Position numbers and translations under genes: made by a program. DNA of 64,000 nucleotides from Mycobacterium mantenii (GTDB taxonomy: Bacteria > Actinomycetota > Actinomycetes > Mycobacteriales > Mycobacteriaceae), in assembly GCF_010731775.1 (NCBI RefSeq), contig NZ_AP022590.1:1798001-1862000 (forward strand), read 5' to 3'. The notes under the pieces were generated by a model. That model was not told the DNA's origin, made no database searches, and saw only the letters and a program-made list of their open reading frames with translations. Shown here in pieces: positions 1-64,000 of this stretch; position 1 is the stretch's first letter; each line of letters opens with the position of its first letter.

Positions 1-780
1 GACATCATCCCCGACGCGCTGATCTTGCAATGCACAACGCAAGGCGCCGACGTCGAGGGTGACGCGCCCGCCGTCAGGGTCGCGTACGTCGACGACGACG
101 AAGCCCAACTCTCGGACGAGGCCGACGAAATACCAGAAGCCCAACCGGATCTGGCCGAACGAATCATCTATACCTCCAAGGTGACCCAACTTGTTAGGCT
201 GTCTAACGAACAATTTTTACAGCCCTCCACGGCCGAGACCATTGCCCAGTCGGTGGCTCGTGCGGTCACTCGCCGCGGTGACCTGTTCTTCACCACCCAG
301 CCCGCACCTGTAGCGCCTGCCGTGGCACCAGTCGCGGGCCTGTTCAACGTCCCGGGCCTGATCGACGGCGGCCACGTCGCCGACGACCTCGACGTACTGA
401 TCGACCTCATCGCGACGCTGCAGCACAACCTGGCGACACCGAGCCTGCTGCTGCTCGATCCGACAGGATGGGCAGCCTTCCGCAAGTTGAAGACGGGCAC
501 CGACCGCAACCTCAGCCTGCTTGGCGCCGGCACCAGCGACGCCCAAGCCATGCTGCTGAGCCTTCCGGTCATCGTCAACAACGCGGTGCCCACAGGCGAA
601 GGCGCAGTCATCGACCGCAACGCGATCATGTCCGCAGTCGGCACACTCAAGGTTGCAACCAGCGACGACCGCTACTTCGAGACCGACAGCGTCGCCGTCC
701 GCGCCACCTGGCGACTCGGCCACACCGTGGTCCGCCCAGAGCGCATCGGCACGTTCACCATCGGCGAGGGCGGCAGCTAG
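1..780 (+). CDS. Phage major capsid protein, C-terminal part (HK97-type), 5' end outside window
   Basis: The frame is open to the left edge, so this is the C-terminal ~259 residues of a longer protein. Sequence features such as a TPSLLLLDPTGWAAFRKLK segment followed by LPVIVNNAVP and a C-terminal region with RATWRLGHTVVRPERIGTFTIG are typical of the P-domain and A-domain end of HK97-fold capsid proteins in actinobacterial prophages. It would form the icosahedral shell. The HNH nuclease and terminase-like genes that follow on the same strand fit a phage structural module. A TTG at 25 could be read as a start but codons upstream remain open and the family is longer, so truncation by the window edge is preferred. 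Family assignment is from pattern recognition. Confidence 0.75.
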   Translation, partial: DIIPDALILQCTTQGADVEGDAPAVRVAYVDDDEAQLSDEADEIPEAQPDLAERIIYTSKVTQLVRLSNEQFLQPSTAETIAQSVARAVTRRGDLFFTTQPAPVAPAVAPVAGLFNVPGLIDGGHVADDLDVLIDLIATLQHNLATPSLLLLDPTGWAAFRKLKTGTDRNLSLLGAGTSDAQAMLLSLPVIVNNAVPTGEGAVIDRNAIMSAVGTLKVATSDDRYFETDSVAVRATWRLGHTVVRPERIGTFTIGEGGS

Positions 781-928
781 ACGTGAGGCAGCAGCGCAGC
801 GGCGACGTCGGCAGTGTCATGGCAGCCGACACCGTCGCGCCTGCTGCACACGAAACCCGTTGGCCGCGGCCTGTTCTAAACGCGCCGAGCAGGTCGCGGT
901 CGGCGGGCCAACCGCGAGAGGTCTACTG

Positions 929-1213
929 ATGTCGAACACCTCAACCCGCCTGCGGCGCGCCTGCTTTCGGCGCGACGACTACACCTGCGTCCAATGCGGC
1001 TACGAAGGCGAACCCCGCAGCGGCGAGCTGCACGTCGACCACATCATCAACCGCGCCGAAGGCGGCACCGACGACCTCGACAACCTGCAGACCTTATGCA
1101 CACGCTGCCACCAACCGAAGAGCCAAGCCGAAGCCGCACGCGGACGACAACGCCACAGCGGCAAACGCCGACCACCACTACACCCAGCCGACGCCATGTC
1201 GGATTTGCTGTGA
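929..1213 (+). CDS. HNH endonuclease, phage type
   Basis: A 94-residue single-domain protein. It has a zinc-knuckle CVQCG near residue 21, a core HVDHI motif and a second NLQTLC..CH pair, which together form the HNH beta-beta-alpha-metal fold. Small free-standing HNH proteins beside terminase genes are common in tailed phages of actinobacteria, where they assist terminase cleavage at cos. The ATG at 929 is preferred because a GAGAGG purine run lies 9 bases upstream; the open frame extends further left but has no conserved sequence. It lies 149 bp after the capsid stop and 133 bp before the terminase-like gene. Catalytic residues look intact. Confidence 0.85.
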   Translation: MSNTSTRLRRACFRRDDYTCVQCGYEGEPRSGELHVDHIINRAEGGTDDLDNLQTLCTRCHQPKSQAEAARGRQRHSGKRRPPLHPADAMSDLL

Positions 1214-1346
1214 CAGCATCACCGCAGCTCAAGCGCATAGGGGGGGTAACCCCGGCGGGCAAGGGCCTACAGCCTGTCGGCATAGGGCCCGCCTGTCCGC
1301 CGATGCGCCGGGAAATTCTGGCGGGCGCCGTTCTTGGGAGGGCTGA

Positions 1347-1715
1347 ATGACCACTTCTGCCGCTGGTAGGCGGCTTCGGGCCGCCTTGTCCGACGCACTG
1401 AAAAGGGAGTCCGAAAAGGCGGGTTTGCCGCTGGTTTTCGACGCCCGGGAGCAGGCCCATGTGGATGCGGCGGTGCGGGCGGCCGATCATGTCGCCAAGC
1501 TGCAGCGGCTGCTCAACGAGGAGATGCGCGGTGAGAGGCGTGTGTCTGTCGCGGCGAAGTTGATGGCCGAGATCCGGCTCCAGGATCAGGTCGTCGCCGA
1601 CCATGTCGGGAAGATCGGCCTGCCCGAGCTGGCGCCGACCAAGTCGGCCCAGCAGCAGGCGGCTGCGACCGCGCGGTGGGGCGTGAACAGGCCGCCGAAA
1701 CGAGTAAGGAGCTAA
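1347..1715 (+). CDS. Putative terminase small subunit-like protein
   Basis: A 122-residue, mostly alpha-helical, charged protein. The central part (about residues 30-90) is a helical hairpin with EQAHVDAAVRAADHV and LMAEIRLQDQVV stretches. A C-terminal Gln/Ala-rich segment and a basic PPKRVRS tail follow. This arrangement resembles the short terminase small-subunit-like proteins of mycobacterial prophages. The gene position next to an HNH nuclease supports a DNA-packaging role. A strong GGGAGGG ribosome site 6 bases before the ATG fixes the start. No large terminase subunit is in the window. The function is an inference from context and length; it could be another small phage protein. Confidence 0.45.
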   Translation: MTTSAAGRRLRAALSDALKRESEKAGLPLVFDAREQAHVDAAVRAADHVAKLQRLLNEEMRGERRVSVAAKLMAEIRLQDQVVADHVGKIGLPELAPTKSAQQQAAATARWGVNRPPKRVRS

Positions 1716-1718
1716 GGG

Positions 1719-2027
1719 GTGCCGATCGTTGACGGTGGCGCTGTCAGGCCACGGCGGGGTGTGTATGCGGCGGTTGCGGAGGCTATTGATGAGGAGTTCC
1801 GCAAGCTGGCGGTGTTGGGTCGCGAGCCGGAGGCTGTGTGGCCGCGGTGGCGGGCGATGATGGCCTATGGGGCGACGGTCGAGGTGCCGGCGTTTTTGGT
1901 GCCGCGGGAGATGCGGCCGCGGCTGGAGGCTGGGCGTCCGATGCTGGTGGCTCGCGTGTCGGCCGACGACGAGATCAGCTTCCGCGTCGAGACAATCGCC
2001 GAGGCTACAGAGCGTCTCGGGCTGTGA
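1719..2027 (+). CDS. Hypothetical prophage protein, 102 aa
   Basis: I do not recognise this protein. It begins with GTG three bases after the preceding stop and ends inside the start of the next gene (GTGA overlap at 2024-2027), so it is translated as part of a small operon. It is 102 residues, slightly acidic at the C-terminus, with no signal peptide, membrane segment or Cys motif. An EEFRKLAVLGREPEAVWPRW stretch suggests an amphipathic helical N-terminal half. The coupling to the terminase-like gene upstream and phosphatase-like gene downstream suggests a phage accessory role only. Confidence 0.6.
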   Translation: MPIVDGGAVRPRRGVYAAVAEAIDEEFRKLAVLGREPEAVWPRWRAMMAYGATVEVPAFLVPREMRPRLEAGRPMLVARVSADDEISFRVETIAEATERLGL

Positions 2028-2920
2028 GCCTGCATGTCTGCTTTTTGTGCAGTTTCAACCGCGGCCGGAGCGTCATGGCCGCGGCGATGTTCAAACACGA
2101 GCTGCGCCAGCGCGGTTTAGGTGATGTGGTGCGGGTGTCGAGCGCGGGCACCTGTATCACTTGCGCGGATCACGGTCCGGCTGACGAGCGGGCGTTCTGG
2201 GTGCTGCACCGGCACGGCTATCGGGTGCCGCTCGGGCATCGCACGCAGCTACTCAACGCGGACCGACTGAACGCCGACCTCGTCGTGGCTTTCGGCGCCG
2301 AGCATGTCGACCTGCTCCGTAAGTGGGGCGTCGACGATGACCGCATCAGGTGCCTCCACGCGAAGAATCCGCACACTCTGCGCCAGTTTGAGGACGCCTA
2401 CGGCCGGATCGAGGCGGCGATGCCCGCGCTGCTGGCGTGGGTTGAGCAGCGGCGCCCGGTGTGGTGGCGGTGGTGGAAGCTAACGCCGGATGGTGTGTTG
2501 GCGTCGCCGATTGGCGGATACCGTTGGGAGACGGCCGATTACAAGGCGTTCTGTCCGCACCCCATCAAGGGCAGCTGTAGCTGCGGTGTCTATGCGTTCA
2601 CGAGCGCGGCTGACTGCCATGCCCATATCGACGCGACCGGACGATTCGCTCCCGACTTGCTCGCCCCGTCTGAGTGCGCCGGCGTGGTGCTCGGGCGGGT
2701 GCAGCTGAGTGCTGACGCCTACCTCGCCAAGGCCGGGCTGTCGGTGACTCGGCGAGGCGTGCCCAGGCGGGGTGACCCGGTGCGGTCCGCTTCGCCTGAA
2801 TGGCTGGCATCGGGTGCCCGGATCATGCGGTTGCGCAGCACCGGCGATCAGGCCCTCGACGACCGGCTCGCCCAGCGATACGGGGTGCCAGTATTCGGCG
2901 ATCGAGACAGGCGACACTAG
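2024..2920 (+). CDS. Low-molecular-weight phosphatase-like domain fused to an actinobacterial CSCG domain
   Basis: A 298-residue protein starting at a GTG that overlaps the previous stop. Residues about 5-140 match the low-molecular-weight protein-tyrosine phosphatase or arsenate reductase fold: the phosphate loop C9-SFNRG-R15-S follows beta-strand VCFL as in the family. The usual acidic DP motif that supplies the general-acid Asp appears as KNPHT here, so catalysis may be weak or absent. Residues about 150-298 carry a second domain with PHPIKGSCSCGVYAF, a Cys-rich actinobacterial/phage module I recognise only as a recurrent domain of unknown function. Two-domain architecture is unusual. It may act on host regulatory phosphoproteins, but that is inference. 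Confidence 0.6.
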   Translation: MSLHVCFLCSFNRGRSVMAAAMFKHELRQRGLGDVVRVSSAGTCITCADHGPADERAFWVLHRHGYRVPLGHRTQLLNADRLNADLVVAFGAEHVDLLRKWGVDDDRIRCLHAKNPHTLRQFEDAYGRIEAAMPALLAWVEQRRPVWWRWWKLTPDGVLASPIGGYRWETADYKAFCPHPIKGSCSCGVYAFTSAADCHAHIDATGRFAPDLLAPSECAGVVLGRVQLSADAYLAKAGLSVTRRGVPRRGDPVRSASPEWLASGARIMRLRSTGDQALDDRLAQRYGVPVFGDRDRRH

Positions 2921-2924
2921 GTAG

Positions 2925-3386
2925 ATGAAGATTGCGGATTCGCGATCGGCTGCCCGCTATCCCGACTGGGAGACCGACCCTGTCACCGGCTACAAAGATG
3001 CAGTCGAACCAGCCGAGCCTGGCGAAATCCACGCTTGGCTCTACACGCCGGACGACGTTGGCCCAGCGCGCTGGATTCTCAATCAACGTGGCACGGCCCT
3101 TCTACAGGATGGGCACGTAGAGGCCGCATGCGGCCTAAGCCTTCGGGTCATCTATCGCATGTCGTTCGACATGACACAGGACAACGCGTGTCCCCGGTGT
3201 GTACGGATAGCGCGTTTGTGGCAGACCAGCCGCGCCGAGTATTACGAGCTGATCAGGGAGCGCCACGAGCGATGGGCTGAACGCGACAGGCGACGGTACA
3301 AAGCCCTCGACGCCAACGACTTAGCGCGTCAAGACTCATACGGTACCGACCCCATCGAGGACGACGACAGCGGCGAGCCGCTATAG
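2925..3386 (+). CDS. Hypothetical prophage protein with CPRC motif, 153 aa
   Basis: Unrecognised. It starts 5 bases after the phosphatase-like gene and is probably co-transcribed with it. A Cys-Gly near residue 67 and a CPRC motif near residue 91 could form a small zinc site. The C-terminal third is strongly charged (RERHERWAERDRRRYKAL) and likely helical, ending in an acidic tail. This is the last rightward gene of the cluster; it converges with the leftward gene at 3390, leaving only three bases between the stops. Confidence 0.6.
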   Translation: MKIADSRSAARYPDWETDPVTGYKDAVEPAEPGEIHAWLYTPDDVGPARWILNQRGTALLQDGHVEAACGLSLRVIYRMSFDMTQDNACPRCVRIARLWQTSRAEYYELIRERHERWAERDRRRYKALDANDLARQDSYGTDPIEDDDSGEPL

Positions 3387-3389
3387 GCG

Positions 3390-3590
3390 TCAGTTGCGTT
3401 GCTCGTTCGCCCACACTTCGCGGTACTTGCGGGCAGCCTTAGCGTCGTCCCACTCAAACAGGCTGTGTAGCGGGGAATCCGGCGACCGCGCCGCATCCAC
3501 AACCACCTGCTCTGTCAGCTCGTCGCCGTGCTCGGCAGCAAGCCGTTCAAGCTCGCGACGCTGCTCAGGACTCATTTCTGGCACGGTCAC
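3390..3590 (-). CDS. Hypothetical small phage-type protein, 66 aa
   Basis: A 66-residue, highly charged helical protein beginning MTVPEMSPEQRRELER. No recognised domain. Its ATG overlaps the TGA of the upstream membrane-protein gene (ATGA at 3587-3590), so it is translationally coupled as the last gene of a three-gene leftward operon. Amphipathic helices and the EWDDAKAARKYREVW segment could mediate protein contacts. Function unknown. Confidence 0.55.
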   Translation of the reverse strand: MTVPEMSPEQRRELERLAAEHGDELTEQVVVDAARSPDSPLHSLFEWDDAKAARKYREVWANEQRN

Positions 3591-3928
3591 ATCCTTCCTG
3601 CCCTCATAGGTTCGGTCCTCGACCAGTGGTCGGCCGCTCGGCGCCGTGGCATGACGGGCGTTGGTAGTTGCGGCACCTGGCGAGCGATCAGCGCGCGGTG
3701 CTCCCAGTCGGCGCGGGCCGCGATCGCCTCACGGCTTCGACGTTCCCGAAGCGCCCAATACACGCCACCACCGACAGCGAGGCCGCCGAAAAGCCACGGG
3801 TGCGCGACGGCCATAGCTAGCACGAGGACGGTCAGCGTGACCGCAGCGGCCGGGTGCCGGTCGTACCAGGTGCCCCGATCGGGGCACCTGGACTCGTAAC
3901 CGCACCGCGCGCAGGCTTGGCTAGCCAC
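3587..3928 (-). CDS. Small membrane protein with N-terminal zinc-ribbon-like Cys motif
   Basis: A 113-residue protein read from a GTG at 3928 that overlaps the end of the upstream gene by 8 bases. Residues 6-16 contain C-ARCG-YESRC, a possible treble-Cys metal site. They are followed by two hydrophobic segments (VTLTVLVLAMAVAHPWLF and GGLAVGGGVYWAL), so the Cys motif and the charged C-terminus probably face the same side of the membrane. The N-terminal RGTWYDRHP linker is of a type seen in mycobacterial prophage and plasmid proteins. Specific function unknown. The longer upstream reading frame is rejected because it overlaps the well-formed 3921-4250 gene. Confidence 0.55.
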   Translation of the reverse strand: MASQACARCGYESRCPDRGTWYDRHPAAAVTLTVLVLAMAVAHPWLFGGLAVGGGVYWALRERRSREAIAARADWEHRALIARQVPQLPTPVMPRRRAADHWSRTEPMRAGRM

Positions 3929-4250
3929 GGACCCATCCTCGCGCTTCGGCGGCCGCGTTGAGGAGCGCCAGCGCGAGGTCTTGGGCCTCGTCGGGCGAGA
4001 GCTCGCTGCCGCGGAGGCACACGTCGATCGTCGGGGCGTCCTCGCCGTTGTCGACTCGGCCGTCACCGAGCTGTACGCCTACGGTGCGCACTTCGGCGAT
4101 CACTTCGGCGGCGCCGTTCAAGACGACGCGCTCCGGCCCGCGGAAGCAACGGCACTCGTTATCCCAGAATGCCCAGTCGTCGGCGTCGGATGTCGCACCG
4201 TCTGGCAGCGGAACAGTGGGGCGCGGGCTGGGTGTGGTTGTCATACTCAT
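3921..4250 (-). CDS. Hypothetical phage-type protein, 109 aa
   Basis: First gene of the leftward operon 4250-3390. The 109-residue product has a Pro/Thr-rich N-terminus, an ADDWAFWDNECRC segment and a C-terminal region (SELSPDEAQDLALALLNAAAEARGW) characteristic of small proteins of actinobacterial prophages and plasmids that I know only as hypothetical. It lacks membrane segments. The divergent or upstream region 4251-4503 has no gene and presumably holds the promoter, with an A+T-rich patch around 4423-4460. Confidence 0.6.
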   Translation of the reverse strand: MSMTTTPSPRPTVPLPDGATSDADDWAFWDNECRCFRGPERVVLNGAAEVIAEVRTVGVQLGDGRVDNGEDAPTIDVCLRGSELSPDEAQDLALALLNAAAEARGWVRG

Positions 4251-4503
4251 CGTGTCGAACTCCTTGCTTTGTCATCTGGTTCGGCCATTCCCCGGGGCCC
4301 GTTCCGAGCGGGTCGCCGGGGCCTTCCGCAGTATGCGGGAAGTCGTGGGGCGTGTGGGGCAAGATCGACGCGCCGTAGGGCGCGTCAGCAACTCTGGACG
4401 CACTTTGGACACAAACTTCTGTCAAAACGCGACAAAAATTGTTAGCTATAGGGACGTATTGTCGCTGGTGAATCCAGATTTCGGCCCCTGACCAGGTAGC
4501 TCT

Positions 4504-4531
4504 GTGGGGGTTCAAGTCCCCCCTCGGACAC
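4504..4531 (+). repeat. Attachment-site-like tRNA 3' end (att1), tRNA-Leu-type T arm and acceptor
   Basis: The 28 bases form a perfect T-arm (five G, TTCAAGT loop, five C) followed by CTCGGACAC, as in the 3' end of mycobacterial tRNA-Leu genes. No tRNA 5' half precedes it, so this is not a functional tRNA but an att core left by integration. The stop codon and last five codons of the serine recombinase gene lie inside this segment. Partial copies occur at 25565-25615 and 30325-30376. Identification as tRNA-Leu is from memory of the acceptor sequence. Confidence 0.6.
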
Positions 4532-6158
4532 ATCCGGCGACACGACTTAAGTCGGCCGTCGCCTTGACTTGTCGCAGATGCGGATCGTAATCAAGGCGGA
4601 GCCCCAGGCTCGCGTACACCTCGGCGCGTTCCGCCCCGGTCGCCGCACCGAGCACGGCTGACAGCCCACCCAGTTCCTCGACCAATTCGCTGATCTGTGC
4701 CGCAGACATGACGCGGGGCCGCTCCGCTTGCTCAAGACGGGCCTTCAGCTCGTCGCGCTCGGCGGTGCGGCGACGCAATGCGGCGGTTAGGTCCTCCACG
4801 GCCACGCCGGACTCCACGGCGCTAACCAAAGCAGCAACCTTGGCATTCGCCTCGCGAAGCTGGCGCTGCAGGGCGGCGTAGCCAGTGCCGGCTGCCGGGT
4901 CCACATCCTGCCCGCGTGCGAGGTCTTCCGGATCGGCCAGGCTGGCGATCCATTCGTCAAGTCGCGCAGTCACCTCGTCTTCACGGAGATAGACGGTGCG
5001 CGGATGATCACTCAGGTCCACAGGTACAGAGCGCGACTTGCCCAGCTCACAACGGTAGAGAATGCGGGTCGTTCGTTTCCCGACGCGAGCGGCCCCCTGC
5101 ATCCGCCGTCCACACGCGGCGCAGAACAACAGGCCGCGCAGCGCATACGGCACTGTCGATTCTCTGCTGCAAACGAGACCGGGACCACGCCGTGCCTGCG
5201 TCCGAAGGCGAACAGCCTGCACCAGTTCATCGGGAATCAGCGCTTCATGTGTGCGGCGATCTGGTGCGATCCAGTCGGCCTCATCACGCCACCGCATGCG
5301 AGTCTCATACCCCGCCGCGACATCGTCGGGGTTGACCAGGACCTCGTATTTCTCCTGCTTGCCCCAAACACGGATACCGCGGTACGCCGGGTTGTCGAGT
5401 ATGGCGCGGATCGCCGAATGGGACCACCCTCGCGGGTCACGGTGACGATTCCGCACCGGGTCGTACTGGCTCGGTGACGGCACGCCATCGTCGGTGAGCT
5501 GTTGCGCGATGTAGCGCAGGCCCGCTCCGTCGGCGTACATGCGGTAGATCCGCTCGACAACCGAAGATGTCGCGGGGTCAGGTTCGAGGCGGTGAAGCCG
5601 CTGCCCAAGATTGGCCTTAGCAGGGTTTGGGTGCGGGCCGGCATCGACGAGCCGGTAACCGTAGGGTGGTCGACCACCGAGATATCTGGCCGTGTCCTGC
5701 GCAAGTGCCGACATCGCGGTACGGACGCGCATCTGGATTCGAGCGCGCTCTCCCTTGCTCATGCCACCGAACAGAGTCATCACCAGGTCGTGTGCCTCGG
5801 AGCCGGGATCAACCGCTCCGCCGACCTCGGGTACCCACAGGCCGACGCCGTAGTGCGTGAGGACAGGGAAGGTGAGCGCGAACTGCGGCCCGTAGAACGC
5901 ACGGGCGGGTTCCCCGATCACTACAGCATCAAAGCTACGGTCCCGACAAGCGACATCAGCAAGGAGACGTGACGCCTCTGGCCTGCGCTTCCACGGCAGC
6001 GAACGGCTCTGTCCCACATCGAAGTAGTCAGCGGCGAGGACTCCGCCGTGCGGAGTGATCAAGTCCATGGCCCGCCGCTTCTGCCAGCTGCGGCTCGCCT
6101 CCGGATCTTGAGCGTCCTCCGTGCTCACTCGGCCATAGAAGGCGAACCTCAGACTCAC
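4512..6158 (-). CDS. Large serine recombinase/integrase
   Basis: A 548-residue site-specific DNA recombinase. The N-terminal resolvase domain (about 1-150) has FYGRVST with nucleophile Ser12 and later FGGMSKGERARIQMRVR. A recombinase domain (about 165-290) includes YADGAGLRYIAQQL and the zinc-ribbon LFCAACGRRM with a second Cys near YRCELGKS. A coiled-coil C-terminal part follows. The enzyme would cut and rejoin att sites by a Ser-linked intermediate to integrate or excise the element. GTG 6158 overlaps the stop of the 65-aa gene (GTGA), making it last in the rep-tra operon. Its 3' end sits in the tRNA-like att core. AICE integrases are more often tyrosine enzymes, so a serine enzyme next to a tRNA-derived site is notable. 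Confidence 0.9.
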   Translation of the reverse strand: MSLRFAFYGRVSTEDAQDPEASRSWQKRRAMDLITPHGGVLAADYFDVGQSRSLPWKRRPEASRLLADVACRDRSFDAVVIGEPARAFYGPQFALTFPVLTHYGVGLWVPEVGGAVDPGSEAHDLVMTLFGGMSKGERARIQMRVRTAMSALAQDTARYLGGRPPYGYRLVDAGPHPNPAKANLGQRLHRLEPDPATSSVVERIYRMYADGAGLRYIAQQLTDDGVPSPSQYDPVRNRHRDPRGWSHSAIRAILDNPAYRGIRVWGKQEKYEVLVNPDDVAAGYETRMRWRDEADWIAPDRRTHEALIPDELVQAVRLRTQARRGPGLVCSRESTVPYALRGLLFCAACGRRMQGAARVGKRTTRILYRCELGKSRSVPVDLSDHPRTVYLREDEVTARLDEWIASLADPEDLARGQDVDPAAGTGYAALQRQLREANAKVAALVSAVESGVAVEDLTAALRRRTAERDELKARLEQAERPRVMSAAQISELVEELGGLSAVLGAATGAERAEVYASLGLRLDYDPHLRQVKATADLSRVAGCVRGGT

Positions 6159-6352
6159 CCCACTACCCTTCCTGATCCGAGCATCCGGTCCCGCACCGCC
6201 ATTATCACGTGTACCAGCGCGCTGTTGGCCTCGCGCGACAGTCGATAGTGGTCGGGCAGGACAATTTCAACATCCCCCACTGACATCGTCGGCGCAGCGA
6301 TTCGAGCGTCACCCTCGCACCGGGCATTTGCTGTTGGGGATCCGTCAGCCAT
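6155..6352 (-). CDS. 65-aa protein in the xis position between rep and integrase
   Basis: Its ATG overlaps the end of the replication gene by 8 bases and its TGA overlaps the integrase GTG, so it is embedded in the same translationally coupled operon. In pSAM2-type elements the gene between rep and int is xis, the excision factor, but this product shows no obvious winged-helix. It has an N-terminal Ala/Gly/Asp-rich stretch and a C-terminal VEIVLPDHYRLSREANSALV helix-rich region. I infer a recombination directionality factor or accessory protein from position alone. Expression level would be tied to rep and int. Confidence 0.5.
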   Translation of the reverse strand: MADGSPTANARCEGDARIAAPTMSVGDVEIVLPDHYRLSREANSALVHVIMAVRDRMLGSGRVVG

Positions 6353-7850
6353 CGCATCCCCCTGGCAAATCCCATCGCTGGTTGCGGGCTTTGCCACGGA
6401 CTTCCATCAGTCCGATGCGACGGGCGTCTATGCATCGGAGAGCCGCGGAGTTCACGAGGGTGCGATCACCGAGGCTGGTGAGGCCGGCACGGTCGAACTC
6501 CCACACCACCAGATCATCGCTATCGGTGGGGTCGAAACCTAAATCATGTTGGTATGCAGTGCTTTTCAGACGTTGTTCACGTGTCCAGGTGGCGCGGCGT
6601 TCCCGCAGCGCGGTCATCGTGGTGGAGTAGCGGCGGGATTTGCTGGTGATGTGCCCGCGGTAGCCCAGGGTGTGCAGCCACCGGCCGACACCGGCCAGTC
6701 CCCTATCGGCGAGTTGGCTGATGGTGGTCAGGATCGCCCGGACGTGATCGGACACATCCAAGTTGGCGATGGCCTCGGTGGAGATTCGTCGCGCGCTAAT
6801 CCCTACGTCGGCTAAGGATTTGGTGACGTATTTCGCGAGGTAGCGAGCTACGCGGCGGCCTGGCAACATCCGGCCGTGTGGTGAATCGTCCTGCACAGCA
6901 GGACTTTCCGTGCCAGCGTGCCGGTTGTCGATGGGTTGAGTGTCGACTTGTGTGCCGAACCTGATCACCCGTGTCGCGGTATCTGAGGATGGGTCGGTGA
7001 CCGTCACGGCTACGGTTCGAGCGGCCTGTTGGACGATGGTGGCCAGTTCGGTGGCTGTGAGGGGCGCTTGCCAGTAATGACCGCCGCAGTTATCGCCGTC
7101 GGGCGGGTCGAGGCGGATCAGGGCATGAATATGCGGGATGAGCCGGGCTTGCAATTCGACGACTTTGATGAAGCTGACCCGCACCGCATCCGGGTCGGCG
7201 CCCGTGGCGCGTAGCTCTCGGCGGAGTGTGCGGCGCAGGGTGATGGTGAAGCGTCGCCACAGTTCTGGCATGTGCCATGTGAACAGCACATGCCCGATGT
7301 AGTCGTAGCAGTCCGCGCAGATCGGCTGTCCCACATGGATGTCCGCTTCTCCGTGAGCTGTGCTGCACCACAGCGGTTTTCCATGCGGGCAGCGGCGGTA
7401 GCGGCCAGTCCCGTGGTGGTCGCGGCACACCCGGAGGCGCTTGTCGCCTGCACGTGAGGTGGTGTGGACCGGCCCGTAGCTGGGCGCGGTCAGGGTAACG
7501 AACACCTGCGGACGATCCGCCACTGCTTCGGGGATGTCGTGGTGGCCGCCGGCGGTGCCAGCGTGCACCAGTTGCCACGTGTCGCGAGCGTAGAGGTCCG
7601 AGCACGACGGGCAGATCTGGGCGCGGCGGTTATTGCACCGTGTCCACACGACCCGATCGCGGCCGAACTCGTCTGTACCCGTGAGTTGAATGGGGTGGGC
7701 GCAGAAGCCAACGGATTCCGCGCGCCGCCACCAGGATTCGAATCCCATTGAGGACGCGCGGCGCACCATCTGCTCCACCACCGCGTTGGCGTCGATTGTG
7801 GCGGCTATCCCGGGCAACGCCAGCGCGAGGGCCGTCGTTGCAGTAGTCAC
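6345..7850 (-). CDS. Replication initiator, RepSA-type HUH protein of an AICE
   Basis: A 501-residue protein. It has Cys/His clusters (CPSCSDLY, CPHGKPLWC, CADCYDY), a HUH metal-binding motif H240-I-H242 in IPHIHALIRLD, and the downstream Y337-LAK-Y341 with the catalytic tyrosine. These are the hallmarks of the rolling-circle initiators of Streptomyces-type AICEs such as pSAM2 RepSA. It would nick the element origin after excision and start rolling-circle replication. ATG 7850 overlaps the stop of the FtsK gene (ATGA). Length and motif order match the family. I see no frameshift. The replication origin is usually inside or next to rep; I cannot point to it. Confidence 0.85.
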   Translation of the reverse strand: MTTATTALALALPGIAATIDANAVVEQMVRRASSMGFESWWRRAESVGFCAHPIQLTGTDEFGRDRVVWTRCNNRRAQICPSCSDLYARDTWQLVHAGTAGGHHDIPEAVADRPQVFVTLTAPSYGPVHTTSRAGDKRLRVCRDHHGTGRYRRCPHGKPLWCSTAHGEADIHVGQPICADCYDYIGHVLFTWHMPELWRRFTITLRRTLRRELRATGADPDAVRVSFIKVVELQARLIPHIHALIRLDPPDGDNCGGHYWQAPLTATELATIVQQAARTVAVTVTDPSSDTATRVIRFGTQVDTQPIDNRHAGTESPAVQDDSPHGRMLPGRRVARYLAKYVTKSLADVGISARRISTEAIANLDVSDHVRAILTTISQLADRGLAGVGRWLHTLGYRGHITSKSRRYSTTMTALRERRATWTREQRLKSTAYQHDLGFDPTDSDDLVVWEFDRAGLTSLGDRTLVNSAALRCIDARRIGLMEVRGKARNQRWDLPGGCDG

Positions 7851-9280
7851 CGCTGACCCCGATCGGTGTTCGTGCGCTCGCTATTGGCCTGGTTGGTGCG
7901 GGTCGCGGCACGGGGTGCCCGGAACCGTGCTGCCAGAGTGGTGATGTCGTGGTCAGTGACGTGAAATGCCCGTACCCGCACCGGGTGGGCGGTGCCATCA
8001 ATCATCATGTACCCGACACCCGGCGTTGCATCAGAGATACGGTCGCACTCCGCACCGGCATCCCTTGCTCCCTGGCCGAGAACCATGGCGGTTTGGGTGG
8101 CTTCGGTCAGTCGCAGCCCGATCCGCACGGTGAACAGTTGGCGCACGGGCAGTGTCTCTTTTGCCGGGTCTTGCACCGCGGCCACCACACTGATTCCCAC
8201 TGCCCGGCCCTGGGAGAGCAGCAGGCCCAGGAGTTGTTCGATTTCGGCGCGGATTTTGCGATCGGAGACGTAGGCGGTAAGCGCGGCGATCTCATCGATG
8301 ACCACGACGAATAAAGGTTCCGATGGGGTGGGTGTATGCAGGCGAGTCTTGCCACGTAGCCGGTGCGCCCGCGCGTGCATTACGTCAACCAGTTGGCGCA
8401 ACAGGCGCACGGTGGTGTCAGTGGCATCGTGCGTGAATACCGTGAACATTGGTGCCCCGGCGCCCAGTTCCATGCCGCCTTTGGGGTCGATCACGCACAG
8501 CCGCACCAGCCCGTTTTTCACCTCGGGGGCGATGCCGGCGATCAGTGACCACAACACGCTGCTTTTGCCGGCCCCAGTGGCTCCAGCAATCAGCATGTGG
8601 TGGCCCAGCAGGGGCAGGTGCCACCAGTGGCGGGTTTCGGTGATCCCAACCCGCACCGCCCCCACATCCACCCGTGTGGCCGGGTTGGGTATGGGCAATG
8701 CGATCGGGTCCGCCAAGACATCCCCGCGCATGACGGTGATCTTTAGTTCCCCGGGCGCGGTCGAGGTGATCGTCAGCCGATCGGCGCGCCAGGCGGCGGC
8801 CAGCGCGTCGGCTTGTCTGTGCCAGTCAGCCAGGGATTGGCCGGTCACCACGCGCAGCTGCAGTACGTCGGTACTCTTGCCGATTTGTACCGACCGTAGT
8901 GCTGGCACGAGGGCGCGTTCACCCAGGCGGGCGGTGAGTCCGTGCAGGCTGCACACCGATTCCCAGCTGCGGCTGTAGCGCCACCAGCTCAGCCAGCGGT
9001 GTCGCACCGGTTCGGTCACCCAGGCTTGAAATGACCCTGGGTCTAGCCAGGCCCACCCCGCATAGGCAGCACCGCACGCGATGGCAGTGATCAAGCCCGC
9101 GCGTGGGCCGTGGCTGATGGCGACTGCCAGGCTGAGGATGATGGGGATGCTGAGGGCGGGGAACAGAATCGACCACCACAGCAGGTACCCCGTGGCTTTG
9201 GCCAGGGATAGGACGAGGTCTTCGAACCAATCATCATGATCCGACCCAGTGTTGTTGGTGTGCTTCTTGTTTGATGCCAT
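7847..9280 (-). CDS. FtsK/SpoIIIE-type DNA translocase, AICE transfer protein (TraSA/TraB-like)
   Basis: A 477-residue protein with two or three membrane segments near residues 20-80 (LLWWSILFPALSIPIILSLA and neighbours). A cytoplasmic ATPase domain follows: Walker A GATGAGKS at residues 233-240 and Walker B VVVIDE around 325-330. AICEs move double-stranded DNA between mycelial cells or neighbours with a single hexameric FtsK-like pump; this is that protein. The ATG at 9280 is chosen because a GGAGAG ribosome site sits 7 bases upstream, giving a start MASNKKHTNN; the frame stays open further upstream without conserved sequence. First gene of the tra-rep-65aa-int operon. Confidence 0.88.
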   Translation of the reverse strand: MASNKKHTNNTGSDHDDWFEDLVLSLAKATGYLLWWSILFPALSIPIILSLAVAISHGPRAGLITAIACGAAYAGWAWLDPGSFQAWVTEPVRHRWLSWWRYSRSWESVCSLHGLTARLGERALVPALRSVQIGKSTDVLQLRVVTGQSLADWHRQADALAAAWRADRLTITSTAPGELKITVMRGDVLADPIALPIPNPATRVDVGAVRVGITETRHWWHLPLLGHHMLIAGATGAGKSSVLWSLIAGIAPEVKNGLVRLCVIDPKGGMELGAGAPMFTVFTHDATDTTVRLLRQLVDVMHARAHRLRGKTRLHTPTPSEPLFVVVIDEIAALTAYVSDRKIRAEIEQLLGLLLSQGRAVGISVVAAVQDPAKETLPVRQLFTVRIGLRLTEATQTAMVLGQGARDAGAECDRISDATPGVGYMMIDGTAHPVRVRAFHVTDHDITTLAARFRAPRAATRTNQANSERTNTDRGQR

Positions 9281-9323
9281 GACCGATGCTCTCCGTAGGT
9301 GTTTCGCCGATAGCAGGCCCATC

Positions 9324-9356
9324 TTGGGGCGCGACCGTATGGGCGCCGCGCCCCAA
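9324..9356 (-). terminator. Perfect 10-bp inverted repeat upstream of the tra-rep-int operon
   Basis: TTGGGGCGCG (9324-9333) and CGCGCCCCAA (9347-9356) form a hairpin with a 13-base loop. It lies between the stop of the SCO3933-family gene and the start of the FtsK gene. No U-run follows on the leftward strand, so it could be a mycobacterial-type terminator, an attenuator for the transfer operon, or an operator. Confidence 0.5.
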
Positions 9357-9365
9357 AATCGTGGT

Positions 9366-9707
9366 TTATTTCTGCGGGCGGGCCTGTTCGTTGGGCGCAC
9401 CTGCGGGTGTGGTGGAGGTGATGGCATCAGCGCGGAAGGCCACGCCGCTGCGATCACCTTGAGCCCACGGAATGGCCACCAGACCCGACACCGATACTGC
9501 CTGTGTCACCGACACTTTCGGATCTCCTGCCACCGTCACGTTGAGCACTTCGCCGCCGGTGTCGTCCAACGCCAGCAGCTGCGCTGCGTACAACGGCACC
9601 CCGGTCGCGGTGTCGACTTTCGGGCTGCCGGTCTCGAAGTTCAACCGCGGCTCGGCAGCCCTGGTGACGATGAATCGCGTCCCCGATGTATCAATTCTCA
9701 ATCGCAT
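9366..9707 (-). CDS. SCO3933 family regulatory protein
   Basis: A 113-residue protein beginning MRLRIDTSGTRFIVTR, with PKVDTATGVPLYAAQLLALD, VTVAGDPKVSVTQAVSVSGLVAIPWAQGD and GRSGVAFRADAI-like sequence (here DRSGVAFRADAI). This pattern is characteristic of the small SCO3933 family found directly upstream of the FtsK-type transfer gene in Streptomyces and other actinobacterial AICEs. Its biochemical role is poorly defined; a regulatory role is assumed from the family name. The start ATG 9707 is supported by protein similarity; the open frame upstream is non-conserved. The 253-bp region 9708-9959 separates it from the divergent HTH gene and must contain both promoters. Confidence 0.75.
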   Translation of the reverse strand: MRLRIDTSGTRFIVTRAAEPRLNFETGSPKVDTATGVPLYAAQLLALDDTGGEVLNVTVAGDPKVSVTQAVSVSGLVAIPWAQGDRSGVAFRADAITSTTPAGAPNEQARPQK

Positions 9708-9959
9708 TGTCCTGCTATTCCTTTCGTGATCTGAATGCGCCCGATGAGGCGCTCGAATCAGTTCACGCGGACACCGCGGACGTTGCGAGGGACGTTTGCA
9801 GGCGTTGCCGACACGGCCCCAGACATTTCGGGCACGACAGGGACATAGCTGCCGACACCAGGCAGACATCACCGCAGCAGGGAGGCGCCAGCCCCATGGC
9901 AAACTAGGAACCACGCTAGTGATGGACAGGATCAACACCGAAAGACATGTGCTGAGACG

Positions 9960-10760
9960 ATGGACGATCAGGACGGTTGCATCGACACCGCAGTGATCCC
10001 CAACGATCGCCTCACGCAACGGCTGCACGCCAAGGGGATGTCCCATGGGCGGTTCGCCACTGCGGTGGGCGTAGACGTCAAAACCGTGCGCCGGTGGCTA
10101 GCCAACACCAACTACAACGTCCGCCCCGATAATGCACGCCGCGCCGCCGACGTGCTCGGCTGCAGCCCGCACGACCTGTGGCCCAACCAGTTCCAACCCT
10201 TTACCGGACGCGCGCTGGCGACAAACTCGGGCGGGCCGTTCACCGCGACGCTATATCCCAGCCGCACGCAGTTACCGATCACCGCGTGGCAGCAGCATTT
10301 CGCCGGCGCAACCATCTGTATCGACATACTCGTCTTGGCTGCCACGTTCCTGTTCGACACGCTCGACGGATTTCTCGACACCCTGCTCGACGCCGCCGCC
10401 CGTGGCGTTCAGGTGCGATTTCTCATCGGCGACCCCGACACCGCCACCACGATCCTGCGCGGTGAGGAAGAAGGCATCGGTGAAGCCGTCATCGCACGGT
10501 GCCGCACCTCCGCCGAACTGCTCACTCCACACGCCAACTCACCGGGGCTGCACATCCGCACCCACGACACCACCCTATACACATCAACCTTCCGGGTCGA
10601 CGACACTATGATCATCAACTTCCACATCTATGGCTCACCAGGACGCAACAATCCCGTCCTCGTGCTGTCCCGCCACCAAGAACCCCGACTCTGGGCCACC
10701 TTCGAACAAGCATTTGCCCGCGTTTGGGACAACGCCACCCCACTGCCAACGAAAGGCTGA
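9960..10760 (+). CDS. XRE-family HTH regulator with C-terminal PLD-like (DUF5919-type) domain, Pra-like
   Basis: A 266-residue protein. Residues about 15-70 form an XRE helix-turn-helix (RLTQRLHAKGMSHGRFATAVGVDVKTVRRWL). Residues about 95-260 form an alpha/beta domain with ICIDILVLAATFLFD, VQVRFLIGDPD and TTLYTSTFRVDDTMIIN, like the phospholipase-D-derived domain seen in AICE activators but without an HxK catalytic pair. In pSAM2 the comparable gene pra, adjacent to a Nudix gene, activates rep, xis and int. The gene here is divergent from SCO3933-tra-rep-int and six bases before the Nudix gene. A Pra-like activator role is inferred. GTG 9993 is an alternative start. Confidence 0.7.
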   Translation: MDDQDGCIDTAVIPNDRLTQRLHAKGMSHGRFATAVGVDVKTVRRWLANTNYNVRPDNARRAADVLGCSPHDLWPNQFQPFTGRALATNSGGPFTATLYPSRTQLPITAWQQHFAGATICIDILVLAATFLFDTLDGFLDTLLDAAARGVQVRFLIGDPDTATTILRGEEEGIGEAVIARCRTSAELLTPHANSPGLHIRTHDTTLYTSTFRVDDTMIINFHIYGSPGRNNPVLVLSRHQEPRLWATFEQAFARVWDNATPLPTKG

Positions 10761-10766
10761 TCCTCA

Positions 10767-11234
10767 ATGCGCACCGACTACTACAACGACCCCGAAGCTC
10801 CCCAGCCCAACAGCGTGGTCCCGTCCGCCTCGGCCATCGTCACCGACGAACAAGGCCGCATTCTGTTGATCAAACGCCGCGACAACACCCTGTGGGCGCT
10901 CCCCGGCGGTGGACACAACATCGGCGAAACGATCGCAGGCACCGCCGTGCGCGAAGTGAAAGAAGAAACCGGTCTCGACGTCGAAGTCACCGCCCTGGTC
11001 GGCGTCTACACCAACCCACACCACGTCGTGGCGTTCACCGACGGCGAAGTCCGCCAACAATTCTCCCTGTGCTTCACCACCACCCTGCTCGGCGGTGATC
11101 TGGCCATAGACCACGAAAGCACCGATATCGCCTGGGTCCACCCTGACGACATCCCCACCCTGGATATGCACCCCTCGATGCGACTGCGCATCGATCACTA
11201 CTCACAGCACCGCGACAGTCCCTATCTCGGCTGA
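10767..11234 (+). CDS. Nudix hydrolase
   Basis: A 155-residue single-domain Nudix hydrolase. The Nudix box runs from G48 through E54, R62, E63, E66, E67 and G69, matching GX5EX7REUXEEXGU exactly, so metal binding and pyrophosphohydrolase catalysis should be intact. The preceding RILLIKRRDNTLWALPGG strand-loop is typical. Substrate cannot be read from sequence. A Nudix gene directly downstream of the activator is a recurring feature of pSAM2-like elements, where it helps restrain transfer functions when donor and recipient both carry the element. It follows the HTH gene by six bases, so the two form an operon. Confidence 0.85.
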   Translation: MRTDYYNDPEAPQPNSVVPSASAIVTDEQGRILLIKRRDNTLWALPGGGHNIGETIAGTAVREVKEETGLDVEVTALVGVYTNPHHVVAFTDGEVRQQFSLCFTTTLLGGDLAIDHESTDIAWVHPDDIPTLDMHPSMRLRIDHYSQHRDSPYLG

Positions 11235-11245
11235 CCCACGGGCGG

Positions 11246-11782
11246 TTAGAGCCAGTCCCGCATTCGCCGGACAGCGGCTAACAGCTCCTCGCGGCCCGCA
11301 TCGACCGCGCGATGCACCGGATCCTCAGGCCCATAGCGAGCCAACACGTCGCTCAATCGATCATCGGCTGAAACGGGTGCCCCGTCCGACCCGGTCGTCA
11401 AATCACAAAACGTCAACGCATCCAGGACGTCGCTGGGCGGATCACTGAACTCTGACAACCCCTCTAGACCGCGCTCGGATGCCTCCACACGCGCTCCGGT
11501 ATGAAACGCCACCAACGACGCAACCAGCTCCCCAAAGCCGGCCGATCGAACAAACTCCGCTCCATCGAGCGGATGAAAACCCGTCCGGCGCACCGACGGC
11601 GCATAGCCGATATCGTGCAGCCACGCCGCCGCCACCAAACAATCGGCAGTCTCTGCATCGAAATGGCGACCAAACTGCTGCGCTGCCGTCACCACGCCGC
11701 GCACATGCGCCAACCGCCCAGACTGCCCTGCCAACCGCGACTCAGCCTCGCGCCGTCCACGCTGCGCCAGAACCCCGCTCAC
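11246..11782 (-). CDS. HD-domain protein of AICE type
   Basis: A 178-residue protein with LAHVRGVV His, then AAWLHDIGYAPS containing the HD pair, and TGFHPLDGAEFVR. These place it in the HD phosphohydrolase superfamily, with homologues that recur in actinobacterial AICEs and near Nudix genes. Likely a metal-dependent phosphohydrolase on a nucleotide; the substrate is unknown. GTG 11782 is the most probable start because similarity begins just after it (VSGVLAQRGRREAESRL); only non-conserved Arg/Cys-rich sequence precedes. It converges on the Nudix gene with 11 bases between stops. Confidence 0.75.
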   Translation of the reverse strand: MSGVLAQRGRREAESRLAGQSGRLAHVRGVVTAAQQFGRHFDAETADCLVAAAWLHDIGYAPSVRRTGFHPLDGAEFVRSAGFGELVASLVAFHTGARVEASERGLEGLSEFSDPPSDVLDALTFCDLTTGSDGAPVSADDRLSDVLARYGPEDPVHRAVDAGREELLAAVRRMRDWL

Positions 11783-12139
11783 ACCCGCAAGCCTACGAGT
11801 CCCTCCGCCACGGCGCAGCTCACAGCCGACGCCGCGACACCGAGCGCAACGTCTGGCGAGCACGCCATGCGACGATTACCTGCGGGCTTCGCTCCGCTCC
11901 CTGGGCTCCCGTCCGCTGGCGCTCCCGTCCGCGCCGGTCGCTACGCTTCGCCCTCCGTCCGCCGCCACACCAGCCCGTCTACGACCAGTCAGAGCCCACA
12001 CCTCAAGGGACCTCACGACCCCGGGGTCCCACGACAACCCAGAGCTCTCCTCGCTCCTCGCCGCCACAGCGAGCTCCCGTGGGCAGCAGGCGCGCAAACG
12101 CTCATACACCGGCCCCCGACCAGCGGTGTGAGAACTTTC
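11783..12139. other. Gene-free 357-bp stretch
   Basis: No convincing gene on either strand. It holds G+C-rich repetitive text around 11880-11965 (many CTCCG/GCTTCG/CTCCCGTCCG words) of the degenerate kind often found between mycobacterial genes. It probably also contains the promoter of the leftward HD gene and the eroded start of the pseudogene at 12140. Confidence 0.5.
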
Positions 12140-12503
12140 TCTACTGGTATCAAGCGCCGCGACGCCGTGCGCGCCCGAATTGAGAAGGCGCTGCGCGAGC
12201 TGCGTAAGCACAACGCCACGATCACCGTCAGCAGCGTGGCCCGCCGCGCCGGGGTAACACGCAAGAGCATCTACCGCCGCGAGGACCTGCTGGCTCTCAT
12301 CTACGCCCACCGCCCGGTCGTGGCCGTTCCCACGACCCACCACCGCCGGGGACCGAAACCAGCATCGTGGCTGCGCTGCGGCCCGGCTGACTGCCAAGGA
12401 CACCCAGATCGCCGAGCTCAGGGCCGCACTGCGTGAACGCGACCAGACTATCGCTGCCCTGCACGGTGAACTCGATAGATTACACCGCGACGGGCGCGGC
12501 TAA
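12140..12503 (+). pseudogene. Decayed DUF6262-type transposition-associated gene
   Basis: One frame gives RRDAVRARIEKALRELRKHN, then ITVSSVARRAGVTRKSIYRR and LLALIYAHRP, the N-terminal HTH-like part of the short helical proteins encoded after Tn554-type tyrosine recombinases. Another frame gives SIVAALR (about 12362-12384), and a third gives LTAKDTQIAELRAALRERDQ and a LHGELDRLHRDGRG ending at TAA 12503. Joining them needs at least two single-base indels, so the gene is broken. No partner recombinase remains nearby; it is a relic of a transposon. Confidence 0.65.
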
Positions 12504-12545
12504 AGCTAAACCCCAGCACGCCTGCGGCGCAAGCGAATCCCGCGC

Positions 12546-12767
12546 TCAACGGTGGCCTGTGCCATGTTCGGTCAAGAACATGTCGTAGGCGTGGGCAATG
12601 TGTTCGGGGGTGGCTTCGGGATGCTCACAGGCCACCACGGCCACCGCGTCCATCGTGCGGGGACCAAGACCAGATCGACCGGGGGGAGCGATACCCTTGG
12701 TGAGCGCGGCGTTCAACAAGCCCTGGAACCGTTGGCCCAGCTCAGTCAGCAGCGGCTCAGCGCACAT
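12546..12767 (-). CDS. Small hypothetical protein coupled to the ANTAR-like gene, 73 aa
   Basis: The ATG at 12767 (or GTG 12770) overlaps the end of the upstream ANTAR-like gene, indicating translational coupling. The 73-residue product (MCAEPLLTELGQRFQGLLN..., ending EHGTGHR) is helical, with no membrane segment and no recognised domain. A TPEHIAHAYDMFL C-terminal helix is its most distinctive part. The longer open frame to 12971 is non-conserved Arg/Ser-rich text. Confidence 0.4.
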   Translation of the reverse strand: MCAEPLLTELGQRFQGLLNAALTKGIAPPGRSGLGPRTMDAVAVVACEHPEATPEHIAHAYDMFLTEHGTGHR

Positions 12768-13137
12768 CACCGACGATCCGGTGGCGACGTGTCGAGGTGG
12801 ATGGCTGCCCAGAGCGGGTTGGTCGGAGGTCACACGGCGCTGCGTCGCGTTCTGCAGGGTGATAGCGCTCGTTGCCGTCGAGCAGTGCGCCCCACGTCGC
12901 CCGGGCGATGTGCACCGCGCGCTTTTCGCAGTCAGCCGTGGATTGGCCTTGGGCCAGGGCGACCAGCGCATCAGCCAAGCTGGTTAGGGGGATCGCGTGG
13001 CGTCTGGATGTTCGCGCTAACTCGATGAAGGCCTGGTTGAGGTGGTATCGGCGCAGCGTGATCAGTACGCCCTCGGCGGTGTCGAGGATCCGGTCGGCAC
13101 TGCGGCGCGGATCTGGCGTGCTGTGATCGGTGCTCAC
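12757..13137 (-). CDS. ANTAR-like RNA-binding domain protein, 126 aa
   Basis: GTG 13137 has a GGAGG ribosome site 4 bases upstream. Residues about 15-75 (ILDTAEGVLITLRRYHLNQAF, then IELARTSRRHAIPLTSLADALV) match the three-helix ANTAR pattern: small residue, hydrophobic, QAF, and a basic turn, LA-ALV. ANTAR domains bind tandem stem-loops in mRNA leaders and prevent termination. There is no receiver, PAS or GAF domain attached, so control of its activity must be in trans or constitutive. The C-terminal third is Arg/Thr-rich and probably disordered. Confidence 0.5.
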   Translation of the reverse strand: MSTDHSTPDPRRSADRILDTAEGVLITLRRYHLNQAFIELARTSRRHAIPLTSLADALVALAQGQSTADCEKRAVHIARATWGALLDGNERYHPAERDAAPCDLRPTRSGQPSTSTRRHRIVGDVR

Positions 13138-13473
13138 GTTCCTCCAATCTGTGTTTCGCGGGTCAGGCGACGAAGCCCTGCTGGGTGTCGCACGTAACGC
13201 TTGCGGGTAGCAGCCCGTACAGCCACACCGGCTGCCGGTGCGCTTTGGCTGCTGCAATCGCATGTACTAGCCATCGAATCGTGGTGCCTCTCAGGGTGTT
13301 CGGCAGGCCGGGGCTGTGTTGCCCTGCGGAGTGGCTTGGACGCTGTGACGCTCGTCGCAGGCCGGCCGACGTGCAAGCCCGCCGATGCCTGCGCCGCGCC
13401 CGATGATTCGGAGTGTGATCACCTGGCGCGGCTGAGCAACGCCGGCACCGGGCCGGCAGGTGATCGCGACGAG
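13138..13473. other. 336-bp stretch without a supported gene
   Basis: A leftward frame ending at 13163 gives a plausible peptide (TTIRWLVHAIAAAKAHRQPV, then WLYGLLPASVTCDTQQGF) but has no acceptable in-frame start, so I do not call it. It may be the tail of a gene lost by rearrangement. Otherwise the segment is promoter and spacer. Confidence 0.4.
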
Positions 13474-13884
13474 TCATTGCTGCGGTTGGGGCACCACCTC
13501 AATAGTCAGTTCAAGTGCGGGCAGCAGATTGATCAGCTCGTCGAGGCTGAAAGTGTCGACATACCCGTTGAACAGAGCGGTCACTCGGGGCCCGGTGAGC
13601 CCCAAGATGAGGGCGGCTTGTGCTGCACTCAAGCGTTTTTCGCTGATGCGGCTGGTGATCGCGCTGATCACTGCGCACCGGGCGGCGTCAACACCCCCGC
13701 TGGCCGGGTCAGCCCCGCGGCCCCCATCGACACCACGATTGACGCGATGGGGTTGTGTGCCCGGCGTCTCGCTCAGGTCGTCGGGTGAGTCCACCGCCGC
13801 CCCCGAGCCCGAGGTGTTGCCCGCAGCGCCGGCGTCGGCACGCAAGGTGTGGGCTGGCGGGTCACCCACAAGATCCGTGGTCAT
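13474..13884 (-). CDS. XRE/HigA-like HTH protein with disordered N-terminus
   Basis: A 136-residue protein. Residues 1-65 are Asp/Gly/Ala-rich and likely disordered. Residues about 70-130 (ISEKRLSAAQAALILGLTGP followed by RVTALFNGYVDTFSLDELINLL) match the HigA-2/XRE subgroup in which a helix-turn-helix recognises its own promoter. These proteins are usually antitoxins preceded by a RelE/HigB toxin; no such toxin is next to it here. ATG 13884 overlaps the stop of the upstream frame at 13881 (ATGA), so an upstream small gene is likely coupled. Confidence 0.6.
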   Translation of the reverse strand: MTTDLVGDPPAHTLRADAGAAGNTSGSGAAVDSPDDLSETPGTQPHRVNRGVDGGRGADPASGGVDAARCAVISAITSRISEKRLSAAQAALILGLTGPRVTALFNGYVDTFSLDELINLLPALELTIEVVPQPQQ

Positions 13885-14177
13885 CGGGTGCTGCGCTTGC
13901 CCGAGCGTGTCAGCGCGCCTGCGGGCAGGCGGTGCCCGATGGCCGCGCGCACCGTGTGCGCCGTGCTGCTCACCGGTTCTCCAAGGCCTGCGGAGGTGGT
14001 GCCTGCGGAGGTGGTGCCTGCGGAGGTGGTGCTCGATGGCACAGCATCGATAGCAGCCGGCGCGGGCCAGCCCGCCCAGGCAGCGAGGAGCATCAACCCT
14101 GCGAATCCGCGCCGGGGCGCTCCGCAGATAACCCCGCCGTGCTGCGGATCAGCATTGCCGGGTGCCCGCCCCGACAC
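13881..14177 (-). CDS. Possible small exported protein with TTSAG repeats
   Basis: A leftward frame coupled by an ATGA overlap to the XRE gene. GTG 14177 would give 98 residues, ATG 14093 would give 71. The latter starts MLLAAWAGWPAPAA, which could be a signal peptide or membrane anchor, followed by a threefold TTSAG repeat. The coupling is the main support; I do not recognise the protein and the start is unsettled. Confidence 0.35.
   Translation of the reverse strand: MSGRAPGNADPQHGGVICGAPRRGFAGLMLLAAWAGWPAPAAIDAVPSSTTSAGTTSAGTTSAGLGEPVSSTAHTVRAAIGHRLPAGALTRSGKRSTR
13989..14033. repeat. Three tandem 15-bp units
   Basis: TGCGGAGGTGGTGCC repeated three times (last unit ends GCT). The period is a multiple of three, so copy-number change would keep the leftward frame (TTSAG units) open. 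Confidence 0.85.
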
Positions 14178-14198
14178 CTGCCCGACGGTGAATGCGGT

Positions 14199-14229
14199 GG
14201 CTCCCGGGCCATGACGGCAACCGGGAGCC
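14199..14229. terminator. Perfect 9-bp stem hairpin
   Basis: GGCTCCCGG (14199-14207) and CCGGGAGCC (14221-14229) with a 13-base loop. It lies just upstream of the leftward small gene and downstream of nothing rightward, so it could be a terminator for leftward readthrough or a leader structure. Confidence 0.45.
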
Positions 14230-14521
14230 GCCGCGGGTGAATGGCCTAAATTACGCGCTGCGACGCGTTGTGCAGCGATAGGACGCGCGTCCCAGCGTGC
14301 ACCGATGGCGACGTGAAGCGATGCCCGACCGCCCCCGACCCCTGACTGCCCCACCATTACCGCCAGCTCAGCTGTAGCGCTACGCAGGCCGGGAGGGTGA
14401 ACCGCGGCCCCATCGTTCCCGATCATTACCGTGGGTGATCTATGCGAGCCAACATAGCTTTCATATAGCATTGGTGTTAGGTTGAGGCAAGAGCGGAGTA
14501 TCGACCGAAAGGGAGCGCCCA

Positions 14522-14892
14522 TTGCCCAACGACCAGCGGCCACGTCCAGGGCGCGGGGTGTACGCGATCTCGGTCGCCGCCGAGCTCACCGGTCTGGATC
14601 CGCAGACCCTGCGTCTCTACGAGCGGCGCGGGTTGCTCACCCCGGCACGGACCGGCGGGGCACCCGCCGCTACAGCGATGACGACGTGGTGCGCCTGCAG
14701 CGCATCAGTGCCCTGGTCGCCGGTGGCGTCAACATCGCCGGAATCGCCCAGATCCTGGCGTTGCAAGACCTCAACGGTGAACTCGAGTCCGACCTCAGCC
14801 ACCTCAGGTCCGAAAACGCCCGCCTGCGCCACACCGGCCCGGGCAATGAACACCTGGTGGCGACTCGAGGAAGGGGAGCCCGTCAGCGATGA
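14522..14892 (+). pseudogene. hspR: hspR-like MerR-family heat-shock repressor, frameshifted
   Basis: The first frame from TTG 14522 gives [20 protein letters not shown] and [13 protein letters not shown], the HspR winged-helix start. After a G-rich stretch near 14655-14665 the matching sequence continues in another frame as [20 protein letters not shown], then [14 protein letters not shown] and a coiled-coil tail with GPGNEH, ending at 14892. One missing base restores a full-length HspR. HspR represses dnaK and hsp20-type genes through HAIR operators. Either this island lost its repressor, or the single-base gap is a sequencing error in a homopolymer. AAGGGAG precedes the start. Confidence 0.75.
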
Positions 14893-15020
14893 GGATCAAC
14901 GTCGAAAACTGTCAACTGCCCGACGATGTGCCCATCGGCGACGCCGTCGAACAGCAGCAGCCCGTCGACGCCGATACCGAGGACGGCCTCGATCGTGACC
15001 ACCTCGCCGACCCCCTGTAG
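14889..15020 (+). CDS. Small acidic ORF coupled to hspR, 43 aa
   Basis: ATG overlaps the restored hspR stop (ATGA). The product starts [20 protein letters not shown] and is rich in Asp and Glu. It has no recognised domain. It could be the tail end of a decayed gene or a genuine small protein; the start overlap is the only positive sign. Confidence 0.3.
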
Positions 15021-15245
15021 CGTGATGCCAACCCCATCGACGTCAGCGATCAAGCCATCATCGTTGCCTGGCCCGACGACGACCGCGACGCCGGCACCAC
15101 TGGCTAGCCTGCGGCTAGCCCCGTGTCGGGGGGAACTGGATGAAATCTCTGTCTCCGCTAGTCGGGGCGCCGATGGGATGGGCGACGTTGCCGAGCAGGT
15201 TAGCGTGGACGCTGGCGAGCTTGCGGATTACCGCTGGACAGGCAG

Positions 15246-15414
15246 GACTTCCACCGGCAAAGCCTGGTGGATAAGCCGCCGGCGATGCTGTGGCTCTGGG
15301 CCCCCTGGTGCCCGATGTGCCAAAAGCGAAGCGCCCGTGGTCGGTCAAGTTACCGTTTCCCACCCGGCCGTGAACCGGTGCGATCGCATTGCGAAGATCC
15401 GACTCGATGCCTGA
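15246..15414 (+). pseudogene. Thioredoxin/DsbE (MPT53-like) remnant
   Basis: One frame encodes SLVDKPPAMLWLWAPWCPMC, including the redox motif WCPMC and the preceding beta-strand typical of secreted mycobacterial MPT53/DsbF-like proteins. After a shift near 15323 another frame gives SEAPVVGQVTVSHPAVN, the next helix and strand, and then stops at 15414. N- and C-terminal parts of the domain are absent. It is a fragment of a thiol oxidoreductase gene, here between hspR and the MFS gene. Confidence 0.6.
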
Positions 15415-15425
15415 GTATTCAGGGG

Positions 15426-16682
15426 ATGGCCAGCCAAGCCACGTCGATGCTCACGGTGCCGATCCGGGATCGCGCCGCGCTGCAGGCGGTCAATTTTTTC
15501 ATGGCGGACATGGAAGCCGGCATGGGCCCGTTCCTGGGTGTCTTGCTCGCGAGCCGCGGCTGGACCACCGGGGCGATTGGCACCGTTATCACCTTGGGTG
15601 CGATTGTCGGCATGTGCACGGTGGCGCCCGCGGGGGCGCTGGTTGATGCCACCACCCGCAAACGCGCCTGTGTGATCGTAGTCGGTCTAGCGGCCGTGGC
15701 GGCTTCGGCGGTGATTTTGACGTCGCGGCAGTTTTGGGTGGTCGCCGCCGCGCAGTCTGTTATGTGCGTTTCCGGGGCGATGATCGCCCCGGCGGTGATT
15801 GGCATCACACTGGGCCTGGTGGGCCAGGCCGGGTTTATCAGCCAAAACGGTCGCAATCAGGCGTACAACCACGCCGGCAACATGGCCGGCGCCGCGATTG
15901 GAGGTCTGCTGGGCTGGGTGTTCGGATACGCCGGAGTGTTCTGGCTTGCCGCAGCCTTTGCGGTGGTCACCGTCCTCGCGGTGTTGAGAATCCCCGCCGG
16001 TCGCATCAACCATCATGTCGCGCGCGGCGAGATCTTGGCCGGCGAGCAGCCCCCGGTCAAACGACTACGGGTGTTGGTAAAGTCCCGGCCGCTGTTGGCG
16101 CTGGCCGCCGCCGTGATGCTGTTTTGGCTGGGTAATGCGGCGATGCTGCCGCTCTACGGGCTAGCCGTTGTCGCCACCCACGCCAACGCGTTCACCACCG
16201 TGGCCAGCACCGTCGTGGTGGCACAGGCCGTGATGATCCCCGCATCCCTGGCGGCCATGAGGATTGTGCAAACTCATGGCTACTGGCTAGCCATTCTGAT
16301 CGCGTTCAGCGCCTTACCCATCCGCGCGCTCGTCGCCGCCGGAGTCATCACGACCTGGGGAGTGATACCGGTGCAAATCCTCGACGGCGTCGGGGCGGGC
16401 ATGTTGTCCGTAGCGGTGCCCGGGCTGGTGGCCCGCATCCTCGACGGCACCGGCCACATCAACGTCGGCCAAGGCGCGATCATGGCCGCCCAAGGACTTG
16501 GGGGAGCTCTCAGCCCGGTGCTCGGCGGGTTCACCGCCCAAATATTTGGTTTTTCAGCGGCTTTCGTGATGCTTGGCGGATTGTCGATGGGATCGCTGGC
16601 CATCTGGCTCGGGTTCGCGCCCATGCTGCGTCGCACCGGCAACCACATCTCACTGGCCTCTGCCCCCGTCGAGGCGACGTGA
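15426..16682 (+). CDS. MFS transporter of the heat-stress island
   Basis: A 418-residue major facilitator with about 12 hydrophobic segments. The A-loop between TM2 and TM3 reads GALVDATTRKRAC, a relaxed form of the GxLaDrxGrk signature. The N-terminus has a conserved ALQAVNFFMADMEAGMGPFL, typical of a subfamily found in actinobacterial and proteobacterial stress islands. It presumably exports or imports a small solute; the substrate is unknown. ATG 15426 is chosen because conserved sequence begins shortly after it, although the ribosome site (AGGGG, directly adjacent) is poor. Met 15450 is an alternative. A second, broken copy of the same gene lies at 21627-23640. Confidence 0.8.
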   Translation: MASQATSMLTVPIRDRAALQAVNFFMADMEAGMGPFLGVLLASRGWTTGAIGTVITLGAIVGMCTVAPAGALVDATTRKRACVIVVGLAAVAASAVILTSRQFWVVAAAQSVMCVSGAMIAPAVIGITLGLVGQAGFISQNGRNQAYNHAGNMAGAAIGGLLGWVFGYAGVFWLAAAFAVVTVLAVLRIPAGRINHHVARGEILAGEQPPVKRLRVLVKSRPLLALAAAVMLFWLGNAAMLPLYGLAVVATHANAFTTVASTVVVAQAVMIPASLAAMRIVQTHGYWLAILIAFSALPIRALVAAGVITTWGVIPVQILDGVGAGMLSVAVPGLVARILDGTGHINVGQGAIMAAQGLGGALSPVLGGFTAQIFGFSAAFVMLGGLSMGSLAIWLGFAPMLRRTGNHISLASAPVEAT

Positions 16683-17098
16683 GCGAGGGATCCAACCCGT
16701 CACGGGGAAGGTACGTGCCCGGCGATATGGTCCGGGGGCCCCATGGGGCTCGCGGGCACTGCCATGGAGGTGACACCCAGTGTGCGGTGGAGGGGAAGCC
16801 GAGAAAGCCTTCCGGGACAACACCGTTTCCCGCCGCGTCACATCCCTAATCCCGACCAGTTCTCATCCACCATCCCATCCGGTCCCGTGTCGGGGCGGTG
16901 AAAGCTGGGCTGCGGGGCGCTGCGATGGAGTTCCGCTCTGGCACACCGGTCGTTGCCCGTATCCGGTGCAGGGCCGCGCGCCGGCGGGCCTGGCGGCGTC
17001 TGGCAGCGGGCCGGTGAGAGCGCTAAAGTTGTTGGCGCACAGTAATTTTGCTGCCCGCCAGGGTGGCGGGCACCGAGTGTGACAGGAGGTGGATTGCT
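16683..17098. other. 416-bp intergenic region upstream of hsp20
   Basis: No gene seen. It contains a G/C palindromic patch (GGGGCCCCATGGGGC near 16735) and, near 17017-17050, an A+T-richer segment that probably carries the hsp20 promoter. I looked for CIRCE and HAIR operators here; GAGCGCTAA at about 17018 resembles half a CIRCE but its partner is missing. Confidence 0.4.
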
Positions 17099-17560
17099 GT
17101 GTTGCGTTTCGATCCGTTCACTGATTTCGACGCTCTGGTGCGTGACGTGCTGGCCGGGCCGGTCGGGTCGAGCCGCGGTCCTCGGTTCATGCCGATGGAC
17201 TTGTGCAAGATCGACGACCACTATGTGCTGACCGCCGATTTGCCCGGGGTCGATCCGGGGTCGATCGACGTCAGCGTGGACAACGGCACCCTGACGGTGT
17301 CGGCGCGGCGCACCGCCCGCTCCGAGGAATCGGTGCAGTGGCTGACCGCCGAACGGTTCTTCGGCGAATACCGTCGGCATCTGTGGCTGGGAGAGGGCAT
17401 CGACGCCTCAGTGATCAGCGCGACGTACGAAAACGGGGTGCTCACCGTCAGCATCCCGCTGGCCGAAGGGGCCAAGCCGCGCCGCATCGAGGTCGCCCAC
17501 GGCGCGGCACCACACGTCATCGAAGGCCAAGTCGTGCAATCACCCACAGAAACCGCCTAG
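17099..17560 (+). CDS. Small heat-shock protein Hsp20 (alpha-crystallin family)
   Basis: A 153-residue small heat-shock protein. The short N-terminal arm (VLRFDPFTDFDALV) precedes an alpha-crystallin domain from about residue 38 to 130. The domain includes LTADLPGVDPGSIDVSV, a FFGEYRRHL strand and the signature YENGVLTVSIP, followed by an IPLAEGAKPRRIEV tail. It would hold unfolding proteins as an ATP-independent oligomeric chaperone. GTG 17099 has GGAGGT 8 bases upstream. It is transcribed toward, and ends 150 bp from, the convergent debranching-enzyme operon. The set hspR, MFS, hsp20 and sugar enzymes looks like a transferable heat-tolerance island. Confidence 0.92.
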   Translation: MLRFDPFTDFDALVRDVLAGPVGSSRGPRFMPMDLCKIDDHYVLTADLPGVDPGSIDVSVDNGTLTVSARRTARSEESVQWLTAERFFGEYRRHLWLGEGIDASVISATYENGVLTVSIPLAEGAKPRRIEVAHGAAPHVIEGQVVQSPTETA

Positions 17561-17711
17561 GACGCTGGTTGCGGCACCCGCGGCGGGCAATACCCGCTGC
17601 GGGTCTGTGTGCGCATGTCGGGGGCGGCGTTGTGGCAGCAGCGAATCCACACCATCAGATGATTACGGATCAGGCGGTGCCGCGCACGGAGCGAGCGCGG
17701 CGATACCTGGG

Positions 17712-19841
17712 TCATGCTGAGGAGCTGAGCAGCTGCCAGTCCTCGGGCATCCGATGTATTTTGACCGTGTCACCCTCGGCTTCCAGATCGATGCTGGCGT
17801 CTCCCAGGCGCAGGTCGGTCAGCACGACGCGGCCCCACGCCTCGGGCAGATGCGGTGTGACCGCTATCTGGCGCGCCGGCACGTGCGGTTCGAGTCCCAG
17901 CAACGATCTGAGCAGCAGGACCGGCGCGGCGCTGGACCAGGCTTGCGGTGAGCACGAGGTGGGGTACGGGATCGGTGAACCGAACTGCGACCGGGGAAAT
18001 CCGCAGTACAGCTCAGGCAGCCGGGTGCCGAACGCGTCGGCGGCATCCAGCAGGCCGTTAGCCAACCGGTGGGCTAGGACGTGGGCTTCGCGCACATGCG
18101 GGTAGCGCAGCAGCCCGGCCACCGCGATCGCGGTGTCGTGCGGCCAGATGGCGCCGTTGTGGTAGCTCATCGGGTTGTAAGCGCCCATCGTGGTGGCCAG
18201 GGTGCGCAGCCCGAACCCGCTATCCATCTCACCGGATGCCAGGTGTTTGACCAGCGTTGCGGCGTGCTCATCGGTGGCGATACCGGTCCATAGGCAGTGC
18301 GCGACGTTGCTGGTCAACGCATCGACGGGCTGTTTGCGCCGGTCCAGGGCCACCGCGTACCAGCCGCGCTGCGGCAACCAGAACGCCTCGAGGAACCGCG
18401 TGCGCAACGCCTGGGCGCGCTCGCGCAGCTGCCCGGCTCCCGTGGGGTCGTCGAATGCCTCGGCCAGCTCGGCGCGCGCCAGCAGGGCCGCGTAGTGATA
18501 GCCCTGCACCTCGCACAGCGCGATCGGCGGCTCGGCGGTGCGGCCGGTGGCGTCGTTGATGCCATCGAAGCTGTCTTTCCAGCCCTGGTTGATCAGGCCA
18601 CGGTCGGTGGCGCGCTGGTACTCGATAAACCCGTCACCATCACGATCGCCGTAACGCTGGGCCCACGACAGCGCCGCATCAGCGGCCGGCAGCAGCGAGC
18701 GTACCACTGACGGGTCGGCGCCCCACCGCCACGCTTCGGCCAACAGCATCACAAACAGCACGGTGGCGTCGACCGACCCGTAGTAGACGGCGCCACCCAG
18801 CACGTCGGTGCTGGCCGGGCCGCGGCGGATCTCATGCATGATCCGCCCCGGCTCTTCCTCGGTGATCAGGTCCACCCGCCGGCCCTGCACCGCGGCAAGC
18901 TGCTGCAAGGTGCCCACCGACAATCCGACGTCCAGCGGCAACGCCATCCACGCGGTCAGCAGGCTGTCGCGGCCGAACAACGTCATGAACCAGGGCGCTC
19001 CGGCGGCCACGAACGAACGACCCTGACCGCTCTCGTCATGCATCAGCAGCGCGCCCAGGTCGCTTTCGGTTTGCCGCAGCACCTCGGTGAGCACGCGATG
19101 ACCCGCCTCCACGGTGGTCGCGGTGTGCCGCCAGGCCTCCAGTTTGCGCGCCGGGGCACTGGACTGCAGGTTCTCGCCGCGACGGAATCGGGTTCGCACG
19201 GTGTTGTTGGCCCACGTCGGCTCGGCGAGGATCTCGGTGTGCCAGCGCTGGCCGGCAGCCACCACCACCCGCCAGGTCAGCCACCCCGGTGCCACCACCG
19301 GCTCCCCCGAGGCGGTCACCCGCAGGCCGCGGACCCGATCGCCCCACTCCAACAGCACCAGTTCACCGTCGATGGCGGCCACCTCGGCGCCACCGCGCGC
19401 CGCGCGGCCCTCCTTGACGGCGAATAGGTCCGCGAAATCGGCGTCGACGTGCAACTGCAACACCACCACGGTGGGTTCGTGGTCGAGGTTTTCCACCGAG
19501 ATGGTCTCGCGCAACCCGTCGGCCACCAGCCGCTCCCGAACCAGCAGAAGTGTGCTGTCGGCCTGGCCGCCGCGCGGGGCGCGGCGCAACACGAATTGCG
19601 CGGCAAACCCCGCCGACGGCTGCACCGACAGCGGTTCGGGCGGCTGGCCGTCGACCCGAAGCTCCCACCGAGACAACACCCGCGCGTCGCGGAAGAACAA
19701 CCCATGCGCGCGGCCCGCGACCACGTCGCCGAGACAATCGGACAGGCAAAACGTCGACCCCTCCACCAGGGTGACGGTGTCAGCGCCGGCCCCCAGACGC
19801 GCCGGCGCACTGGTGTTGAACGCCGCGGGCGCGTCACTCAT
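17712..19841 (-). CDS. Amylo-alpha-1,6-glucosidase/glycogen-debranching-like enzyme
   Basis: A 709-residue protein. The N-terminal beta-rich domain (about 20-270) matches the bacterial debranching N-terminal family, with FFRDARVLSRWELRVDG. An (alpha/alpha)6-barrel catalytic domain follows, with FMTLFGRDSLLTAWMALPLD, a GLINQGWKDSFDGI loop with conserved Asp/Glu, and MSYHNGAIWPHDTA near the C-terminus. Such enzymes hydrolyse alpha-1,6 or related glucosidic bonds in storage or compatible-solute glucans. ATG 19841 overlaps the stop of the glycosyltransferase gene (ATGA), so the two are coupled under the CIRCE-bearing promoter. True substrate is uncertain. Confidence 0.85.
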   Translation of the reverse strand: MSDAPAAFNTSAPARLGAGADTVTLVEGSTFCLSDCLGDVVAGRAHGLFFRDARVLSRWELRVDGQPPEPLSVQPSAGFAAQFVLRRAPRGGQADSTLLLVRERLVADGLRETISVENLDHEPTVVVLQLHVDADFADLFAVKEGRAARGGAEVAAIDGELVLLEWGDRVRGLRVTASGEPVVAPGWLTWRVVVAAGQRWHTEILAEPTWANNTVRTRFRRGENLQSSAPARKLEAWRHTATTVEAGHRVLTEVLRQTESDLGALLMHDESGQGRSFVAAGAPWFMTLFGRDSLLTAWMALPLDVGLSVGTLQQLAAVQGRRVDLITEEEPGRIMHEIRRGPASTDVLGGAVYYGSVDATVLFVMLLAEAWRWGADPSVVRSLLPAADAALSWAQRYGDRDGDGFIEYQRATDRGLINQGWKDSFDGINDATGRTAEPPIALCEVQGYHYAALLARAELAEAFDDPTGAGQLRERAQALRTRFLEAFWLPQRGWYAVALDRRKQPVDALTSNVAHCLWTGIATDEHAATLVKHLASGEMDSGFGLRTLATTMGAYNPMSYHNGAIWPHDTAIAVAGLLRYPHVREAHVLAHRLANGLLDAADAFGTRLPELYCGFPRSQFGSPIPYPTSCSPQAWSSAAPVLLLRSLLGLEPHVPARQIAVTPHLPEAWGRVVLTDLRLGDASIDLEAEGDTVKIHRMPEDWQLLSSSA

Positions 19842-21016
19842 GCGGTGACCATCTCATCCGTCGACTCACGCCGCCGGGATATCGGGTTGCTCGCCGCCCG
19901 AGTAATCTCTTCGCCGTACAGCAGCCGGCGATAGATCCGCTCGTAGCCCGAACCCAACTGCGCCACATCGAAGTTCGCCGCGACATGCCGACGACACGCG
20001 TGCGGGTCAAGACTGCCCGCCCGCTCGATCGCGGCCGGCAGCTCAGCCGGCTGCTCACAAATCACACCGGTGACTCCATCGATGAGAACCTCAGCCACCG
20101 CTCCGCCGCGCAACGCCACCACTGGCGTGCCACAGGCCATCGCCTCGATCATCACGATCCCAAACGGTTCCTCCCACTGAACCGGAAACAGTAAACACCG
20201 CGCACCGGCGAGCAGCTTGCGCTTGCTGACCGCGTCAGCCTCACCGAACACGTGATCGCTGCCGGTCAGCAGCGGACGCACCCGCTGATCGAAGTAGGCC
20301 TTCTCCGACGCTTCCGAGCACTTGCCCGCCAACACCAGCGGCACGCCCGCCTCGTGGGCGGCCTGCACGGCCAGGTGCGCACCCTTATACGGGGCGAAAC
20401 GGCCCAAGAACAACGCATAGTCGCCCTTGTCGGTTTCAAACGGCCACTGCTCGACCTCCAGCGCGTTATGCACGCGCCCAACCCAATTCAGGTCCGGGGC
20501 CAATTCGCGCTGGCGATCGCTGATCGCCACCAACGCCACGTCTGCACCCAATCCGCGATAGTACGGGTACAGATCGGCATCAATGGGGCCGTGCACCGTC
20601 ACCACCGTCGTCAAGCCCAGCCCCCGGTAGACGGGCACGTTGAGCACACCGGCAAAGGTGTGATCGTGCACGATATCGACGCCCTGATCCGCCGCGAGGT
20701 CCGCGACGGCGTTACGAACCTTCAATGCATGCATGACCTCCGGATAGGGCTCACCAAGCCGATCCGGAATCGTGCGATCCCACAACGACACAAACCGCGC
20801 CGCCGTGCCCGACTCACCAGCCCCCAACACCGTCACCTCATGCCCACGAGCAACCAAAGCATCCACAAGATCAGCAAGCACCGCCTCCACACCCCCATAG
20901 CCCTTCGGCGGAACGTCGAAATACGGCGGCGCCACCTGCACAATCCGCAACCGCCGGGCCCGACCATCGGGCCGAGAATGCGTCGACACACCCTGCACGA
21001 AATCGATGCTGCGCAC
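19838..21016 (-). CDS. GT4-type glycosyltransferase under CIRCE control
   Basis: A 392-residue retaining glycosyltransferase of GT-B fold. It has an N-terminal RIVQVAPPYFDVPPKGYGGV motif with Gly-Gly acceptor loop, then VDIVHDHTF and VVTVHGPI. The C-terminal donor domain has FLGRFAPYKGAHLA and the E-x7-E motif EEPFGIVMIEAMACG. GTG 21016 is preferred over the upstream frame because AGGAGG lies 8 bases upstream. It probably transfers glucose or another hexose from a nucleotide sugar onto a small acceptor or glucan, which the coupled debranching-like enzyme could remodel. A CIRCE operator sits 34 bases upstream of the start, so HrcA should repress it and heat should induce it. Confidence 0.87.
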   Translation of the reverse strand: MRSIDFVQGVSTHSRPDGRARRLRIVQVAPPYFDVPPKGYGGVEAVLADLVDALVARGHEVTVLGAGESGTAARFVSLWDRTIPDRLGEPYPEVMHALKVRNAVADLAADQGVDIVHDHTFAGVLNVPVYRGLGLTTVVTVHGPIDADLYPYYRGLGADVALVAISDRQRELAPDLNWVGRVHNALEVEQWPFETDKGDYALFLGRFAPYKGAHLAVQAAHEAGVPLVLAGKCSEASEKAYFDQRVRPLLTGSDHVFGEADAVSKRKLLAGARCLLFPVQWEEPFGIVMIEAMACGTPVVALRGGAVAEVLIDGVTGVICEQPAELPAAIERAGSLDPHACRRHVAANFDVAQLGSGYERIYRRLLYGEEITRAASNPISRRRESTDEMVTA

Positions 21017-21049
21017 TCGGATTTCCTCCTTTCCCAACATCCACAAGCG

Positions 21050-21076
21050 TTAGCACTTCGATTCCTTGAGTGCTAA
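21050..21076 (-). promoter_or_regulatory. CIRCE element (HrcA operator)
   Basis: TTAGCACTT (21050-21058), nine-base spacer, GAGTGCTAA (21068-21076). This equals the CIRCE consensus TTAGCACTC-N9-GAGTGCTAA except for one base in the left half. It lies just upstream of the glycosyltransferase ribosome site on the leftward strand, the normal position for HrcA repression. In mycobacteria CIRCE is known at groE operons; here it would control sugar enzymes. Confidence 0.93.
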
Positions 21077-21452
21077 TTATGGCCCGCTGTGCACGCGCCC
21101 GCCACACACCCCAACCGTCACCGACACCCCGCCCGCCACACACACGACGACGGCCGCAACGAGGCCCGTTGCTGAGTGCCTAAAAGCCGAGCGCGATCAC
21201 CACCGATCGCGAGACGAATCAGCGTTAGCCAGCACCACTCACGAGCTGGCGCCGCGGCCAAACCGGCTCTTCGTGATCGAGCGTGCACCGGTGGTTAGCG
21301 GAACGCTGGGGAAGGGTGTCGTGTCGGTGAGCTGAGGCGGGCCCTCGGTGGGTGACGATGCGGGTTCCTACACCAAGCTCCACCAACACCACCGAGGGGA
21401 CCCGTTGCGCGAGGCCAATGCCTGCCCGCGCTCTGTTGTTGCCGACACGATC

Positions 21453-21626
21453 ATGCGCACGATCGAGTTGGGGGTGACGATCACCGACGCCGCCGTCGAC
21501 GACACCCAGACCACGATCTTCTGCACCCCCGTGGTGAGGAATCCGCGTTGTCCGGACTGTGGGCGCGACGGCAGGTATCGCGACACCGTGACGCGGCCAT
21601 TGACCGACCTGCCTGTGGCCGGCCGC
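21453..21626 (+). pseudogene. ISL3-family transposase, N-terminal fragment
   Basis: From ATG 21453 the product starts MRTIELGVTITDAAVDD and contains RCPDCGRDGRYRDTVTRPLT, the N-terminal zinc-binding part of ISL3 transposases. The match stops abruptly after LPVAG at about 21626, where the remnant of the second MFS gene begins on the other strand. Catalytic domains are missing, so this is an end fragment. The preceding 100 bases contain GGGTGACGATGCGGG and GGGGACCC words that could be its terminal repeat. Confidence 0.6.
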
Positions 21627-21808
21627 CGCCAACCAAAACACCGCGGGGTACCCGAACTGCCAGCCCAGCAGCCCCGACAGCGCAGCACCGGCCATATTGC
21701 CAGCGTGATTCCAGGCCTGGTCGCGACCGTTCTGGCCGGTGAACCCGGCCTGGCCCACCACACCAAGGGTGATGCCAATCACTGTCGGGGCGAGGTCGCG
21801 TCCGAAAG

Positions 21809-23268
21809 CCGGTGTAAAAGGGGGCCGGGCGTAGGTTCTGCTTCGAGACCGCCAAGTCATCGAAGTGAAAGGACCTACGCCCGTGCCTGCACGAGTATCA
21901 CCGACCGATCGTGTTCGCGCCAAGATCGACGAGCTGTTCGCCTCCGATCGTGAGCTGCCCGACATCTTGGAGGAGGTGGCCCGCCTCGGCGCGCAGTTGC
22001 TGATGCAGGCCGCGCTGGAGGCCGAGGTGACCGAGTTCCTGGGCCGGGAGCGCTGCCAGCGCGCCGCCGCGGCACCGGATGCCCAGCCCGGGTCACGCAA
22101 CGGCTATCAGCCGGTGACGGTCAAGACCACCGCCGGCCCGGTCACTTTGGAGCGGCCTAAGCTGCGTGACACGACCACCGCGTTCGCTTCGCGATTGTTC
22201 GGCAAGCACGTCACCAAGACCAACGCACTGGAGTCGCTGGTGATCGCCTCATTCGTGCGGGGGTTGTCGGTGCGCGATGTGGAGGCCACCCTGGCCGACG
22301 CGCTCGGTGATCAGGCCGCGATCTCGAAATCAACGGTGTCGAGGTATGCCAGGCGATCAAGACCGAGTACGACAGCTGGGCGGCGCGGAGGCTCGACGAG
22401 GTGGTGCTGGACTACCTGTTCTTGGATGCGTCGTTCTTCCGGATACATCCTGGCTCGCCGGCCGAGCCGGTCTTGGCCGGCTGGGGCATCACCACCGACG
22501 GCAAACCCGTCTTCGTCGGCCTGGCCCCTGGTGCCGGCGAGTCGACCGACGCCTGGGCCGATTTCTTGACCGACCTGCGCGACAGGGGCTTGGGGTGCCC
22601 GCTGCTGGTCATCTCCGACGGCGCGGCCGGCCTGATTGCCGCGATCGAGCAGGTCTTGCCGGCCGCGCTGCGGCAACGCTGCCTCATCCACCGGCTACGC
22701 AATATTCTGGTCAAGATCCCCGCCGGGATGCAGGCCGAGATCCGCGACGGCTACTGGGCCTGCTTTGACACCGCCGAGGTCAACACCGGGCCCGGTCCGC
22801 GCCTGGTCGAGCTCGTCGACGCCCGGCTGACCGCGTTCGCCGAGCGTTACGGCACCACGTATCCGGCGGCGATGAAGATCGTGCTGACCGATCGCGAAGG
22901 CCTGACCGCCTATCTGAGGTTCCCGGCCGAACACCATCACCGCATCCGCCACTCGAACTTCATCGAACGCACCTTCGGTGAAACACGGCGCCGCGCAAAG
23001 GTAATCGGCCGCTTCCCCGGAGAAACCAGCTGCATCAGCATCGCCTGGGCTGTCCTCGACCGCGCCTCCCGCGGCTGGCGCGGCCTCGCCATGACCCCCG
23101 CGGGGCTGCGTCAACTGCAAGACCTACGCCGCAGCCTGCTGCAACCACCCCGCCAACTGCGACCCCAGCACAACCAGGACTGCCCAAACAACACCACCGA
23201 AACCGCCAGCGCCACGGCGTCACATCAACCACCGAAGCCAGAACCTTCATCGGCCTCATTTACACCGG
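21809..23268 (+). mobile_element. IS256-family insertion sequence, about 1.46 kb
   Basis: Ends are imperfect inverted repeats: CCGGTGTAAAAGGGGGCCG at 21809-21827 and the complement of CGGCCTCATTTACACCGG at 23251-23268. The element splits the MFS remnant. I see no clean 8-bp target duplication: the flanks are TCCGAAAG and ATTCCGGA. It carries one rightward transposase gene, frameshifted. Confidence 0.8.
21883..23268 (+). pseudogene. IS256-family transposase, frameshifted
   Basis: GTG 21883 begins MPARVSPTDRVRAKIDELFA. Mutator-type features are RNGYQPVTVKTTAGPVTLERP and ALESLVIASFVRGLSVRDVE. At about 22343 the frame breaks; one missing base would restore VCQAIKTEYDSWAARRLDEV and VVLDYLFLDASFF. 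The second frame supplies the DDE residues in FLDASFF, VISDGAAGL and ERTFGETRRR. There is no stop before the right terminal repeat; the frame runs on to 23729 in antisense to the MFS remnant. The element should not transpose by itself. Confidence 0.85.
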
Positions 23269-23653
23269 ATTCCGGACGCCACCATCGTCACCCCAGCAAT
23301 ACACATGGCGGCCTGCGCAGCACCGATGACCCAAAACTGTCGCGCCGAGAGGATCAGCGCAGAGGCCGTCACCGTGCACGCGCCGACGGCGACGACACAG
23401 GCCCGCTTGCGCGTGGTCGCATCAACCAGCGCTCCCGCCGGTGCGACCGCGACCATGCCAACAATGGCACCCAGGGTGACCACCATACCGGTAGCGGCGG
23501 TGCCCCAACCACGACTCTGCAACACCACACCAAAAACGGGCCCATGCCGGCCGACATGTCGGCCATAAAGAAGTTGACGGCAAGTAAGGCTGTCCGATCA
23601 CATCTCGACCCAATCGGCCTGGTCATTGGCCCCACTGCACCCCACCCGATAAT

Positions 23654-24190
23654 TTACTCGACCGCCAAGGGCCCGCGGCGTTCGATTAGTGTCACTGCTG
23701 CATCAATCAGATACTTCGCGATAACATGAACAGCGGAGCGGGCAGGCAGCACCTTGCACACGAAGGCAGGGTTGCTTGCTGTCGCGCGGCGGATCACTTC
23801 TCGGCAGCCGGGGGCGAATTCAGCCCGCTGCTCAATAAACCCGAAGGCATACGGGCTTATTGAGAAGGACGTTCGCTCATACCGGATGCAGTGCCCATCG
23901 GAGCTAATGGCGTAACCGCAGACCTGATCGGCGTCGGCGGTCAAGGGCCAAAATGGTGCCGCCACGTCGAAATGGCACACGATCTCAAAGTGAGAGCGCC
24001 CTGCGGGCGGCGCGTCGCGATCCGCGAATCGTGAACTACAAGTCGTGGCGATGTCATAGGGGCGCACCCGGTATTGGCGCATCAAATAAACAAAAGCCTC
24101 TGTTGCCGCGCGAGCCGCCGCGGGCAGATCTTCGGCCCAGGCCGTCGCTGCCGACGCCAGTTCACCGTTACTGCGGTGTTGGGACTCCAC
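23654..24190 (-). CDS. Hypothetical protein, 178 aa
   Basis: I do not recognise it. From GTG 24190 the product is VESQHRSNGELASAATAWAE onwards, with SSRFADRDAPPAGRSHFEIV and DADQVCGYAISSDGHCIRYE strands suggesting an alpha/beta domain, and a C-terminal VIAKYLIDAAVTLIERRG helix. The frame stays open upstream, but that part is the third fragment of the PAS-ANTAR pseudogene, so the long version is not real. Start uncertain. It lies between debris on both sides. Confidence 0.4.
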   Translation of the reverse strand: MESQHRSNGELASAATAWAEDLPAAARAATEAFVYLMRQYRVRPYDIATTCSSRFADRDAPPAGRSHFEIVCHFDVAAPFWPLTADADQVCGYAISSDGHCIRYERTSFSISPYAFGFIEQRAEFAPGCREVIRRATASNPAFVCKVLPARSAVHVIAKYLIDAAVTLIERRGPLAVE

Positions 24191-24330
24191 CTCCCGATCA
24201 GGGATAACGATCGATGGCTGCAGACATATATTTCTGATAACACAAGCGGAAAACTTCCACAAGCTGTAAGGGCAGGTTTGCGCTGAAAGCACGGCCTGGG
24301 CCGGTAGGCGGTCGTCTCCCGAGAACCTGG

Positions 24331-24963
24331 CTACGTCGAACGGCCCTGCAGGCGTCGGACGGGCCGCAGGTGGTGCAAGTCGATGCTGAACAGTGCGTGA
24401 TCGACTCGGGCCAGTCGATCGGGCAGGGTCACGCCATTGTCGAAATTTGATGTTGGTCGCCTGGGAACAGCCACCAAGATATCGAAGGCGCGCGGCCCGA
24501 GCGCCGTAGGCGACGATGAACACCTGTGTGGGCCTGATTAATCTGCCCCCGCGCAACCGCCGTCTCCGAGATCGTCGTGGTGATGTCCTCCCGAATCGCC
24601 CGTGGTGACATCCAGGTAAAACCCCGAAGTGCCGATGACCGAACCCGACTCGTCGACCATGCTGTCACCCACCACGACCACAAAGCGGGTATGCCCGGCC
24701 GTGTCAATGATGCGGTGCCGACTGTTAAAGGGCTCCCCCTGCAGCACCCGATCCAAAACAGCCGTGACTTGCTGGCGATCGTCGGGATGTTTGTGCAGCA
24801 GGAGCAGCTCGGTGGTCGGTGTCACCGTTCTCGGCTCATAGCCATGCATCCGGGCAACCGCCTTTGACCACTCCCAGCGCTGGCCATCAAGGAAAAACCG
24901 GAACCGACCGACCCGCTGCGCCGTGCCAGCCACCACAGCGGCGTCATCGAAGTCGTCAACCAC
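24331..24963 (-). pseudogene. PAS-ANTAR regulator with two frameshifts
   Basis: GTG 24963 has GGAGG 7 bases upstream. Frame 1 gives a PAS domain (VGRFRFFLDGQRWEWSKAVA, LLLHKHPDDRQQV, GTSGFYLDVTT). Frame 2 continues as AIREDITTTISETAVARGQI, the PAS-ANTAR linker. A further shift gives VFIVAYGARAARL and SQATNIKFRQW, and then the original frame type resumes with LPDRLARVDHALFSIDLHHL and ends at TAG 24331. Joined, these make the common mycobacterial PAS-ANTAR antiterminator. At least two indels inactivate it. Confidence 0.75.
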
Positions 24964-25290
24964 TTCACAACCTCCTGCCCGCACCGCAGAAGCCTCTGTC
25001 TGGGCTGGCGTGTGGGCGCGGCGAAGCCTCCGGGGTCACGTAGCACATCGGAATCGTCACCATCTTTGTCGAGCTCCCGACATAGTTTGCACTTTTCGAC
25101 ACTGGCTTTGCGCTCCGAGTGTGATCTGGCTGGTCGCGATAATCTGTTCCTAGCAACAGAGATAATTCATGTCAAATGCATGATTCTTCGTAGCTCACCG
25201 AGCCGACATGTCTATGTCCGTAAACGGATGTGGCCCCACCTCCTGATCTTTTCGACCCCGAACCGACCCGACGTGACCCGTCAGACCGCC

Positions 25291-25329
25291 TGATGCTGAG
25301 CAGTGATTACTGATGCTGAGCAATGATTA
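25291..25329. repeat. Two tandem 19-bp units, 20-bp period
   Basis: TGATGCTGAGCAGTGATTA at 25291-25309 and TGATGCTGAGCAATGATTA at 25311-25329 differ at one position. The two-turn spacing would place both copies on the same DNA face, as in an operator or integrase-arm site. Confidence 0.8.
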
Positions 25330-25564
25330 GAGGTCTGTAGATGAGCCTCGGCGAGGCGGAACGGGCGGACCTTCCCGAGGACGATCTGAAGTCCGTTTGT
25401 CTGATCAAGGACCGGCGTCGGCGCCCTGATTCGGGAAGCTACGCCCATGCTCACGGTTGTGGCAGCGGTGCGCCCCCTCTGCAACAGCACGAGAGATCGC
25501 TACGCTTGCATCCACTGCACGCCCGATGACTCACGTCGCAAACTCGACTGGTCAGGTCAGACTC

Positions 25565-25615
25565 AGTTGAAAGGTCTCGACCCGTGTCGCAGATGGCCAA
25601 GTCCCCCTCGGACAC
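25565..25615 (+). repeat. Attachment-site-like repeat att2
   Basis: A 51-bp segment nearly repeated at 30325-30376, starting AGTTGAAAGGTCTCGACCC and ending in CAAGTCCCCCTCGGACAC. The end matches the tRNA-Leu-type acceptor in att1; the left part is not tRNA and would be the element arm. It looks like a right attachment junction. Confidence 0.6.
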
Positions 25616-25957
25616 AATCTTGTTAGCTGGCAGTGTCCGTAAATCAGCTCCGAACTGCATCGGAGCGGATTTTTCGTGGTTGCTTACGTCCACTCGACAC
25701 CGACACGGACCCCCACAACTAACGCCGGCGGCGAAAGCACCGCCGCGAAGAACTCACCACTGCGACCACCGAGGTCGCAGGCGATCAGACCTGCCGATTA
25801 GTAACGGATTCAAGAGGACCGTGAATTGCTTCGACATGTCTCCGGACTCACCGCGATTCAATGCGCCGCGTCCTGGTGACACTGGCGGACGTAAAGGTTC
25901 AGCCGGACTGTGGTGGATAGTCTGGCGACCAAGTACCTGACAACGACGGGGAGCAGA

Positions 25958-28735
25958 ATGGTCGCGTTGGGCGGCGGTGGTATCGCAGCCTTCGGTCTCA
26001 GGTACCAGTACCTCGTAACGGCCGAATACGTCTTGGGCTTCCTTCGAAATAACCTCGCTCTGATACCGCACACGACGCTGGTGATCGAGCCGCTGCATAG
26101 GAAGGACGATGGCAAAGACGACGATGTAGTCGACTTCGCGGTCGAGATCGACGACGAGCCATCGCACAACGTGCAGGTGAAGTCGTCCTCTGAGCCCGAT
26201 GATCACCCACTGCAACCGGCTGCTGCGGGAGAAGTCTTCGACCGACTTGTGATCCACCCCGCTGAAGAGAGAATTCTGCTCACGAACAAGCCCCTCTCGC
26301 CCGTCCTGGCCGACGCGGCGATAGAGCAAACGACCTATGCGAGCCGGACGGAGTACACCTGGCCGTCGGGCCCGCAGGCACCTGTTGGAGCTGCGGAACC
26401 GCGCATCATCTTCGACTCGCGAAGCACGGCTGAGTTGTTCGACTCAATCACGGAGTTGATCAAAGGTTTCCGCGTGGAGCGTGGACGCTCGCCAGGCACC
26501 GTCACCTGCCAGCTGCTGGTCTCGATCCTTGTCGACTTCATCTTCAGCGCTGCGGCGGGGACAGAACCAAGCAGAATTTCCGCCCTCGATCTCCTCGACA
26601 AGCTCGTCATGCCGGACGCAGCGATCGCGCAAGTCGCCGGCGGATTTGATTGGGGCTTACCGATTACCAACATCCCCAACTATCTGTCGACCGTTCCCAG
26701 GCTGGGCTACCTCAATGGGATTCAAAGCCATCTCGACCTTACGAAGGAAGTGTCGACTCCTTCTCGCGTGGTGTTAGCGGGCCGGACAGGAAACGGGAAA
26801 ACCGTTCTTGCATCGGACTATTGCCATATTGAAGCCATCTCGTACGCGTTCATATGTTGGGTCGACTGTCGCGACGTTGACTTCATCGAACCGCAGATCC
26901 GCAATCTGATTGAGCAGTTGAACGAGACCGTCCCAGGTGGCACGACAATCGGGCCGGTGTTCGCCGGCATCCTCGGCCGCCACCCGGGCCCTTGGTTGCT
27001 CATCTTCGATGGACTCCAAAACCGCACAGATATCGAGGAATACATCCCGTCGCGAGGTTACGGCTCGATTATCGTCGCATCCAATAACAGTCTCAACTGG
27101 TGGCCAACTGCTCCGGTTATCGAAGTGGCTGAGTTCACCGAAGATGAAGCCATCGATTGCTTTGCAGCGTATGCGGATATCGGGCCCGCAGATCTCGACC
27201 GTGCCCGCGATTCGATCCGCGAGATTGTTGTCCGTTTGGGTCTGGTGCCCTTGGCTGTGAGCATGTCTGCGATCTACTTCAAGAACACTGAGGGTCAACT
27301 CGACGAGTTGGCTTTGCAGTACTTCAGCGATTTGGAAGCGCTCGCCGACGATGCATCGATACCGCCCGGCTTCCCGTCGACGGCGTTTGCAGCTATCCAG
27401 CATGCCGCCCGCAGCTTGGCAAAAGGCACGCGAACCGGGCAGGTGTACGGCAGGTCGGCGCGGGCCGTCGTGGAGATCGGCTGTCTGCTTGCACCAGAAC
27501 TGTTGCCACTCAACTTCGTTCTGCAGGCGACAGACGAATCAGTCTACGTCGATCTTGCGAACCTCCCGGTACCAACCGAGGTAGATCAAGCTGTTCGTCG
27601 GGGAGTTCTGTCTGCGTTGCGCACGCAGTCCATCGCTCAGCGAGTTGTGAACGACGGGGAAGGTAACCGCACACCCGTCAGTGAGACGGTTGCGGTCCAT
27701 CCCCTCGTACACGACATTCTCCGCCGGTCATACTTGGCCGCTGTACCCCACGGCTATCTAGAGTCCCAGTGCACCGTATTCATGTACTTCCTTGTCGGGT
27801 GGCTGGGAAAGTTGCGCGACCAAGGCGAATTCTTCGCAGTCGAACAGCTTCGCGTCCACGCCGATGATCTTCTGGCGCTCATCGCGGAGAACGAGCCGTT
27901 ATCATCGATGTCGAGGCAGAGTCTCCGTGTATTCACCTACGCAAAAGCACTTCTGCGCGCCGAGCTCAGCACGTGCGCAGCGAGTCGTGGCAGGCTGCAG
28001 CAGGCACTTGAACTCGGTCATGCCGCAACACAGGACCTGGCGCCGTGGCTGCATGAGCAACATGCGCGACTCATCCGAGCCAAGATTCTCAGCAACATGA
28101 TCGGCGATCTATCCATCGGCGAGGCAGCCCCGGAGATGGTCTCCACACTCGTGAACCCACTCCTGGTCGCGGTTCGCGAAGCTACAGCCAGCGCGGACGA
28201 GTCGAAACGCAGGTTCGGCTACGTAATCGCCGCCGAGACCCTCAGCTACCTCAATCGCACCGATCTGCACCGCAATTCGCCGCTATTAGCCGGAGCGCGG
28301 ACCGAACTCGCCGGCATCGCGGACAGTGACCCCTCTGCGAATCCTGGCGGTGCGATACAGAACAATCTCGCGAATCGTCTCTACGAGGCGGGGCAGTTTG
28401 AGGAACTCCTTCGTCACGTACTCCTATGGCGGGAAGCCAATGAGTCAATCGAAAACGGCGTGCTCCTCGACGCGTTGATGATCGTGTGCCAACTCCATAC
28501 TGACGATATCGACAATGCGCTAGCCGCGACTGACGCTCTCGTCTCCACCAGCGTGCACGCCAACTACGTACTTCTATCCATGCACGAAGCCTTGAAGAAA
28601 GTTGGCCGAGAACTCCACCGGGTGATCCCTACGCTGCCCGCACATCGCGATCGTCTCCAATCCGCGCTGGAGCGCGTACTTGCGCGATACAACCAACTCA
28701 GCGATTTGTCGGGAGGAGCTCCTCCCGACAGCTAG
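25958..28735 (+). CDS. STAND NTPase with N-terminal PD-(D/E)XK (Cap4/DUF4297-like) nuclease domain, probable antiphage protein
   Basis: A 925-residue three-part protein. N-terminal domain (about 1-190): GGGGIAAFGLRYQYL followed by E44, D59 and Q73-V-K75, the acidic/QxK layout of Cap4/DUF4297-type nucleases used as effectors in CBASS and Avs defence. Central NTPase of NB-ARC/STAND type: Walker A G275-RTGNGKT-282, Walker B LLIFD ending at D351, and a GLVPLAV motif. C-terminal half: helical repeats with no recognised motif, the likely sensor. It would stay silent until the sensor meets a phage protein, then oligomerise and cut DNA. ATG 25958 has GGGGAG just upstream; GTG 25910 is the alternative. 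It uses more A/T-ending codons than its neighbours, indicating transfer. Confidence 0.8.
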   Translation: MVALGGGGIAAFGLRYQYLVTAEYVLGFLRNNLALIPHTTLVIEPLHRKDDGKDDDVVDFAVEIDDEPSHNVQVKSSSEPDDHPLQPAAAGEVFDRLVIHPAEERILLTNKPLSPVLADAAIEQTTYASRTEYTWPSGPQAPVGAAEPRIIFDSRSTAELFDSITELIKGFRVERGRSPGTVTCQLLVSILVDFIFSAAAGTEPSRISALDLLDKLVMPDAAIAQVAGGFDWGLPITNIPNYLSTVPRLGYLNGIQSHLDLTKEVSTPSRVVLAGRTGNGKTVLASDYCHIEAISYAFICWVDCRDVDFIEPQIRNLIEQLNETVPGGTTIGPVFAGILGRHPGPWLLIFDGLQNRTDIEEYIPSRGYGSIIVASNNSLNWWPTAPVIEVAEFTEDEAIDCFAAYADIGPADLDRARDSIREIVVRLGLVPLAVSMSAIYFKNTEGQLDELALQYFSDLEALADDASIPPGFPSTAFAAIQHAARSLAKGTRTGQVYGRSARAVVEIGCLLAPELLPLNFVLQATDESVYVDLANLPVPTEVDQAVRRGVLSALRTQSIAQRVVNDGEGNRTPVSETVAVHPLVHDILRRSYLAAVPHGYLESQCTVFMYFLVGWLGKLRDQGEFFAVEQLRVHADDLLALIAENEPLSSMSRQSLRVFTYAKALLRAELSTCAASRGRLQQALELGHAATQDLAPWLHEQHARLIRAKILSNMIGDLSIGEAAPEMVSTLVNPLLVAVREATASADESKRRFGYVIAAETLSYLNRTDLHRNSPLLAGARTELAGIADSDPSANPGGAIQNNLANRLYEAGQFEELLRHVLLWREANESIENGVLLDALMIVCQLHTDDIDNALAATDALVSTSVHANYVLLSMHEALKKVGRELHRVIPTLPAHRDRLQSALERVLARYNQLSDLSGGAPPDS

Positions 28736-28767
28736 GACACTCGAAGCACTGATAACACCCAGGATTG

Positions 28768-29526
28768 TCAGCCGCCGCTCAGGACTCGCAGTGCTGCGTG
28801 CCCTCGTCGTGAGTTTGTCCCCGTAGCTATCCACGATCGATGGCCAAGATCACTGAGCATCGTCCACAGCGCGGCGATACGTTTGCGGTCGCTGCCAATC
28901 ATCCGAGCGCGATCACCAACCGGATCGGTCACTGCGCAGGCCAGCACTGCCGCGTCATCGAGATGGCGACCGCGATCACGCGAGTCATCCAGGTAGGCAG
29001 CGCCTTTGAGCACCAACGCGCCCAGCACGTCAGGAATGCTGAGCGTGACGGCGCCCGCGCCGGCAGTCACCTCACAGTTGACCGTCTTGCGCAGCGCCGA
29101 AGTCCCACCCGGGACGGCAAACACCTTCCGCTGCAACACCTTCGGATGAAGCTTGAGCGGAAGGCGATCGGCCACCATGACATCGACCGTCTCGCCGTCG
29201 CCAGCACCACGGACGAAACGGTGTACCGGCCCGCTGCCGACGGGTTCACGCAGGCGATATCCGAGGCGTTCCAAGTCACGCCGGACACCACCAAATGTCG
29301 CCGCTCCGGTCTCGATGTGCAGGATCATGTCCACATCACGCGTGGCGCGGGTCAGCGGCAACCCCGCCCGCACCGCATGCAGCTGCACCATCAATCCACC
29401 CACCAGCGTCCACTGCGTGCAGGGGACGGCGTGGGCGATCTCGACGAGCTGCGGCCACGGCGACGGCCATCCGCCGGCCGGGGCATCCACCTGCCAGAGC
29501 GGTCGATTCTCGGCCTGCGGACTCAT
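28768..29526 (-). CDS. Nucleotidyltransferase toxin, AbiEii/MenT-like
   Basis: A 252-residue DNA-polymerase-beta-fold nucleotidyltransferase. It has the GG motif G43-G44 in WTLVGGLMVQLHA and the catalytic pair D64-V-D66 in RATRDVDMILHIE. Downstream are KLHPKVLQRK and LKGAAYLDDSRDRGRHLDDA, the helical elements of AbiEii/MenT proteins. MenT toxins block translation by adding nucleotides to the tRNA acceptor stem; AbiEii proteins mediate phage abortive infection. ATG 29526 overlaps the stop of the HTH antitoxin gene (ATGA), the normal antitoxin-first order. It converges with the STAND gene, leaving 32 bases between stops. Confidence 0.8.
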   Translation of the reverse strand: MSPQAENRPLWQVDAPAGGWPSPWPQLVEIAHAVPCTQWTLVGGLMVQLHAVRAGLPLTRATRDVDMILHIETGAATFGGVRRDLERLGYRLREPVGSGPVHRFVRGAGDGETVDVMVADRLPLKLHPKVLQRKVFAVPGGTSALRKTVNCEVTAGAGAVTLSIPDVLGALVLKGAAYLDDSRDRGRHLDDAAVLACAVTDPVGDRARMIGSDRKRIAALWTMLSDLGHRSWIATGTNSRRGHAALRVLSGG

Positions 29527-30227
29527 CGGTCCCGTCGTCCCGACACGCGCCGGCCGGTGTCACCGGAACGAAACCGGTCGAGCAGATCCTCCAGGACACC
29601 GATCCCCGCAGCAGACTCACGGGTGTCCAGCGACTCGGCCAAGTCGACCGCCACCGCGGCCGTCACGATGTGGTCGACCGCGTAGCCGGCATCCTCAGGC
29701 ACCACCCGCACGATCACGTCACCCCCCACGTCATCGATAAGCCCGGCCGCGCCGACCACGCCGGCCAAATCGCGAGCACGAACATAACCCTCGACTCGCC
29801 CATCGACAGCCGTGAGATCGAACAGCTGCGACATCGCCTCATCGTGCAATGCACTGACTCCCGAGGCCAGCAGCCCGGTATCGGTGCCCCACCCACGCAT
29901 CCGAAGCACCGACGCGCGGCGACGCGTCATCCAACACAACTGCGACGCGCCGCCAGCCCGCAGCCGATGCCGCAGCCGCGACAACGCCGAGGCGTCCAGC
30001 CAATCCACACGCTCACCGGAGAGCAACGCGAGTGCCGCCCACGCCGTGGCCGGCGTCCATGGGCGCCCATTGTGGCGGACCTGGTTTGCCAGCCGATGCA
30101 CCGACGCACCATCCAACAACAACGCACCGCCAACCGTCCGCGTCACCGTCAACTCCCCCGCACGGGCAAGCCGCGCGACCTGCCGCGCCGAAACCCCCAG
30201 GATCTCCGCACCTGCCACAGCCGTCAT
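29523..30227 (-). CDS. HTH antitoxin of the MenAT/AbiE-like pair
   Basis: A 234-residue protein with an N-terminal excisionase-type helix-turn-helix (GAEILGVSARQVARLARAGE, then a LLLDGASVHRLANQV wing). A helical and beta C-terminal part follows with GRPWTPATAWAALALLSGE and GYVRARDLAGVVGAAGLIDD. This resembles the antitoxins paired with AbiEii/MenT toxins, which repress their own promoter and restrain the toxin. ATG 30227 is chosen on length and position; ATG 30263 and GTG 30236 are alternatives. A TATATAT stretch at 30238-30245 could be a -10 box giving a near-leaderless mRNA. Confidence 0.72.
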   Translation of the reverse strand: MTAVAGAEILGVSARQVARLARAGELTVTRTVGGALLLDGASVHRLANQVRHNGRPWTPATAWAALALLSGERVDWLDASALSRLRHRLRAGGASQLCWMTRRRASVLRMRGWGTDTGLLASGVSALHDEAMSQLFDLTAVDGRVEGYVRARDLAGVVGAAGLIDDVGGDVIVRVVPEDAGYAVDHIVTAAVAVDLAESLDTRESAAGIGVLEDLLDRFRSGDTGRRVSGRRDR

Positions 30228-30324
30228 CTCACTCACACATATATAGTCGACCAGAGGACGCATTTACGCAATATATGCAGCTCAAACTCATGACGATGGC
30301 CATCGGCCGTTCCGTCAACGACCG

Positions 30325-30376
30325 AGTTGGAAGGTCTCAACTCGTGTCGCAGGTGGACAACTCCCCCCTCGGACAC
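30325..30376 (+). repeat. Attachment-site-like repeat att3, right boundary of the accessory region
   Basis: Starts AGTTGGAAGGTCTCAACTC and ends TCCCCCCTCGGACAC. About 85% identical by eye to att2 and sharing the tRNA-Leu-like acceptor end with att1. Core mycobacterial synteny begins about 260 bp to the right. The remaining non-coding DNA from 30377 to 30634 shows no gene. Confidence 0.6.
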
Positions 30377-30634
30377 CCGACTGAGGCGAGCGAAATGGAC
30401 GCTTGAGTTCATTTCCGAGCCGATGGAGTGTGTTGAGCTGCGCAGCCACGATCACACCCGTATCTACTGACGGTATGCCGCTTCGGTGGCGGGCAGACGC
30501 CCCTGGGGACCGTCGCCGACAGCCCACCGCCACACACCTGCAGGGATGTATGGCGGGCCGGTCGCGTCCGCCGCCCCCGGTCTTGCCACCGCACGTAGCC
30601 TGGAATGAGGCCCAGCAGCCGGGAGCGTAAACGA

Positions 30635-31312
30635 ATGAACCCATCGAGTGGTTTTTTCCGGCGGACATCATTGAAGACGTTCGTCGACCGACGCGAGGCC
30701 GGACGCGCGCTGGCGCGGGAACTGACGTCCTATCGCGGCCGCGACGACGTGCTGGTGCTGGGACTGGCCCGCGGCGGAGTGCCGGTGGCCTGGGAGGTCG
30801 CCGCGGCCCTGGGGGCCCCGCTCGACGTCTTCCTGGTTCGCAAGCTCGGAGTGCCGCACTGGTCGGAGTTGGCAATGGGCGCACTGGCCAGCGGTGGTGG
30901 CGTGGTGATGAACGAGGACGTGCTGGCCAGCCTGCACGTCACCGACCAGCAGGTGCGCGAGGTGATCGACAACGAGACGGCCGAGCTGCTCCGGCGCGAA
31001 CACGCATACCGGGGCGGTCGCCCGGTCGCCGACCTGCGCGACCGGATCATCATCCTGGTCGACGACGGAATCGCAACGGGCGCAAGCATGCTCGCCGCCG
31101 TGCGCGCCATTCGAGCCGCCGGCCCGAGGTCGATCGTGGTCGCCGTTCCGGTGGGACCGGAGTCGACGTGCCGCGAGCTCGCGCAGGAGGCCGACGACGT
31201 GGTGTGTGCGACGATGCCGCCCGGATTCGAAGCGGTCGGGCAGGTCTACGACGACTTCCATCAGATCAGCGACGACGAAGTGCGCGAACTGCTCACCACG
31301 CCGACCAGCTGA
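30635..31312 (+). CDS. Phosphoribosyltransferase-domain protein, Rv2143-like
   Basis: A 225-residue type-I phosphoribosyltransferase fold. The PRPP loop is [19 protein letters not shown] (about residues 138-156) and an N-terminal [17 protein letters not shown] strand-loop contains the GG dipeptide. Mycobacteria carry several such proteins of unknown base specificity; position next to Rv2144c/wag31 matches Rv2143. ATG 30635 has GGGAG 9 bases upstream and is preferred over ATG 30605. It is the first core gene right of the island and is transcribed convergently with the Rv2144c-like gene. Confidence 0.8.
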
Positions 31313-31344
31313 GTGCGGACCCGCCCCACGGGCGACGAGGGGTT

Positions 31345-31680
31345 TTACTTGGCGGGCTCGTCGCCGCGGCCTTCGGCCGCGACCCGAGACTCCTCGGTCT
31401 GCGCCGTCTCCTCGGTCGCCGCCGGTTCGCCCTCAGCCGGGACTTCCTCCGGGTAGTCGACGTAGTCGTCCTCGTCGGCCTGGGCCTCGCCGGCGTCCTC
31501 CGCTTCGTCGCCGCCCAGGTCACGTCGCTGGCGCTCCCGCAGCGCGTCGAGGATCAACAGCACCACGCCCACCACGCTGGCGGCGATGCACACCCAGGCC
31601 ACCAGCTCATTGCTGGTGACGACCGCGAACACCAACGCGACGAGCCCGATCAGGGCCAATACCAGCGCAATGATGAGCAT
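31345..31680 (-). CDS. Two-TM membrane protein with acidic tail, Rv2144c-like
   Basis: A 111-residue protein. Two transmembrane helices (MLIIALVLALIGLVALVFAV and VAWVCIAASVVGVVLLILDA) are followed by a Glu/Asp-rich disordered cytosolic tail of about 60 residues. Length, topology and position directly downstream of wag31 match Rv2144c. Function unknown; co-transcription with wag31 suggests a role near growing poles. Confidence 0.75.
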   Translation of the reverse strand: MLIIALVLALIGLVALVFAVVTSNELVAWVCIAASVVGVVLLILDALRERQRRDLGGDEAEDAGEAQADEDDYVDYPEEVPAEGEPAATEETAQTEESRVAAEGRGDEPAK

Positions 31681-31771
31681 CAGTCATCCTCCAAGCAACG
31701 AGCGGGACGGCGGTTTCATGACCTAGTGTGCCAACCCCGAGGCTCGGCGAGTGAACGGCACGCCCGAAAGG

Positions 31772-32569
31772 CTAGTTGTTGCCCCGGTTGAACTGGTCGA
31801 AGCTGCCCGCATCCGCACTGGAGTCCACCGGTGCCGCCGACCCACGCTGCCCGAGTTCCTCGAGCTGAGATTCCAGGTAGGTCTTGAGCCGGGTGCGGTA
31901 TTCGCGTTCGAACGTCCGGAGCTGCTCGAGGCGGCCTTCCAGGACGGTGCGCTGCTGGTTGATGGTGCCCATGATCTCGGAGTGCTTGCGTTCGGCGTCG
32001 GCCTGCAGGGCGTCGGCCTTCTCCTGGGCCTGCCGCAACTGGGTTTCCGAACGGGTCTGTGCATCCGCGAGCATTGCGTCGGCGCGCTGCCGTGCCTCGG
32101 TGACCGTGGTCTCGGCGGTGCTGCGCGCCTCGCTCAGAATCTGGTCGGCATTGGCGCGGGCGTCGGCCAGCATCTTTTCCGACTCGTTCTTGGCGGTCGT
32201 GGTCAGGCGGTCGGCGGTGTCTTGCGCCAGCGTCAGCACCCGGGCGGCCTTCATGGCCTGTTCCTCGTTGCTCACCGCCGCGGCCGGGGCTGCGGCCGGC
32301 GCCGGCTTGGCCGGCTCCGGTTCGGGGACGGGAATCGCCTGGGTGGGCGCGGCGGCAGCCGCCGGAGTGACCGAGCCACCACCGGAGGCCAGCTCGTGGT
32401 CCAGCTCTTCGATCCGCTGGCGCAGATCGCTGTTCTCCTCGATGAGTCGCGTCAGCTCGGCTTCCACCAGATCGAGGAAGGCATCCACCTCGTCTTCGTT
32501 GTAGCCGCGCTTGCCGATCGGTGGCTTACTGAACGCCACATTGTGGACGTCGGCTGGTGTAAGCGGCAT
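31772..32569 (-). CDS. wag31: Wag31/DivIVA polar growth scaffold
   Basis: A 265-residue coiled-coil protein. The DivIVA N-terminal domain [20 protein letters not shown] and [17 protein letters not shown] binds curved membrane. A Pro/Ala linker contains PTQAIP, where T76 aligns with the Thr phosphorylated by PknA/PknB in M. tuberculosis. A long coiled coil (about 110-250) follows, ending FDQFNRGN. Wag31 recruits the elongation machinery to the poles and is essential. No frameshift; length close to the M. tuberculosis protein. An unusually A+T-rich patch lies upstream of it. Confidence 0.97.
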
Positions 32570-32673
32570 TGTTTCGTCCCCTCAAGTTCCTGTCGAACGT
32601 TCTGGAAAGTGTAGAACGCAGTGGTAGCCGTAGCGCAACTGCCGTCCATCCTGTCACACCAGGCGCGACCGTT

Positions 32674-32770
32674 GCTGATTAGCCCAATAAATAAGAGCCA
32701 ATTTCAAACATTGAGGCCAATAAAATCCGAAACCTTAGAAGTTTTAAATCGACGGAACCAAACCGATGCT
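32674..32770. promoter_or_regulatory. A+T-rich patch upstream of wag31
   Basis: About 97 bp with many AATAA, TTTCAAA and TTTTAAAT words in a chromosome that is otherwise about two-thirds G+C. It lies 105 bp upstream of the wag31 start, between yggT and wag31. It could be the wag31 promoter with an UP-like element, or an Lsr2 site. Confidence 0.4.
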
Positions 32771-32849
32771 AAAGCGTGCCCGTACCGTCTCCGGGCCGGA
32801 ATGGGTCCACGCCGAGGGGCCGCTCGCGGCCTCCGGGGCGCCTAGGGAG

Positions 32850-33140
32850 CTACGCCGCGGCGCCGAAGGCCAGCTGCATGCCGATGAACGCGACGAGCAA
32901 CAGCACCATGATCGACAGGTCGAAGCGGACCGCCCCGATGGTGAGTTGCGGGATCAACCTGCGCAGCAGTTTCACCGGCGGATCGGTGATGGACAGGATG
33001 ATCTCCAGCACCACCACGGTGATCCCGGTGGGATGCCAGTCCCGGCTGAACGAGCGGATGAACTCAACGACGACCCGAGCGATGAGCAGCAGCCAGAAGA
33101 TGAACAGCGCAAACCCGAGGATCTGAAAGAACAACACCAA
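32850..33140 (-). CDS. YggT-family membrane protein
   Basis: A 96-residue protein with two hydrophobic segments (VLFFQILGFALFIFWLLLIA and LSIMVLLLVAFIGMQLAFGA). An intervening LLRRLIPQLTIGAVRFDLS loop is typical of the YggT family. It corresponds by order to Rv2146c, between sepF and wag31. The family is linked with division and osmotic phenotypes in other bacteria, with no defined biochemistry. Confidence 0.88.
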   Translation of the reverse strand: MVLFFQILGFALFIFWLLLIARVVVEFIRSFSRDWHPTGITVVVLEIILSITDPPVKLLRRLIPQLTIGAVRFDLSIMVLLLVAFIGMQLAFGAAA

Positions 33141-33296
33141 CTGAAGTGCCCCGACCTTAACGATGAGATGCCAAGCGCCGCGGACCAGCGCGGCGCCTGC
33201 CAGCCTACCGACTCTGGGTGAGAGGCCTTATCTCACGTGGCCCCTTCAGTTCCCCAAGAAACCGAACTACCGCGGCGAAGCCGACGGCGGATGCGC

Positions 33297-33941
33297 CTAT
33301 TGGTAAGCGTAGAAGCCGGTTTCGGCGATCCGGCGGCGTTCCTCCGGGGACACGTCCACGTCGGCGGGTGAGAGCAGGAACACCTTGGTCGCGACCTTGT
33401 CGAAGGAGCCGCGCAACGCGAAGGCCAGGCCGGCGGCGAAGTCGACGAGCCGCTTGGCGTCCGCGTTGTCCATCGACACCAGGTCCATGATGACCGGGGT
33501 GCCGTCGCGGAAACGCTCGCCGATGGTGCGGGCCTCGCTGTAGTCCTTGGGCCGCAGCGTGGTGATCTTGGACAGCGGGTGGCCCTCTTCGAACATCATC
33601 GCCATGCGGCGCGGGTCCATCGCCAGCGCTCCGCGGGTGGAGTTGCGCAACCACGACCCGAAACGCGGCCCGCCCCGCTCGCCCCGGTCGAACTCGCGGG
33701 GGTGGACGGCGCCGTAGCGGGGCTCGTCCCCGTAGCCGCCGCGGTAGCCGGCGGGCGGCGGGTAGTCGGCGGGCTCGCGGCGCGGATCGTCGTAGTCGTC
33801 TTGCTCGTAGCGACCGTATCCGTCGTCAAATCGCGGGCGCGGAAAACCACGGGACGGAGCGTGGTCGTCGTAATACTCGTCCTCGTAGTCGTCCATTGGG
33901 GCCATACCGAAATAGGCCTTGACTTTGTGCAGTGTGCTCAT
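33297..33941 (-). CDS. sepF: SepF, FtsZ-membrane linker
   Basis: A 214-residue protein. An N-terminal segment that binds membrane ([13 protein letters not shown]) is followed by an Asp/Tyr/Arg-rich disordered linker (about 20-110). The SepF core has [40 protein letters not shown] and VFLLSPADV. In actinobacteria lacking FtsA and ZipA, SepF anchors FtsZ to the membrane. Matches Rv2147c in order and length. Confidence 0.95.
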
Positions 33942-34007
33942 TGCGTTGACCCTTCTAGCCCCTGGGAGTACTGGTGTTAGTGATAAAGCTGTTACTGCAG
34001 TGACTAC

Positions 34008-34802
34008 TTACGGTGACGGTAACCGCCGCGGACCCAATAGCGCGGTACCGACACGCACACACGTCGAACCGTGTTTGACGGCGATTTCGAAGTCGTTGGT
34101 CATGCCGGCGGACAACCCGACCGCGTTGCGATGCGACTCGAGGACCCGCCGATGCTCGGATCGGAGCCGGTCAAAGGCCTCGTCGGGGTCCGAGTTCAGC
34201 GGGGGGATCCCCATCAGCCCGACCAGGTCCAGGTTCGTGGACTCCTCGACCTGGTCGCACACTTCGTCGACGGCGCCCGGTCGCGAAATGTCGACGCCGC
34301 CGCGAGACTCGTCGCCGTCGAGGCTGACCTGGACGTAGATCCGCATCGGGTCGGTGCGGCTGCCCTCGGCCAGGGCCGCGCCCACCGCCTTGTCGAGCGC
34401 GGTCACCAGGTGTGCGCTGTCCACCGAGTGAGCGGTATGCGCCCAGCGCGCCACCGATCGGGCCTTATTCCGCTGGATATGACCGACCATGTGCCACCGC
34501 GGATTTCCCACGTTCGCCCGCTCGGGCGCCGCCAGCAGCCGAGTGACTTCGGCCACTTTCGCCGTCGCCTCCTGGTCCCGCGATTCGCCAACGGCCCGGC
34601 AACCCAATCGGGACAAAATCACAACATCGGTTGCTGGAAAGAATTTGGTAATCGGTAGGACTTCGATTTCACCGACGTTGCGGCCCGCCGCTTCAGCCGC
34701 CGCCGCAAGGCGCGAGCGCACCGATGCCAATGCGTGGGTCAATTCCGATTCGCGGTCGCTTCGACTGCCCGGGGCTGGTATTCCTACCGCCATCGAGGTC
34801 AC
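34008..34802 (-). CDS. YggS-family PLP homeostasis protein
   Basis: A 264-residue alanine-racemase-fold protein binding pyridoxal phosphate. The Schiff-base Lys is in VLPITKFFPATD, followed by GESRDQEATAK, WHMVGHIQRNKAR, and GLMGIPPL with SAGMTNDFEIAVKHGSTCVRVG, all canonical. YggS proteins regulate free PLP and are not enzymes in the usual sense. GTG 34802 overlaps the stop of pgeF (GTGA). Corresponds to Rv2148c. Confidence 0.93.
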   Translation of the reverse strand: MTSMAVGIPAPGSRSDRESELTHALASVRSRLAAAAEAAGRNVGEIEVLPITKFFPATDVVILSRLGCRAVGESRDQEATAKVAEVTRLLAAPERANVGNPRWHMVGHIQRNKARSVARWAHTAHSVDSAHLVTALDKAVGAALAEGSRTDPMRIYVQVSLDGDESRGGVDISRPGAVDEVCDQVEESTNLDLVGLMGIPPLNSDPDEAFDRLRSEHRRVLESHRNAVGLSAGMTNDFEIAVKHGSTCVRVGTALLGPRRLPSP

Positions 34803-35581
34803 TCCATCCAGACCAGTGAGGCCAGCCGGCCGGTCGGCGCGTCCCGGCGATGACTGAACAATGCCGGGTCATCCACCGTGCACCGCGCATCGATGTCGAT
34901 TGCGGTCACACCCAAATCCCTTAGCTGGCAAGCGATTCCGGCCCGCAGATCCAGTCCGGGTGTTCCGGCGGCGGTGGTGGTGCGGCTGCCCGGCAACGCG
35001 GCCTCGACCTCGTCGGCCATGGCGGCGGGCACTTCGTAATTGCGGCCGCTGACGGCCGGGCCCAACAGGGCCGTGATGTCTTCGGGCTGCGCGCCGAGCG
35101 CCAGCATCGCCTCCACCGTCCGGGCCACCACGCCGCGCTGGGCGCCGACCCGGCCGGCGTGCACCGCCGCGGCCACCCCGGCACGCGCATCGGCCATCAA
35201 CACCGGAACGCAGTCGGCGGTCACCACCGCCAGCGCGAGTCTCGCCGTGCGGGTCACCAACGCGTCGGTGTCGTCGACCGCGCTGCCTCGCGCCCCGTCG
35301 ACCACCTCGACCCGATCGCCGTGGACCTGGTTCATCCACACCACGCGGTTGGGGCGCAGTCCGACCGCCTTCGCCAGCCGGGTCCGGTTTTCGGCCACCG
35401 CCGCCGGGTCATCACCGACGTGGTCGCCCAGGTTGAAGGTGTCGAAGGGCGGCTTGGAGACACCACCGGCGCGGGTGGTGGTCACCCGCCGGACGCGAAC
35501 GCTCACATGACCAGTATCGAAGATTCCGTGTCGGCCAGGCGGCCCCGACTGTTCCGATCGGGGGTCCAGGGTCACGGGCAT
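34799..35581 (-). CDS. pgeF: PgeF/YfiH-family peptidoglycan editing factor (multicopper-oxidase-like fold)
   Basis: A 260-residue protein of the YfiH/DUF152 family. Metal-site residues are in VVWMNQVHGDRV, TADCVPVLMADA and AVHAGRVGAQRGVV. PgeF hydrolyses aberrant UDP-MurNAc-L-Ser and so keeps Ser out of the stem peptide; related proteins act on purine nucleosides. ATG 35581 sits four bases beyond the ftsZ stop and is taken as the start; GTG 35506, where similarity becomes strong (VSVRVRRVTTTRAGG), is a good alternative. Corresponds to Rv2149c. Confidence 0.85.
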   Translation of the reverse strand: MPVTLDPRSEQSGPPGRHGIFDTGHVSVRVRRVTTTRAGGVSKPPFDTFNLGDHVGDDPAAVAENRTRLAKAVGLRPNRVVWMNQVHGDRVEVVDGARGSAVDDTDALVTRTARLALAVVTADCVPVLMADARAGVAAAVHAGRVGAQRGVVARTVEAMLALGAQPEDITALLGPAVSGRNYEVPAAMADEVEAALPGSRTTTAAGTPGLDLRAGIACQLRDLGVTAIDIDARCTVDDPALFSHRRDAPTGRLASLVWME

Positions 35582-35585
35582 GATC

Positions 35586-36749
35586 TCAGCGACGCATGAA
35601 CGGCGGCACGTCGACGTCATCGTCATCGCCGCCAATATTCAATGTCGATCCGTTGGTATGAACCGGCACGCTGACCGCGTCGACCGGTTCGAACAACGTC
35701 GAGGTGAGCTTGCCCGCCTTCGCCGACTCGATCCGGTGCGCGCCGCCGGTCTTCTCCTCCCTGTCGGCGCTGCTGCCGATCACGGGTTTACGGCCGGCGC
35801 CGGCGGCGTCGAAGCCCGCGGCGATGACGGTGACGCGCACCTCGTCGCCCAGCGAGTCGTCGATCACGGTGCCGAAGATGATGTTGGCGTCCTGGTGGGC
35901 GGCGTCCTGCACCAGCGAGGCCGCCTCGTTGATCTCGAACAGACCCAGGTCGCTGCCGCCGGCGATCGACATCAGCACGCCCTGGGCGCCCTCCATCGAG
36001 GCCTCCAGCAGCGGTGAGTTGATGGCGATTTCGGCGGCCTTGAGCGAACGGCCTTCGCCGCGTGCGGAACCGATACCCATCAGGGCCGTGCCCGCGCCGG
36101 ACATGATGCCCTTGACGTCGGCGAAGTCCACGTTGATCAGGCCCGGCGTGGTGATCAGGTCGGTGATGCCCTGCACACCGTTGAGCAGCACCTCGTCGGC
36201 GCTGCGGAAGGCGTCCATCAGCGATACCGCGGCGTCGCCCATCTGCAGCAGCCGGTCGTTGGGAATCACGATCAGGGTGTCGCAGCTCTCGCGCAGCGCC
36301 GAGATGCCGCTCTCGGCCTGGTTGCCGCGCCGCTTGCCCTCGAACGAGAACGGGCGGGTGACCACGCCGACGGTCAACGCACCCAGCTTGCGCGCGATGC
36401 TGGCGACGACGGGCGCCCCGCCGGTCCCGGTCCCGCCGCCCTCGCCGGCGGTGACGAAGACCATGTCCGCGCCGCGGAGCAGCTCCTCGATCTCATCCTT
36501 GGCGTCCTCGGCGGCCTTGCGGCCGACTTCAGGGTCCGCCCCGGCGCCCAGGCCACGCGTGGAGTCGCGCCCGACATCGAGTTTGACGTCGGCATCACTC
36601 ATCAACAGCGCTTGCGCGTCGGTGTTGATCGCGATGAACTCCACGCCTTTGAGGCCTTGTTCGATCATCCGGTTGACGGCGTTGACGCCGCCGCCACCGA
36701 TACCCACGACCTTGATCACGGCCAGGTAGTTGTGCGGGGGGGTCATCAT
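35586..36749 (-). CDS. ftsZ: FtsZ, tubulin-like division GTPase
   Basis: A 387-residue protein. The GTP-binding signature GGGTGTG is in [29 protein letters not shown] is the T7 synergy loop; the conserved C-terminal peptide [10 protein letters not shown] binds SepF and FtsW partners. It forms the cytokinetic ring. The start has GGAGG 7 bases upstream of the first of two adjacent ATG codons; M. tuberculosis uses the second. Corresponds to Rv2150c. Confidence 0.98.
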
Positions 36750-37026
36750 TCGTCTTCCTCCCTGATGGGCTTAGTTCTCCCGGTGATGGGCTACCGGCGG
36801 TGGCTCCTCCGGACGTTCGCGGTCCTCTCTGGCAAACCCTCAACCTCAACCATAGAGTTAGAGTTATGTCAAGTAGTACCGCGCAACCAGAACGGTATGG
36901 GTATGGCGGGCCCTAACCCGGCAGGCGCGCCGACACGCGTTCCGCAAATTTCGCGCAATTTTCCCGCCCGGTGCGGCGTGCGCGCTGTTCGACGGCGCGT
37001 CGGCCCGAACGACGTGACAAAGATCG
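36750..37026 (-). promoter_or_regulatory. ftsQ-ftsZ intergenic region, probable ftsZ promoter
   Basis: 277 bp with no gene, the only break in the leftward coupling between murC/ftsQ and ftsZ. On the leftward strand TTGACA (36872-36867) is followed 12 bases later by TATGGT (36854-36849) and by TAACTC direct repeats. The spacing is too short for a classic pair, so TATGGT may be used alone as an extended -10, or each box may belong to a different promoter. Confidence 0.4.
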
Positions 37027-38049
37027 CTATTTGACCGTCGGCAGGTCGGGGCTGGACACGTCGTAGGTCTTGCCGGGCTGGGTGAGCAGCGCAGCCAGCT
37101 TCTCGGCCTTCTCGTCAGTGCGGTCGGTGGTCCCCCAGATCACCACCCGGCCGTCGCCCAGCGTCAGCGTGATCGAGGCCACCGAGGGCGCCGCGATCCT
37201 GCCGACCTGGCCCGCGACCTCGGGGCGCAGCGCAGTCAGCACCTGCAGCGCCGCCTTGGTCGCCGGGTCGTTCGGCCCCGGGTCGGCGACGTCGAGGTAG
37301 GGCAGCGCCGGTGGCGGCGGCCCGGTCGCGAAGTCCACGCCATCCCGGTCGAAGAGATGCGGGCCATCGGGAAAGTCTTTGACCGCCACCGGGACTCGCT
37401 CGACGATGGTGATCCGCAGCGCCGACGGATACTGGCGCTGCACCCGAGCGCTGGCCACTCGCCGGATCGCGGCCACCCGGTCGGCGACCTGGCTGGTGTT
37501 GATCTGTAGCAGCGGCGTCCCCGGCCGCACCCGCGCCGCGTCCAAGACCTCTTCCCGGGTCACCACCCCGGTGCCGACGACGACGATGTTGCGGGCCGAC
37601 ATCGCGGGCGTGAAATAGAGGATCAACGCCAGCCCGATCCCGACGATCACCAGCAAGACGGTCGCCAGCAGCATCTTCAGGCCCCGAACGACGCCGCGCG
37701 CAACGGGTTTGGGCTCGTTGACCAGCCGTCCGCTGGCGCGGCGCTTAGCCTCGCGGCGGGCCTCTTCGATGGCGGTGGCGCGGGCCTGCGCGGCGCGGCG
37801 TTCGGCCCGTTCGCGCCGGGCGCGGCGGCGGGGGCCCTCGACCTCGGCCTCACCGGTCTCTTTATCGGCCTCTTCATCGGCCCTTTGGTCGCGCTGCCGA
37901 TCGGCCCCCGCATCGGCTCCCGTCCGATCCGAGCCGGCGCCGGTGGCGAGCGGTTCGGTGGCCGCGTTGTCGTCGGCGTCGCCGGCCGGCTGACGGTCGG
38001 CCTGTTCGCCGACCACGTTGGTCGGGACGGGATCGTCCGACTGCGTCAT
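37027..38049 (-). CDS. ftsQ: FtsQ, divisome membrane protein
   Basis: A 340-residue type-II membrane protein. A long, charged cytoplasmic N-terminus (about 1-120, Asp/Glu- and Arg-rich) is followed by one TM helix ([20 protein letters not shown]). The periplasmic POTRA domain has [20 protein letters not shown] and the beta domain has [17 protein letters not shown]. FtsQ links early and late divisome proteins. ATG 38049 overlaps the murC stop (ATGA). Corresponds to Rv2151c. Confidence 0.95.
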
Positions 38050-39539
38050 CGCAATGCCCCGGGGGCGCTGCGGTTGGCCCGCACCCGCAATGCCGTGACG
38101 ATCTCGGGGCCCAGCAGGGTCACGTCGCCCGCGCCCATGGTGACGATGACATCGTTCGGCCCGGCGGCTGCAGCCACCTGCTCGGCGGCGGCGGAGAAGT
38201 GCGGCACATAGCGCACCGGCACGCTGACGTGCTCTGCGACGGTGGCCCCGCTCACGCCGGCCAGCGGTTGTTCTCGCGCGCCGTAGACGTCGAGAACGAA
38301 GACTTCGTCCGCCGCGTCCAGCGCCCGCCCGAACTCTTCGGCGAAAGCCTTTGTCCGCGAATATAAATGGGGCTGGAACACCGCGATGGCGCGGCCGTCG
38401 CCGCTCTGCTCGAGCAGGGTGCGGACCGCCGCCAACGTCGCGCTGATCTCCGTCGGGTGGTGCGCGTAGTCGTCGAACACCCGCACCGAGGCCGCGCTGC
38501 CGACTAGTTCGAATCGGCGGCGCACGCCCTCGAAGCCCTGCAGGCCGTCCAGCACGGCGTCGGCCGGGGCGCCGATCTCGAGCGCCGCCACCAGCGCGCC
38601 CATCGCGTTGAGCGCCATATGGCGTCCGGGCACCGACAACCGCAGCACCGTCGGGTGCTGCTCTGGGTCCAGTTCGGGGGCCAGCCGGATCTGCGCGACG
38701 GCTTCGGTGCCCTGCTGTTGCCACGACAACAACGTGGCGGCCAGTTCGCCGGACTGGTCCGCGCCCTCCTGCGCCGCGGATCCGTACCGCAGCACCCGAA
38801 TGCCCAGCTCGGCCGTGCGCCGCGCCAGTGCCGCGGCCCCCGGGTCGTCCACGCAGACCACCAGCGCCCCGCCCGGGGCCAGCCGCTCCACGAAGGCGTC
38901 GAACACCGCGACGTAGGCGTCGGCGCTGCCGTAGAAGTCCAGGTGATCGGTCTCGATGTTGGTGACCACGGCGACGTTGGGCGTGTACTCCAGCAGCGAG
39001 CCGTCGCTTTCGTCGGCCTCCGCGACGAAGCAGTCGCCGCTGCCGTGGTGGGCGTTGGTGCCGGCCTCCCCCATCTCGCCGCCGACCGCGAACGACGGGT
39101 CGCGTCCGCAGTGCTGCAGCGCCACGATCAACATCGACGTCGTCGTCGTCTTGCCGTGCGTGCCGGTGACCATCAGCGTGGTGCGCCCGTTCATCAGCTT
39201 GGCCAGCACCGCCGGCCGCAGGATCACCGGAATGCCGCGGCGCCGGGCCTCGACGAGCTCGGGATTGGTTTTCGGGATGGCGGCGTGGGTGGTGACGACC
39301 GCGGTGGCGCCGCCGGGCAACAGGTCCAGCGAGGACGCATCGTGCCCGATGTTGATCTGCGCACCCCGGGCGCGCAGCGCGTGAATGCCGCGCGACTCCT
39401 TGGCATCCGAGCCGGACACCAGACCGCCGCGGTCGAGCAGGATGCGGGCGATGCCCGACATGCCGGCTCCCCCGATGCCGACCATGTGCACCCTTTGCAA
39501 CTCAGGGGGTAGCGAGGGCGGCAGCTGTTCGGTGTTCAC
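38046..39539 (-). CDS. murC: MurC, UDP-MurNAc:L-alanine ligase
   Basis: A 497-residue Mur ligase. It has the N-terminal Rossmann motif [20 protein letters not shown], the ATP loop [13 protein letters not shown] and [11 protein letters not shown] in the C-terminal domain. It adds L-Ala to UDP-MurNAc, the first cytoplasmic step of the stem peptide. GTG 39539 is preceded by GGAGG and overlaps the murG stop (GTGA). Corresponds to Rv2152c. Confidence 0.97.
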
Positions 39540-40759
39540 AGCTTTCCTCCGGCCGAGCGGCCGAGCTGCGCCTTCCTGGCGATGTCCAGCGCCGCCTGGG
39601 CGACCTGGCGCGCCGCGTCGGGATGTCCCACTTGCGCGGCGGCGGTGGTCATGGCCGCCAGCCGCGGCGGATCGCCCAGCAGCGCCGCCACTTCCCGGGC
39701 GACCAACTCGGGCGTCAGATCGGCGTCGGCGACGATCATGCCGCCCCCGGCGTTGACGACCGGCAGCGCGTTCAGCCGCTGCTCGCCGTTGCCGATCGGC
39801 AGGGGCACGTAGATGGCCGGCAAGCCCACCGCCGAGACCTCGGCAACCGTCATCGCACCGGACCGGCAAATCACCAGGTCGGCGGCCGAATAGGCCAGAT
39901 CCATCCGGTCGAGGTAGGGCACCGCCACGTAGGGCGGGTCACCCGGCCGGGATTCACGCAGGTCGAGCGCGTTCTTGGGGCCGTGCGCATGCAGGACGGC
40001 CACGCCGGCGGCGGCCAGCTCGGCGGCAGCACCGGAGACGGCCCGGTTCAGCGAGGCGGCCCCCTGCGAGCCGCCGAACACCAGCAGGACCCGGGCGTCG
40101 TCGGCGAAACCGAAGTACCTGCGTGCCTCGTCGCGCAGCGCCGCGCGGTCCAGCGAGGTGATGGCCTCGCGCACCGGCACGCCGACCACCTCGGCGCGCG
40201 GCAGCCCGCAGTCGGCCACCGCGGAGAGCACCCGGTCGGCGCTGCGGGCGCCGACCCGGTTGGCCAGCCCGGCGCTGGCGTTGGCTTCGTGGATCACCAC
40301 CGGGACCCGGCGCTTGCGCCCCGCCACCCCGCGGGCCGCGAGGTAGGCGGGCAGCGCCACGTACCCACCGAAACCGATGATCACATCGGCGTCGACCGCC
40401 CTCAGCACGGCACGGGTTTCCCGGACCGCCCGCCACACCCGCGAGGGCAGCCGTGCCAGATCGCCGCTGGGCTTGCGGGGCAGGGGCACCGGTGTGATCA
40501 GCTCGAGGTCATAGCCGCGCTCGGGCACCAGCCGGGTCTCCAGCCCGCGGGCGGTGCCCAACGCGGTGATCCTGACCTGCGGATCGAGAGCACTCAGCGC
40601 GTCGGCGACGGCCATCGCGGGTTCGACGTGGCCGGCGGTTCCGCCCCCGGCCAGCACGACCGACAGCGGCCTATGCGAGGTAAAAGAGGACAACGCGGCA
40701 CCGGCGGGCGAAGGGTTTACCCCCCGCCCGCCGGTCGGCTTGTTGACCGTGTCGTTCAC
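39536..40759 (-). CDS. murG: MurG, lipid II-forming GlcNAc transferase
   Basis: A 407-residue GT28 enzyme. [20 protein letters not shown] is the N-terminal G-loop, [15 protein letters not shown] and [14 protein letters not shown] follow, and the donor site is [13 protein letters not shown] with [10 protein letters not shown]. It transfers GlcNAc from UDP-GlcNAc to lipid I at the inner membrane face. GTG 40759 overlaps the ftsW stop (GTGA). The first ~30 residues are Pro/Gly/Ser-rich and poorly conserved. Corresponds to Rv2153c. Confidence 0.97.
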
Positions 40760-42453
40760 CCGTAACGCTGACCTTCCAATGCGCGAGCGCGTCGTGGCTG
40801 ACGCTGGCCGGCCGCCTGGCTGACGCGGCGCTGGCCAGATCCATGATGCCTCGCCCGTGAGCGGGCGGTCCCCCCGGTCTGGCGAGCCGGCCGGCCCGCC
40901 GTTCGCGGTAGCGCCGGCCGCAGCGACGCGTCGGCCTTGCGGGAGGACTTGCGGGACGCCGTGCGCCCGGGCGCCCCCGCGCCCTTGCGGCTCGCCTCGG
41001 CCGACTTCGGACGGGCACGCCTGCGGTCGCGGAACGCCTCCAGCCGCGTCGGCGAGTAGGGCTCGGGTAGCGGCAGCCGCAGGATCCGGTTCACCTTGTC
41101 GTCGCGGCCCGCCCGCAGCGCGGCCACCGCCTCGGGTTCGTGACGGGCCGCGTTGGCCATAATGCCGATCATGAAAAGCGTTGCCGCGGTGGATGTTCCA
41201 CCGGCGGAAATCAGTGGCAGCTGGATACCGGTAACCGGCAGGATGCCGATCACGTAGCCGATGTTGATGAACGCCTGGCCCAGCACCCACATCGTCGTGG
41301 TGGCGGTCAGCAGCCGCAGGAACGGGTCGGCCGAGCGGCGGGCGATCCGCATACCGGTGTAGGCGAACAACCCGAACAGCACCAGCAGCGCGAAGGCACC
41401 GATGAAGCCGAGCTCCTCGCCGATGATCGCGAAGATGAAGTCGTTGTGGGCGTTGGGCAGGTAATTCCATTTGGCCACACCCTGGCCCAGGCCGTCGCCG
41501 AAGATCCCGCCGTGCGCCAGCGCGAATTTCGCCTGCCGAGCCTGGTAACCGGTGTCCTGCGGGTCGTTCTCGGGGTTGATCCAGGACCGCACCCGGTCCG
41601 ACCGGTAGCCGGCCGACATGGCCAGGATCGCGCCGGCCACGAAGACGGCCAGCAGCGAGGCGACGAAGACGCGCAGCGGCAGGCCGGCGTACCACAGCAG
41701 GGCGAGCAAAATGATGCCCAGCGACACCGTCTGTCCGAGGTCGGGCTGCGCCACGATCAGCGCCAGCGCGATCACCGCCGCCGGCACCAGCGGAATCAGC
41801 AACTCGCGCAGGCTCGCCCGCTCCAGGCGACGGGCGGCGAGCATGTGGGCGCCCCAGATGGCGAAGGCGATTTTGGCCAGCTCGGACGGCTGCATCGAGA
41901 AGCCCGCGACCACGAACCACTTACGAGATCCGTTGGCCAGGTTGCCGATGCCGGGAACGAGCACCAACACCAGCAGGATGACGGTGACGACGTAGCCGGC
42001 GAACGCGACGCGCCGGATGAACCGCACCGACATCCGCAACGAGGCGTAGCAGGCGATCAGCCCGATCACGGTCCACAGGACCTGTTTGCCGAAGATCACC
42101 CAGGCCGATCCGTCGGCATCGTAGGACCGCACGCCCGACGCCGACAGCACCATGATCAGTCCCAGCGTCGTCAGCAACGCGGTCACCGCGATGATCAGGT
42201 GAAACGACGTCATGGGCCGGCCGAGCCAGGCGCCGAACCGGCCGTGCGTACCGCCCTCTGCGGCGGTGGCCTTGTCCTTCTTGGCCTTGGGCGCTCTATC
42301 AACCTGCTTGTCGGCCTGCTTGTCGGACTGCTTGTCGGACGCTGCGTTCAAGCCGTCGTCCGCGTCGACGTCGTCGGCCGGCCCGGGCTCAGCCGTGGCG
42401 GTCCCGGTGTTGTCTTTACCCCGGCCCAGCAGCCGGGTCAGTGCGTTACCCAC
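40756..42453 (-). CDS. ftsW: FtsW, SEDS peptidoglycan polymerase of the septum
   Basis: A 565-residue membrane protein. A hydrophilic N-terminus has [15 protein letters not shown] repeats; then come ten TM segments from [20 protein letters not shown] onward. SEDS motifs include [17 protein letters not shown] and the [15 protein letters not shown] catalytic loop region. A long Arg/Lys-rich cytoplasmic tail (about 470-565) follows. With PbpB it polymerises septal glycan. GTG 42453 is chosen from similarity to VGNALTRLL starts; it lies 7 bases after murD. Corresponds to Rv2154c. Confidence 0.95.
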
Positions 42454-42460
42454 GCCCGCC

Positions 42461-43930
42461 CTACCGGAGCGCCGCGCGCACGGCCGCCGCGAAGGCGTCG
42501 CCACGGTCGGCGTAACCCGCGAACTGGTCGAACGATGCGCCCGCCGGTGCCAGCAGGACGGTGTCGCCGGGCTTGGCCACGGTGCGCGCCGCAGCTACCG
42601 CCGCGTCCATCACCGCCGCGCTCAGATCGCCACCGAATTGTTTCACTTCTGTCACATCTGCCCCAACAACCACAGCAGTCGCATCCATACCAGCATCCTC
42701 GCCTGTCACAACGTGGAGGACGGGTACATCCGGCGCGTGTCGCGATAACGCCTCTGCAACCTCTTGCCGATCTCGGCCGATCAGCACGGCCCCGACCAGC
42801 CGGGACGCCATCCTGGCCACCTCGGCGTCGACGGACGCGCCCTTCAGCAGCCCACCGGCGATCCAGACGACCCGGGGATAGGCCAGCACGGATGCCTCAG
42901 CGGCGTGGGGGTTGGTGGCCTTGGAGTCGTCGACGTAGGTGATCCCGTCGGCGACGGCCACCACCTCGGCCCGATGCCGGCCCACCTGGAACGAGGCGAT
43001 CGCAGCCGCGATCGCCTCGGCCGGCACGTCGACGCAGCGCGCCAGCGCCGCGGCGGCCAGGGCGTCGAGCACCCCGACCGGCCCCGGCACCGGGATGGAC
43101 TCGACCGGCAGCAGCGCCAGGTCGTCGGCGAAGGCGCGGTCGACCAGCTGGCCGTCGCGCACGCCCAGCTCCCCCGCCGCCGGCTCGCCCAGGCGGAAGC
43201 CGACGCGCACCGGCGCCCGGGCGGTGTCCAGCAACGCAGCCGCCCGGCTGTCATCCAGGCCCACCACCGCCACCCGGCCATCGAGCACCCGCGCCTTGGC
43301 CGCGGCGTACGCGGCCAGGCTGCCATGCCAGTCGAGGTGGTCTTCGGCGACGTTGAGCACCGCACCGGCCTCCGGCCGTAGCGAAGGCGCCCAATGCAAT
43401 TGGAAGCTCGACAGCTCCACAGCCAGCAGCTCGGCGGGTTGGGGCAGGACGTCGAGCACCGGCTCGCCGATGTTGCCGCACAGCAGGCTGCGCCGGCCGC
43501 CGGCGGTCAACATGGCGTGCAGCATCGACGTGGTGGTCGTCTTGCCGTTGGTTCCGGTCACCGCCAGCCAGCGGCGCGGCGGTCCGTAATGGCCCGCGAC
43601 GTCGAGCCGCCAGGCCAGCTCCACGTCACCCCAGATCGGCACCCCCGCCGCCGCGGCGGCGACCAGCAGCGGGGTGGTCGGCGAGAACCCGGGACTGGTG
43701 ACCACCAGCGCGTAACGGGAGATCTGCTCGATCGCCGTCGAGGTGGCCGCGGTCGCCACGCGGGCCTCGGCGAAGCCGCGCAACGTGGCCGGGTCGTCGT
43801 CACACATCGTGGGCGCCGCGCCGAATCGGGTCAGCGCCGCCAGCACCGCCCTGCCCGTTACCCCGCCCCCGGCCACCAGCACCGGCGTGCCGGGCGCCAG
43901 CGGTTCCAGCGGGGCCTCAAGACCGCTCAT
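42461..43930 (-). CDS. murD: MurD, D-glutamate ligase
   Basis: A 489-residue Mur ligase. [17 protein letters not shown] is the N-terminal nucleotide fold, [13 protein letters not shown] the ATP loop, [13 protein letters not shown] the central motif and [13 protein letters not shown] the C-terminal domain signature. It adds D-Glu to UDP-MurNAc-L-Ala. ATG 43930 shares one base with the mraY stop (TGATG), so reinitiation is likely. Corresponds to Rv2155c. Confidence 0.97.
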
Positions 43931-45009
43931 CAGGCACCGATCGCGCCCAGCCACTCACCGTAGAAGAGGGCCACGCCCAGCCCGCAGGCGATCGCGGTCA
44001 GTAGCCAGAAGCGGATGATGACCGTGGTCTCGGCCCAGCCGGCCAATTCGAAGTGGTGGTGAAAGGGCGCCATCCGGAACACCCGGCGCCCGGTGGTGCG
44101 AAACGTCAAGATCTGCAACACGACCGAGGTGACCTCGGCGACGAACAGCGAGCCCAGCACGACGGCGAGGATCTCGGTGCGGCTGGTCACCGAGAGGCCC
44201 GCGATGATGCCGCCCAGCGCCAGGGATCCCGTGTCGCCCATGAAGATCTTGGCGGGCGCGGCGTTCCACCACAGAAAGCCGATGCAGGCGCCGGCGGTCG
44301 CCGCCGCGACCAGCGCCAGATCCAGCGGATCGCGCACGTTGTAGCAGCCCAGCCCGGGCGCGGTGACGCAGGCGTTGCGGTACTGCCAGAAGGTGATCAG
44401 CACGTAGGCGGCGGTGACCATCGCCATGCTCCCGGCGGCCAGCCCGTCCAGGCCGTCGGTGAAGTTGACCGCGTTCGACCAGGCGCTGACGACGACCACG
44501 CAGAACAGCACGAACAGCCCGGGCGCCAGGGTGACGGTGGCGATCTCGCGCACGTAGGACAGATCCGCGCTGGCCGGTGTCAGGCCGTTGTTGTTGTGGA
44601 ACTGCAGCGCCAGCACGCCGAACAGCACCGCGGCGGCGACCTGCCCGACGGTCTTGGCCGTCTTGTTCAAGCCCAGGTTGCGCGACCTGCGGATCTTGAT
44701 CAGGTCGTCGAGAAATCCGACGCCGCCGAGCACGGTGGCCAGTCCCAGCACCAACAGGCCCGACACGGTCACGCCCTCACCGTCGAAGGCCAGCCCGGCC
44801 AGGTGGGTGCCCAGGTAGCCCGCCCAGATGCCGGCCAGAATGGCCACCCCGCCCATCGACGGCGTGCCCCGCTTGGCGTGGTGGGTGGGCGGGCCGTCCT
44901 CGCGGGTGTGGTGGCCGAATCCCTGCCGGGTGAACAACCGGATCAGCGCAGGGGTCAGCAGGATCGACACGGTCAGCGCGACGGCGACGGCGATCAGGAT
45001 CTGCCTCAC
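43930..45009 (-). CDS. mraY: MraY, lipid I synthase
   Basis: A 359-residue polytopic enzyme with ten TM helices. [38 protein letters not shown] with catalytic Asp residues, [13 protein letters not shown] and [12 protein letters not shown] are MraY signatures. It transfers phospho-MurNAc-pentapeptide to decaprenyl phosphate. GTG 45009 overlaps the murF stop (GTGA). Corresponds to Rv2156c. Confidence 0.97.
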
Positions 45010-46562
45010 GGGCGCATCCCGCCGTTGACGCCCGCCGAGTCGTCGGCGGCCAGGGTGTCGGCCAGCGCACCGAGGCCGGCCGAGTTCGACGCCTTGACCA
45101 GGACGACGTCGCCGGGTTGCACCTCGGCCCGCAGTAACGCCAGAGCGGCATCGCTGTCGGCGACGTTGACGGCCCCCTTATCGGCTGCGCCCCAGGAACC
45201 CTCCATGACCGCTCCGTGGTGCATGGCGCTCATCGACCTCCCACTTCCCACGACAACGAGTCGAGACACATCTAAGCGCACGGCCAGCCGGCCGATGCGA
45301 TCGTGCTCGACTATGGCGTCCTCACCGAGCTCGGCCATTTCGCCGAGCACCGCCCAACTGCGGCGGGGTCGCGCGCCCGCTTCGCCCCCGCCGTGCGCGA
45401 TCCAGGCCAGCGCCTGCAGCCCGGCCCGCATCGAATCGGGGTTGGCGTTGTAGGCATCGTCGATCACGGTAACTCCGTCGGCGCGGGTGGTGACCTGCAT
45501 GCGGTGCCGCGACACCGGACCCGCCCCGGCGAGTGCGGCCGCCACCTGTTCGGGGTCGGCGCCGCATTCCAGCGCGACCGCGGCCGCGCACAAGGCGTTG
45601 CCGACCTGATGATCGCCATAGACACCGAGTTGCACCGGCACCTGCCTCACCCCCGACGCGTCGCGCCGGTACAGCGTGAACCGCGGCCTGGCCAACTCGT
45701 CGAGCGACACCGGCCCGGCCCACACGTCGCTGGGACCCGCGCTGGTGTGCTCGGCGCGGCTGACCCGGACCACCCGGGCGGCGGTCACCCCCGCCATCGC
45801 GGCCACCGCCGGATCGTCGACGTTCAGGGCTACCATGCCGGAAGCCGGAACCGATTGCGGCAGTTCGGATTTCGTCTGGGCAATGGCCTCGCGTGAGCCG
45901 AACTCGCCCAGGTGCGCGGTGCCGACGTTGAGGACCACCCCGATCGACGGTGTGGCGATTTCGGCGAGCGCGGCGATGTTGCCGGGATGGCGCGCCGACA
46001 TCTCGAGAACCAGGTAGTCGGTGTCGGCCGTCGCGCGCAGCACCGTCCACGGATGCCCGAGCTCGTTGTTGAACGACCCCGGCGGGGCCACCACCTCGCC
46101 CAGCGGCGCCAGCACGGCGGCCACCAGGTCCTTGGTCGAGGTCTTCCCCGACGATCCGGTGATGCCGACGATGGTCAGCCCGCCGGCCACCAGTTCGGCG
46201 GCCACCGCCCGGGCCAGCTTGGCCAGCGCGGCCAGGACTGCGGCCCCCGAGCCGTCCGGGTCGTGCTCGAGCACCCCGGCCCGCGATCCCGAAGCCCCCT
46301 CGGGTGCGACGACGATGGCCGGCACCCCGACCGGGCGCGCGGCCAGGACGGCCACCGCACCGGCCGCGACGGCCGAGGCCGCGTGGTCGTGCCCGTCGCT
46401 GCGCGCTCCCGGCAGCGCGAGGAACAGCCCGCCCGGCTTGACGGCGCGTGAGTCGAATTCGACCGTCCCGGTGACGTGAAGTTCCGCGGCGTCCTGCGCC
46501 GAGATGTCGGCCAGGGTGCCGCCGACGATCTCGGCGATCTGCGCGACCGTCAGGTCGATCAT
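45006..46562 (-). CDS. murF: MurF, D-Ala-D-Ala adding ligase
   Basis: A 518-residue Mur ligase. [19 protein letters not shown] is the N-terminal domain, [15 protein letters not shown] the ATP loop, [14 protein letters not shown] the central motif and [16 protein letters not shown] the C-terminal motif. It attaches D-Ala-D-Ala to make UDP-MurNAc-pentapeptide. ATG 46562 overlaps the murE stop (ATGA). Corresponds to Rv2157c. Confidence 0.97.
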
Positions 46563-48157
46563 GCGCGATTCTCCAACGCCTGCGCCAACTCCACGCGGTC
46601 GTCGAAGGGACGGGTGTGGCCGCCGGCGCGCTGTCCCGTTTCGTGGCCCTTGCCGGCGATCAGCACGACGTCACCGGGACCCGCCCAGGCGACCGCGCGC
46701 CTGATCGCCTCGCGCCGATCGGCGATCTCGACAACCTCTGCCGCATAACCACTTTCGGATGCACCGGCCAGGATTTCCCGGCGAATTGCCGCCGGGTCCT
46801 CACCGCGCGGGTTGTCGTCGGTAACGACGACCAGATCGGCCAGCTCGGCGGCGGTCGCGCCCATCGGCGCCCGTTTGCCCGGATCGCGTTCGCCGCCGGC
46901 GCCGAACACTACCGCCAGCCGGCGGCCCGGACCCGCCAGCGTGGTCAGCACCGCCCGCAAGGCACCCGGCTTGTGGGCGTAGTCGACCAGCGCCAGAAAG
47001 TCCTGCCCGGCGTCGATCTCTTCCATGCGCCCCGGCACCCGGGTCTGCCGCAGTCCCGGCGCCGCATCCTCCGGTGACACCCCCACCGCGTCCAGAAGTG
47101 CCAGTGCGACAAGGCAATTAGCGACGTTGTAGTGGCCGGGTAGCGGGACCCCGATTTGATGCTGCGCGCCGCCGGGGTCGACGACGGTGAACTGCTGTCC
47201 CCCGGCGCCCATCGGGGCAACATCGACGGCGCGCCAGTGCGCGGGCCGCCCCTCGGCGCTGACGGTGATCGCGTCGCCGGCTCGATTCGCCATGGCCCGC
47301 CCGGCCTCGTCGTCGATGCACACCACCACGCGGCGGGCCCGCAGCGGCGAGTCCGGGTCGAACAGCTTGGCCTTGGTGTCGAAGTAGTGGGCCATGGTGG
47401 GGTGAAAGTCGAGGTGGTCGCGCGACAGGTTGGTGAAACCGCCTACCGCGAAGCCGGTTCCGTCCACCCGGCCCAATGCCAGCGCATGGCTGGAGACCTC
47501 CATGACGACGGTGTCCACGCCCTGTTCGGCCATCGCCGCCAGCATCGCCTGCAGCGTGGGGGCTTCCGGAGTGGTCAGCGCGCTGGGGATGTCGGCGCCG
47601 TCGATGCGGATGCCGATCGTGCCGATCAGCCCGGCCCTGCGGCCGGCGGCGCGCAGACCGGATTCGACCATATAGGTGGTGGTTGTCTTGCCGGAGGTGC
47701 CGGTGATGCCGATGACGGCCACCCGCTCGGACGGGTTCCCGTACACCGTGGCGGCCAGGCCGCCGAGCACGCTGCGCGGGTCGGGATGCACCAGCGTCGG
47801 CACCGTCGGGGCGCCGGCCGCGCGCATCTCGGCCACTCCAGCGGGATCGGTGAGCACGGCCACCGCGCCACCTTCGATCGCCTCGGCGGCGTAGCGGGCC
47901 CCGTGCGTCGTCAGACCGGCCAGCGCGGCGAACAGGTCACCGGGCCGCACGTCCTGGGCGCGCAGCGTCACGCCGGTGATGGTCACGTCGGGCACGCCGG
48001 CACCCTGACCTGGACCGTCCGCCGGCACCGCGCCGACCTGGTCGGCGAGCGCGGGCAGCCGCACACCCGCGGCGGCGCTGGGGCGTAACCCAGTGGGCAC
48101 CGACACCACCTCAGTCACACCTCCCTCCGACGCCGCGTGATCCTCATGATCGGCCAT
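46559..48157 (-). CDS. murE: MurE, meso-diaminopimelate ligase
   Basis: A 532-residue Mur ligase. [19 protein letters not shown] is the ATP loop, [15 protein letters not shown] the central motif and [17 protein letters not shown] includes DNPR, which selects meso-diaminopimelate over lysine. The first ~45 residues are not conserved. It starts a coupled block murE-murF-mraY-murD-ftsW-murG-murC-ftsQ. A VNTR separates it from pbpB; in M. tuberculosis Rv2159c-Rv2162c occupy this gap. Corresponds to Rv2158c. Confidence 0.97.
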
Positions 48158-48239
48158 GACACCCTACCTAGCCGCAACCGGCCACGAGGTGATCCGCGCG
48201 CCGACGGGGCCGCCGAGCGCCTCCCGGGGTTCGGGCGAG

Positions 48240-48395
48240 GACCCGCTGCGCCCGGCTTCGCCGCGCTGGCGATCGCCGCTCCGCCTGTCTGGCGGCGACC
48301 CGCTGCACCCGGCTTCGCCGCGCTGGCGATCGCCGCTCCGCCTGTCTGGCGGCGACCCGCTGCACCCGGCTTCGCCGCGCTGGCGATCGCCGCTA
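48240..48395. repeat. 57-bp VNTR, two full units and a partial third
   Basis: Units start at 48240, 48297 and 48354 with GACCCGCTGC and share GGCTTCGCCGCGCTGGCGAT. Full units are almost identical; the third stops after about 40 bp where it forms the last codons and TAG of pbpB (48393-48395). The array sits between pbpB and murE. It resembles a MIRU-VNTR locus and should vary among strains. Confidence 0.92.
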
Positions 48396-50468
48396 GGTGG
48401 CCTGCAGCGTCAGCGGCGGGCCGGGGTCCGGCGACAGCGGCACGTTCTCGCGCTGCATGAGCCAGCCGGCGATGTTATGGAACAGCGGGGCCGCCGAGTG
48501 GCCGGGTGTGCCGTCGGCGTTGCGCTCCGGGTTGTCCATCATGATGCCGATGACGTACCGGGGGTTGTCGACGGTGGCCATACCGGCGAACGTGATCCAG
48601 TAGACGTTGTCGAAGTAGCAGCCGCAGGCCGGGTTGATCTGCTGCGCGGTACCCGTCTTGCCGGCCATCTGGTAGCCCGTCACCGCGCCGGCCGACCCGG
48701 TGCCCTGCTGGTAACCCATCGGGTCCTTCTGCACGACGGCACGCAGCATGTTGCGCACCGTCTGCGCCGTCTGCGGCGACACCACCCGCACGCCTTCCGG
48801 ACGCGGCTCTTCGGTACGCGTGCCGTCGGGTGCGATGGTGGCCTTGATGATCCGCGGCGGTATCCGCAGCCCGTCATTAGCGATCGCCTGATACATGCCG
48901 GTCATCTGCAGCAGTGTCATCGAAAGACCTTGGCCGATGGGCAAGTTCGAGAAGGTGCTGCCCGACCACTGGTCGATCGGCGGCACCAGTCCGGCGCTCT
49001 CACCGGGCAGCCCCACATTGGTGCGCTGCCCCAGACCGAATTTGCGGACCATGTCGTAGAAGCGTTCCGGGCCGACGCGCTGCGCGAGCATCAACGTGCC
49101 GACGTTGGAAGACTTTCCGAAGACCCCGGTGGTGGTGTAGGGCATCACGCCGTGATCCCACGCGTCGTGGATGGACACCCCGCCCATCTGGATGGTGCCA
49201 GGGACCTGCAACACCTCGTCGGGATTTGACAGCCCGTACTCGATGACCGAGGACGCGGTGATCACCTTGTTCACCGAGCCGGGCTCGAACGGCGAGGACA
49301 CCGCCAGGTTGCCCAGCTGTTTGTCGCCCTGACGCCCGATGTCCTGGGAGGGGTCAAAGGTGTTGTCGTTGGCCATGGCCAACACTTCGCCGGTCTTCGC
49401 GTCGAGCACGACAGCCGAAACATTGTGCGCGCCAGACACATTCTTGGCCTGCTGAACCTGCTGCTGCACGTAGAACTGGATGTCGTCGTCGAGGGTCAGC
49501 TGGACCATCGAGCCGTTGACCGCCCGGTGCCGGTTGCGGTAACTGCCGGGAATGACCACGCCGTCGGAGCCGCGGTCATAGGTGACCGCACCGTCGGTGC
49601 CGGACAGCACCGAGTCCATGGCCTCTTCCAGGCCCAGCAGTCCGTGACCGTCCCAGTCGATGCCGCCGACGATGTTGGCCGCCAACGATCCGCCCGGATA
49701 CTGGCGCAGGTCCTGACGTTCGGAGCCTACCTCGGGGTATTTGTCCGAGATCGCGCTGGCGACAGCGGGATCCACCGCACGCGCCAGATAGACGAAGTTC
49801 TCGTCAGTTTGCAGCTTCTTCAACACCGTCGACGAGTCCGGCTTGTTGCCCAGGCGGCTGGAGACCTCCTTGGCGATATCGCGCAATCGCTGCTGCGGAT
49901 CGGGAGCGGCCGAATTCTTGGCCTTGGCTTCCTCCAGCTGCTTGCGAATCCGTTTCGGCTGAAACGTCAGCGCACGCGACTCGATGGTGAAGGCAAGCTG
50001 GTCTTTGCGGCGGTCGATGATGCTGCCGCGCACCGCCTTTTCCACATCGGTGACCTTGAGCTGGCCGGCGGCCTGGGCGCGCAGCGACGGGGCGTTGGTC
50101 ACCTGCAGGACGAACAGCTGGGCGGCGGCCACCAGCATCAACACCAGAATGACCACATTGCCGGCCCGATGCCGGAAGACGAACGACCCGCCGCGGCTGG
50201 TCAATTCCACCAGCTGGCGGGTGCGGCGCTCCCGCGCCGAGTGCCCCGCCGCCACCGCCTCGGACCGCTGCGTGGCCCCTACGCCCTTGGCCTGCTTGGC
50301 TTTCCGGAAGCGCTTAGGCTGTTCAACGCCCCGGCCGACTTCGGCTTGCTGCGGTTTCGGGCGACGCGTGGGTTGCCGTCCACCCTTGCCCGCCAAGTCC
50401 TTCCGGGGACCACGTGTCGGCCGTGCCGACTGGGACCGGCGTGCCCGCGGGGATTCACCGCGGCTCAC
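48393..50468 (-). CDS. pbpB: PbpB (FtsI/PBP3), septal transpeptidase
   Basis: A 691-residue class-B penicillin-binding protein. A basic cytoplasmic N-terminus (about 1-100) is followed by one TM helix (NVVILVLMLVAAAQLFVLQV), the dimerisation domain and the transpeptidase domain. Active-site motifs are S-V-N-K in FEPGSVNKVI, SSN in FGKSSNVG and KTG in MAGKTGTAQQ. It cross-links septal peptidoglycan with FtsW. GTG 50468 overlaps the stop of the ftsL-like gene. The C-terminal end overlaps the VNTR. Corresponds to Rv2163c. Confidence 0.97.
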   Translation of the reverse strand: MSRGESPRARRSQSARPTRGPRKDLAGKGGRQPTRRPKPQQAEVGRGVEQPKRFRKAKQAKGVGATQRSEAVAAGHSARERRTRQLVELTSRGGSFVFRHRAGNVVILVLMLVAAAQLFVLQVTNAPSLRAQAAGQLKVTDVEKAVRGSIIDRRKDQLAFTIESRALTFQPKRIRKQLEEAKAKNSAAPDPQQRLRDIAKEVSSRLGNKPDSSTVLKKLQTDENFVYLARAVDPAVASAISDKYPEVGSERQDLRQYPGGSLAANIVGGIDWDGHGLLGLEEAMDSVLSGTDGAVTYDRGSDGVVIPGSYRNRHRAVNGSMVQLTLDDDIQFYVQQQVQQAKNVSGAHNVSAVVLDAKTGEVLAMANDNTFDPSQDIGRQGDKQLGNLAVSSPFEPGSVNKVITASSVIEYGLSNPDEVLQVPGTIQMGGVSIHDAWDHGVMPYTTTGVFGKSSNVGTLMLAQRVGPERFYDMVRKFGLGQRTNVGLPGESAGLVPPIDQWSGSTFSNLPIGQGLSMTLLQMTGMYQAIANDGLRIPPRIIKATIAPDGTRTEEPRPEGVRVVSPQTAQTVRNMLRAVVQKDPMGYQQGTGSAGAVTGYQMAGKTGTAQQINPACGCYFDNVYWITFAGMATVDNPRYVIGIMMDNPERNADGTPGHSAAPLFHNIAGWLMQRENVPLSPDPGPPLTLQAT

Positions 50469-51742
50469 CTGGGGGCACCTGGCGCCGCGAAGGCCGCGGG
50501 CCCGGGCAGGCCGTTAGGCGGCGCGACGGGATTTGCGGGTTGAGCCGGCGCCGCCGGGCGGCCCACCTGCAAGGGAACCGGGATCTCGGCGGGCAACGGC
50601 GCGGGCACCTGGCCGGGAGCGGGAATCGGCAACCCGCCCAGGGGAATCGACACCTCGGCGGGTACCGGAGCAGTCGCGGGCCCGGCCGGCATGGGCAGCC
50701 CGGGCGTGGGCGGCGCCGGCAGCACGCCGGGCGCGCGTCCGGTGAGCGGAGCGGCGGGTGCACCGGGCAGCGCACCGGCTGGCGGGGATACGGGCATACC
50801 GGGCAATGCACCCGTCGCCGGTCCACCTGGCATGCCGGGCAGCGTACCGGGCACCGACACACCGGGGGCGGCAGGCGCGCCGGGCACCGGAGGCACCGCC
50901 GGCGGTAGGTGCTGACCGCCCACCGTCGACGCGCCGTCGGGAGCGCGCAGCAGCGCTTCGGGGCCGGACCGGGCCGGGGCGCCAGGGGCCGGTTCCACCC
51001 GAACCGAGACCTCGGGAGGGGCGGCCGGCGGCATGGGGGGTTGCGGCGCCTCGTCGGGAAGCTTGTTGTTCAACGGCGGTGGCGGAACCCCGTCGGCCGG
51101 CTTGGGCGTGCCGACCACCACCCAGTTGCCGGACGGGTCCTGGACCAGGTGGGCGGTGTCTCGGCTCGGGATCATGCCCTGCTTGCGGGCCGCCTCGGCC
51201 AGCGCAGGGGCGGCCTCGGCCTCGCGCACGTCGCGCTCCAGCGCTTCCTTCTGCTGCTGCAACAACCGGGTCCGCTCCCGGGCGTGACTCAACTTGTAGG
51301 AACGTTCGGCGGAGTCGGTGGACAGCCACAGCGTGAGCCCGAGCCCGATGCCCAGCGCACCGATGATCAGGACGACGAACGGGACCTTGCTGGCCAATGT
51401 CCGCGGTCGCAGGTCGATCGATGCCAGCCGAGCGGCCAATCTTTCGCTCAGGCGGGGACGGACAACCTTGGGGGCCTTCGCTTTCCGGGCTTTGGCCCGC
51501 GCCTTGGCCTGGCTGGTGCTCTTAGGCCGCGCCGGCCGCTCGACCGGCCGGGCGATGGGGCTGGTCTGCGGTCCGGACTTGGGCGCCCGGGCTTCGCGGG
51601 CGGGCGCCGACCGGCCGCTCCGGGTGCGCCGCGCCAATCCGGATTCGGCCCCGGGGCGAGCTCTCCGTCGGGCAGAACCATCGCGTCCGCCCCGACGGTC
51701 GCTGCTACCGCGCCGTTTCGACGTCTCGCGTTCTGCTCTCAT
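50465..51742 (-). CDS. FtsL-like, proline-rich divisome membrane protein (Rv2164c-like)
   Basis: A 425-residue protein. A basic cytoplasmic N-terminus (about 1-115) precedes one TM helix ([20 protein letters not shown]) and a short coiled coil ([20 protein letters not shown]) as in FtsL. A long extracytoplasmic Pro/Gly/Ala-rich region (about 215-425) has repeated PGAPAAP and LPGMP motifs. Position between rsmH and pbpB fits FtsL, which with FtsB and FtsQ activates FtsW-PbpB. ATG 51742 overlaps the rsmH stop (ATGA). The proline repeats probably vary in length among strains. Confidence 0.85.
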
Positions 51743-52755
51743 GCGTCGCCTCTCCCGCTAGCGTGCTGTGATTCCATTCGTTGCAGCGCCCGCAATCGCA
51801 CTGCGGCACTTCGTGGATTGCGTTCGACCTCGGCGGCGTCGGCGCGTCCAGCGCCGTGCGTCAGGGCCCGGAATCGGGGCTCATGGCCGGGAAGTTCCAC
51901 CGGCAGATCGACCGGGGTGCGGGACGCGACGGCCTCGGCGAAGAGCCGCTTGACGATTCGGTCCTCCAGGGATTGGTAGGCCATCACCACGATGCGCCCG
52001 CCGACGCTCAGAGCGTCCAGGGCGGCCGGGAGCGCACGGCGCAGCGTGTCGAGTTCGTCGTTGACCGCGACCCGCAGGGCCTGGAACGTGCGCTTGGCCG
52101 GATGCCCGCCGGTGCGCCGGGCCGCGGCCGGAATCGCTTCGTAGAGAAGGGCTACCAGGTCCGAGGTCGACGTGAACGGCTCGCGGGCGCGTCGACGAAC
52201 GATGTGCGCGGCGATGCGACGCGCGAACCGCTCCTCGCCGTAGCGGTGCAGGATGCTCGCCAGCTTCGCCTGGTCGTAGGTGTTGACGATGTCGGCCGCG
52301 GTCAGCGGAGCCGAGGGGTCCATCCGCATGTCCAGCGGCGCGTCCTGGGCGTAGGCGAAGCCGCGCTCGGCGCGATCCAGCTGCATCGACGACACCCCGA
52401 GGTCGAATAGCATTCCGTCCACCGATTCGGTTGCCGCATAACCCGATTCGGCCAGCGCGTCCGCGATGCCGTCGTAGCGCGTGTGCACCAAGGTGACCCG
52501 GTCGGCGAAGCGCGCCAGCCGCGCCCGGGCGATGTCCAGCGCGCTGGGGTCGCGGTCCAGTCCGATCAGCCGCAGGCCGGGCAGGTCGGTCAGGAACCGT
52601 TCCGCATGTCCGCCGGCGCCCAGGGTGGCGTCGACCAGGGTCGCCCCCGACCCGTCGGGGTGCTGACGAGTCAGGGCGGGCGTGAGCAGTTCGACGCAGC
52701 GCTCCAGCAGCACGGGGACATGCCCGTAATCGTCGGAACTTGAATTGTCAGCCAC
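51739..52755 (-). CDS. rsmH: RsmH (MraW), 16S rRNA m4C1402 methyltransferase
   Basis: From GTG 52755 (GGAGGCG 8 bases upstream) a 338-residue SAM-dependent methyltransferase. It has [15 protein letters not shown], the SAM site [38 protein letters not shown] and [18 protein letters not shown]. It methylates N4 of C1402 in 16S rRNA. Upstream in frame, residues [19 protein letters not shown] resemble the annotated N-terminus of Rv2165c, so an earlier start (for example ATG 52923 overlapping mraZ) is possible. Corresponds to Rv2165c. Confidence 0.93.
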
Positions 52756-52897
52756 CGCAACGCCTCCACGGATCTGCCGGCACCTGATCGGGCGCGGCGC
52801 CCCTGCATCGAGGCCTCTGACCGAAGACGCGAACCTGGCGTTGGGGAAGTACGTCAGGGTCGGTTCGGGCAGAGGCCACGTTGCACGGGCATGCGCC

Positions 52898-53329
52898 TCA
52901 GATGATGTCGCCGAGTGCTTCATCGCTGGCCGCGGAGAAGTTCTCTTCGTGGGTCTGCTGATAGTCCTGCCAGGCCTGCGCATCCCAGATTTCGAGGTAA
53001 TCGACCGCACCGATCACCACACAGTCCTTGGACAGGCTCGCGTAACGACGGTGGTCGGCCGACAGGGTGATCCGGCCCTGCGTGTCGGGATGCTGCTCGT
53101 CGGTGCCGGCGGCCAGGTTGCGCAGGAAGGCCCTGGCGTCCGGGTTGCTCCGCGACGCCTTGCTCGCGCGGCGGGCCAGTTGCTCGAATTCCGCCCGCGG
53201 GTAGACGGCGAGGCTGTGGTCCTGGCTCTTGGTGACCATCAACCCCCCTGCCAGTGCGTCGCGGAACTTGGCGGGCAACGTCAGCCGCCCCTTGTCGTCG
53301 AGTTTGGGCGTGTAGGTGCCGAGAAACAC
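52898..53329 (-). CDS. mraZ: MraZ, dcw-cluster transcription factor
   Basis: A 143-residue protein of two AbrB-like SpoVT motifs: [20 protein letters not shown] with [12 protein letters not shown], and [20 protein letters not shown] with [12 protein letters not shown]. MraZ forms ring oligomers that bind TGGGN repeats in its own promoter; such repeats occur 47-71 bases upstream of the start. First gene of the leftward dcw cluster. Corresponds to Rv2166c. Confidence 0.96.
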
Positions 53330-53375
53330 CAGCTCACCTCCCGTTCGAGGTCACCCAAACACTGCAGCCACCATA

Positions 53376-53400
53376 CCCCACAATCCCCCACTTCACCCCA
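53376..53400 (-). promoter_or_regulatory. mraZ: MraZ boxes upstream of mraZ
   Basis: On the leftward strand three TGGGG words start every 10 bases (complement CCCCA at 53376-53380, 53386-53390 and 53396-53400). Ten-base spacing puts them on one DNA face, as known for MraZ operators in other bacteria. Confidence 0.8.
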
Positions 53401-53543
53401 TTCTTTGAGTGTCGCCGTGGCGTTTCCGGGATTATGCGTCGTCAGGAGGCCGTAAACGCCTCGGACGGGGTGTGTCGAGGCCGCGCCCGGGCAGGTTCCG
53501 GGTCATCGACCACAGCCTGCCAACCAGGAAAAACGCGATTTGT

Positions 53544-53581
53544 GGGGCGTAGTGGGGAACAGTAGTGGGGGCCAGTGGGGC
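53544..53581 (+). promoter_or_regulatory. Second, inverted cluster of TGGGG boxes
   Basis: TGGGG at 53544, 53554, 53567 and 53577 on the rightward strand, spaced 10, 13 and 10. It lies about 145 bp upstream of the proximal cluster and in opposite orientation. The gap 53330-53740 has no gene. The cluster may be a distal MraZ operator or an operator for an unseen rightward transcript. Confidence 0.55.
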
Positions 53582-53740
53582 TCAGAAGTTGCGACGCGCC
53601 TCGGTTAGGCCTCGATTGGGCCGCAAAACGGCATCGACGGTTGCGCAGGCGTCAGACCCGCGACGGCAGGGACGCCGACACCCGGTCCCGGACAAACAAA
53701 TCGGGGCAGCCGGCCGGCTGCCCCGAGTGCGCGGATGCGC

Positions 53741-54142
53741 TTAGTCGTCGAAGCGGCGGCGGAAGCGGTCCTCCATGCGGCTGGTGAACGAACCCCCGCT
53801 CTTGTTGCGACGCTGACGCAGCGATGTGGGGGCCGGGCCGGAATGATCGGACCTGCCGGACAACCGGGGGCCGGTGATCGCGAAGATCACCCCGCCGAAC
53901 ATGACGATGAACCCGAAGACGCTGAGGATCGGGAAGTTTCCGATCATCGTGGCCTTGAACGCCACCCCGGAGACCAGCATCGCCAGACCGATGACGAACA
54001 GCGCTACGCCCTGCAGCCGCCGACGGGCGGTCGGTGCGCGAAACCCGCCGCCACGGACACTTGACGCGAATTTGGGGTCCTCGGCATAGAGAGCGCTCTC
54101 GATCTGATCGAGCATCCGCTGCTCATGATCGGAGAGTGGCAT
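53741..54142 (-). CDS. DUF3040 membrane protein (Rv2169c-like)
   Basis: A 133-residue protein starting MPLSDHEQRMLDQIESALY, the DUF3040 signature. Two TM helices (LQGVALFVIGLAMLVSGVAF and LSVFGFIVMFGGVIFAITG) and a basic C-terminal tail follow. GGAGGG precedes the ATG at 54142. Same order and length as Rv2169c. Function unknown. Confidence 0.88.
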   Translation of the reverse strand: MPLSDHEQRMLDQIESALYAEDPKFASSVRGGGFRAPTARRRLQGVALFVIGLAMLVSGVAFKATMIGNFPILSVFGFIVMFGGVIFAITGPRLSGRSDHSGPAPTSLRQRRNKSGGSFTSRMEDRFRRRFDD

Positions 54143-54472
54143 TTTCCCTCCTTGCCGACAGTTTGGCACGTGACTATCGATAACACGCTGATGCCCGTTG
54201 CGGGGGCAACTAATTGCATGATACGAGGTCAATCTGCCCCATACCACTGGTTCGGCGCCGATTCTATCCCGACCGTCTCCCGACACACCGCCAGACCGGA
54301 ACGGCCGTGCGCTACAACCGGCTTCCCGTACCGGGGCGGCTCGTCGGTCCGGTGCCACCGCTCGTCGGCCCGTCGCACACGGGTCCGATAATGGGCGACA
54401 GCGGCCCGGTACGCAGCGACCACATAATGGCGAGGCGCCGCACGAACTGGATCAGAGGAGGGACACCGCGAA
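54143..54472. other. 330-bp divergent intergenic region
   Basis: Separates the leftward DUF3040 gene from the rightward acetyltransferase gene and must hold both promoters. I find no gene, operator or repeat that I can name. Confidence 0.5.
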
Positions 54473-55081
54473 TTGGCGATATTCCTCATCGATCTGCTTC
54501 CCGACGACATGGAGCGCCGCCTCGATGACGCGCTGTCGGTGTACGTCGATGCGATGCGCTACCCGCGGGGCACCGAGAATCAGCGCGCCGCGATGTGGCT
54601 GGAACACATCCGGCGACGTGGCTGGCAGGGCGCCGGCGTCGTGGAAACCCAAGAAGCCGACAGCGAAGGCGCACAGCTGCCCTCGGCGGAAGACCTGGCC
54701 AGCGCCCGGCTGCTCGGCGTCGCCTACGGTTATCCCGGTGCGCCCGGGCAATGGTGGCAGCAGCAGGTCGTTCTGGGCATGCAGCGCGGCGGCTCGCCGC
54801 CCCAGGAGATCTCCCGGCTGATGGACAGCTACTTCGAGTTGACCGAGCTGCACATCCATCCCCACGCCCAGGGTCGCGGCCTCGGCGAGGCGTTGGCCCG
54901 GCGGCTGCTCGCCGGCCGCACCGAGCAGAATGTGCTGCTCTCCACGCCGGAAACCAGTGGTGAACCCAATCGCGCCTGGCGGTTGTACCGGCGCCTGGGG
55001 TTCACCGACATCATCCGCGGCTATCACTTCGCCGGCGACCCGCGGGCGTTTGCGATCCTGGGCCGCAAGCTGCCCCTGTAG
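54473..55081 (+). CDS. GNAT-family N-acetyltransferase (Rv2170-like)
   Basis: A 202-residue acetyltransferase starting at TTG 54473 (AGAGGAGGG upstream). The acetyl-CoA loop HPHAQGRGLGEALARRLL is preceded by the LTELHIHP strand; C-terminal RLYRRLGFTDIIRGYHF completes motif B. Rv2170 of M. tuberculosis is reported to acetylate proteins; the substrate here is not evident. Transcribed toward lppM with 63 bases between. Confidence 0.88.
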   Translation: MAIFLIDLLPDDMERRLDDALSVYVDAMRYPRGTENQRAAMWLEHIRRRGWQGAGVVETQEADSEGAQLPSAEDLASARLLGVAYGYPGAPGQWWQQQVVLGMQRGGSPPQEISRLMDSYFELTELHIHPHAQGRGLGEALARRLLAGRTEQNVLLSTPETSGEPNRAWRLYRRLGFTDIIRGYHFAGDPRAFAILGRKLPL

Positions 55082-55144
55082 CACCCTGACTCGGCACACA
55101 TCGGCAGGCTCCGTTAAGGGGCACATCGGATCTGGCACGATGAC

Positions 55145-55879
55145 GTGGTGCGAGCCAGCTCTCCCCCGCCCCGCAGCCGAGGATCCCGAGCGTCTCGAAC
55201 TAGACGGCGCCGCCTGGTGGCCATCGCGATGTTGCTCATGCTGGTGCCGCTGGCCACCGGATGCCTGCGGGTCCGGGCCTCGCTCACCATCTCCCCCGAT
55301 GACCTGGTGTCCGGTGAGATCGTCGCCGCCGCCAAACCCAAGACCCCCAAAGACACCGGTCCGCAGCTGGACAGCAATAACCTGCCGTTCAGCCAGAAGG
55401 TGGCGGTGTCGAACTACGACAGCGACGGCTACGTCGGCTCGCAGGCGGTCTTCTCCGATCTGACGTTCGCGGAGTTGCCGCAGCTGGCGAACATGAACTC
55501 CGATGCCTCCGGGGTCAACCTGACGCTGCGCCGCAACGGCAACCTGGTGATCCTGGAAGGCCGGGCGGACCTGACCGCGCTGACCGATTCGGAGGCCGAC
55601 GTCGAGCTGACGGTCGCCTTCCCCGGCGTGGTGACCTCCACCAACGGCGACCGGGTCGAACCCGACGTGGTGTCGTGGAAGCTCAAACCGGGCGTGGTGA
55701 CCACCATGACCGCCCAGGCCCGCTACACCGACCCCAACACCCGGTCCTTCACCGGAGCGGTGGTGTGGCTGGGCATCGCGTCCTTCGCCGCCGCCGGGGT
55801 GGTGGGGCTGCTGGCCTGGGTCAGCCGGGACCGGTCACCGCGGCTGACCGCACCGCGCGACCAACCGCCGCCCAGCTGA
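55145..55879 (+). CDS. lppM: LppM, lipoprotein
   Basis: A 244-residue protein. A basic N-terminus precedes a signal peptide ending in the lipobox region LVPLATGC, then a beta-rich LppM domain (RVRASLTISPDDLVSGEIVA onward). A C-terminal TM helix (AVVWLGIASFAAAGVVGLLA) gives an extra anchor. M. tuberculosis LppM (Rv2171) is involved in phagosomal manipulation. Two adjacent GTG codons (55145, 55148) are equally possible starts. The stop lies inside the first unit of a 56-bp repeat. Confidence 0.92.
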   Translation: MVRASSPPPRSRGSRASRTRRRRLVAIAMLLMLVPLATGCLRVRASLTISPDDLVSGEIVAAAKPKTPKDTGPQLDSNNLPFSQKVAVSNYDSDGYVGSQAVFSDLTFAELPQLANMNSDASGVNLTLRRNGNLVILEGRADLTALTDSEADVELTVAFPGVVTSTNGDRVEPDVVSWKLKPGVVTTMTAQARYTDPNTRSFTGAVVWLGIASFAAAGVVGLLAWVSRDRSPRLTAPRDQPPPS

Positions 55880-55986
55880 ATTTGCCCAACTCCTCCTCAG
55901 GCCGCACCGGCCTGCATCGTCGTCGGGCGGGCTGAATTTGCCCAACTCCTCCTCAGGCCGCACCGGCCTGCATCGTCGTCGGGCGG
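55875..55986. repeat. 56-bp perfect tandem duplication at the 3' end of lppM
   Basis: Units 55875-55930 and 55931-55986 both start GCTGAATTTGCCCAACTCC and end CGTCGTCGGGCGGG. The first includes the lppM TGA. The second ends at the left end of the IS481-type element. It has two copies only and appears identical. Confidence 0.95.
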
Positions 55987-57100
55987 GCTAGCTGTTGCGG
56001 GTCATGACGTTGTAGACGCCGACATGGTCGGGATGTGAGGAGGACGGGTCCTTCGGCGGCAGGATGAGAAATCGCCAAACCCCTCGTCCTGAACCTGAAG
56101 GAACCCGTCCATGACCCACGGTAATGCTCCGTTGTCCGTTGAAGGCCGTCGCCGCCTCGTTGCCCGCTGCGTTGACCGTCCCATTGCCCACGTAGCTGCT
56201 GAGATGGGGATCTCGCGGGCGTGTGCCTCCAAGTCGGGTCAACCGGTTCCGACGGTTCGGCGAACTCGGCCTATACGACCGCTCGTCGGCGCCGGTAGGG
56301 CAGCCCACGGCCACTGCGGCTGAGGTCATCAGTGTGATCGAGGCGATGCGCCGAGGCCGCAAGTGGTCGGCAACGCGGATCGCATTCGAACTCAATGCAC
56401 GCGGCATCGTGATCGGCCGGCGCACCGTGAGCCGGCAGCTGGTGACCTTGGGGCTCAATCGGCGCAAGTTCCTTGACCCCAGCGGGGATCTGAATCGAGT
56501 ACCGCAACGTATCATCGCTCGCTGCCCCGGGCACATGGTGCACGTCGACGTCAAGAAGGTCGGCCGCATCCCCGACGGTGGTGGGTGGCGGGTGCACGGC
56601 AAGAACAGCGCCCAGGGCAGAGCCTCGCGAGCGGCCCGCGCCGGCTATGTCTATCTGCATTCCGCGGTGGACGGCTACTCCCGATTGACTTACACCGAAG
56701 CGCTCACCGATGAAAAGGCAATCACAGCAATCGGATTTATGCACCGTTCCCGGGTCTGGTTCGCTGCGCACGGGATCGACCGCATCCAACGGATTGTCAC
56801 CGACAACGGCTCCTGCTACCGCGCCCGCGACTTCGCCCACGTCCTGCACGGCGCACGCCACCAGCGCATCACGCCCTACACCCCGCGCCACAACGGCAAG
56901 GTAGAGAGATATCACCGCATCCTGGCCGAAGAATTCCTCTACGCCCGCACCTGGACCTCAGAATCCCAACGCAGCGAGGCACTCAAGGTCTGGAACATCC
57001 ACTTCAACTACCATCGACCACACTCTGCCGCCGACGGCCAGCCACCAGCATCACGACTCACCACCGGCGTCACCAACGTGGTGACCTCCTACAGCTAGCC
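55986..57100 (+). mobile_element. IS481-family insertion sequence, about 1.1 kb
   Basis: Terminal inverted repeats of 35 bp, 28 matching: left GGCTAGCTGTTGCGGGTCAT... at 55986-56020, right end complement at 57066-57100. One rightward transposase gene, frameshifted. The right repeat contains the stop codon of the flanking leftward reductase gene. Confidence 0.85.
56111..57098 (+). pseudogene. IS481-family transposase, frameshifted
   Basis: ATG 56111 begins MTHGNAPLSVEGRRRLVARC with HTH region IAHVAAEMGISRACASK. At about 56230 one extra C shifts the frame; the continuation is VNRFRRFGELGLYDRS and the rve core MVHVDVKKVGRIPDGGGW, YSRLTYTEALTDEKA and YTPRHNGKVERYHRIL with the DDE residues. Ends at TAG 57096-57098. 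Inactive unless the shift is a sequence error or is bypassed. Confidence 0.88.
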
Positions 57101-57991
57101 CTGCCGGCCCGGTGACCAGTAGGCGAGCATCTCCGCGAACGTCTGGAAGGCCGGCCCGGAGTTCCCGTAGGTCGCCTCGAGATGGATGCTCAGCGGGAAG
57201 CCGAGCTCGGCGACGCCGTCGATGACGCGCTTGTACAGGTCGACCATCTGCCGGCGTTTCTGTGCCGGTTCGCCGGCGGCCAGCTGCTTGACGAACTCCT
57301 GCTCGCGGGCCACCGCCGGATTGCCGGGGTCCTGGATCAGCCAGTTGATCAGTCCGACCCGGCTCTCCATCTTCGGCACGAACCCGAACGACAGCAGGAT
57401 CTCCGGCCGGTGGTCGGTCTGGCCGGCGAACTCGCTGAGGAACCCGACGATCGCGTCGGAATACAACAGCTGGGTCATGCCGTAGGTGGCGCCTTGGTCG
57501 CACTTGAAGTTGAAGCGGCCCTGTTCGCCGTCCCGGGTGGGGATCAGGATGACGCCGCGGTTGGTCACCAGCTCGCGGTAGATCGACAGGGCGTCGGTGG
57601 GGGCGACGCCGGAGCCCTCGCCGTCGTTCATGGTGCGCGGCACCCCGACGAAGACGACGCCTTCCATGCCGGCCGAGGTCAGCTCGGTCAGCCGGGTGCG
57701 CAGCGACGACTCGTCCATGAACGCGGTGACCTGGGTGCACAAGCCTTTGATCCCCGGCAGTTCCGGCTGGACGACCGACCAGAAGTCGAGCACATCCAGC
57801 TTGGGCTTCATTTGAATGGGACGATCGTCGTCCTCGGCGATGATCCCCGGAATCATCACGTGCCGGATCCGGCCCTCTAGACCGGATTCGGCGGAATTCC
57901 GCACCACTTTCTGCGCCTCTTCGAGTGCCCGCTCCCGACCTTCGTCGGCGTTCGGCGGCACCAACTCGAGCGCAATGGTGTTGAGGGTCAC
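57095..57991 (-). CDS. Non-canonical methylenetetrahydrofolate reductase-like protein (Rv2172c-like)
   Basis: A 298-residue TIM-barrel protein. IALELVPPNADEGRERALEE, VMIPGIIAEDDDRPIQMKPK, and FNFKCDQGATYGMTQLLYSD are like MetF-type flavin reductases, and Rv2172c has been described as an alternative MTHFR. It would make 5-methyl-THF for methionine. GTG 57991 has GGAGAG 7 bases upstream. The last codons and TAG are supplied by the IS481 right repeat, so the native C-terminus is slightly changed (ends YWSPGRQG). Confidence 0.85.
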   Translation of the reverse strand: MTLNTIALELVPPNADEGRERALEEAQKVVRNSAESGLEGRIRHVMIPGIIAEDDDRPIQMKPKLDVLDFWSVVQPELPGIKGLCTQVTAFMDESSLRTRLTELTSAGMEGVVFVGVPRTMNDGEGSGVAPTDALSIYRELVTNRGVILIPTRDGEQGRFNFKCDQGATYGMTQLLYSDAIVGFLSEFAGQTDHRPEILLSFGFVPKMESRVGLINWLIQDPGNPAVAREQEFVKQLAAGEPAQKRRQMVDLYKRVIDGVAELGFPLSIHLEATYGNSGPAFQTFAEMLAYWSPGRQG

Positions 57992-58093
57992 GCGGCTTCT
58001 CTCCATCTGACGACTGTTGGCCCGGGGCATCTTGTGGCCGCGCGGTGTCCGCGCGAGCCCAGCGCACCCGCCAGCATAGGGGCGGGTTAGTGA

Positions 58094-59302
<1,209 letters not shown>

Positions 59303-59320
59303 ACCGATGACCGTGAACCG

Positions 59321-60862
59321 ATGACTACACCAACGGACACCCCGGCGGCCGACTCGCCGACGGCCAAACCCTCTCGCGGCGAATGGTTTTCACAGCTGAA
59401 AAGCTTTGTCGCCGCCGGCGACTCCGGTCCGGCGAAGCTGGGCTTGCTGGGATCGGTGCTGATCACCCTCGGTGGTCTGGGTGCGGGCAGCACCCGCCAG
59501 CACGACCCGCTGCTCGAGTCGATGCACATGTCCTGGTTGCGGTTCGGCCACGGACTGGTGCTGTCGTCGATCGTGTTGTGGACCGGCGTCGGTCTGATGC
59601 TGATCGCCTGGATTGCCCTGGGCCGTCGGGTGCTGGCCGGCCAGGCGACCGAGTTCGTCATGAAAGCGACCACCGGCTTCTGGCTGGCGCCACTGCTGGT
59701 GTCGGTGCCCGTCTTCAGCCGCGACACCTATTCGTATTTGGCGCAGGGCGCACTGCTGCGCGACGGCCTGGATCCGTACGCGGTCGGTCCGGTCGCCAAC
59801 CCAAACAGCCTGCTGGACAACGTCAGTCCGATCTGGTCGATCACGACCGCACCCTATGGCCCGGTGTTCATCCTGGTGGCGAAGATCGTCACCATCCTGG
59901 TTGGCAACAACGTGGTGGCGGGCACCATGTTGCTGCGGCTGTGCATGTTGCCCGGCCTGGTGCTGTTGATCTGGGCCACCCCCCGGGTGGCGCGCCATCT
60001 GGGCGCTGACGCTTCAACGGCGCTGTGGATCTGCGTTCTCAACCCCTTAGTGCTCATCCATCTGATGGGCGGGGTGCACAACGAGATGCTGATGGTGGGC
60101 CTGATGACCGCCGGTATCGCGCTGACGCTGGGTCGCCGCCCCATCGCGGGCATCACATCGATCACCGTCGCCATCGCGGTCAAAGCCACCGCCGGCATCG
60201 CACTGCCCTTCCTGGTGTGGGTGTGGATGCGGCAGCTGCGCGATCGGCGGGGTTACCGGGCGGTGCCGGCGTTTTTCGCCGCCACGGCGGCAGCGCTGCT
60301 GATCTTCGCCGTCGTCTTCGCAATCTTGTCCGCGGTGGCCGGCGTCGGCCTGGGGTGGCTGACCGCGCTGGCGGGATCGGTGAAGATCATCAACTGGCTG
60401 ACCGTGCCGACCGCGGCCGCCAACCTGATCCACGCGATCGGCGGCGGGTTCTTCCCGGTGAGCTTCTATCCGATCCTTCGCGTCACCCGGCTCGTCGGCA
60501 TCGCGATCATCGCGGTCGCGCTGCCGTTGTTGTGGTGGCGGTACCGCCGCGACGACCGGGCCGCGCTGACCGGCGTCGCGTGGTCGATGCTGATCGTGGT
60601 GCTGTTCGTGCCGGCCGCCCTGCCCTGGTACTACTCGTGGCCGCTGGCGATCGTGGCCCCGCTGGCCCAGTCCCGACGGGCCGTCGCGATCATCGGCGGA
60701 TTGTCGACCTGGGTGATGGTGATCTTCAAACCCGATGGCTCGCACGGCATGTACTCGTGGCTGCACTTTTCGCTGGCCACCGCGTGCGCGCTGATCGCCG
60801 GGTACGGCCTGTATCGAGCTCCCGCCCGGCACGCCGAGCCGGCCGACGTCACCGCCGGATGA
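59321..60862 (+). CDS. mptA: MptA, alpha-1,6-mannosyltransferase
   Basis: A 513-residue GT-C membrane enzyme with about 13 TM segments. The conserved acidic loop is SVPVFSRDTYSYLAQGALL, and NPLVLIHLMGGVHNEMLMVG is a family signature. It extends the mannan backbone of lipomannan and lipoarabinomannan using decaprenyl-phosphomannose. Begins 18 bases after idsA2, so probably an operon (Rv2173-Rv2174 order). Confidence 0.93.
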   Translation: MTTPTDTPAADSPTAKPSRGEWFSQLKSFVAAGDSGPAKLGLLGSVLITLGGLGAGSTRQHDPLLESMHMSWLRFGHGLVLSSIVLWTGVGLMLIAWIALGRRVLAGQATEFVMKATTGFWLAPLLVSVPVFSRDTYSYLAQGALLRDGLDPYAVGPVANPNSLLDNVSPIWSITTAPYGPVFILVAKIVTILVGNNVVAGTMLLRLCMLPGLVLLIWATPRVARHLGADASTALWICVLNPLVLIHLMGGVHNEMLMVGLMTAGIALTLGRRPIAGITSITVAIAVKATAGIALPFLVWVWMRQLRDRRGYRAVPAFFAATAAALLIFAVVFAILSAVAGVGLGWLTALAGSVKIINWLTVPTAAANLIHAIGGGFFPVSFYPILRVTRLVGIAIIAVALPLLWWRYRRDDRAALTGVAWSMLIVVLFVPAALPWYYSWPLAIVAPLAQSRRAVAIIGGLSTWVMVIFKPDGSHGMYSWLHFSLATACALIAGYGLYRAPARHAEPADVTAG

Positions 60863-60872
60863 GCGGACGGGC

Positions 60873-61277
60873 TCAGTAGGCCATCGCCTGCGCCCGGCGC
60901 ACGACCTCCCGCGCCTGATGGGCGTGCAGGGCGTCGACGGGACGGGCGTTGTTGAGGGCGTCTCGGCTGCCGTCGCGGGTGACTGTCAAGGAGGGGTCCC
61001 GGGTGAACAACCAGCGCACGATCTCGGTGTTCTGATAGCCGCCGTCGTGCAGGATCGTCAACAATCCCGGCAGGCTTTTGACCACCTCACCGGACTTGGT
61101 GAAGAACACCTGCGGTACCACCAGTCCCTCGTCGCGCCGAACGGCGACCAGGTGCCCCTCCCGGAGTTGCTGGTGCACCTTGGTGACCGACACCCCCAGC
61201 AGTTCGGCGACCCGCTTCAAGTCATAGATCGGCTCGTCGGGTTCGAGCACATCGTCGCCGGCAGGAATACTGCTCAT
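60873..61277 (-). CDS. DNA-binding protein, PknL substrate (Rv2175c-like)
   Basis: A 134-residue winged HTH protein. LKRVAELLGVSVTKVHQQLR is the recognition helix region, VRRDEGLVVPQVFFTKSGEV the wing, and EIVRWLFTRDPSL is in the C-terminal helical part. Rv2175c is phosphorylated by PknL on its N-terminus, which reduces DNA binding. ATG 61277 is 7 bases from a TACACT -10 box, so the mRNA is probably leaderless. Divergent from pknL. Confidence 0.9.
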   Translation of the reverse strand: MSSIPAGDDVLEPDEPIYDLKRVAELLGVSVTKVHQQLREGHLVAVRRDEGLVVPQVFFTKSGEVVKSLPGLLTILHDGGYQNTEIVRWLFTRDPSLTVTRDGSRDALNNARPVDALHAHQAREVVRRAQAMAY

Positions 61278-61284
61278 CCGGGCA

Positions 61285-61290
61285 AGTGTA
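61285..61290 (-). promoter_or_regulatory. -10 box of the Rv2175c-like gene
   Basis: TACACT on the leftward strand (TANNNT consensus), ending 7 bases before the ATG, which predicts transcription starting at or next to the start codon. Confidence 0.6.
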
Positions 61291-61345
61291 GGCCTAGATA
61301 CCCGCGTTGAGCCCGTGTTCAACCGGCCAATCACCGCCGCGCACC

Positions 61346-61351
61346 TACGAT
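61346..61351 (+). promoter_or_regulatory. pknL: -10 box of pknL
   Basis: TACGAT, ending 6 bases before GTG 61358. Spacing predicts a leaderless mRNA, as for the divergent gene. Confidence 0.6.
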
Positions 61352-61357
61352 GGCCCC

Positions 61358-62698
61358 GTGGCCAACGCTGATTTGCCCGGCCCTCCCCCGCGAGCGGGAG
61401 GTGCCCCCGCCTCGGGCCGGGGCGGGCCGGATCGTCGCCGACCCGGAGGCGGGCCGGTCGATCCGTTGGAGAACACGTTGCTGGACGGGCGCTACCTGGT
61501 CCAGTCCCGGATCGCCAGCGGCGGCACGTCAACGGTGTACCGCGGCCTGGACACCCGGCTCGACCGTCCCGTCGCGGTGAAGGTGATGGATTCCCGCTAC
61601 GCCGGCGACGAGCAGTTCCTGACCCGCTTCCAGCGGGAGGCCCAAGCCGTGGCCCGGCTGAAGGATGCCGGGCTGGTCGCGGTCTATGACCAGGGCTTGG
61701 ACGCGCGGCACCCGTTCCTGGTGATGGAACTGATCGAGGGTGGCACGCTGCGCGAACTGCTGGGCGAACGCGGACCCATGCCGCCATACGCCGTGGCGGC
61801 GGTGCTTCGACCGGTGCTCGGCGGGCTGGCCGCCGCGCACCGGGCCGGCCTGGTGCACCGCGACGTCAAGCCCGAGAACGTGCTGATCTCCGACGACGGC
61901 GGGGTGAAGATCGCCGACTTCGGTTTGGTCCGGGCCGTCGCGGCCGCCGGAATCACCTCCGCCAGCGTGATTTTGGGCACCGCGGCCTACCTGTCGCCCG
62001 AGCAGGTACGTGACGGCGAGGCCAGTCCGCGCAGCGACGTCTACTCCGCGGGCATCATGACCTACGAGCTGTTGACCGGGCGCACACCGTTCACCGGCGA
62101 CTCGGCGTTGTCGCTCGCCTACCAGCGACTGGACACCGACGTGCCGCCGCCCAGCACGGTCATCGACGGCGTGCCCGCGCAGTTCGACGAATTCGTCGAG
62201 CGCGCGACGGCCCGCGACCCGGCCGACCGCTACGCCGATGCGACGGAGATGCGCGCCGACCTCGACGCGATCGCCGATGAGCTTGCGCTGCCGGCCTTTC
62301 GGATGCCCGCGCCGCACAACTCCGCGCAACACCGCTCGGCGGCGCTACAGCACAGGGCGCTACAGCACAGCCGGATGGGCCAGCGGCCGGCCGCCGCGCA
62401 GCAACCCCGGCCGGACGATCCGGCGCCGGTGCGTCAGCCCACGCGTCAGATGACGAGGGGTCCCGAGGACTGGGCCGAGCCGGAACGCCCGACCCACACC
62501 GACGACGAACCCGAGGACGATTACGAATATGAGTCCGTCACAGGCGAATTCGCCGGCATTCCGATAAGCGAATTCGTGTGGGTGCGCCAGCACAACCGGC
62601 GCATGGTGCTGGTCTGGGTGGCGTTAGTGCTGGCGATCACCGGGCTGGTCGCCACCGCGGCATGGACCGTCGGGAGCAACCTCAACGGATTGTTGTAG
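61358..62698 (+). CDS. pknL: PknL, Ser/Thr protein kinase
   Basis: A 446-residue membrane kinase. A Gly/Pro-rich N-terminus precedes the kinase domain (about 40-310): P-loop ASGGTSTVYRG, K75 in VAVKVM, H167-R-D-V-K-P-E-N catalytic loop, D187-FG, and an activation loop with TSASVILGTAAYLSPEQ. A juxtamembrane segment with QHRALQHSR follows, then one TM helix (VLVWVALVLAITGLVATAAW) and a very short outer tail, so it lacks a PASTA sensor. Corresponds to Rv2176c order; the substrate gene is divergent next door. Confidence 0.95.
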   Translation: MANADLPGPPPRAGGAPASGRGGPDRRRPGGGPVDPLENTLLDGRYLVQSRIASGGTSTVYRGLDTRLDRPVAVKVMDSRYAGDEQFLTRFQREAQAVARLKDAGLVAVYDQGLDARHPFLVMELIEGGTLRELLGERGPMPPYAVAAVLRPVLGGLAAAHRAGLVHRDVKPENVLISDDGGVKIADFGLVRAVAAAGITSASVILGTAAYLSPEQVRDGEASPRSDVYSAGIMTYELLTGRTPFTGDSALSLAYQRLDTDVPPPSTVIDGVPAQFDEFVERATARDPADRYADATEMRADLDAIADELALPAFRMPAPHNSAQHRSAALQHRALQHSRMGQRPAAAQQPRPDDPAPVRQPTRQMTRGPEDWAEPERPTHTDDEPEDDYEYESVTGEFAGIPISEFVWVRQHNRRMVLVWVALVLAITGLVATAAWTVGSNLNGLL

Positions 62699-62716
62699 CC
62701 GGGCCGCGCGGGGCGC

Positions 62717-64000
<1,284 letters not shown>

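What the first reader, a model, noticed from the sequence alone, without database searches (positions are those of the whole stretch)
25958..28735. STAND NTPase fused to a Cap4-like nuclease: candidate new antiviral (Avs-like) protein
The sequence shows an N-terminal E44/D59/QVK75 nuclease core, Walker A GRTGNGKT, Walker B LLIFD and a long helical C-terminus with no recognised sensor motif. Cap4/DUF4297 effectors and STAND ATPases are both known from CBASS and Avs defence (established knowledge). The combination in an integrative mycobacterial island, with atypical codon usage and a TA pair beside it, marks a probable defence gene whose trigger is unknown.
Basis: partly seen in the sequence, partly recalled or inferred. 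Interest (0 to 1): 0.8.

Follow-up and report, generated by a model that had tools for sequence, protein, structure and literature searches.

The report
Mobile nuclease–switch defence protein in mycobacteria
A bacterial protein joins a DNA-cutting domain to an NLR-type molecular switch and a helical sensor; it rides on a mobile element shared almost unchanged by three mycobacterial species and is most likely an uncharacterised anti-phage suicide defence gene.

Summary
Window 25958-28735 (+) encodes an intact 925-aa protein. Residues 1-230 model as a Cap4-type PD-(D/E)XK nuclease (pTM 0.84; best solved matches LmuA, Avs3, Cap4, Hachiman), about 240-595 as an NB-ARC/AP-ATPase STAND switch, 600-925 as a TPR-like helical array. 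Active-site and Walker residues are conserved in a 70-row alignment. The gene is cargo of a 25.9-kb pSAM2-like AICE (serine integrase, RepSA, FtsK) bounded by a tRNA-Leu att repeat and 99.93-99.98% identical in M. vulneris and M. bohemicum, although the bohemicum flank is only 79-90% identical. Relatives are patchy (12 of 297 congeneric genomes, the window's own included, have a full-length uninterrupted copy), have no fixed partner gene, and often lie beside integrases, transposases or defence genes. A wider actinobacterial family (41 of 52 proteins examined) keeps nuclease and switch; the mycobacterial C-terminal profile matches 1 of 41. Likely mechanism: a trigger binds the C-terminal array, NB-ARC oligomerises, nuclease domains pair, DNA is cut. 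It works like Avs1-3, but membership is not shown, and Cap4-STAND fusion is a known design. New variant of a known kind; trigger and function untested.

The parts
25958..28735 (+). single-gene Cap4-type nuclease / NB-ARC / TPR-like protein, 925 aa
   Evidence: ATG with GGGGAG upstream
25958..26647 (+). N-terminal Cap4-type PD-(D/E)XK nuclease domain (residues 1-230)
26087..26089 (+). E44, putative active-site residue
   Evidence: E in 65 of 70, D in 4 of 70; E 26 and D 11 of 41 in the wider family
26132..26134 (+). D59, putative active-site residue
   Evidence: 69 of 70, one gap; 40 of 41, one gap, in the wider family
26174..26182 (+). Q73-V74-K75, QxK active-site motif
   Evidence: Q73 and K75 in 69 of 70; Q 40 of 41, K 39 of 41 in the wider family; compare D40/Q53/K55 of HerA-DUF4297 (PMC11291478)
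26675..27742 (+). NB-ARC/AP-ATPase STAND switch (about residues 240-595)
26780..26803 (+). Walker A GRTGNGKT (275-282)
   Evidence: G275, T277, G278, G280, K281 in 70 of 70
26996..27010 (+). Walker B LLIFD (347-351)
   Evidence: D351 in 70 of 70
27698..27712 (+). HPLVH (581-585), candidate counterpart of the NB-ARC MHD motif (equivalence recalled, not tested)
   Evidence: H581 in 70 of 70, H585 in 68 of 70
27755..28732 (+). C-terminal TPR-like helical array (600-925), presumed sensor
4517..30376 (.). integrated pSAM2-like AICE, about 25.9 kb, bounded by a 15-bp att core (4517-4531 and 30362-30376)
4512..6158 (-). large serine recombinase (integrase)
   Evidence: Pfam Recombinase 2.1e-21, Resolvase 2.7e-9, zinc ribbon 2.5e-6
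6345..7850 (-). RepSA replication initiator (pSAM2 type)
   Evidence: Pfam RepSA 8.9e-129
7847..9457 (-). FtsK/SpoIIIE transfer protein
   Evidence: Pfam 2.4e-16
28768..29526 (-). AbiEii-like nucleotidyltransferase, putative toxin of a TA pair (separate unit)
   Evidence: homologue P0110 so named; no Pfam, NCBIfam or PADLOC match at E <= 1
29523..30263 (-). HTH protein, putative antitoxin or AICE regulator
   Evidence: HTH_17 22.7 bits, cut-off 27

Best explanation
It is an NLR-like, single-gene defence protein carried as cargo by a mobile AICE. Shown by sequence and predicted structure: a Cap4-type PD-(D/E)XK nuclease domain with conserved E/D, D and QxK residues, an NB-ARC/AP-ATPase switch with intact Walker motifs, and a C-terminal TPR-like array. 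Inferred: an infection-specific ligand (probably a phage protein) binds the C-terminal array and releases the NB-ARC domain from a resting state; protomers oligomerise; N-terminal domains pair into an active nuclease that cuts double-stranded DNA of host and invader, so that the infected cell dies or stalls before phage release (abortive infection). The element gains by protecting its host population.
Confidence: 0.7

Rival explanations
1. The same machine, but aimed at competing plasmids or other AICEs rather than phages: an exclusion system by which the resident element keeps out rivals arriving by conjugation.
For: It is cargo of an AICE at a tRNA-Leu site that carries stacked elements; a diverged relative (34% over 79% of the query) lies on a 434-kb plasmid of M. 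arabiense; no link to phage records was found.
Against: Elements do stack at the same tRNA-Leu in the window's genome and in M. vulneris, so same-site exclusion is not strict. The best nuclease matches are anti-phage effectors. Some homologues sit beside transposases, ApeA or DndB.
Confidence: 0.15
2. A STAND transcription or developmental regulator of the AfsR/FxSxx kind whose N-terminal part has another role.
For: Nearest sequence matches of the switch are AfsR (E 0.003) and the FxSxx-COOH TPR protein (E 2.8e-32).
Against: The FxSxx cut-off is not reached (112 of 300 bits). No DNA-binding domain matched at E <= 1. The N-terminus models as a nuclease with conserved active-site residues. The gene is patchy and carried by mobile DNA.
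Confidence: 0.06
3. An addiction or stability module of the AICE: a toxic nuclease held in check, killing cells that lose the element.
For: Carried by a mobile element beside a putative TA pair.
Against: No antitoxin partner is shared by the homologue loci. A 925-aa switch with a sensor array is an unusual design for addiction (inference).
Confidence: 0.05

Closest known systems
Avs3 and the Avs1-4 nuclease STAND proteins (AVAST)
   Different: 925 aa against 2028 residues in the 8dgc chain; NB-ARC switch nearest to FxSxx and AfsR; C-terminal array of about 325 residues; no Avs model among PADLOC matches; trigger unknown.
LmuA of Lamassu (Cap4-type nuclease)
   Different: LmuA is a separate protein that works with LmuB (an SMC-like partner, recalled); here the nuclease is fused to its own switch and no partner gene is fixed.
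HerA-DUF4297
   Different: Activated by a separate HerA hexamer, not by a fused NB-ARC domain.
Cap4 of CBASS
   Different: Cap4 has a SAVED domain (named in the PDB titles); here NB-ARC and a TPR-like part, and no SAVED match listed.
Actinobacterial AP-ATPases (FxSxx_TPR, AfsR)
   Same: NB-ARC/AP-ATPase switch; AP-ATPases with C-terminal TPRs are described in PMC7159879 (passages).
   Different: Their N-terminal parts differ (PMC7159879 names TIR); the nuclease profile did not match the NB-ARC-only relatives scanned.
Mycobacterial AICEs with serine integrases in tRNA-Leu (PMC3218068, passages)
   Same: Serine recombinase, RepSA, FtsK and tRNA-Leu site; the paper describes 8 such recombinases in different Mycobacterium species.
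   Different: Nothing essential was seen; the cargo is what is of interest.

Membership tests
Avs (antiviral STAND, AVAST) | N-terminal effector, here a Cap4-type nuclease | tested here: met
   active-site residues
Avs (antiviral STAND, AVAST) | central STAND NTPase with Walker A and B | tested here: met
Avs (antiviral STAND, AVAST) | sequence membership of an Avs model | tested here: inconclusive
   no Avs model among the PADLOC matches of the window protein (E <= 1) or of 30 family members (E <= 0.1); that the library holds Avs models is recalled, not checked
Avs (antiviral STAND, AVAST) | C-terminal sensor that binds phage terminase or portal | not testable with these tools
   TPR-like helices present; ligand not testable
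NB-ARC/AP-ATPase STAND proteins | NB-ARC fold and Walker motifs | tested here: met
   Apaf-1, CED-4 and resistosome matches; Pfam NB-ARC in 20 of 30 members, best 8.1e-8
FxSxx-COOH system TPR protein (NF040586) | curated score of 300 bits | tested here: not met
   112.1 bits
Lamassu | LmuA-type nuclease domain | tested here: met
Lamassu | separate SMC-like LmuB encoded beside it | tested here: not met
   no neighbour shared by more than three of 15 loci; no SMC match among the 24 island ORFs scanned with Pfam, the gene itself included; not every island ORF was scanned
CBASS Cap4 | C-terminal SAVED domain | tested here: not met
   no SAVED match listed; residues 240-925 model as NB-ARC plus helical array
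[quoted passage not shown]
   serine recombinase 4512-6158
AICE (pSAM2 kind) | RepSA-type initiator | tested here: met
   E 8.9e-129
AICE (pSAM2 kind) | FtsK/SpoIIIE transfer protein | tested here: met
   E 2.4e-16
AICE (pSAM2 kind) | site-specific integration with direct att repeats | tested here: met
   15-bp core at 4517 and 30362; intact tRNA-Leu at the left end in M. vulneris

The most novel reading that the evidence does not exclude
Actinobacteria have their own NLR lineage, in parallel with Avs: an AP-ATPase (NB-ARC) of the AfsR/FxSxx stock that took up a Cap4-type nuclease and then diversified by keeping this nuclease-switch chassis while exchanging the C-terminal sensor. It is spread by AICEs and transposons, and each subfamily reads a different viral or plasmid signal.
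Probability: 0.4. Interest if true: 0.68.

Novelty: new variant of a known kind. Interest (0 to 1): 0.5.

Why it matters
A compact single-gene NLR-like nuclease in actinobacteria would be a tractable system for asking which mycobacteriophage proteins are sensed, and could help explain phage resistance in non-tuberculous mycobacteria. It would also show an AICE carrying a defence gene between species almost unchanged. In the listings and passages that I saw from the literature searches (two searches returned no paper) there was no description of a Cap4-type nuclease fused to an NB-ARC switch in mycobacteria; most subscription papers are not in that library.

Tried and rejected
Rejected: a fixed core regulator (patchy, mobile). 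Rejected: chance ORF. Rejected as membership: FxSxx system (cut-off missed), Lamassu (no LmuB seen), CBASS Cap4 (no SAVED match). Led nowhere: single-sequence PDB sequence search (no match); phage records (none); viral contigs (21 pattern matches from two peptide patterns, none confirmed); family-profile PDB search gave 4 chains, AfsR and Roq1, over the switch only. That a fold is not listed is no proof of absence.

tRNA proximity: a tRNA was found in 5 of 14 homologue stretches and in 1 of 11 control stretches, but the stretches differ in length (10-20 kb against 10-15 kb), two share the same tRNA-Val site, three of the five hold full-length copies (L035, L038, L040) and two only fragments, and one tRNA-Ala (89 nt) looks irregular, so I do not lean on it.

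Limits: the left end of the island in M. bohemicum was not examined, since the stretch began inside it; for M. vulneris no flank identity to the window could be measured, as the fetched stretch aligned only through the island and a second integrase end. The names M. bohemicum and M. vulneris for the stretches from G097 and G274 rest on equal contig lengths and positions of L002 and L001. Genome searches scored only the best 2 or 3 candidates per genome, so negatives are soft: the phylum sample showed no nuclease-plus-switch protein besides the window's own, although one search shows such proteins in other genera.

Rows dropped: of 79 close family members (P0002-P0080), 69 plus the window went into the 70-row alignment; P0002 (99% identical) and nine shorter ones were left out. 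The 30-row and 46-row alignments are my own selections. The neighbour set covers 11 of 14 homologue stretches (L044, L046 and L047, fragments, left out; L045 holds only a partial copy and L036 the copy reported with one stop). Control stretches were picked by me at arbitrary places in ten of the same genomes and in G230. PADLOC and Pfam set scans show only the first 25 families (45 and 98 families for neighbours; 7 and 188 for controls).

Literature: the founding Avs and bNACHT papers are not held. I saw passages of PMC12931631, PMC11291478, PMC12198126, PMC13092281, PMC10482375, PMC7159879, PMC8195603, PMC8190616, PMC3218068 and PMC10952713, and only search listings of all others.

Full report
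What is there. The 925-aa ORF at 25958-28735 (+) is intact. The ATG at 25958 has GGGGAG just upstream, and homologues start at the ATG position. In 70 aligned family members D59, Q73 and K75 are kept in 69 (one gap), E44 in 65 with D in 4, the Walker A residues tested and Walker B D351 in 70.

Carrier. Window 4504-30376 is 99.930% identical (25,874 aligned columns) to M. vulneris DSM 45247, and 5523-30376 is 99.976% identical (24,855) to M. bohemicum DSM 44277, whose chromosome to the right matches the window at only 79-90% (names). The gene is uninterrupted in both. The segment carries a serine recombinase, RepSA and FtsK, and is bounded by a 15-bp repeat that is part of the 3' end of tRNA-Leu(gag). 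This fits the mycobacterial AICEs with serine recombinases in tRNA-Leu described in PMC3218068 (passages). In the window's genome the intact tRNA-Leu lies about 9.4 kb further left, so another element or remnant is stacked there; in M. vulneris the tRNA abuts our element and a related integrase end lies to its right.

Family and distribution. A database search returned 98 proteins, 79 of them close relatives; those with names come from Mycobacterium/Mycolicibacterium, Rhodococcus, Gordonia and Nocardia. In 297 congeneric genomes (own included) 21 had a match: 12 full-length and uninterrupted, 1 full-length with a stop, 8 partial or domain-only; three of the 12 are the identical copies. A profile search of 397 genomes of the order matched 137, but nearly all listed rows cover only the switch; nuclease plus switch was confirmed at six loci (L062-L067). 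A search of 396 genomes of the phylum matched 15, switch only apart from the window's own; only two candidates per genome were scored, so this is a soft negative. A search from the distant relatives listed 50 proteins. With P0081 and P0082 added, 41 of 52 have the nuclease domain at E < 1e-5, all 41 have the switch, D59 and Q73 are kept in 40 of 41, K75 in 39 and E or D at position 44 in 37, while the mycobacterial C-terminal profile matches 1 of 41. Named bearers include Amycolatopsis, Actinoplanes, Micromonospora, Dactylosporangium, Streptomyces and Nocardia. This is what sensor exchange would look like, but plain divergence of a helical repeat is not excluded: in 1062 pairs at 30-40% identity the C-terminal part is always the least conserved, in 90 pairs at 80-97% only in 57%.

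Context of homologues. Among ORFs chosen by a codon-position G+C rule in the window's island and 14 homologue stretches, no neighbour was shared by more than three loci, so the gene has no fixed partner. Of 10 neighbour ORFs that I picked for Pfam, 6 are mobile or defence genes (two transposase-type ORFs on both sides of one homologue, TniQ, a phage-type integrase at a locus where a tRNA-Arg lies on the other side of the gene, ApeA, DndB) and 4 are not (amidohydrolase, P450, MFS, one without match). As sets, 112 ORFs within 6 kb at 11 homologue loci matched 45 PADLOC families at E <= 1e-10 (25 shown, among them type IIG and I R-M, AbiEi/AbiEii, DpdF, BrxHI, DrmD, TniQ), and 127 control ORFs matched 7 (two RT-Protease, three mads, a GlgB and an oxidoreductase model). 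These are model counts; one protein can match many AbiE or R-M models, so the contrast in proteins is smaller. Pfam shows rve in 5, IstB in 3, Phage_integrase in 3, TniQ and TniB in 2 each of the 112; none of these is among the 25 of 188 families shown for the controls.

Mechanism. Shown in sequence or model: folds, conserved sites, mobility, no fixed partner. Inferred from Avs3 and HerA-DUF4297, where nuclease activation goes with pairing of the N-terminal domains (PMC11291478 and PMC12198126, passages), and from the statement that Avs1-4 nucleases cut phage and host DNA (PMC12931631, passages): ligand binding by the C-terminal array, NB-ARC oligomerisation, nuclease pairing, DNA cutting, abortive infection. 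The ligand is unknown. It works like an Avs; that it is an Avs by descent is not shown.

Verdict. A real, well-conserved defence-type gene on a mobile element, of a known design with a different switch lineage and a compact sensor: a new variant of a known kind, moderately interesting, and directly testable in laboratory strains.

Noticed in passing
G000:C1 1793038-1793124 (tRNA-Leu) to window 4517: About 9.4 kb lie between the intact tRNA-Leu and the left end of the AICE, with the tRNA 3' end repeated at the junction: another integrated element or remnant stacked at the same site.
   Followed up: partly
M. vulneris contig, right of the island (stretches L031-L033): A second, related integrase end (79% identical to window 4513-5477) follows directly after the island: tandem elements at one tRNA-Leu.
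   Followed up: partly
window 28768-30263 (-): AbiEii-like nucleotidyltransferase with an HTH neighbour next to the right att site; 911 homologues at E <= 0.001 for the first, so it is a widespread unit of its own.
   Followed up: partly
window 9960-21046: Other AICE cargo: HTH regulator, NUDIX hydrolase, a sub-threshold ANTAR match, MFS transporter, HSP20, glycogen-debranching-like enzyme and a GT4 glycosyltransferase; an odd mix of stress and carbohydrate genes.
   Followed up: no
window 22401-23729 (+): Mutator-family transposase inside the island; related ORFs occur in the G230 stretch that holds short pieces of the gene family at 90-91% identity, which may be a decayed relative of this element.
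   Followed up: partly
L018, L025, L028, L017, L019: Fragments of the gene family in several genomes (G230, G018, G189, G064): repeated decay, as expected of a dispensable gene. Described only.
   Followed up: no
window 24985-25957: About 1 kb upstream of the gene in which no convincing gene was picked; could hold its regulatory region.
   Followed up: no
L055-L090 and G925:C1:1611951-1612487: Many long actinobacterial frames carry the NB-ARC part with other N-terminal parts, and one genome shows a nuclease-only match in a 283-aa frame; domain shuffling around both modules.
   Followed up: no
window 37027-53010 (-): Long run of minus-strand ORFs with G+C about 0.70, outside the island; not examined.
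   Followed up: no
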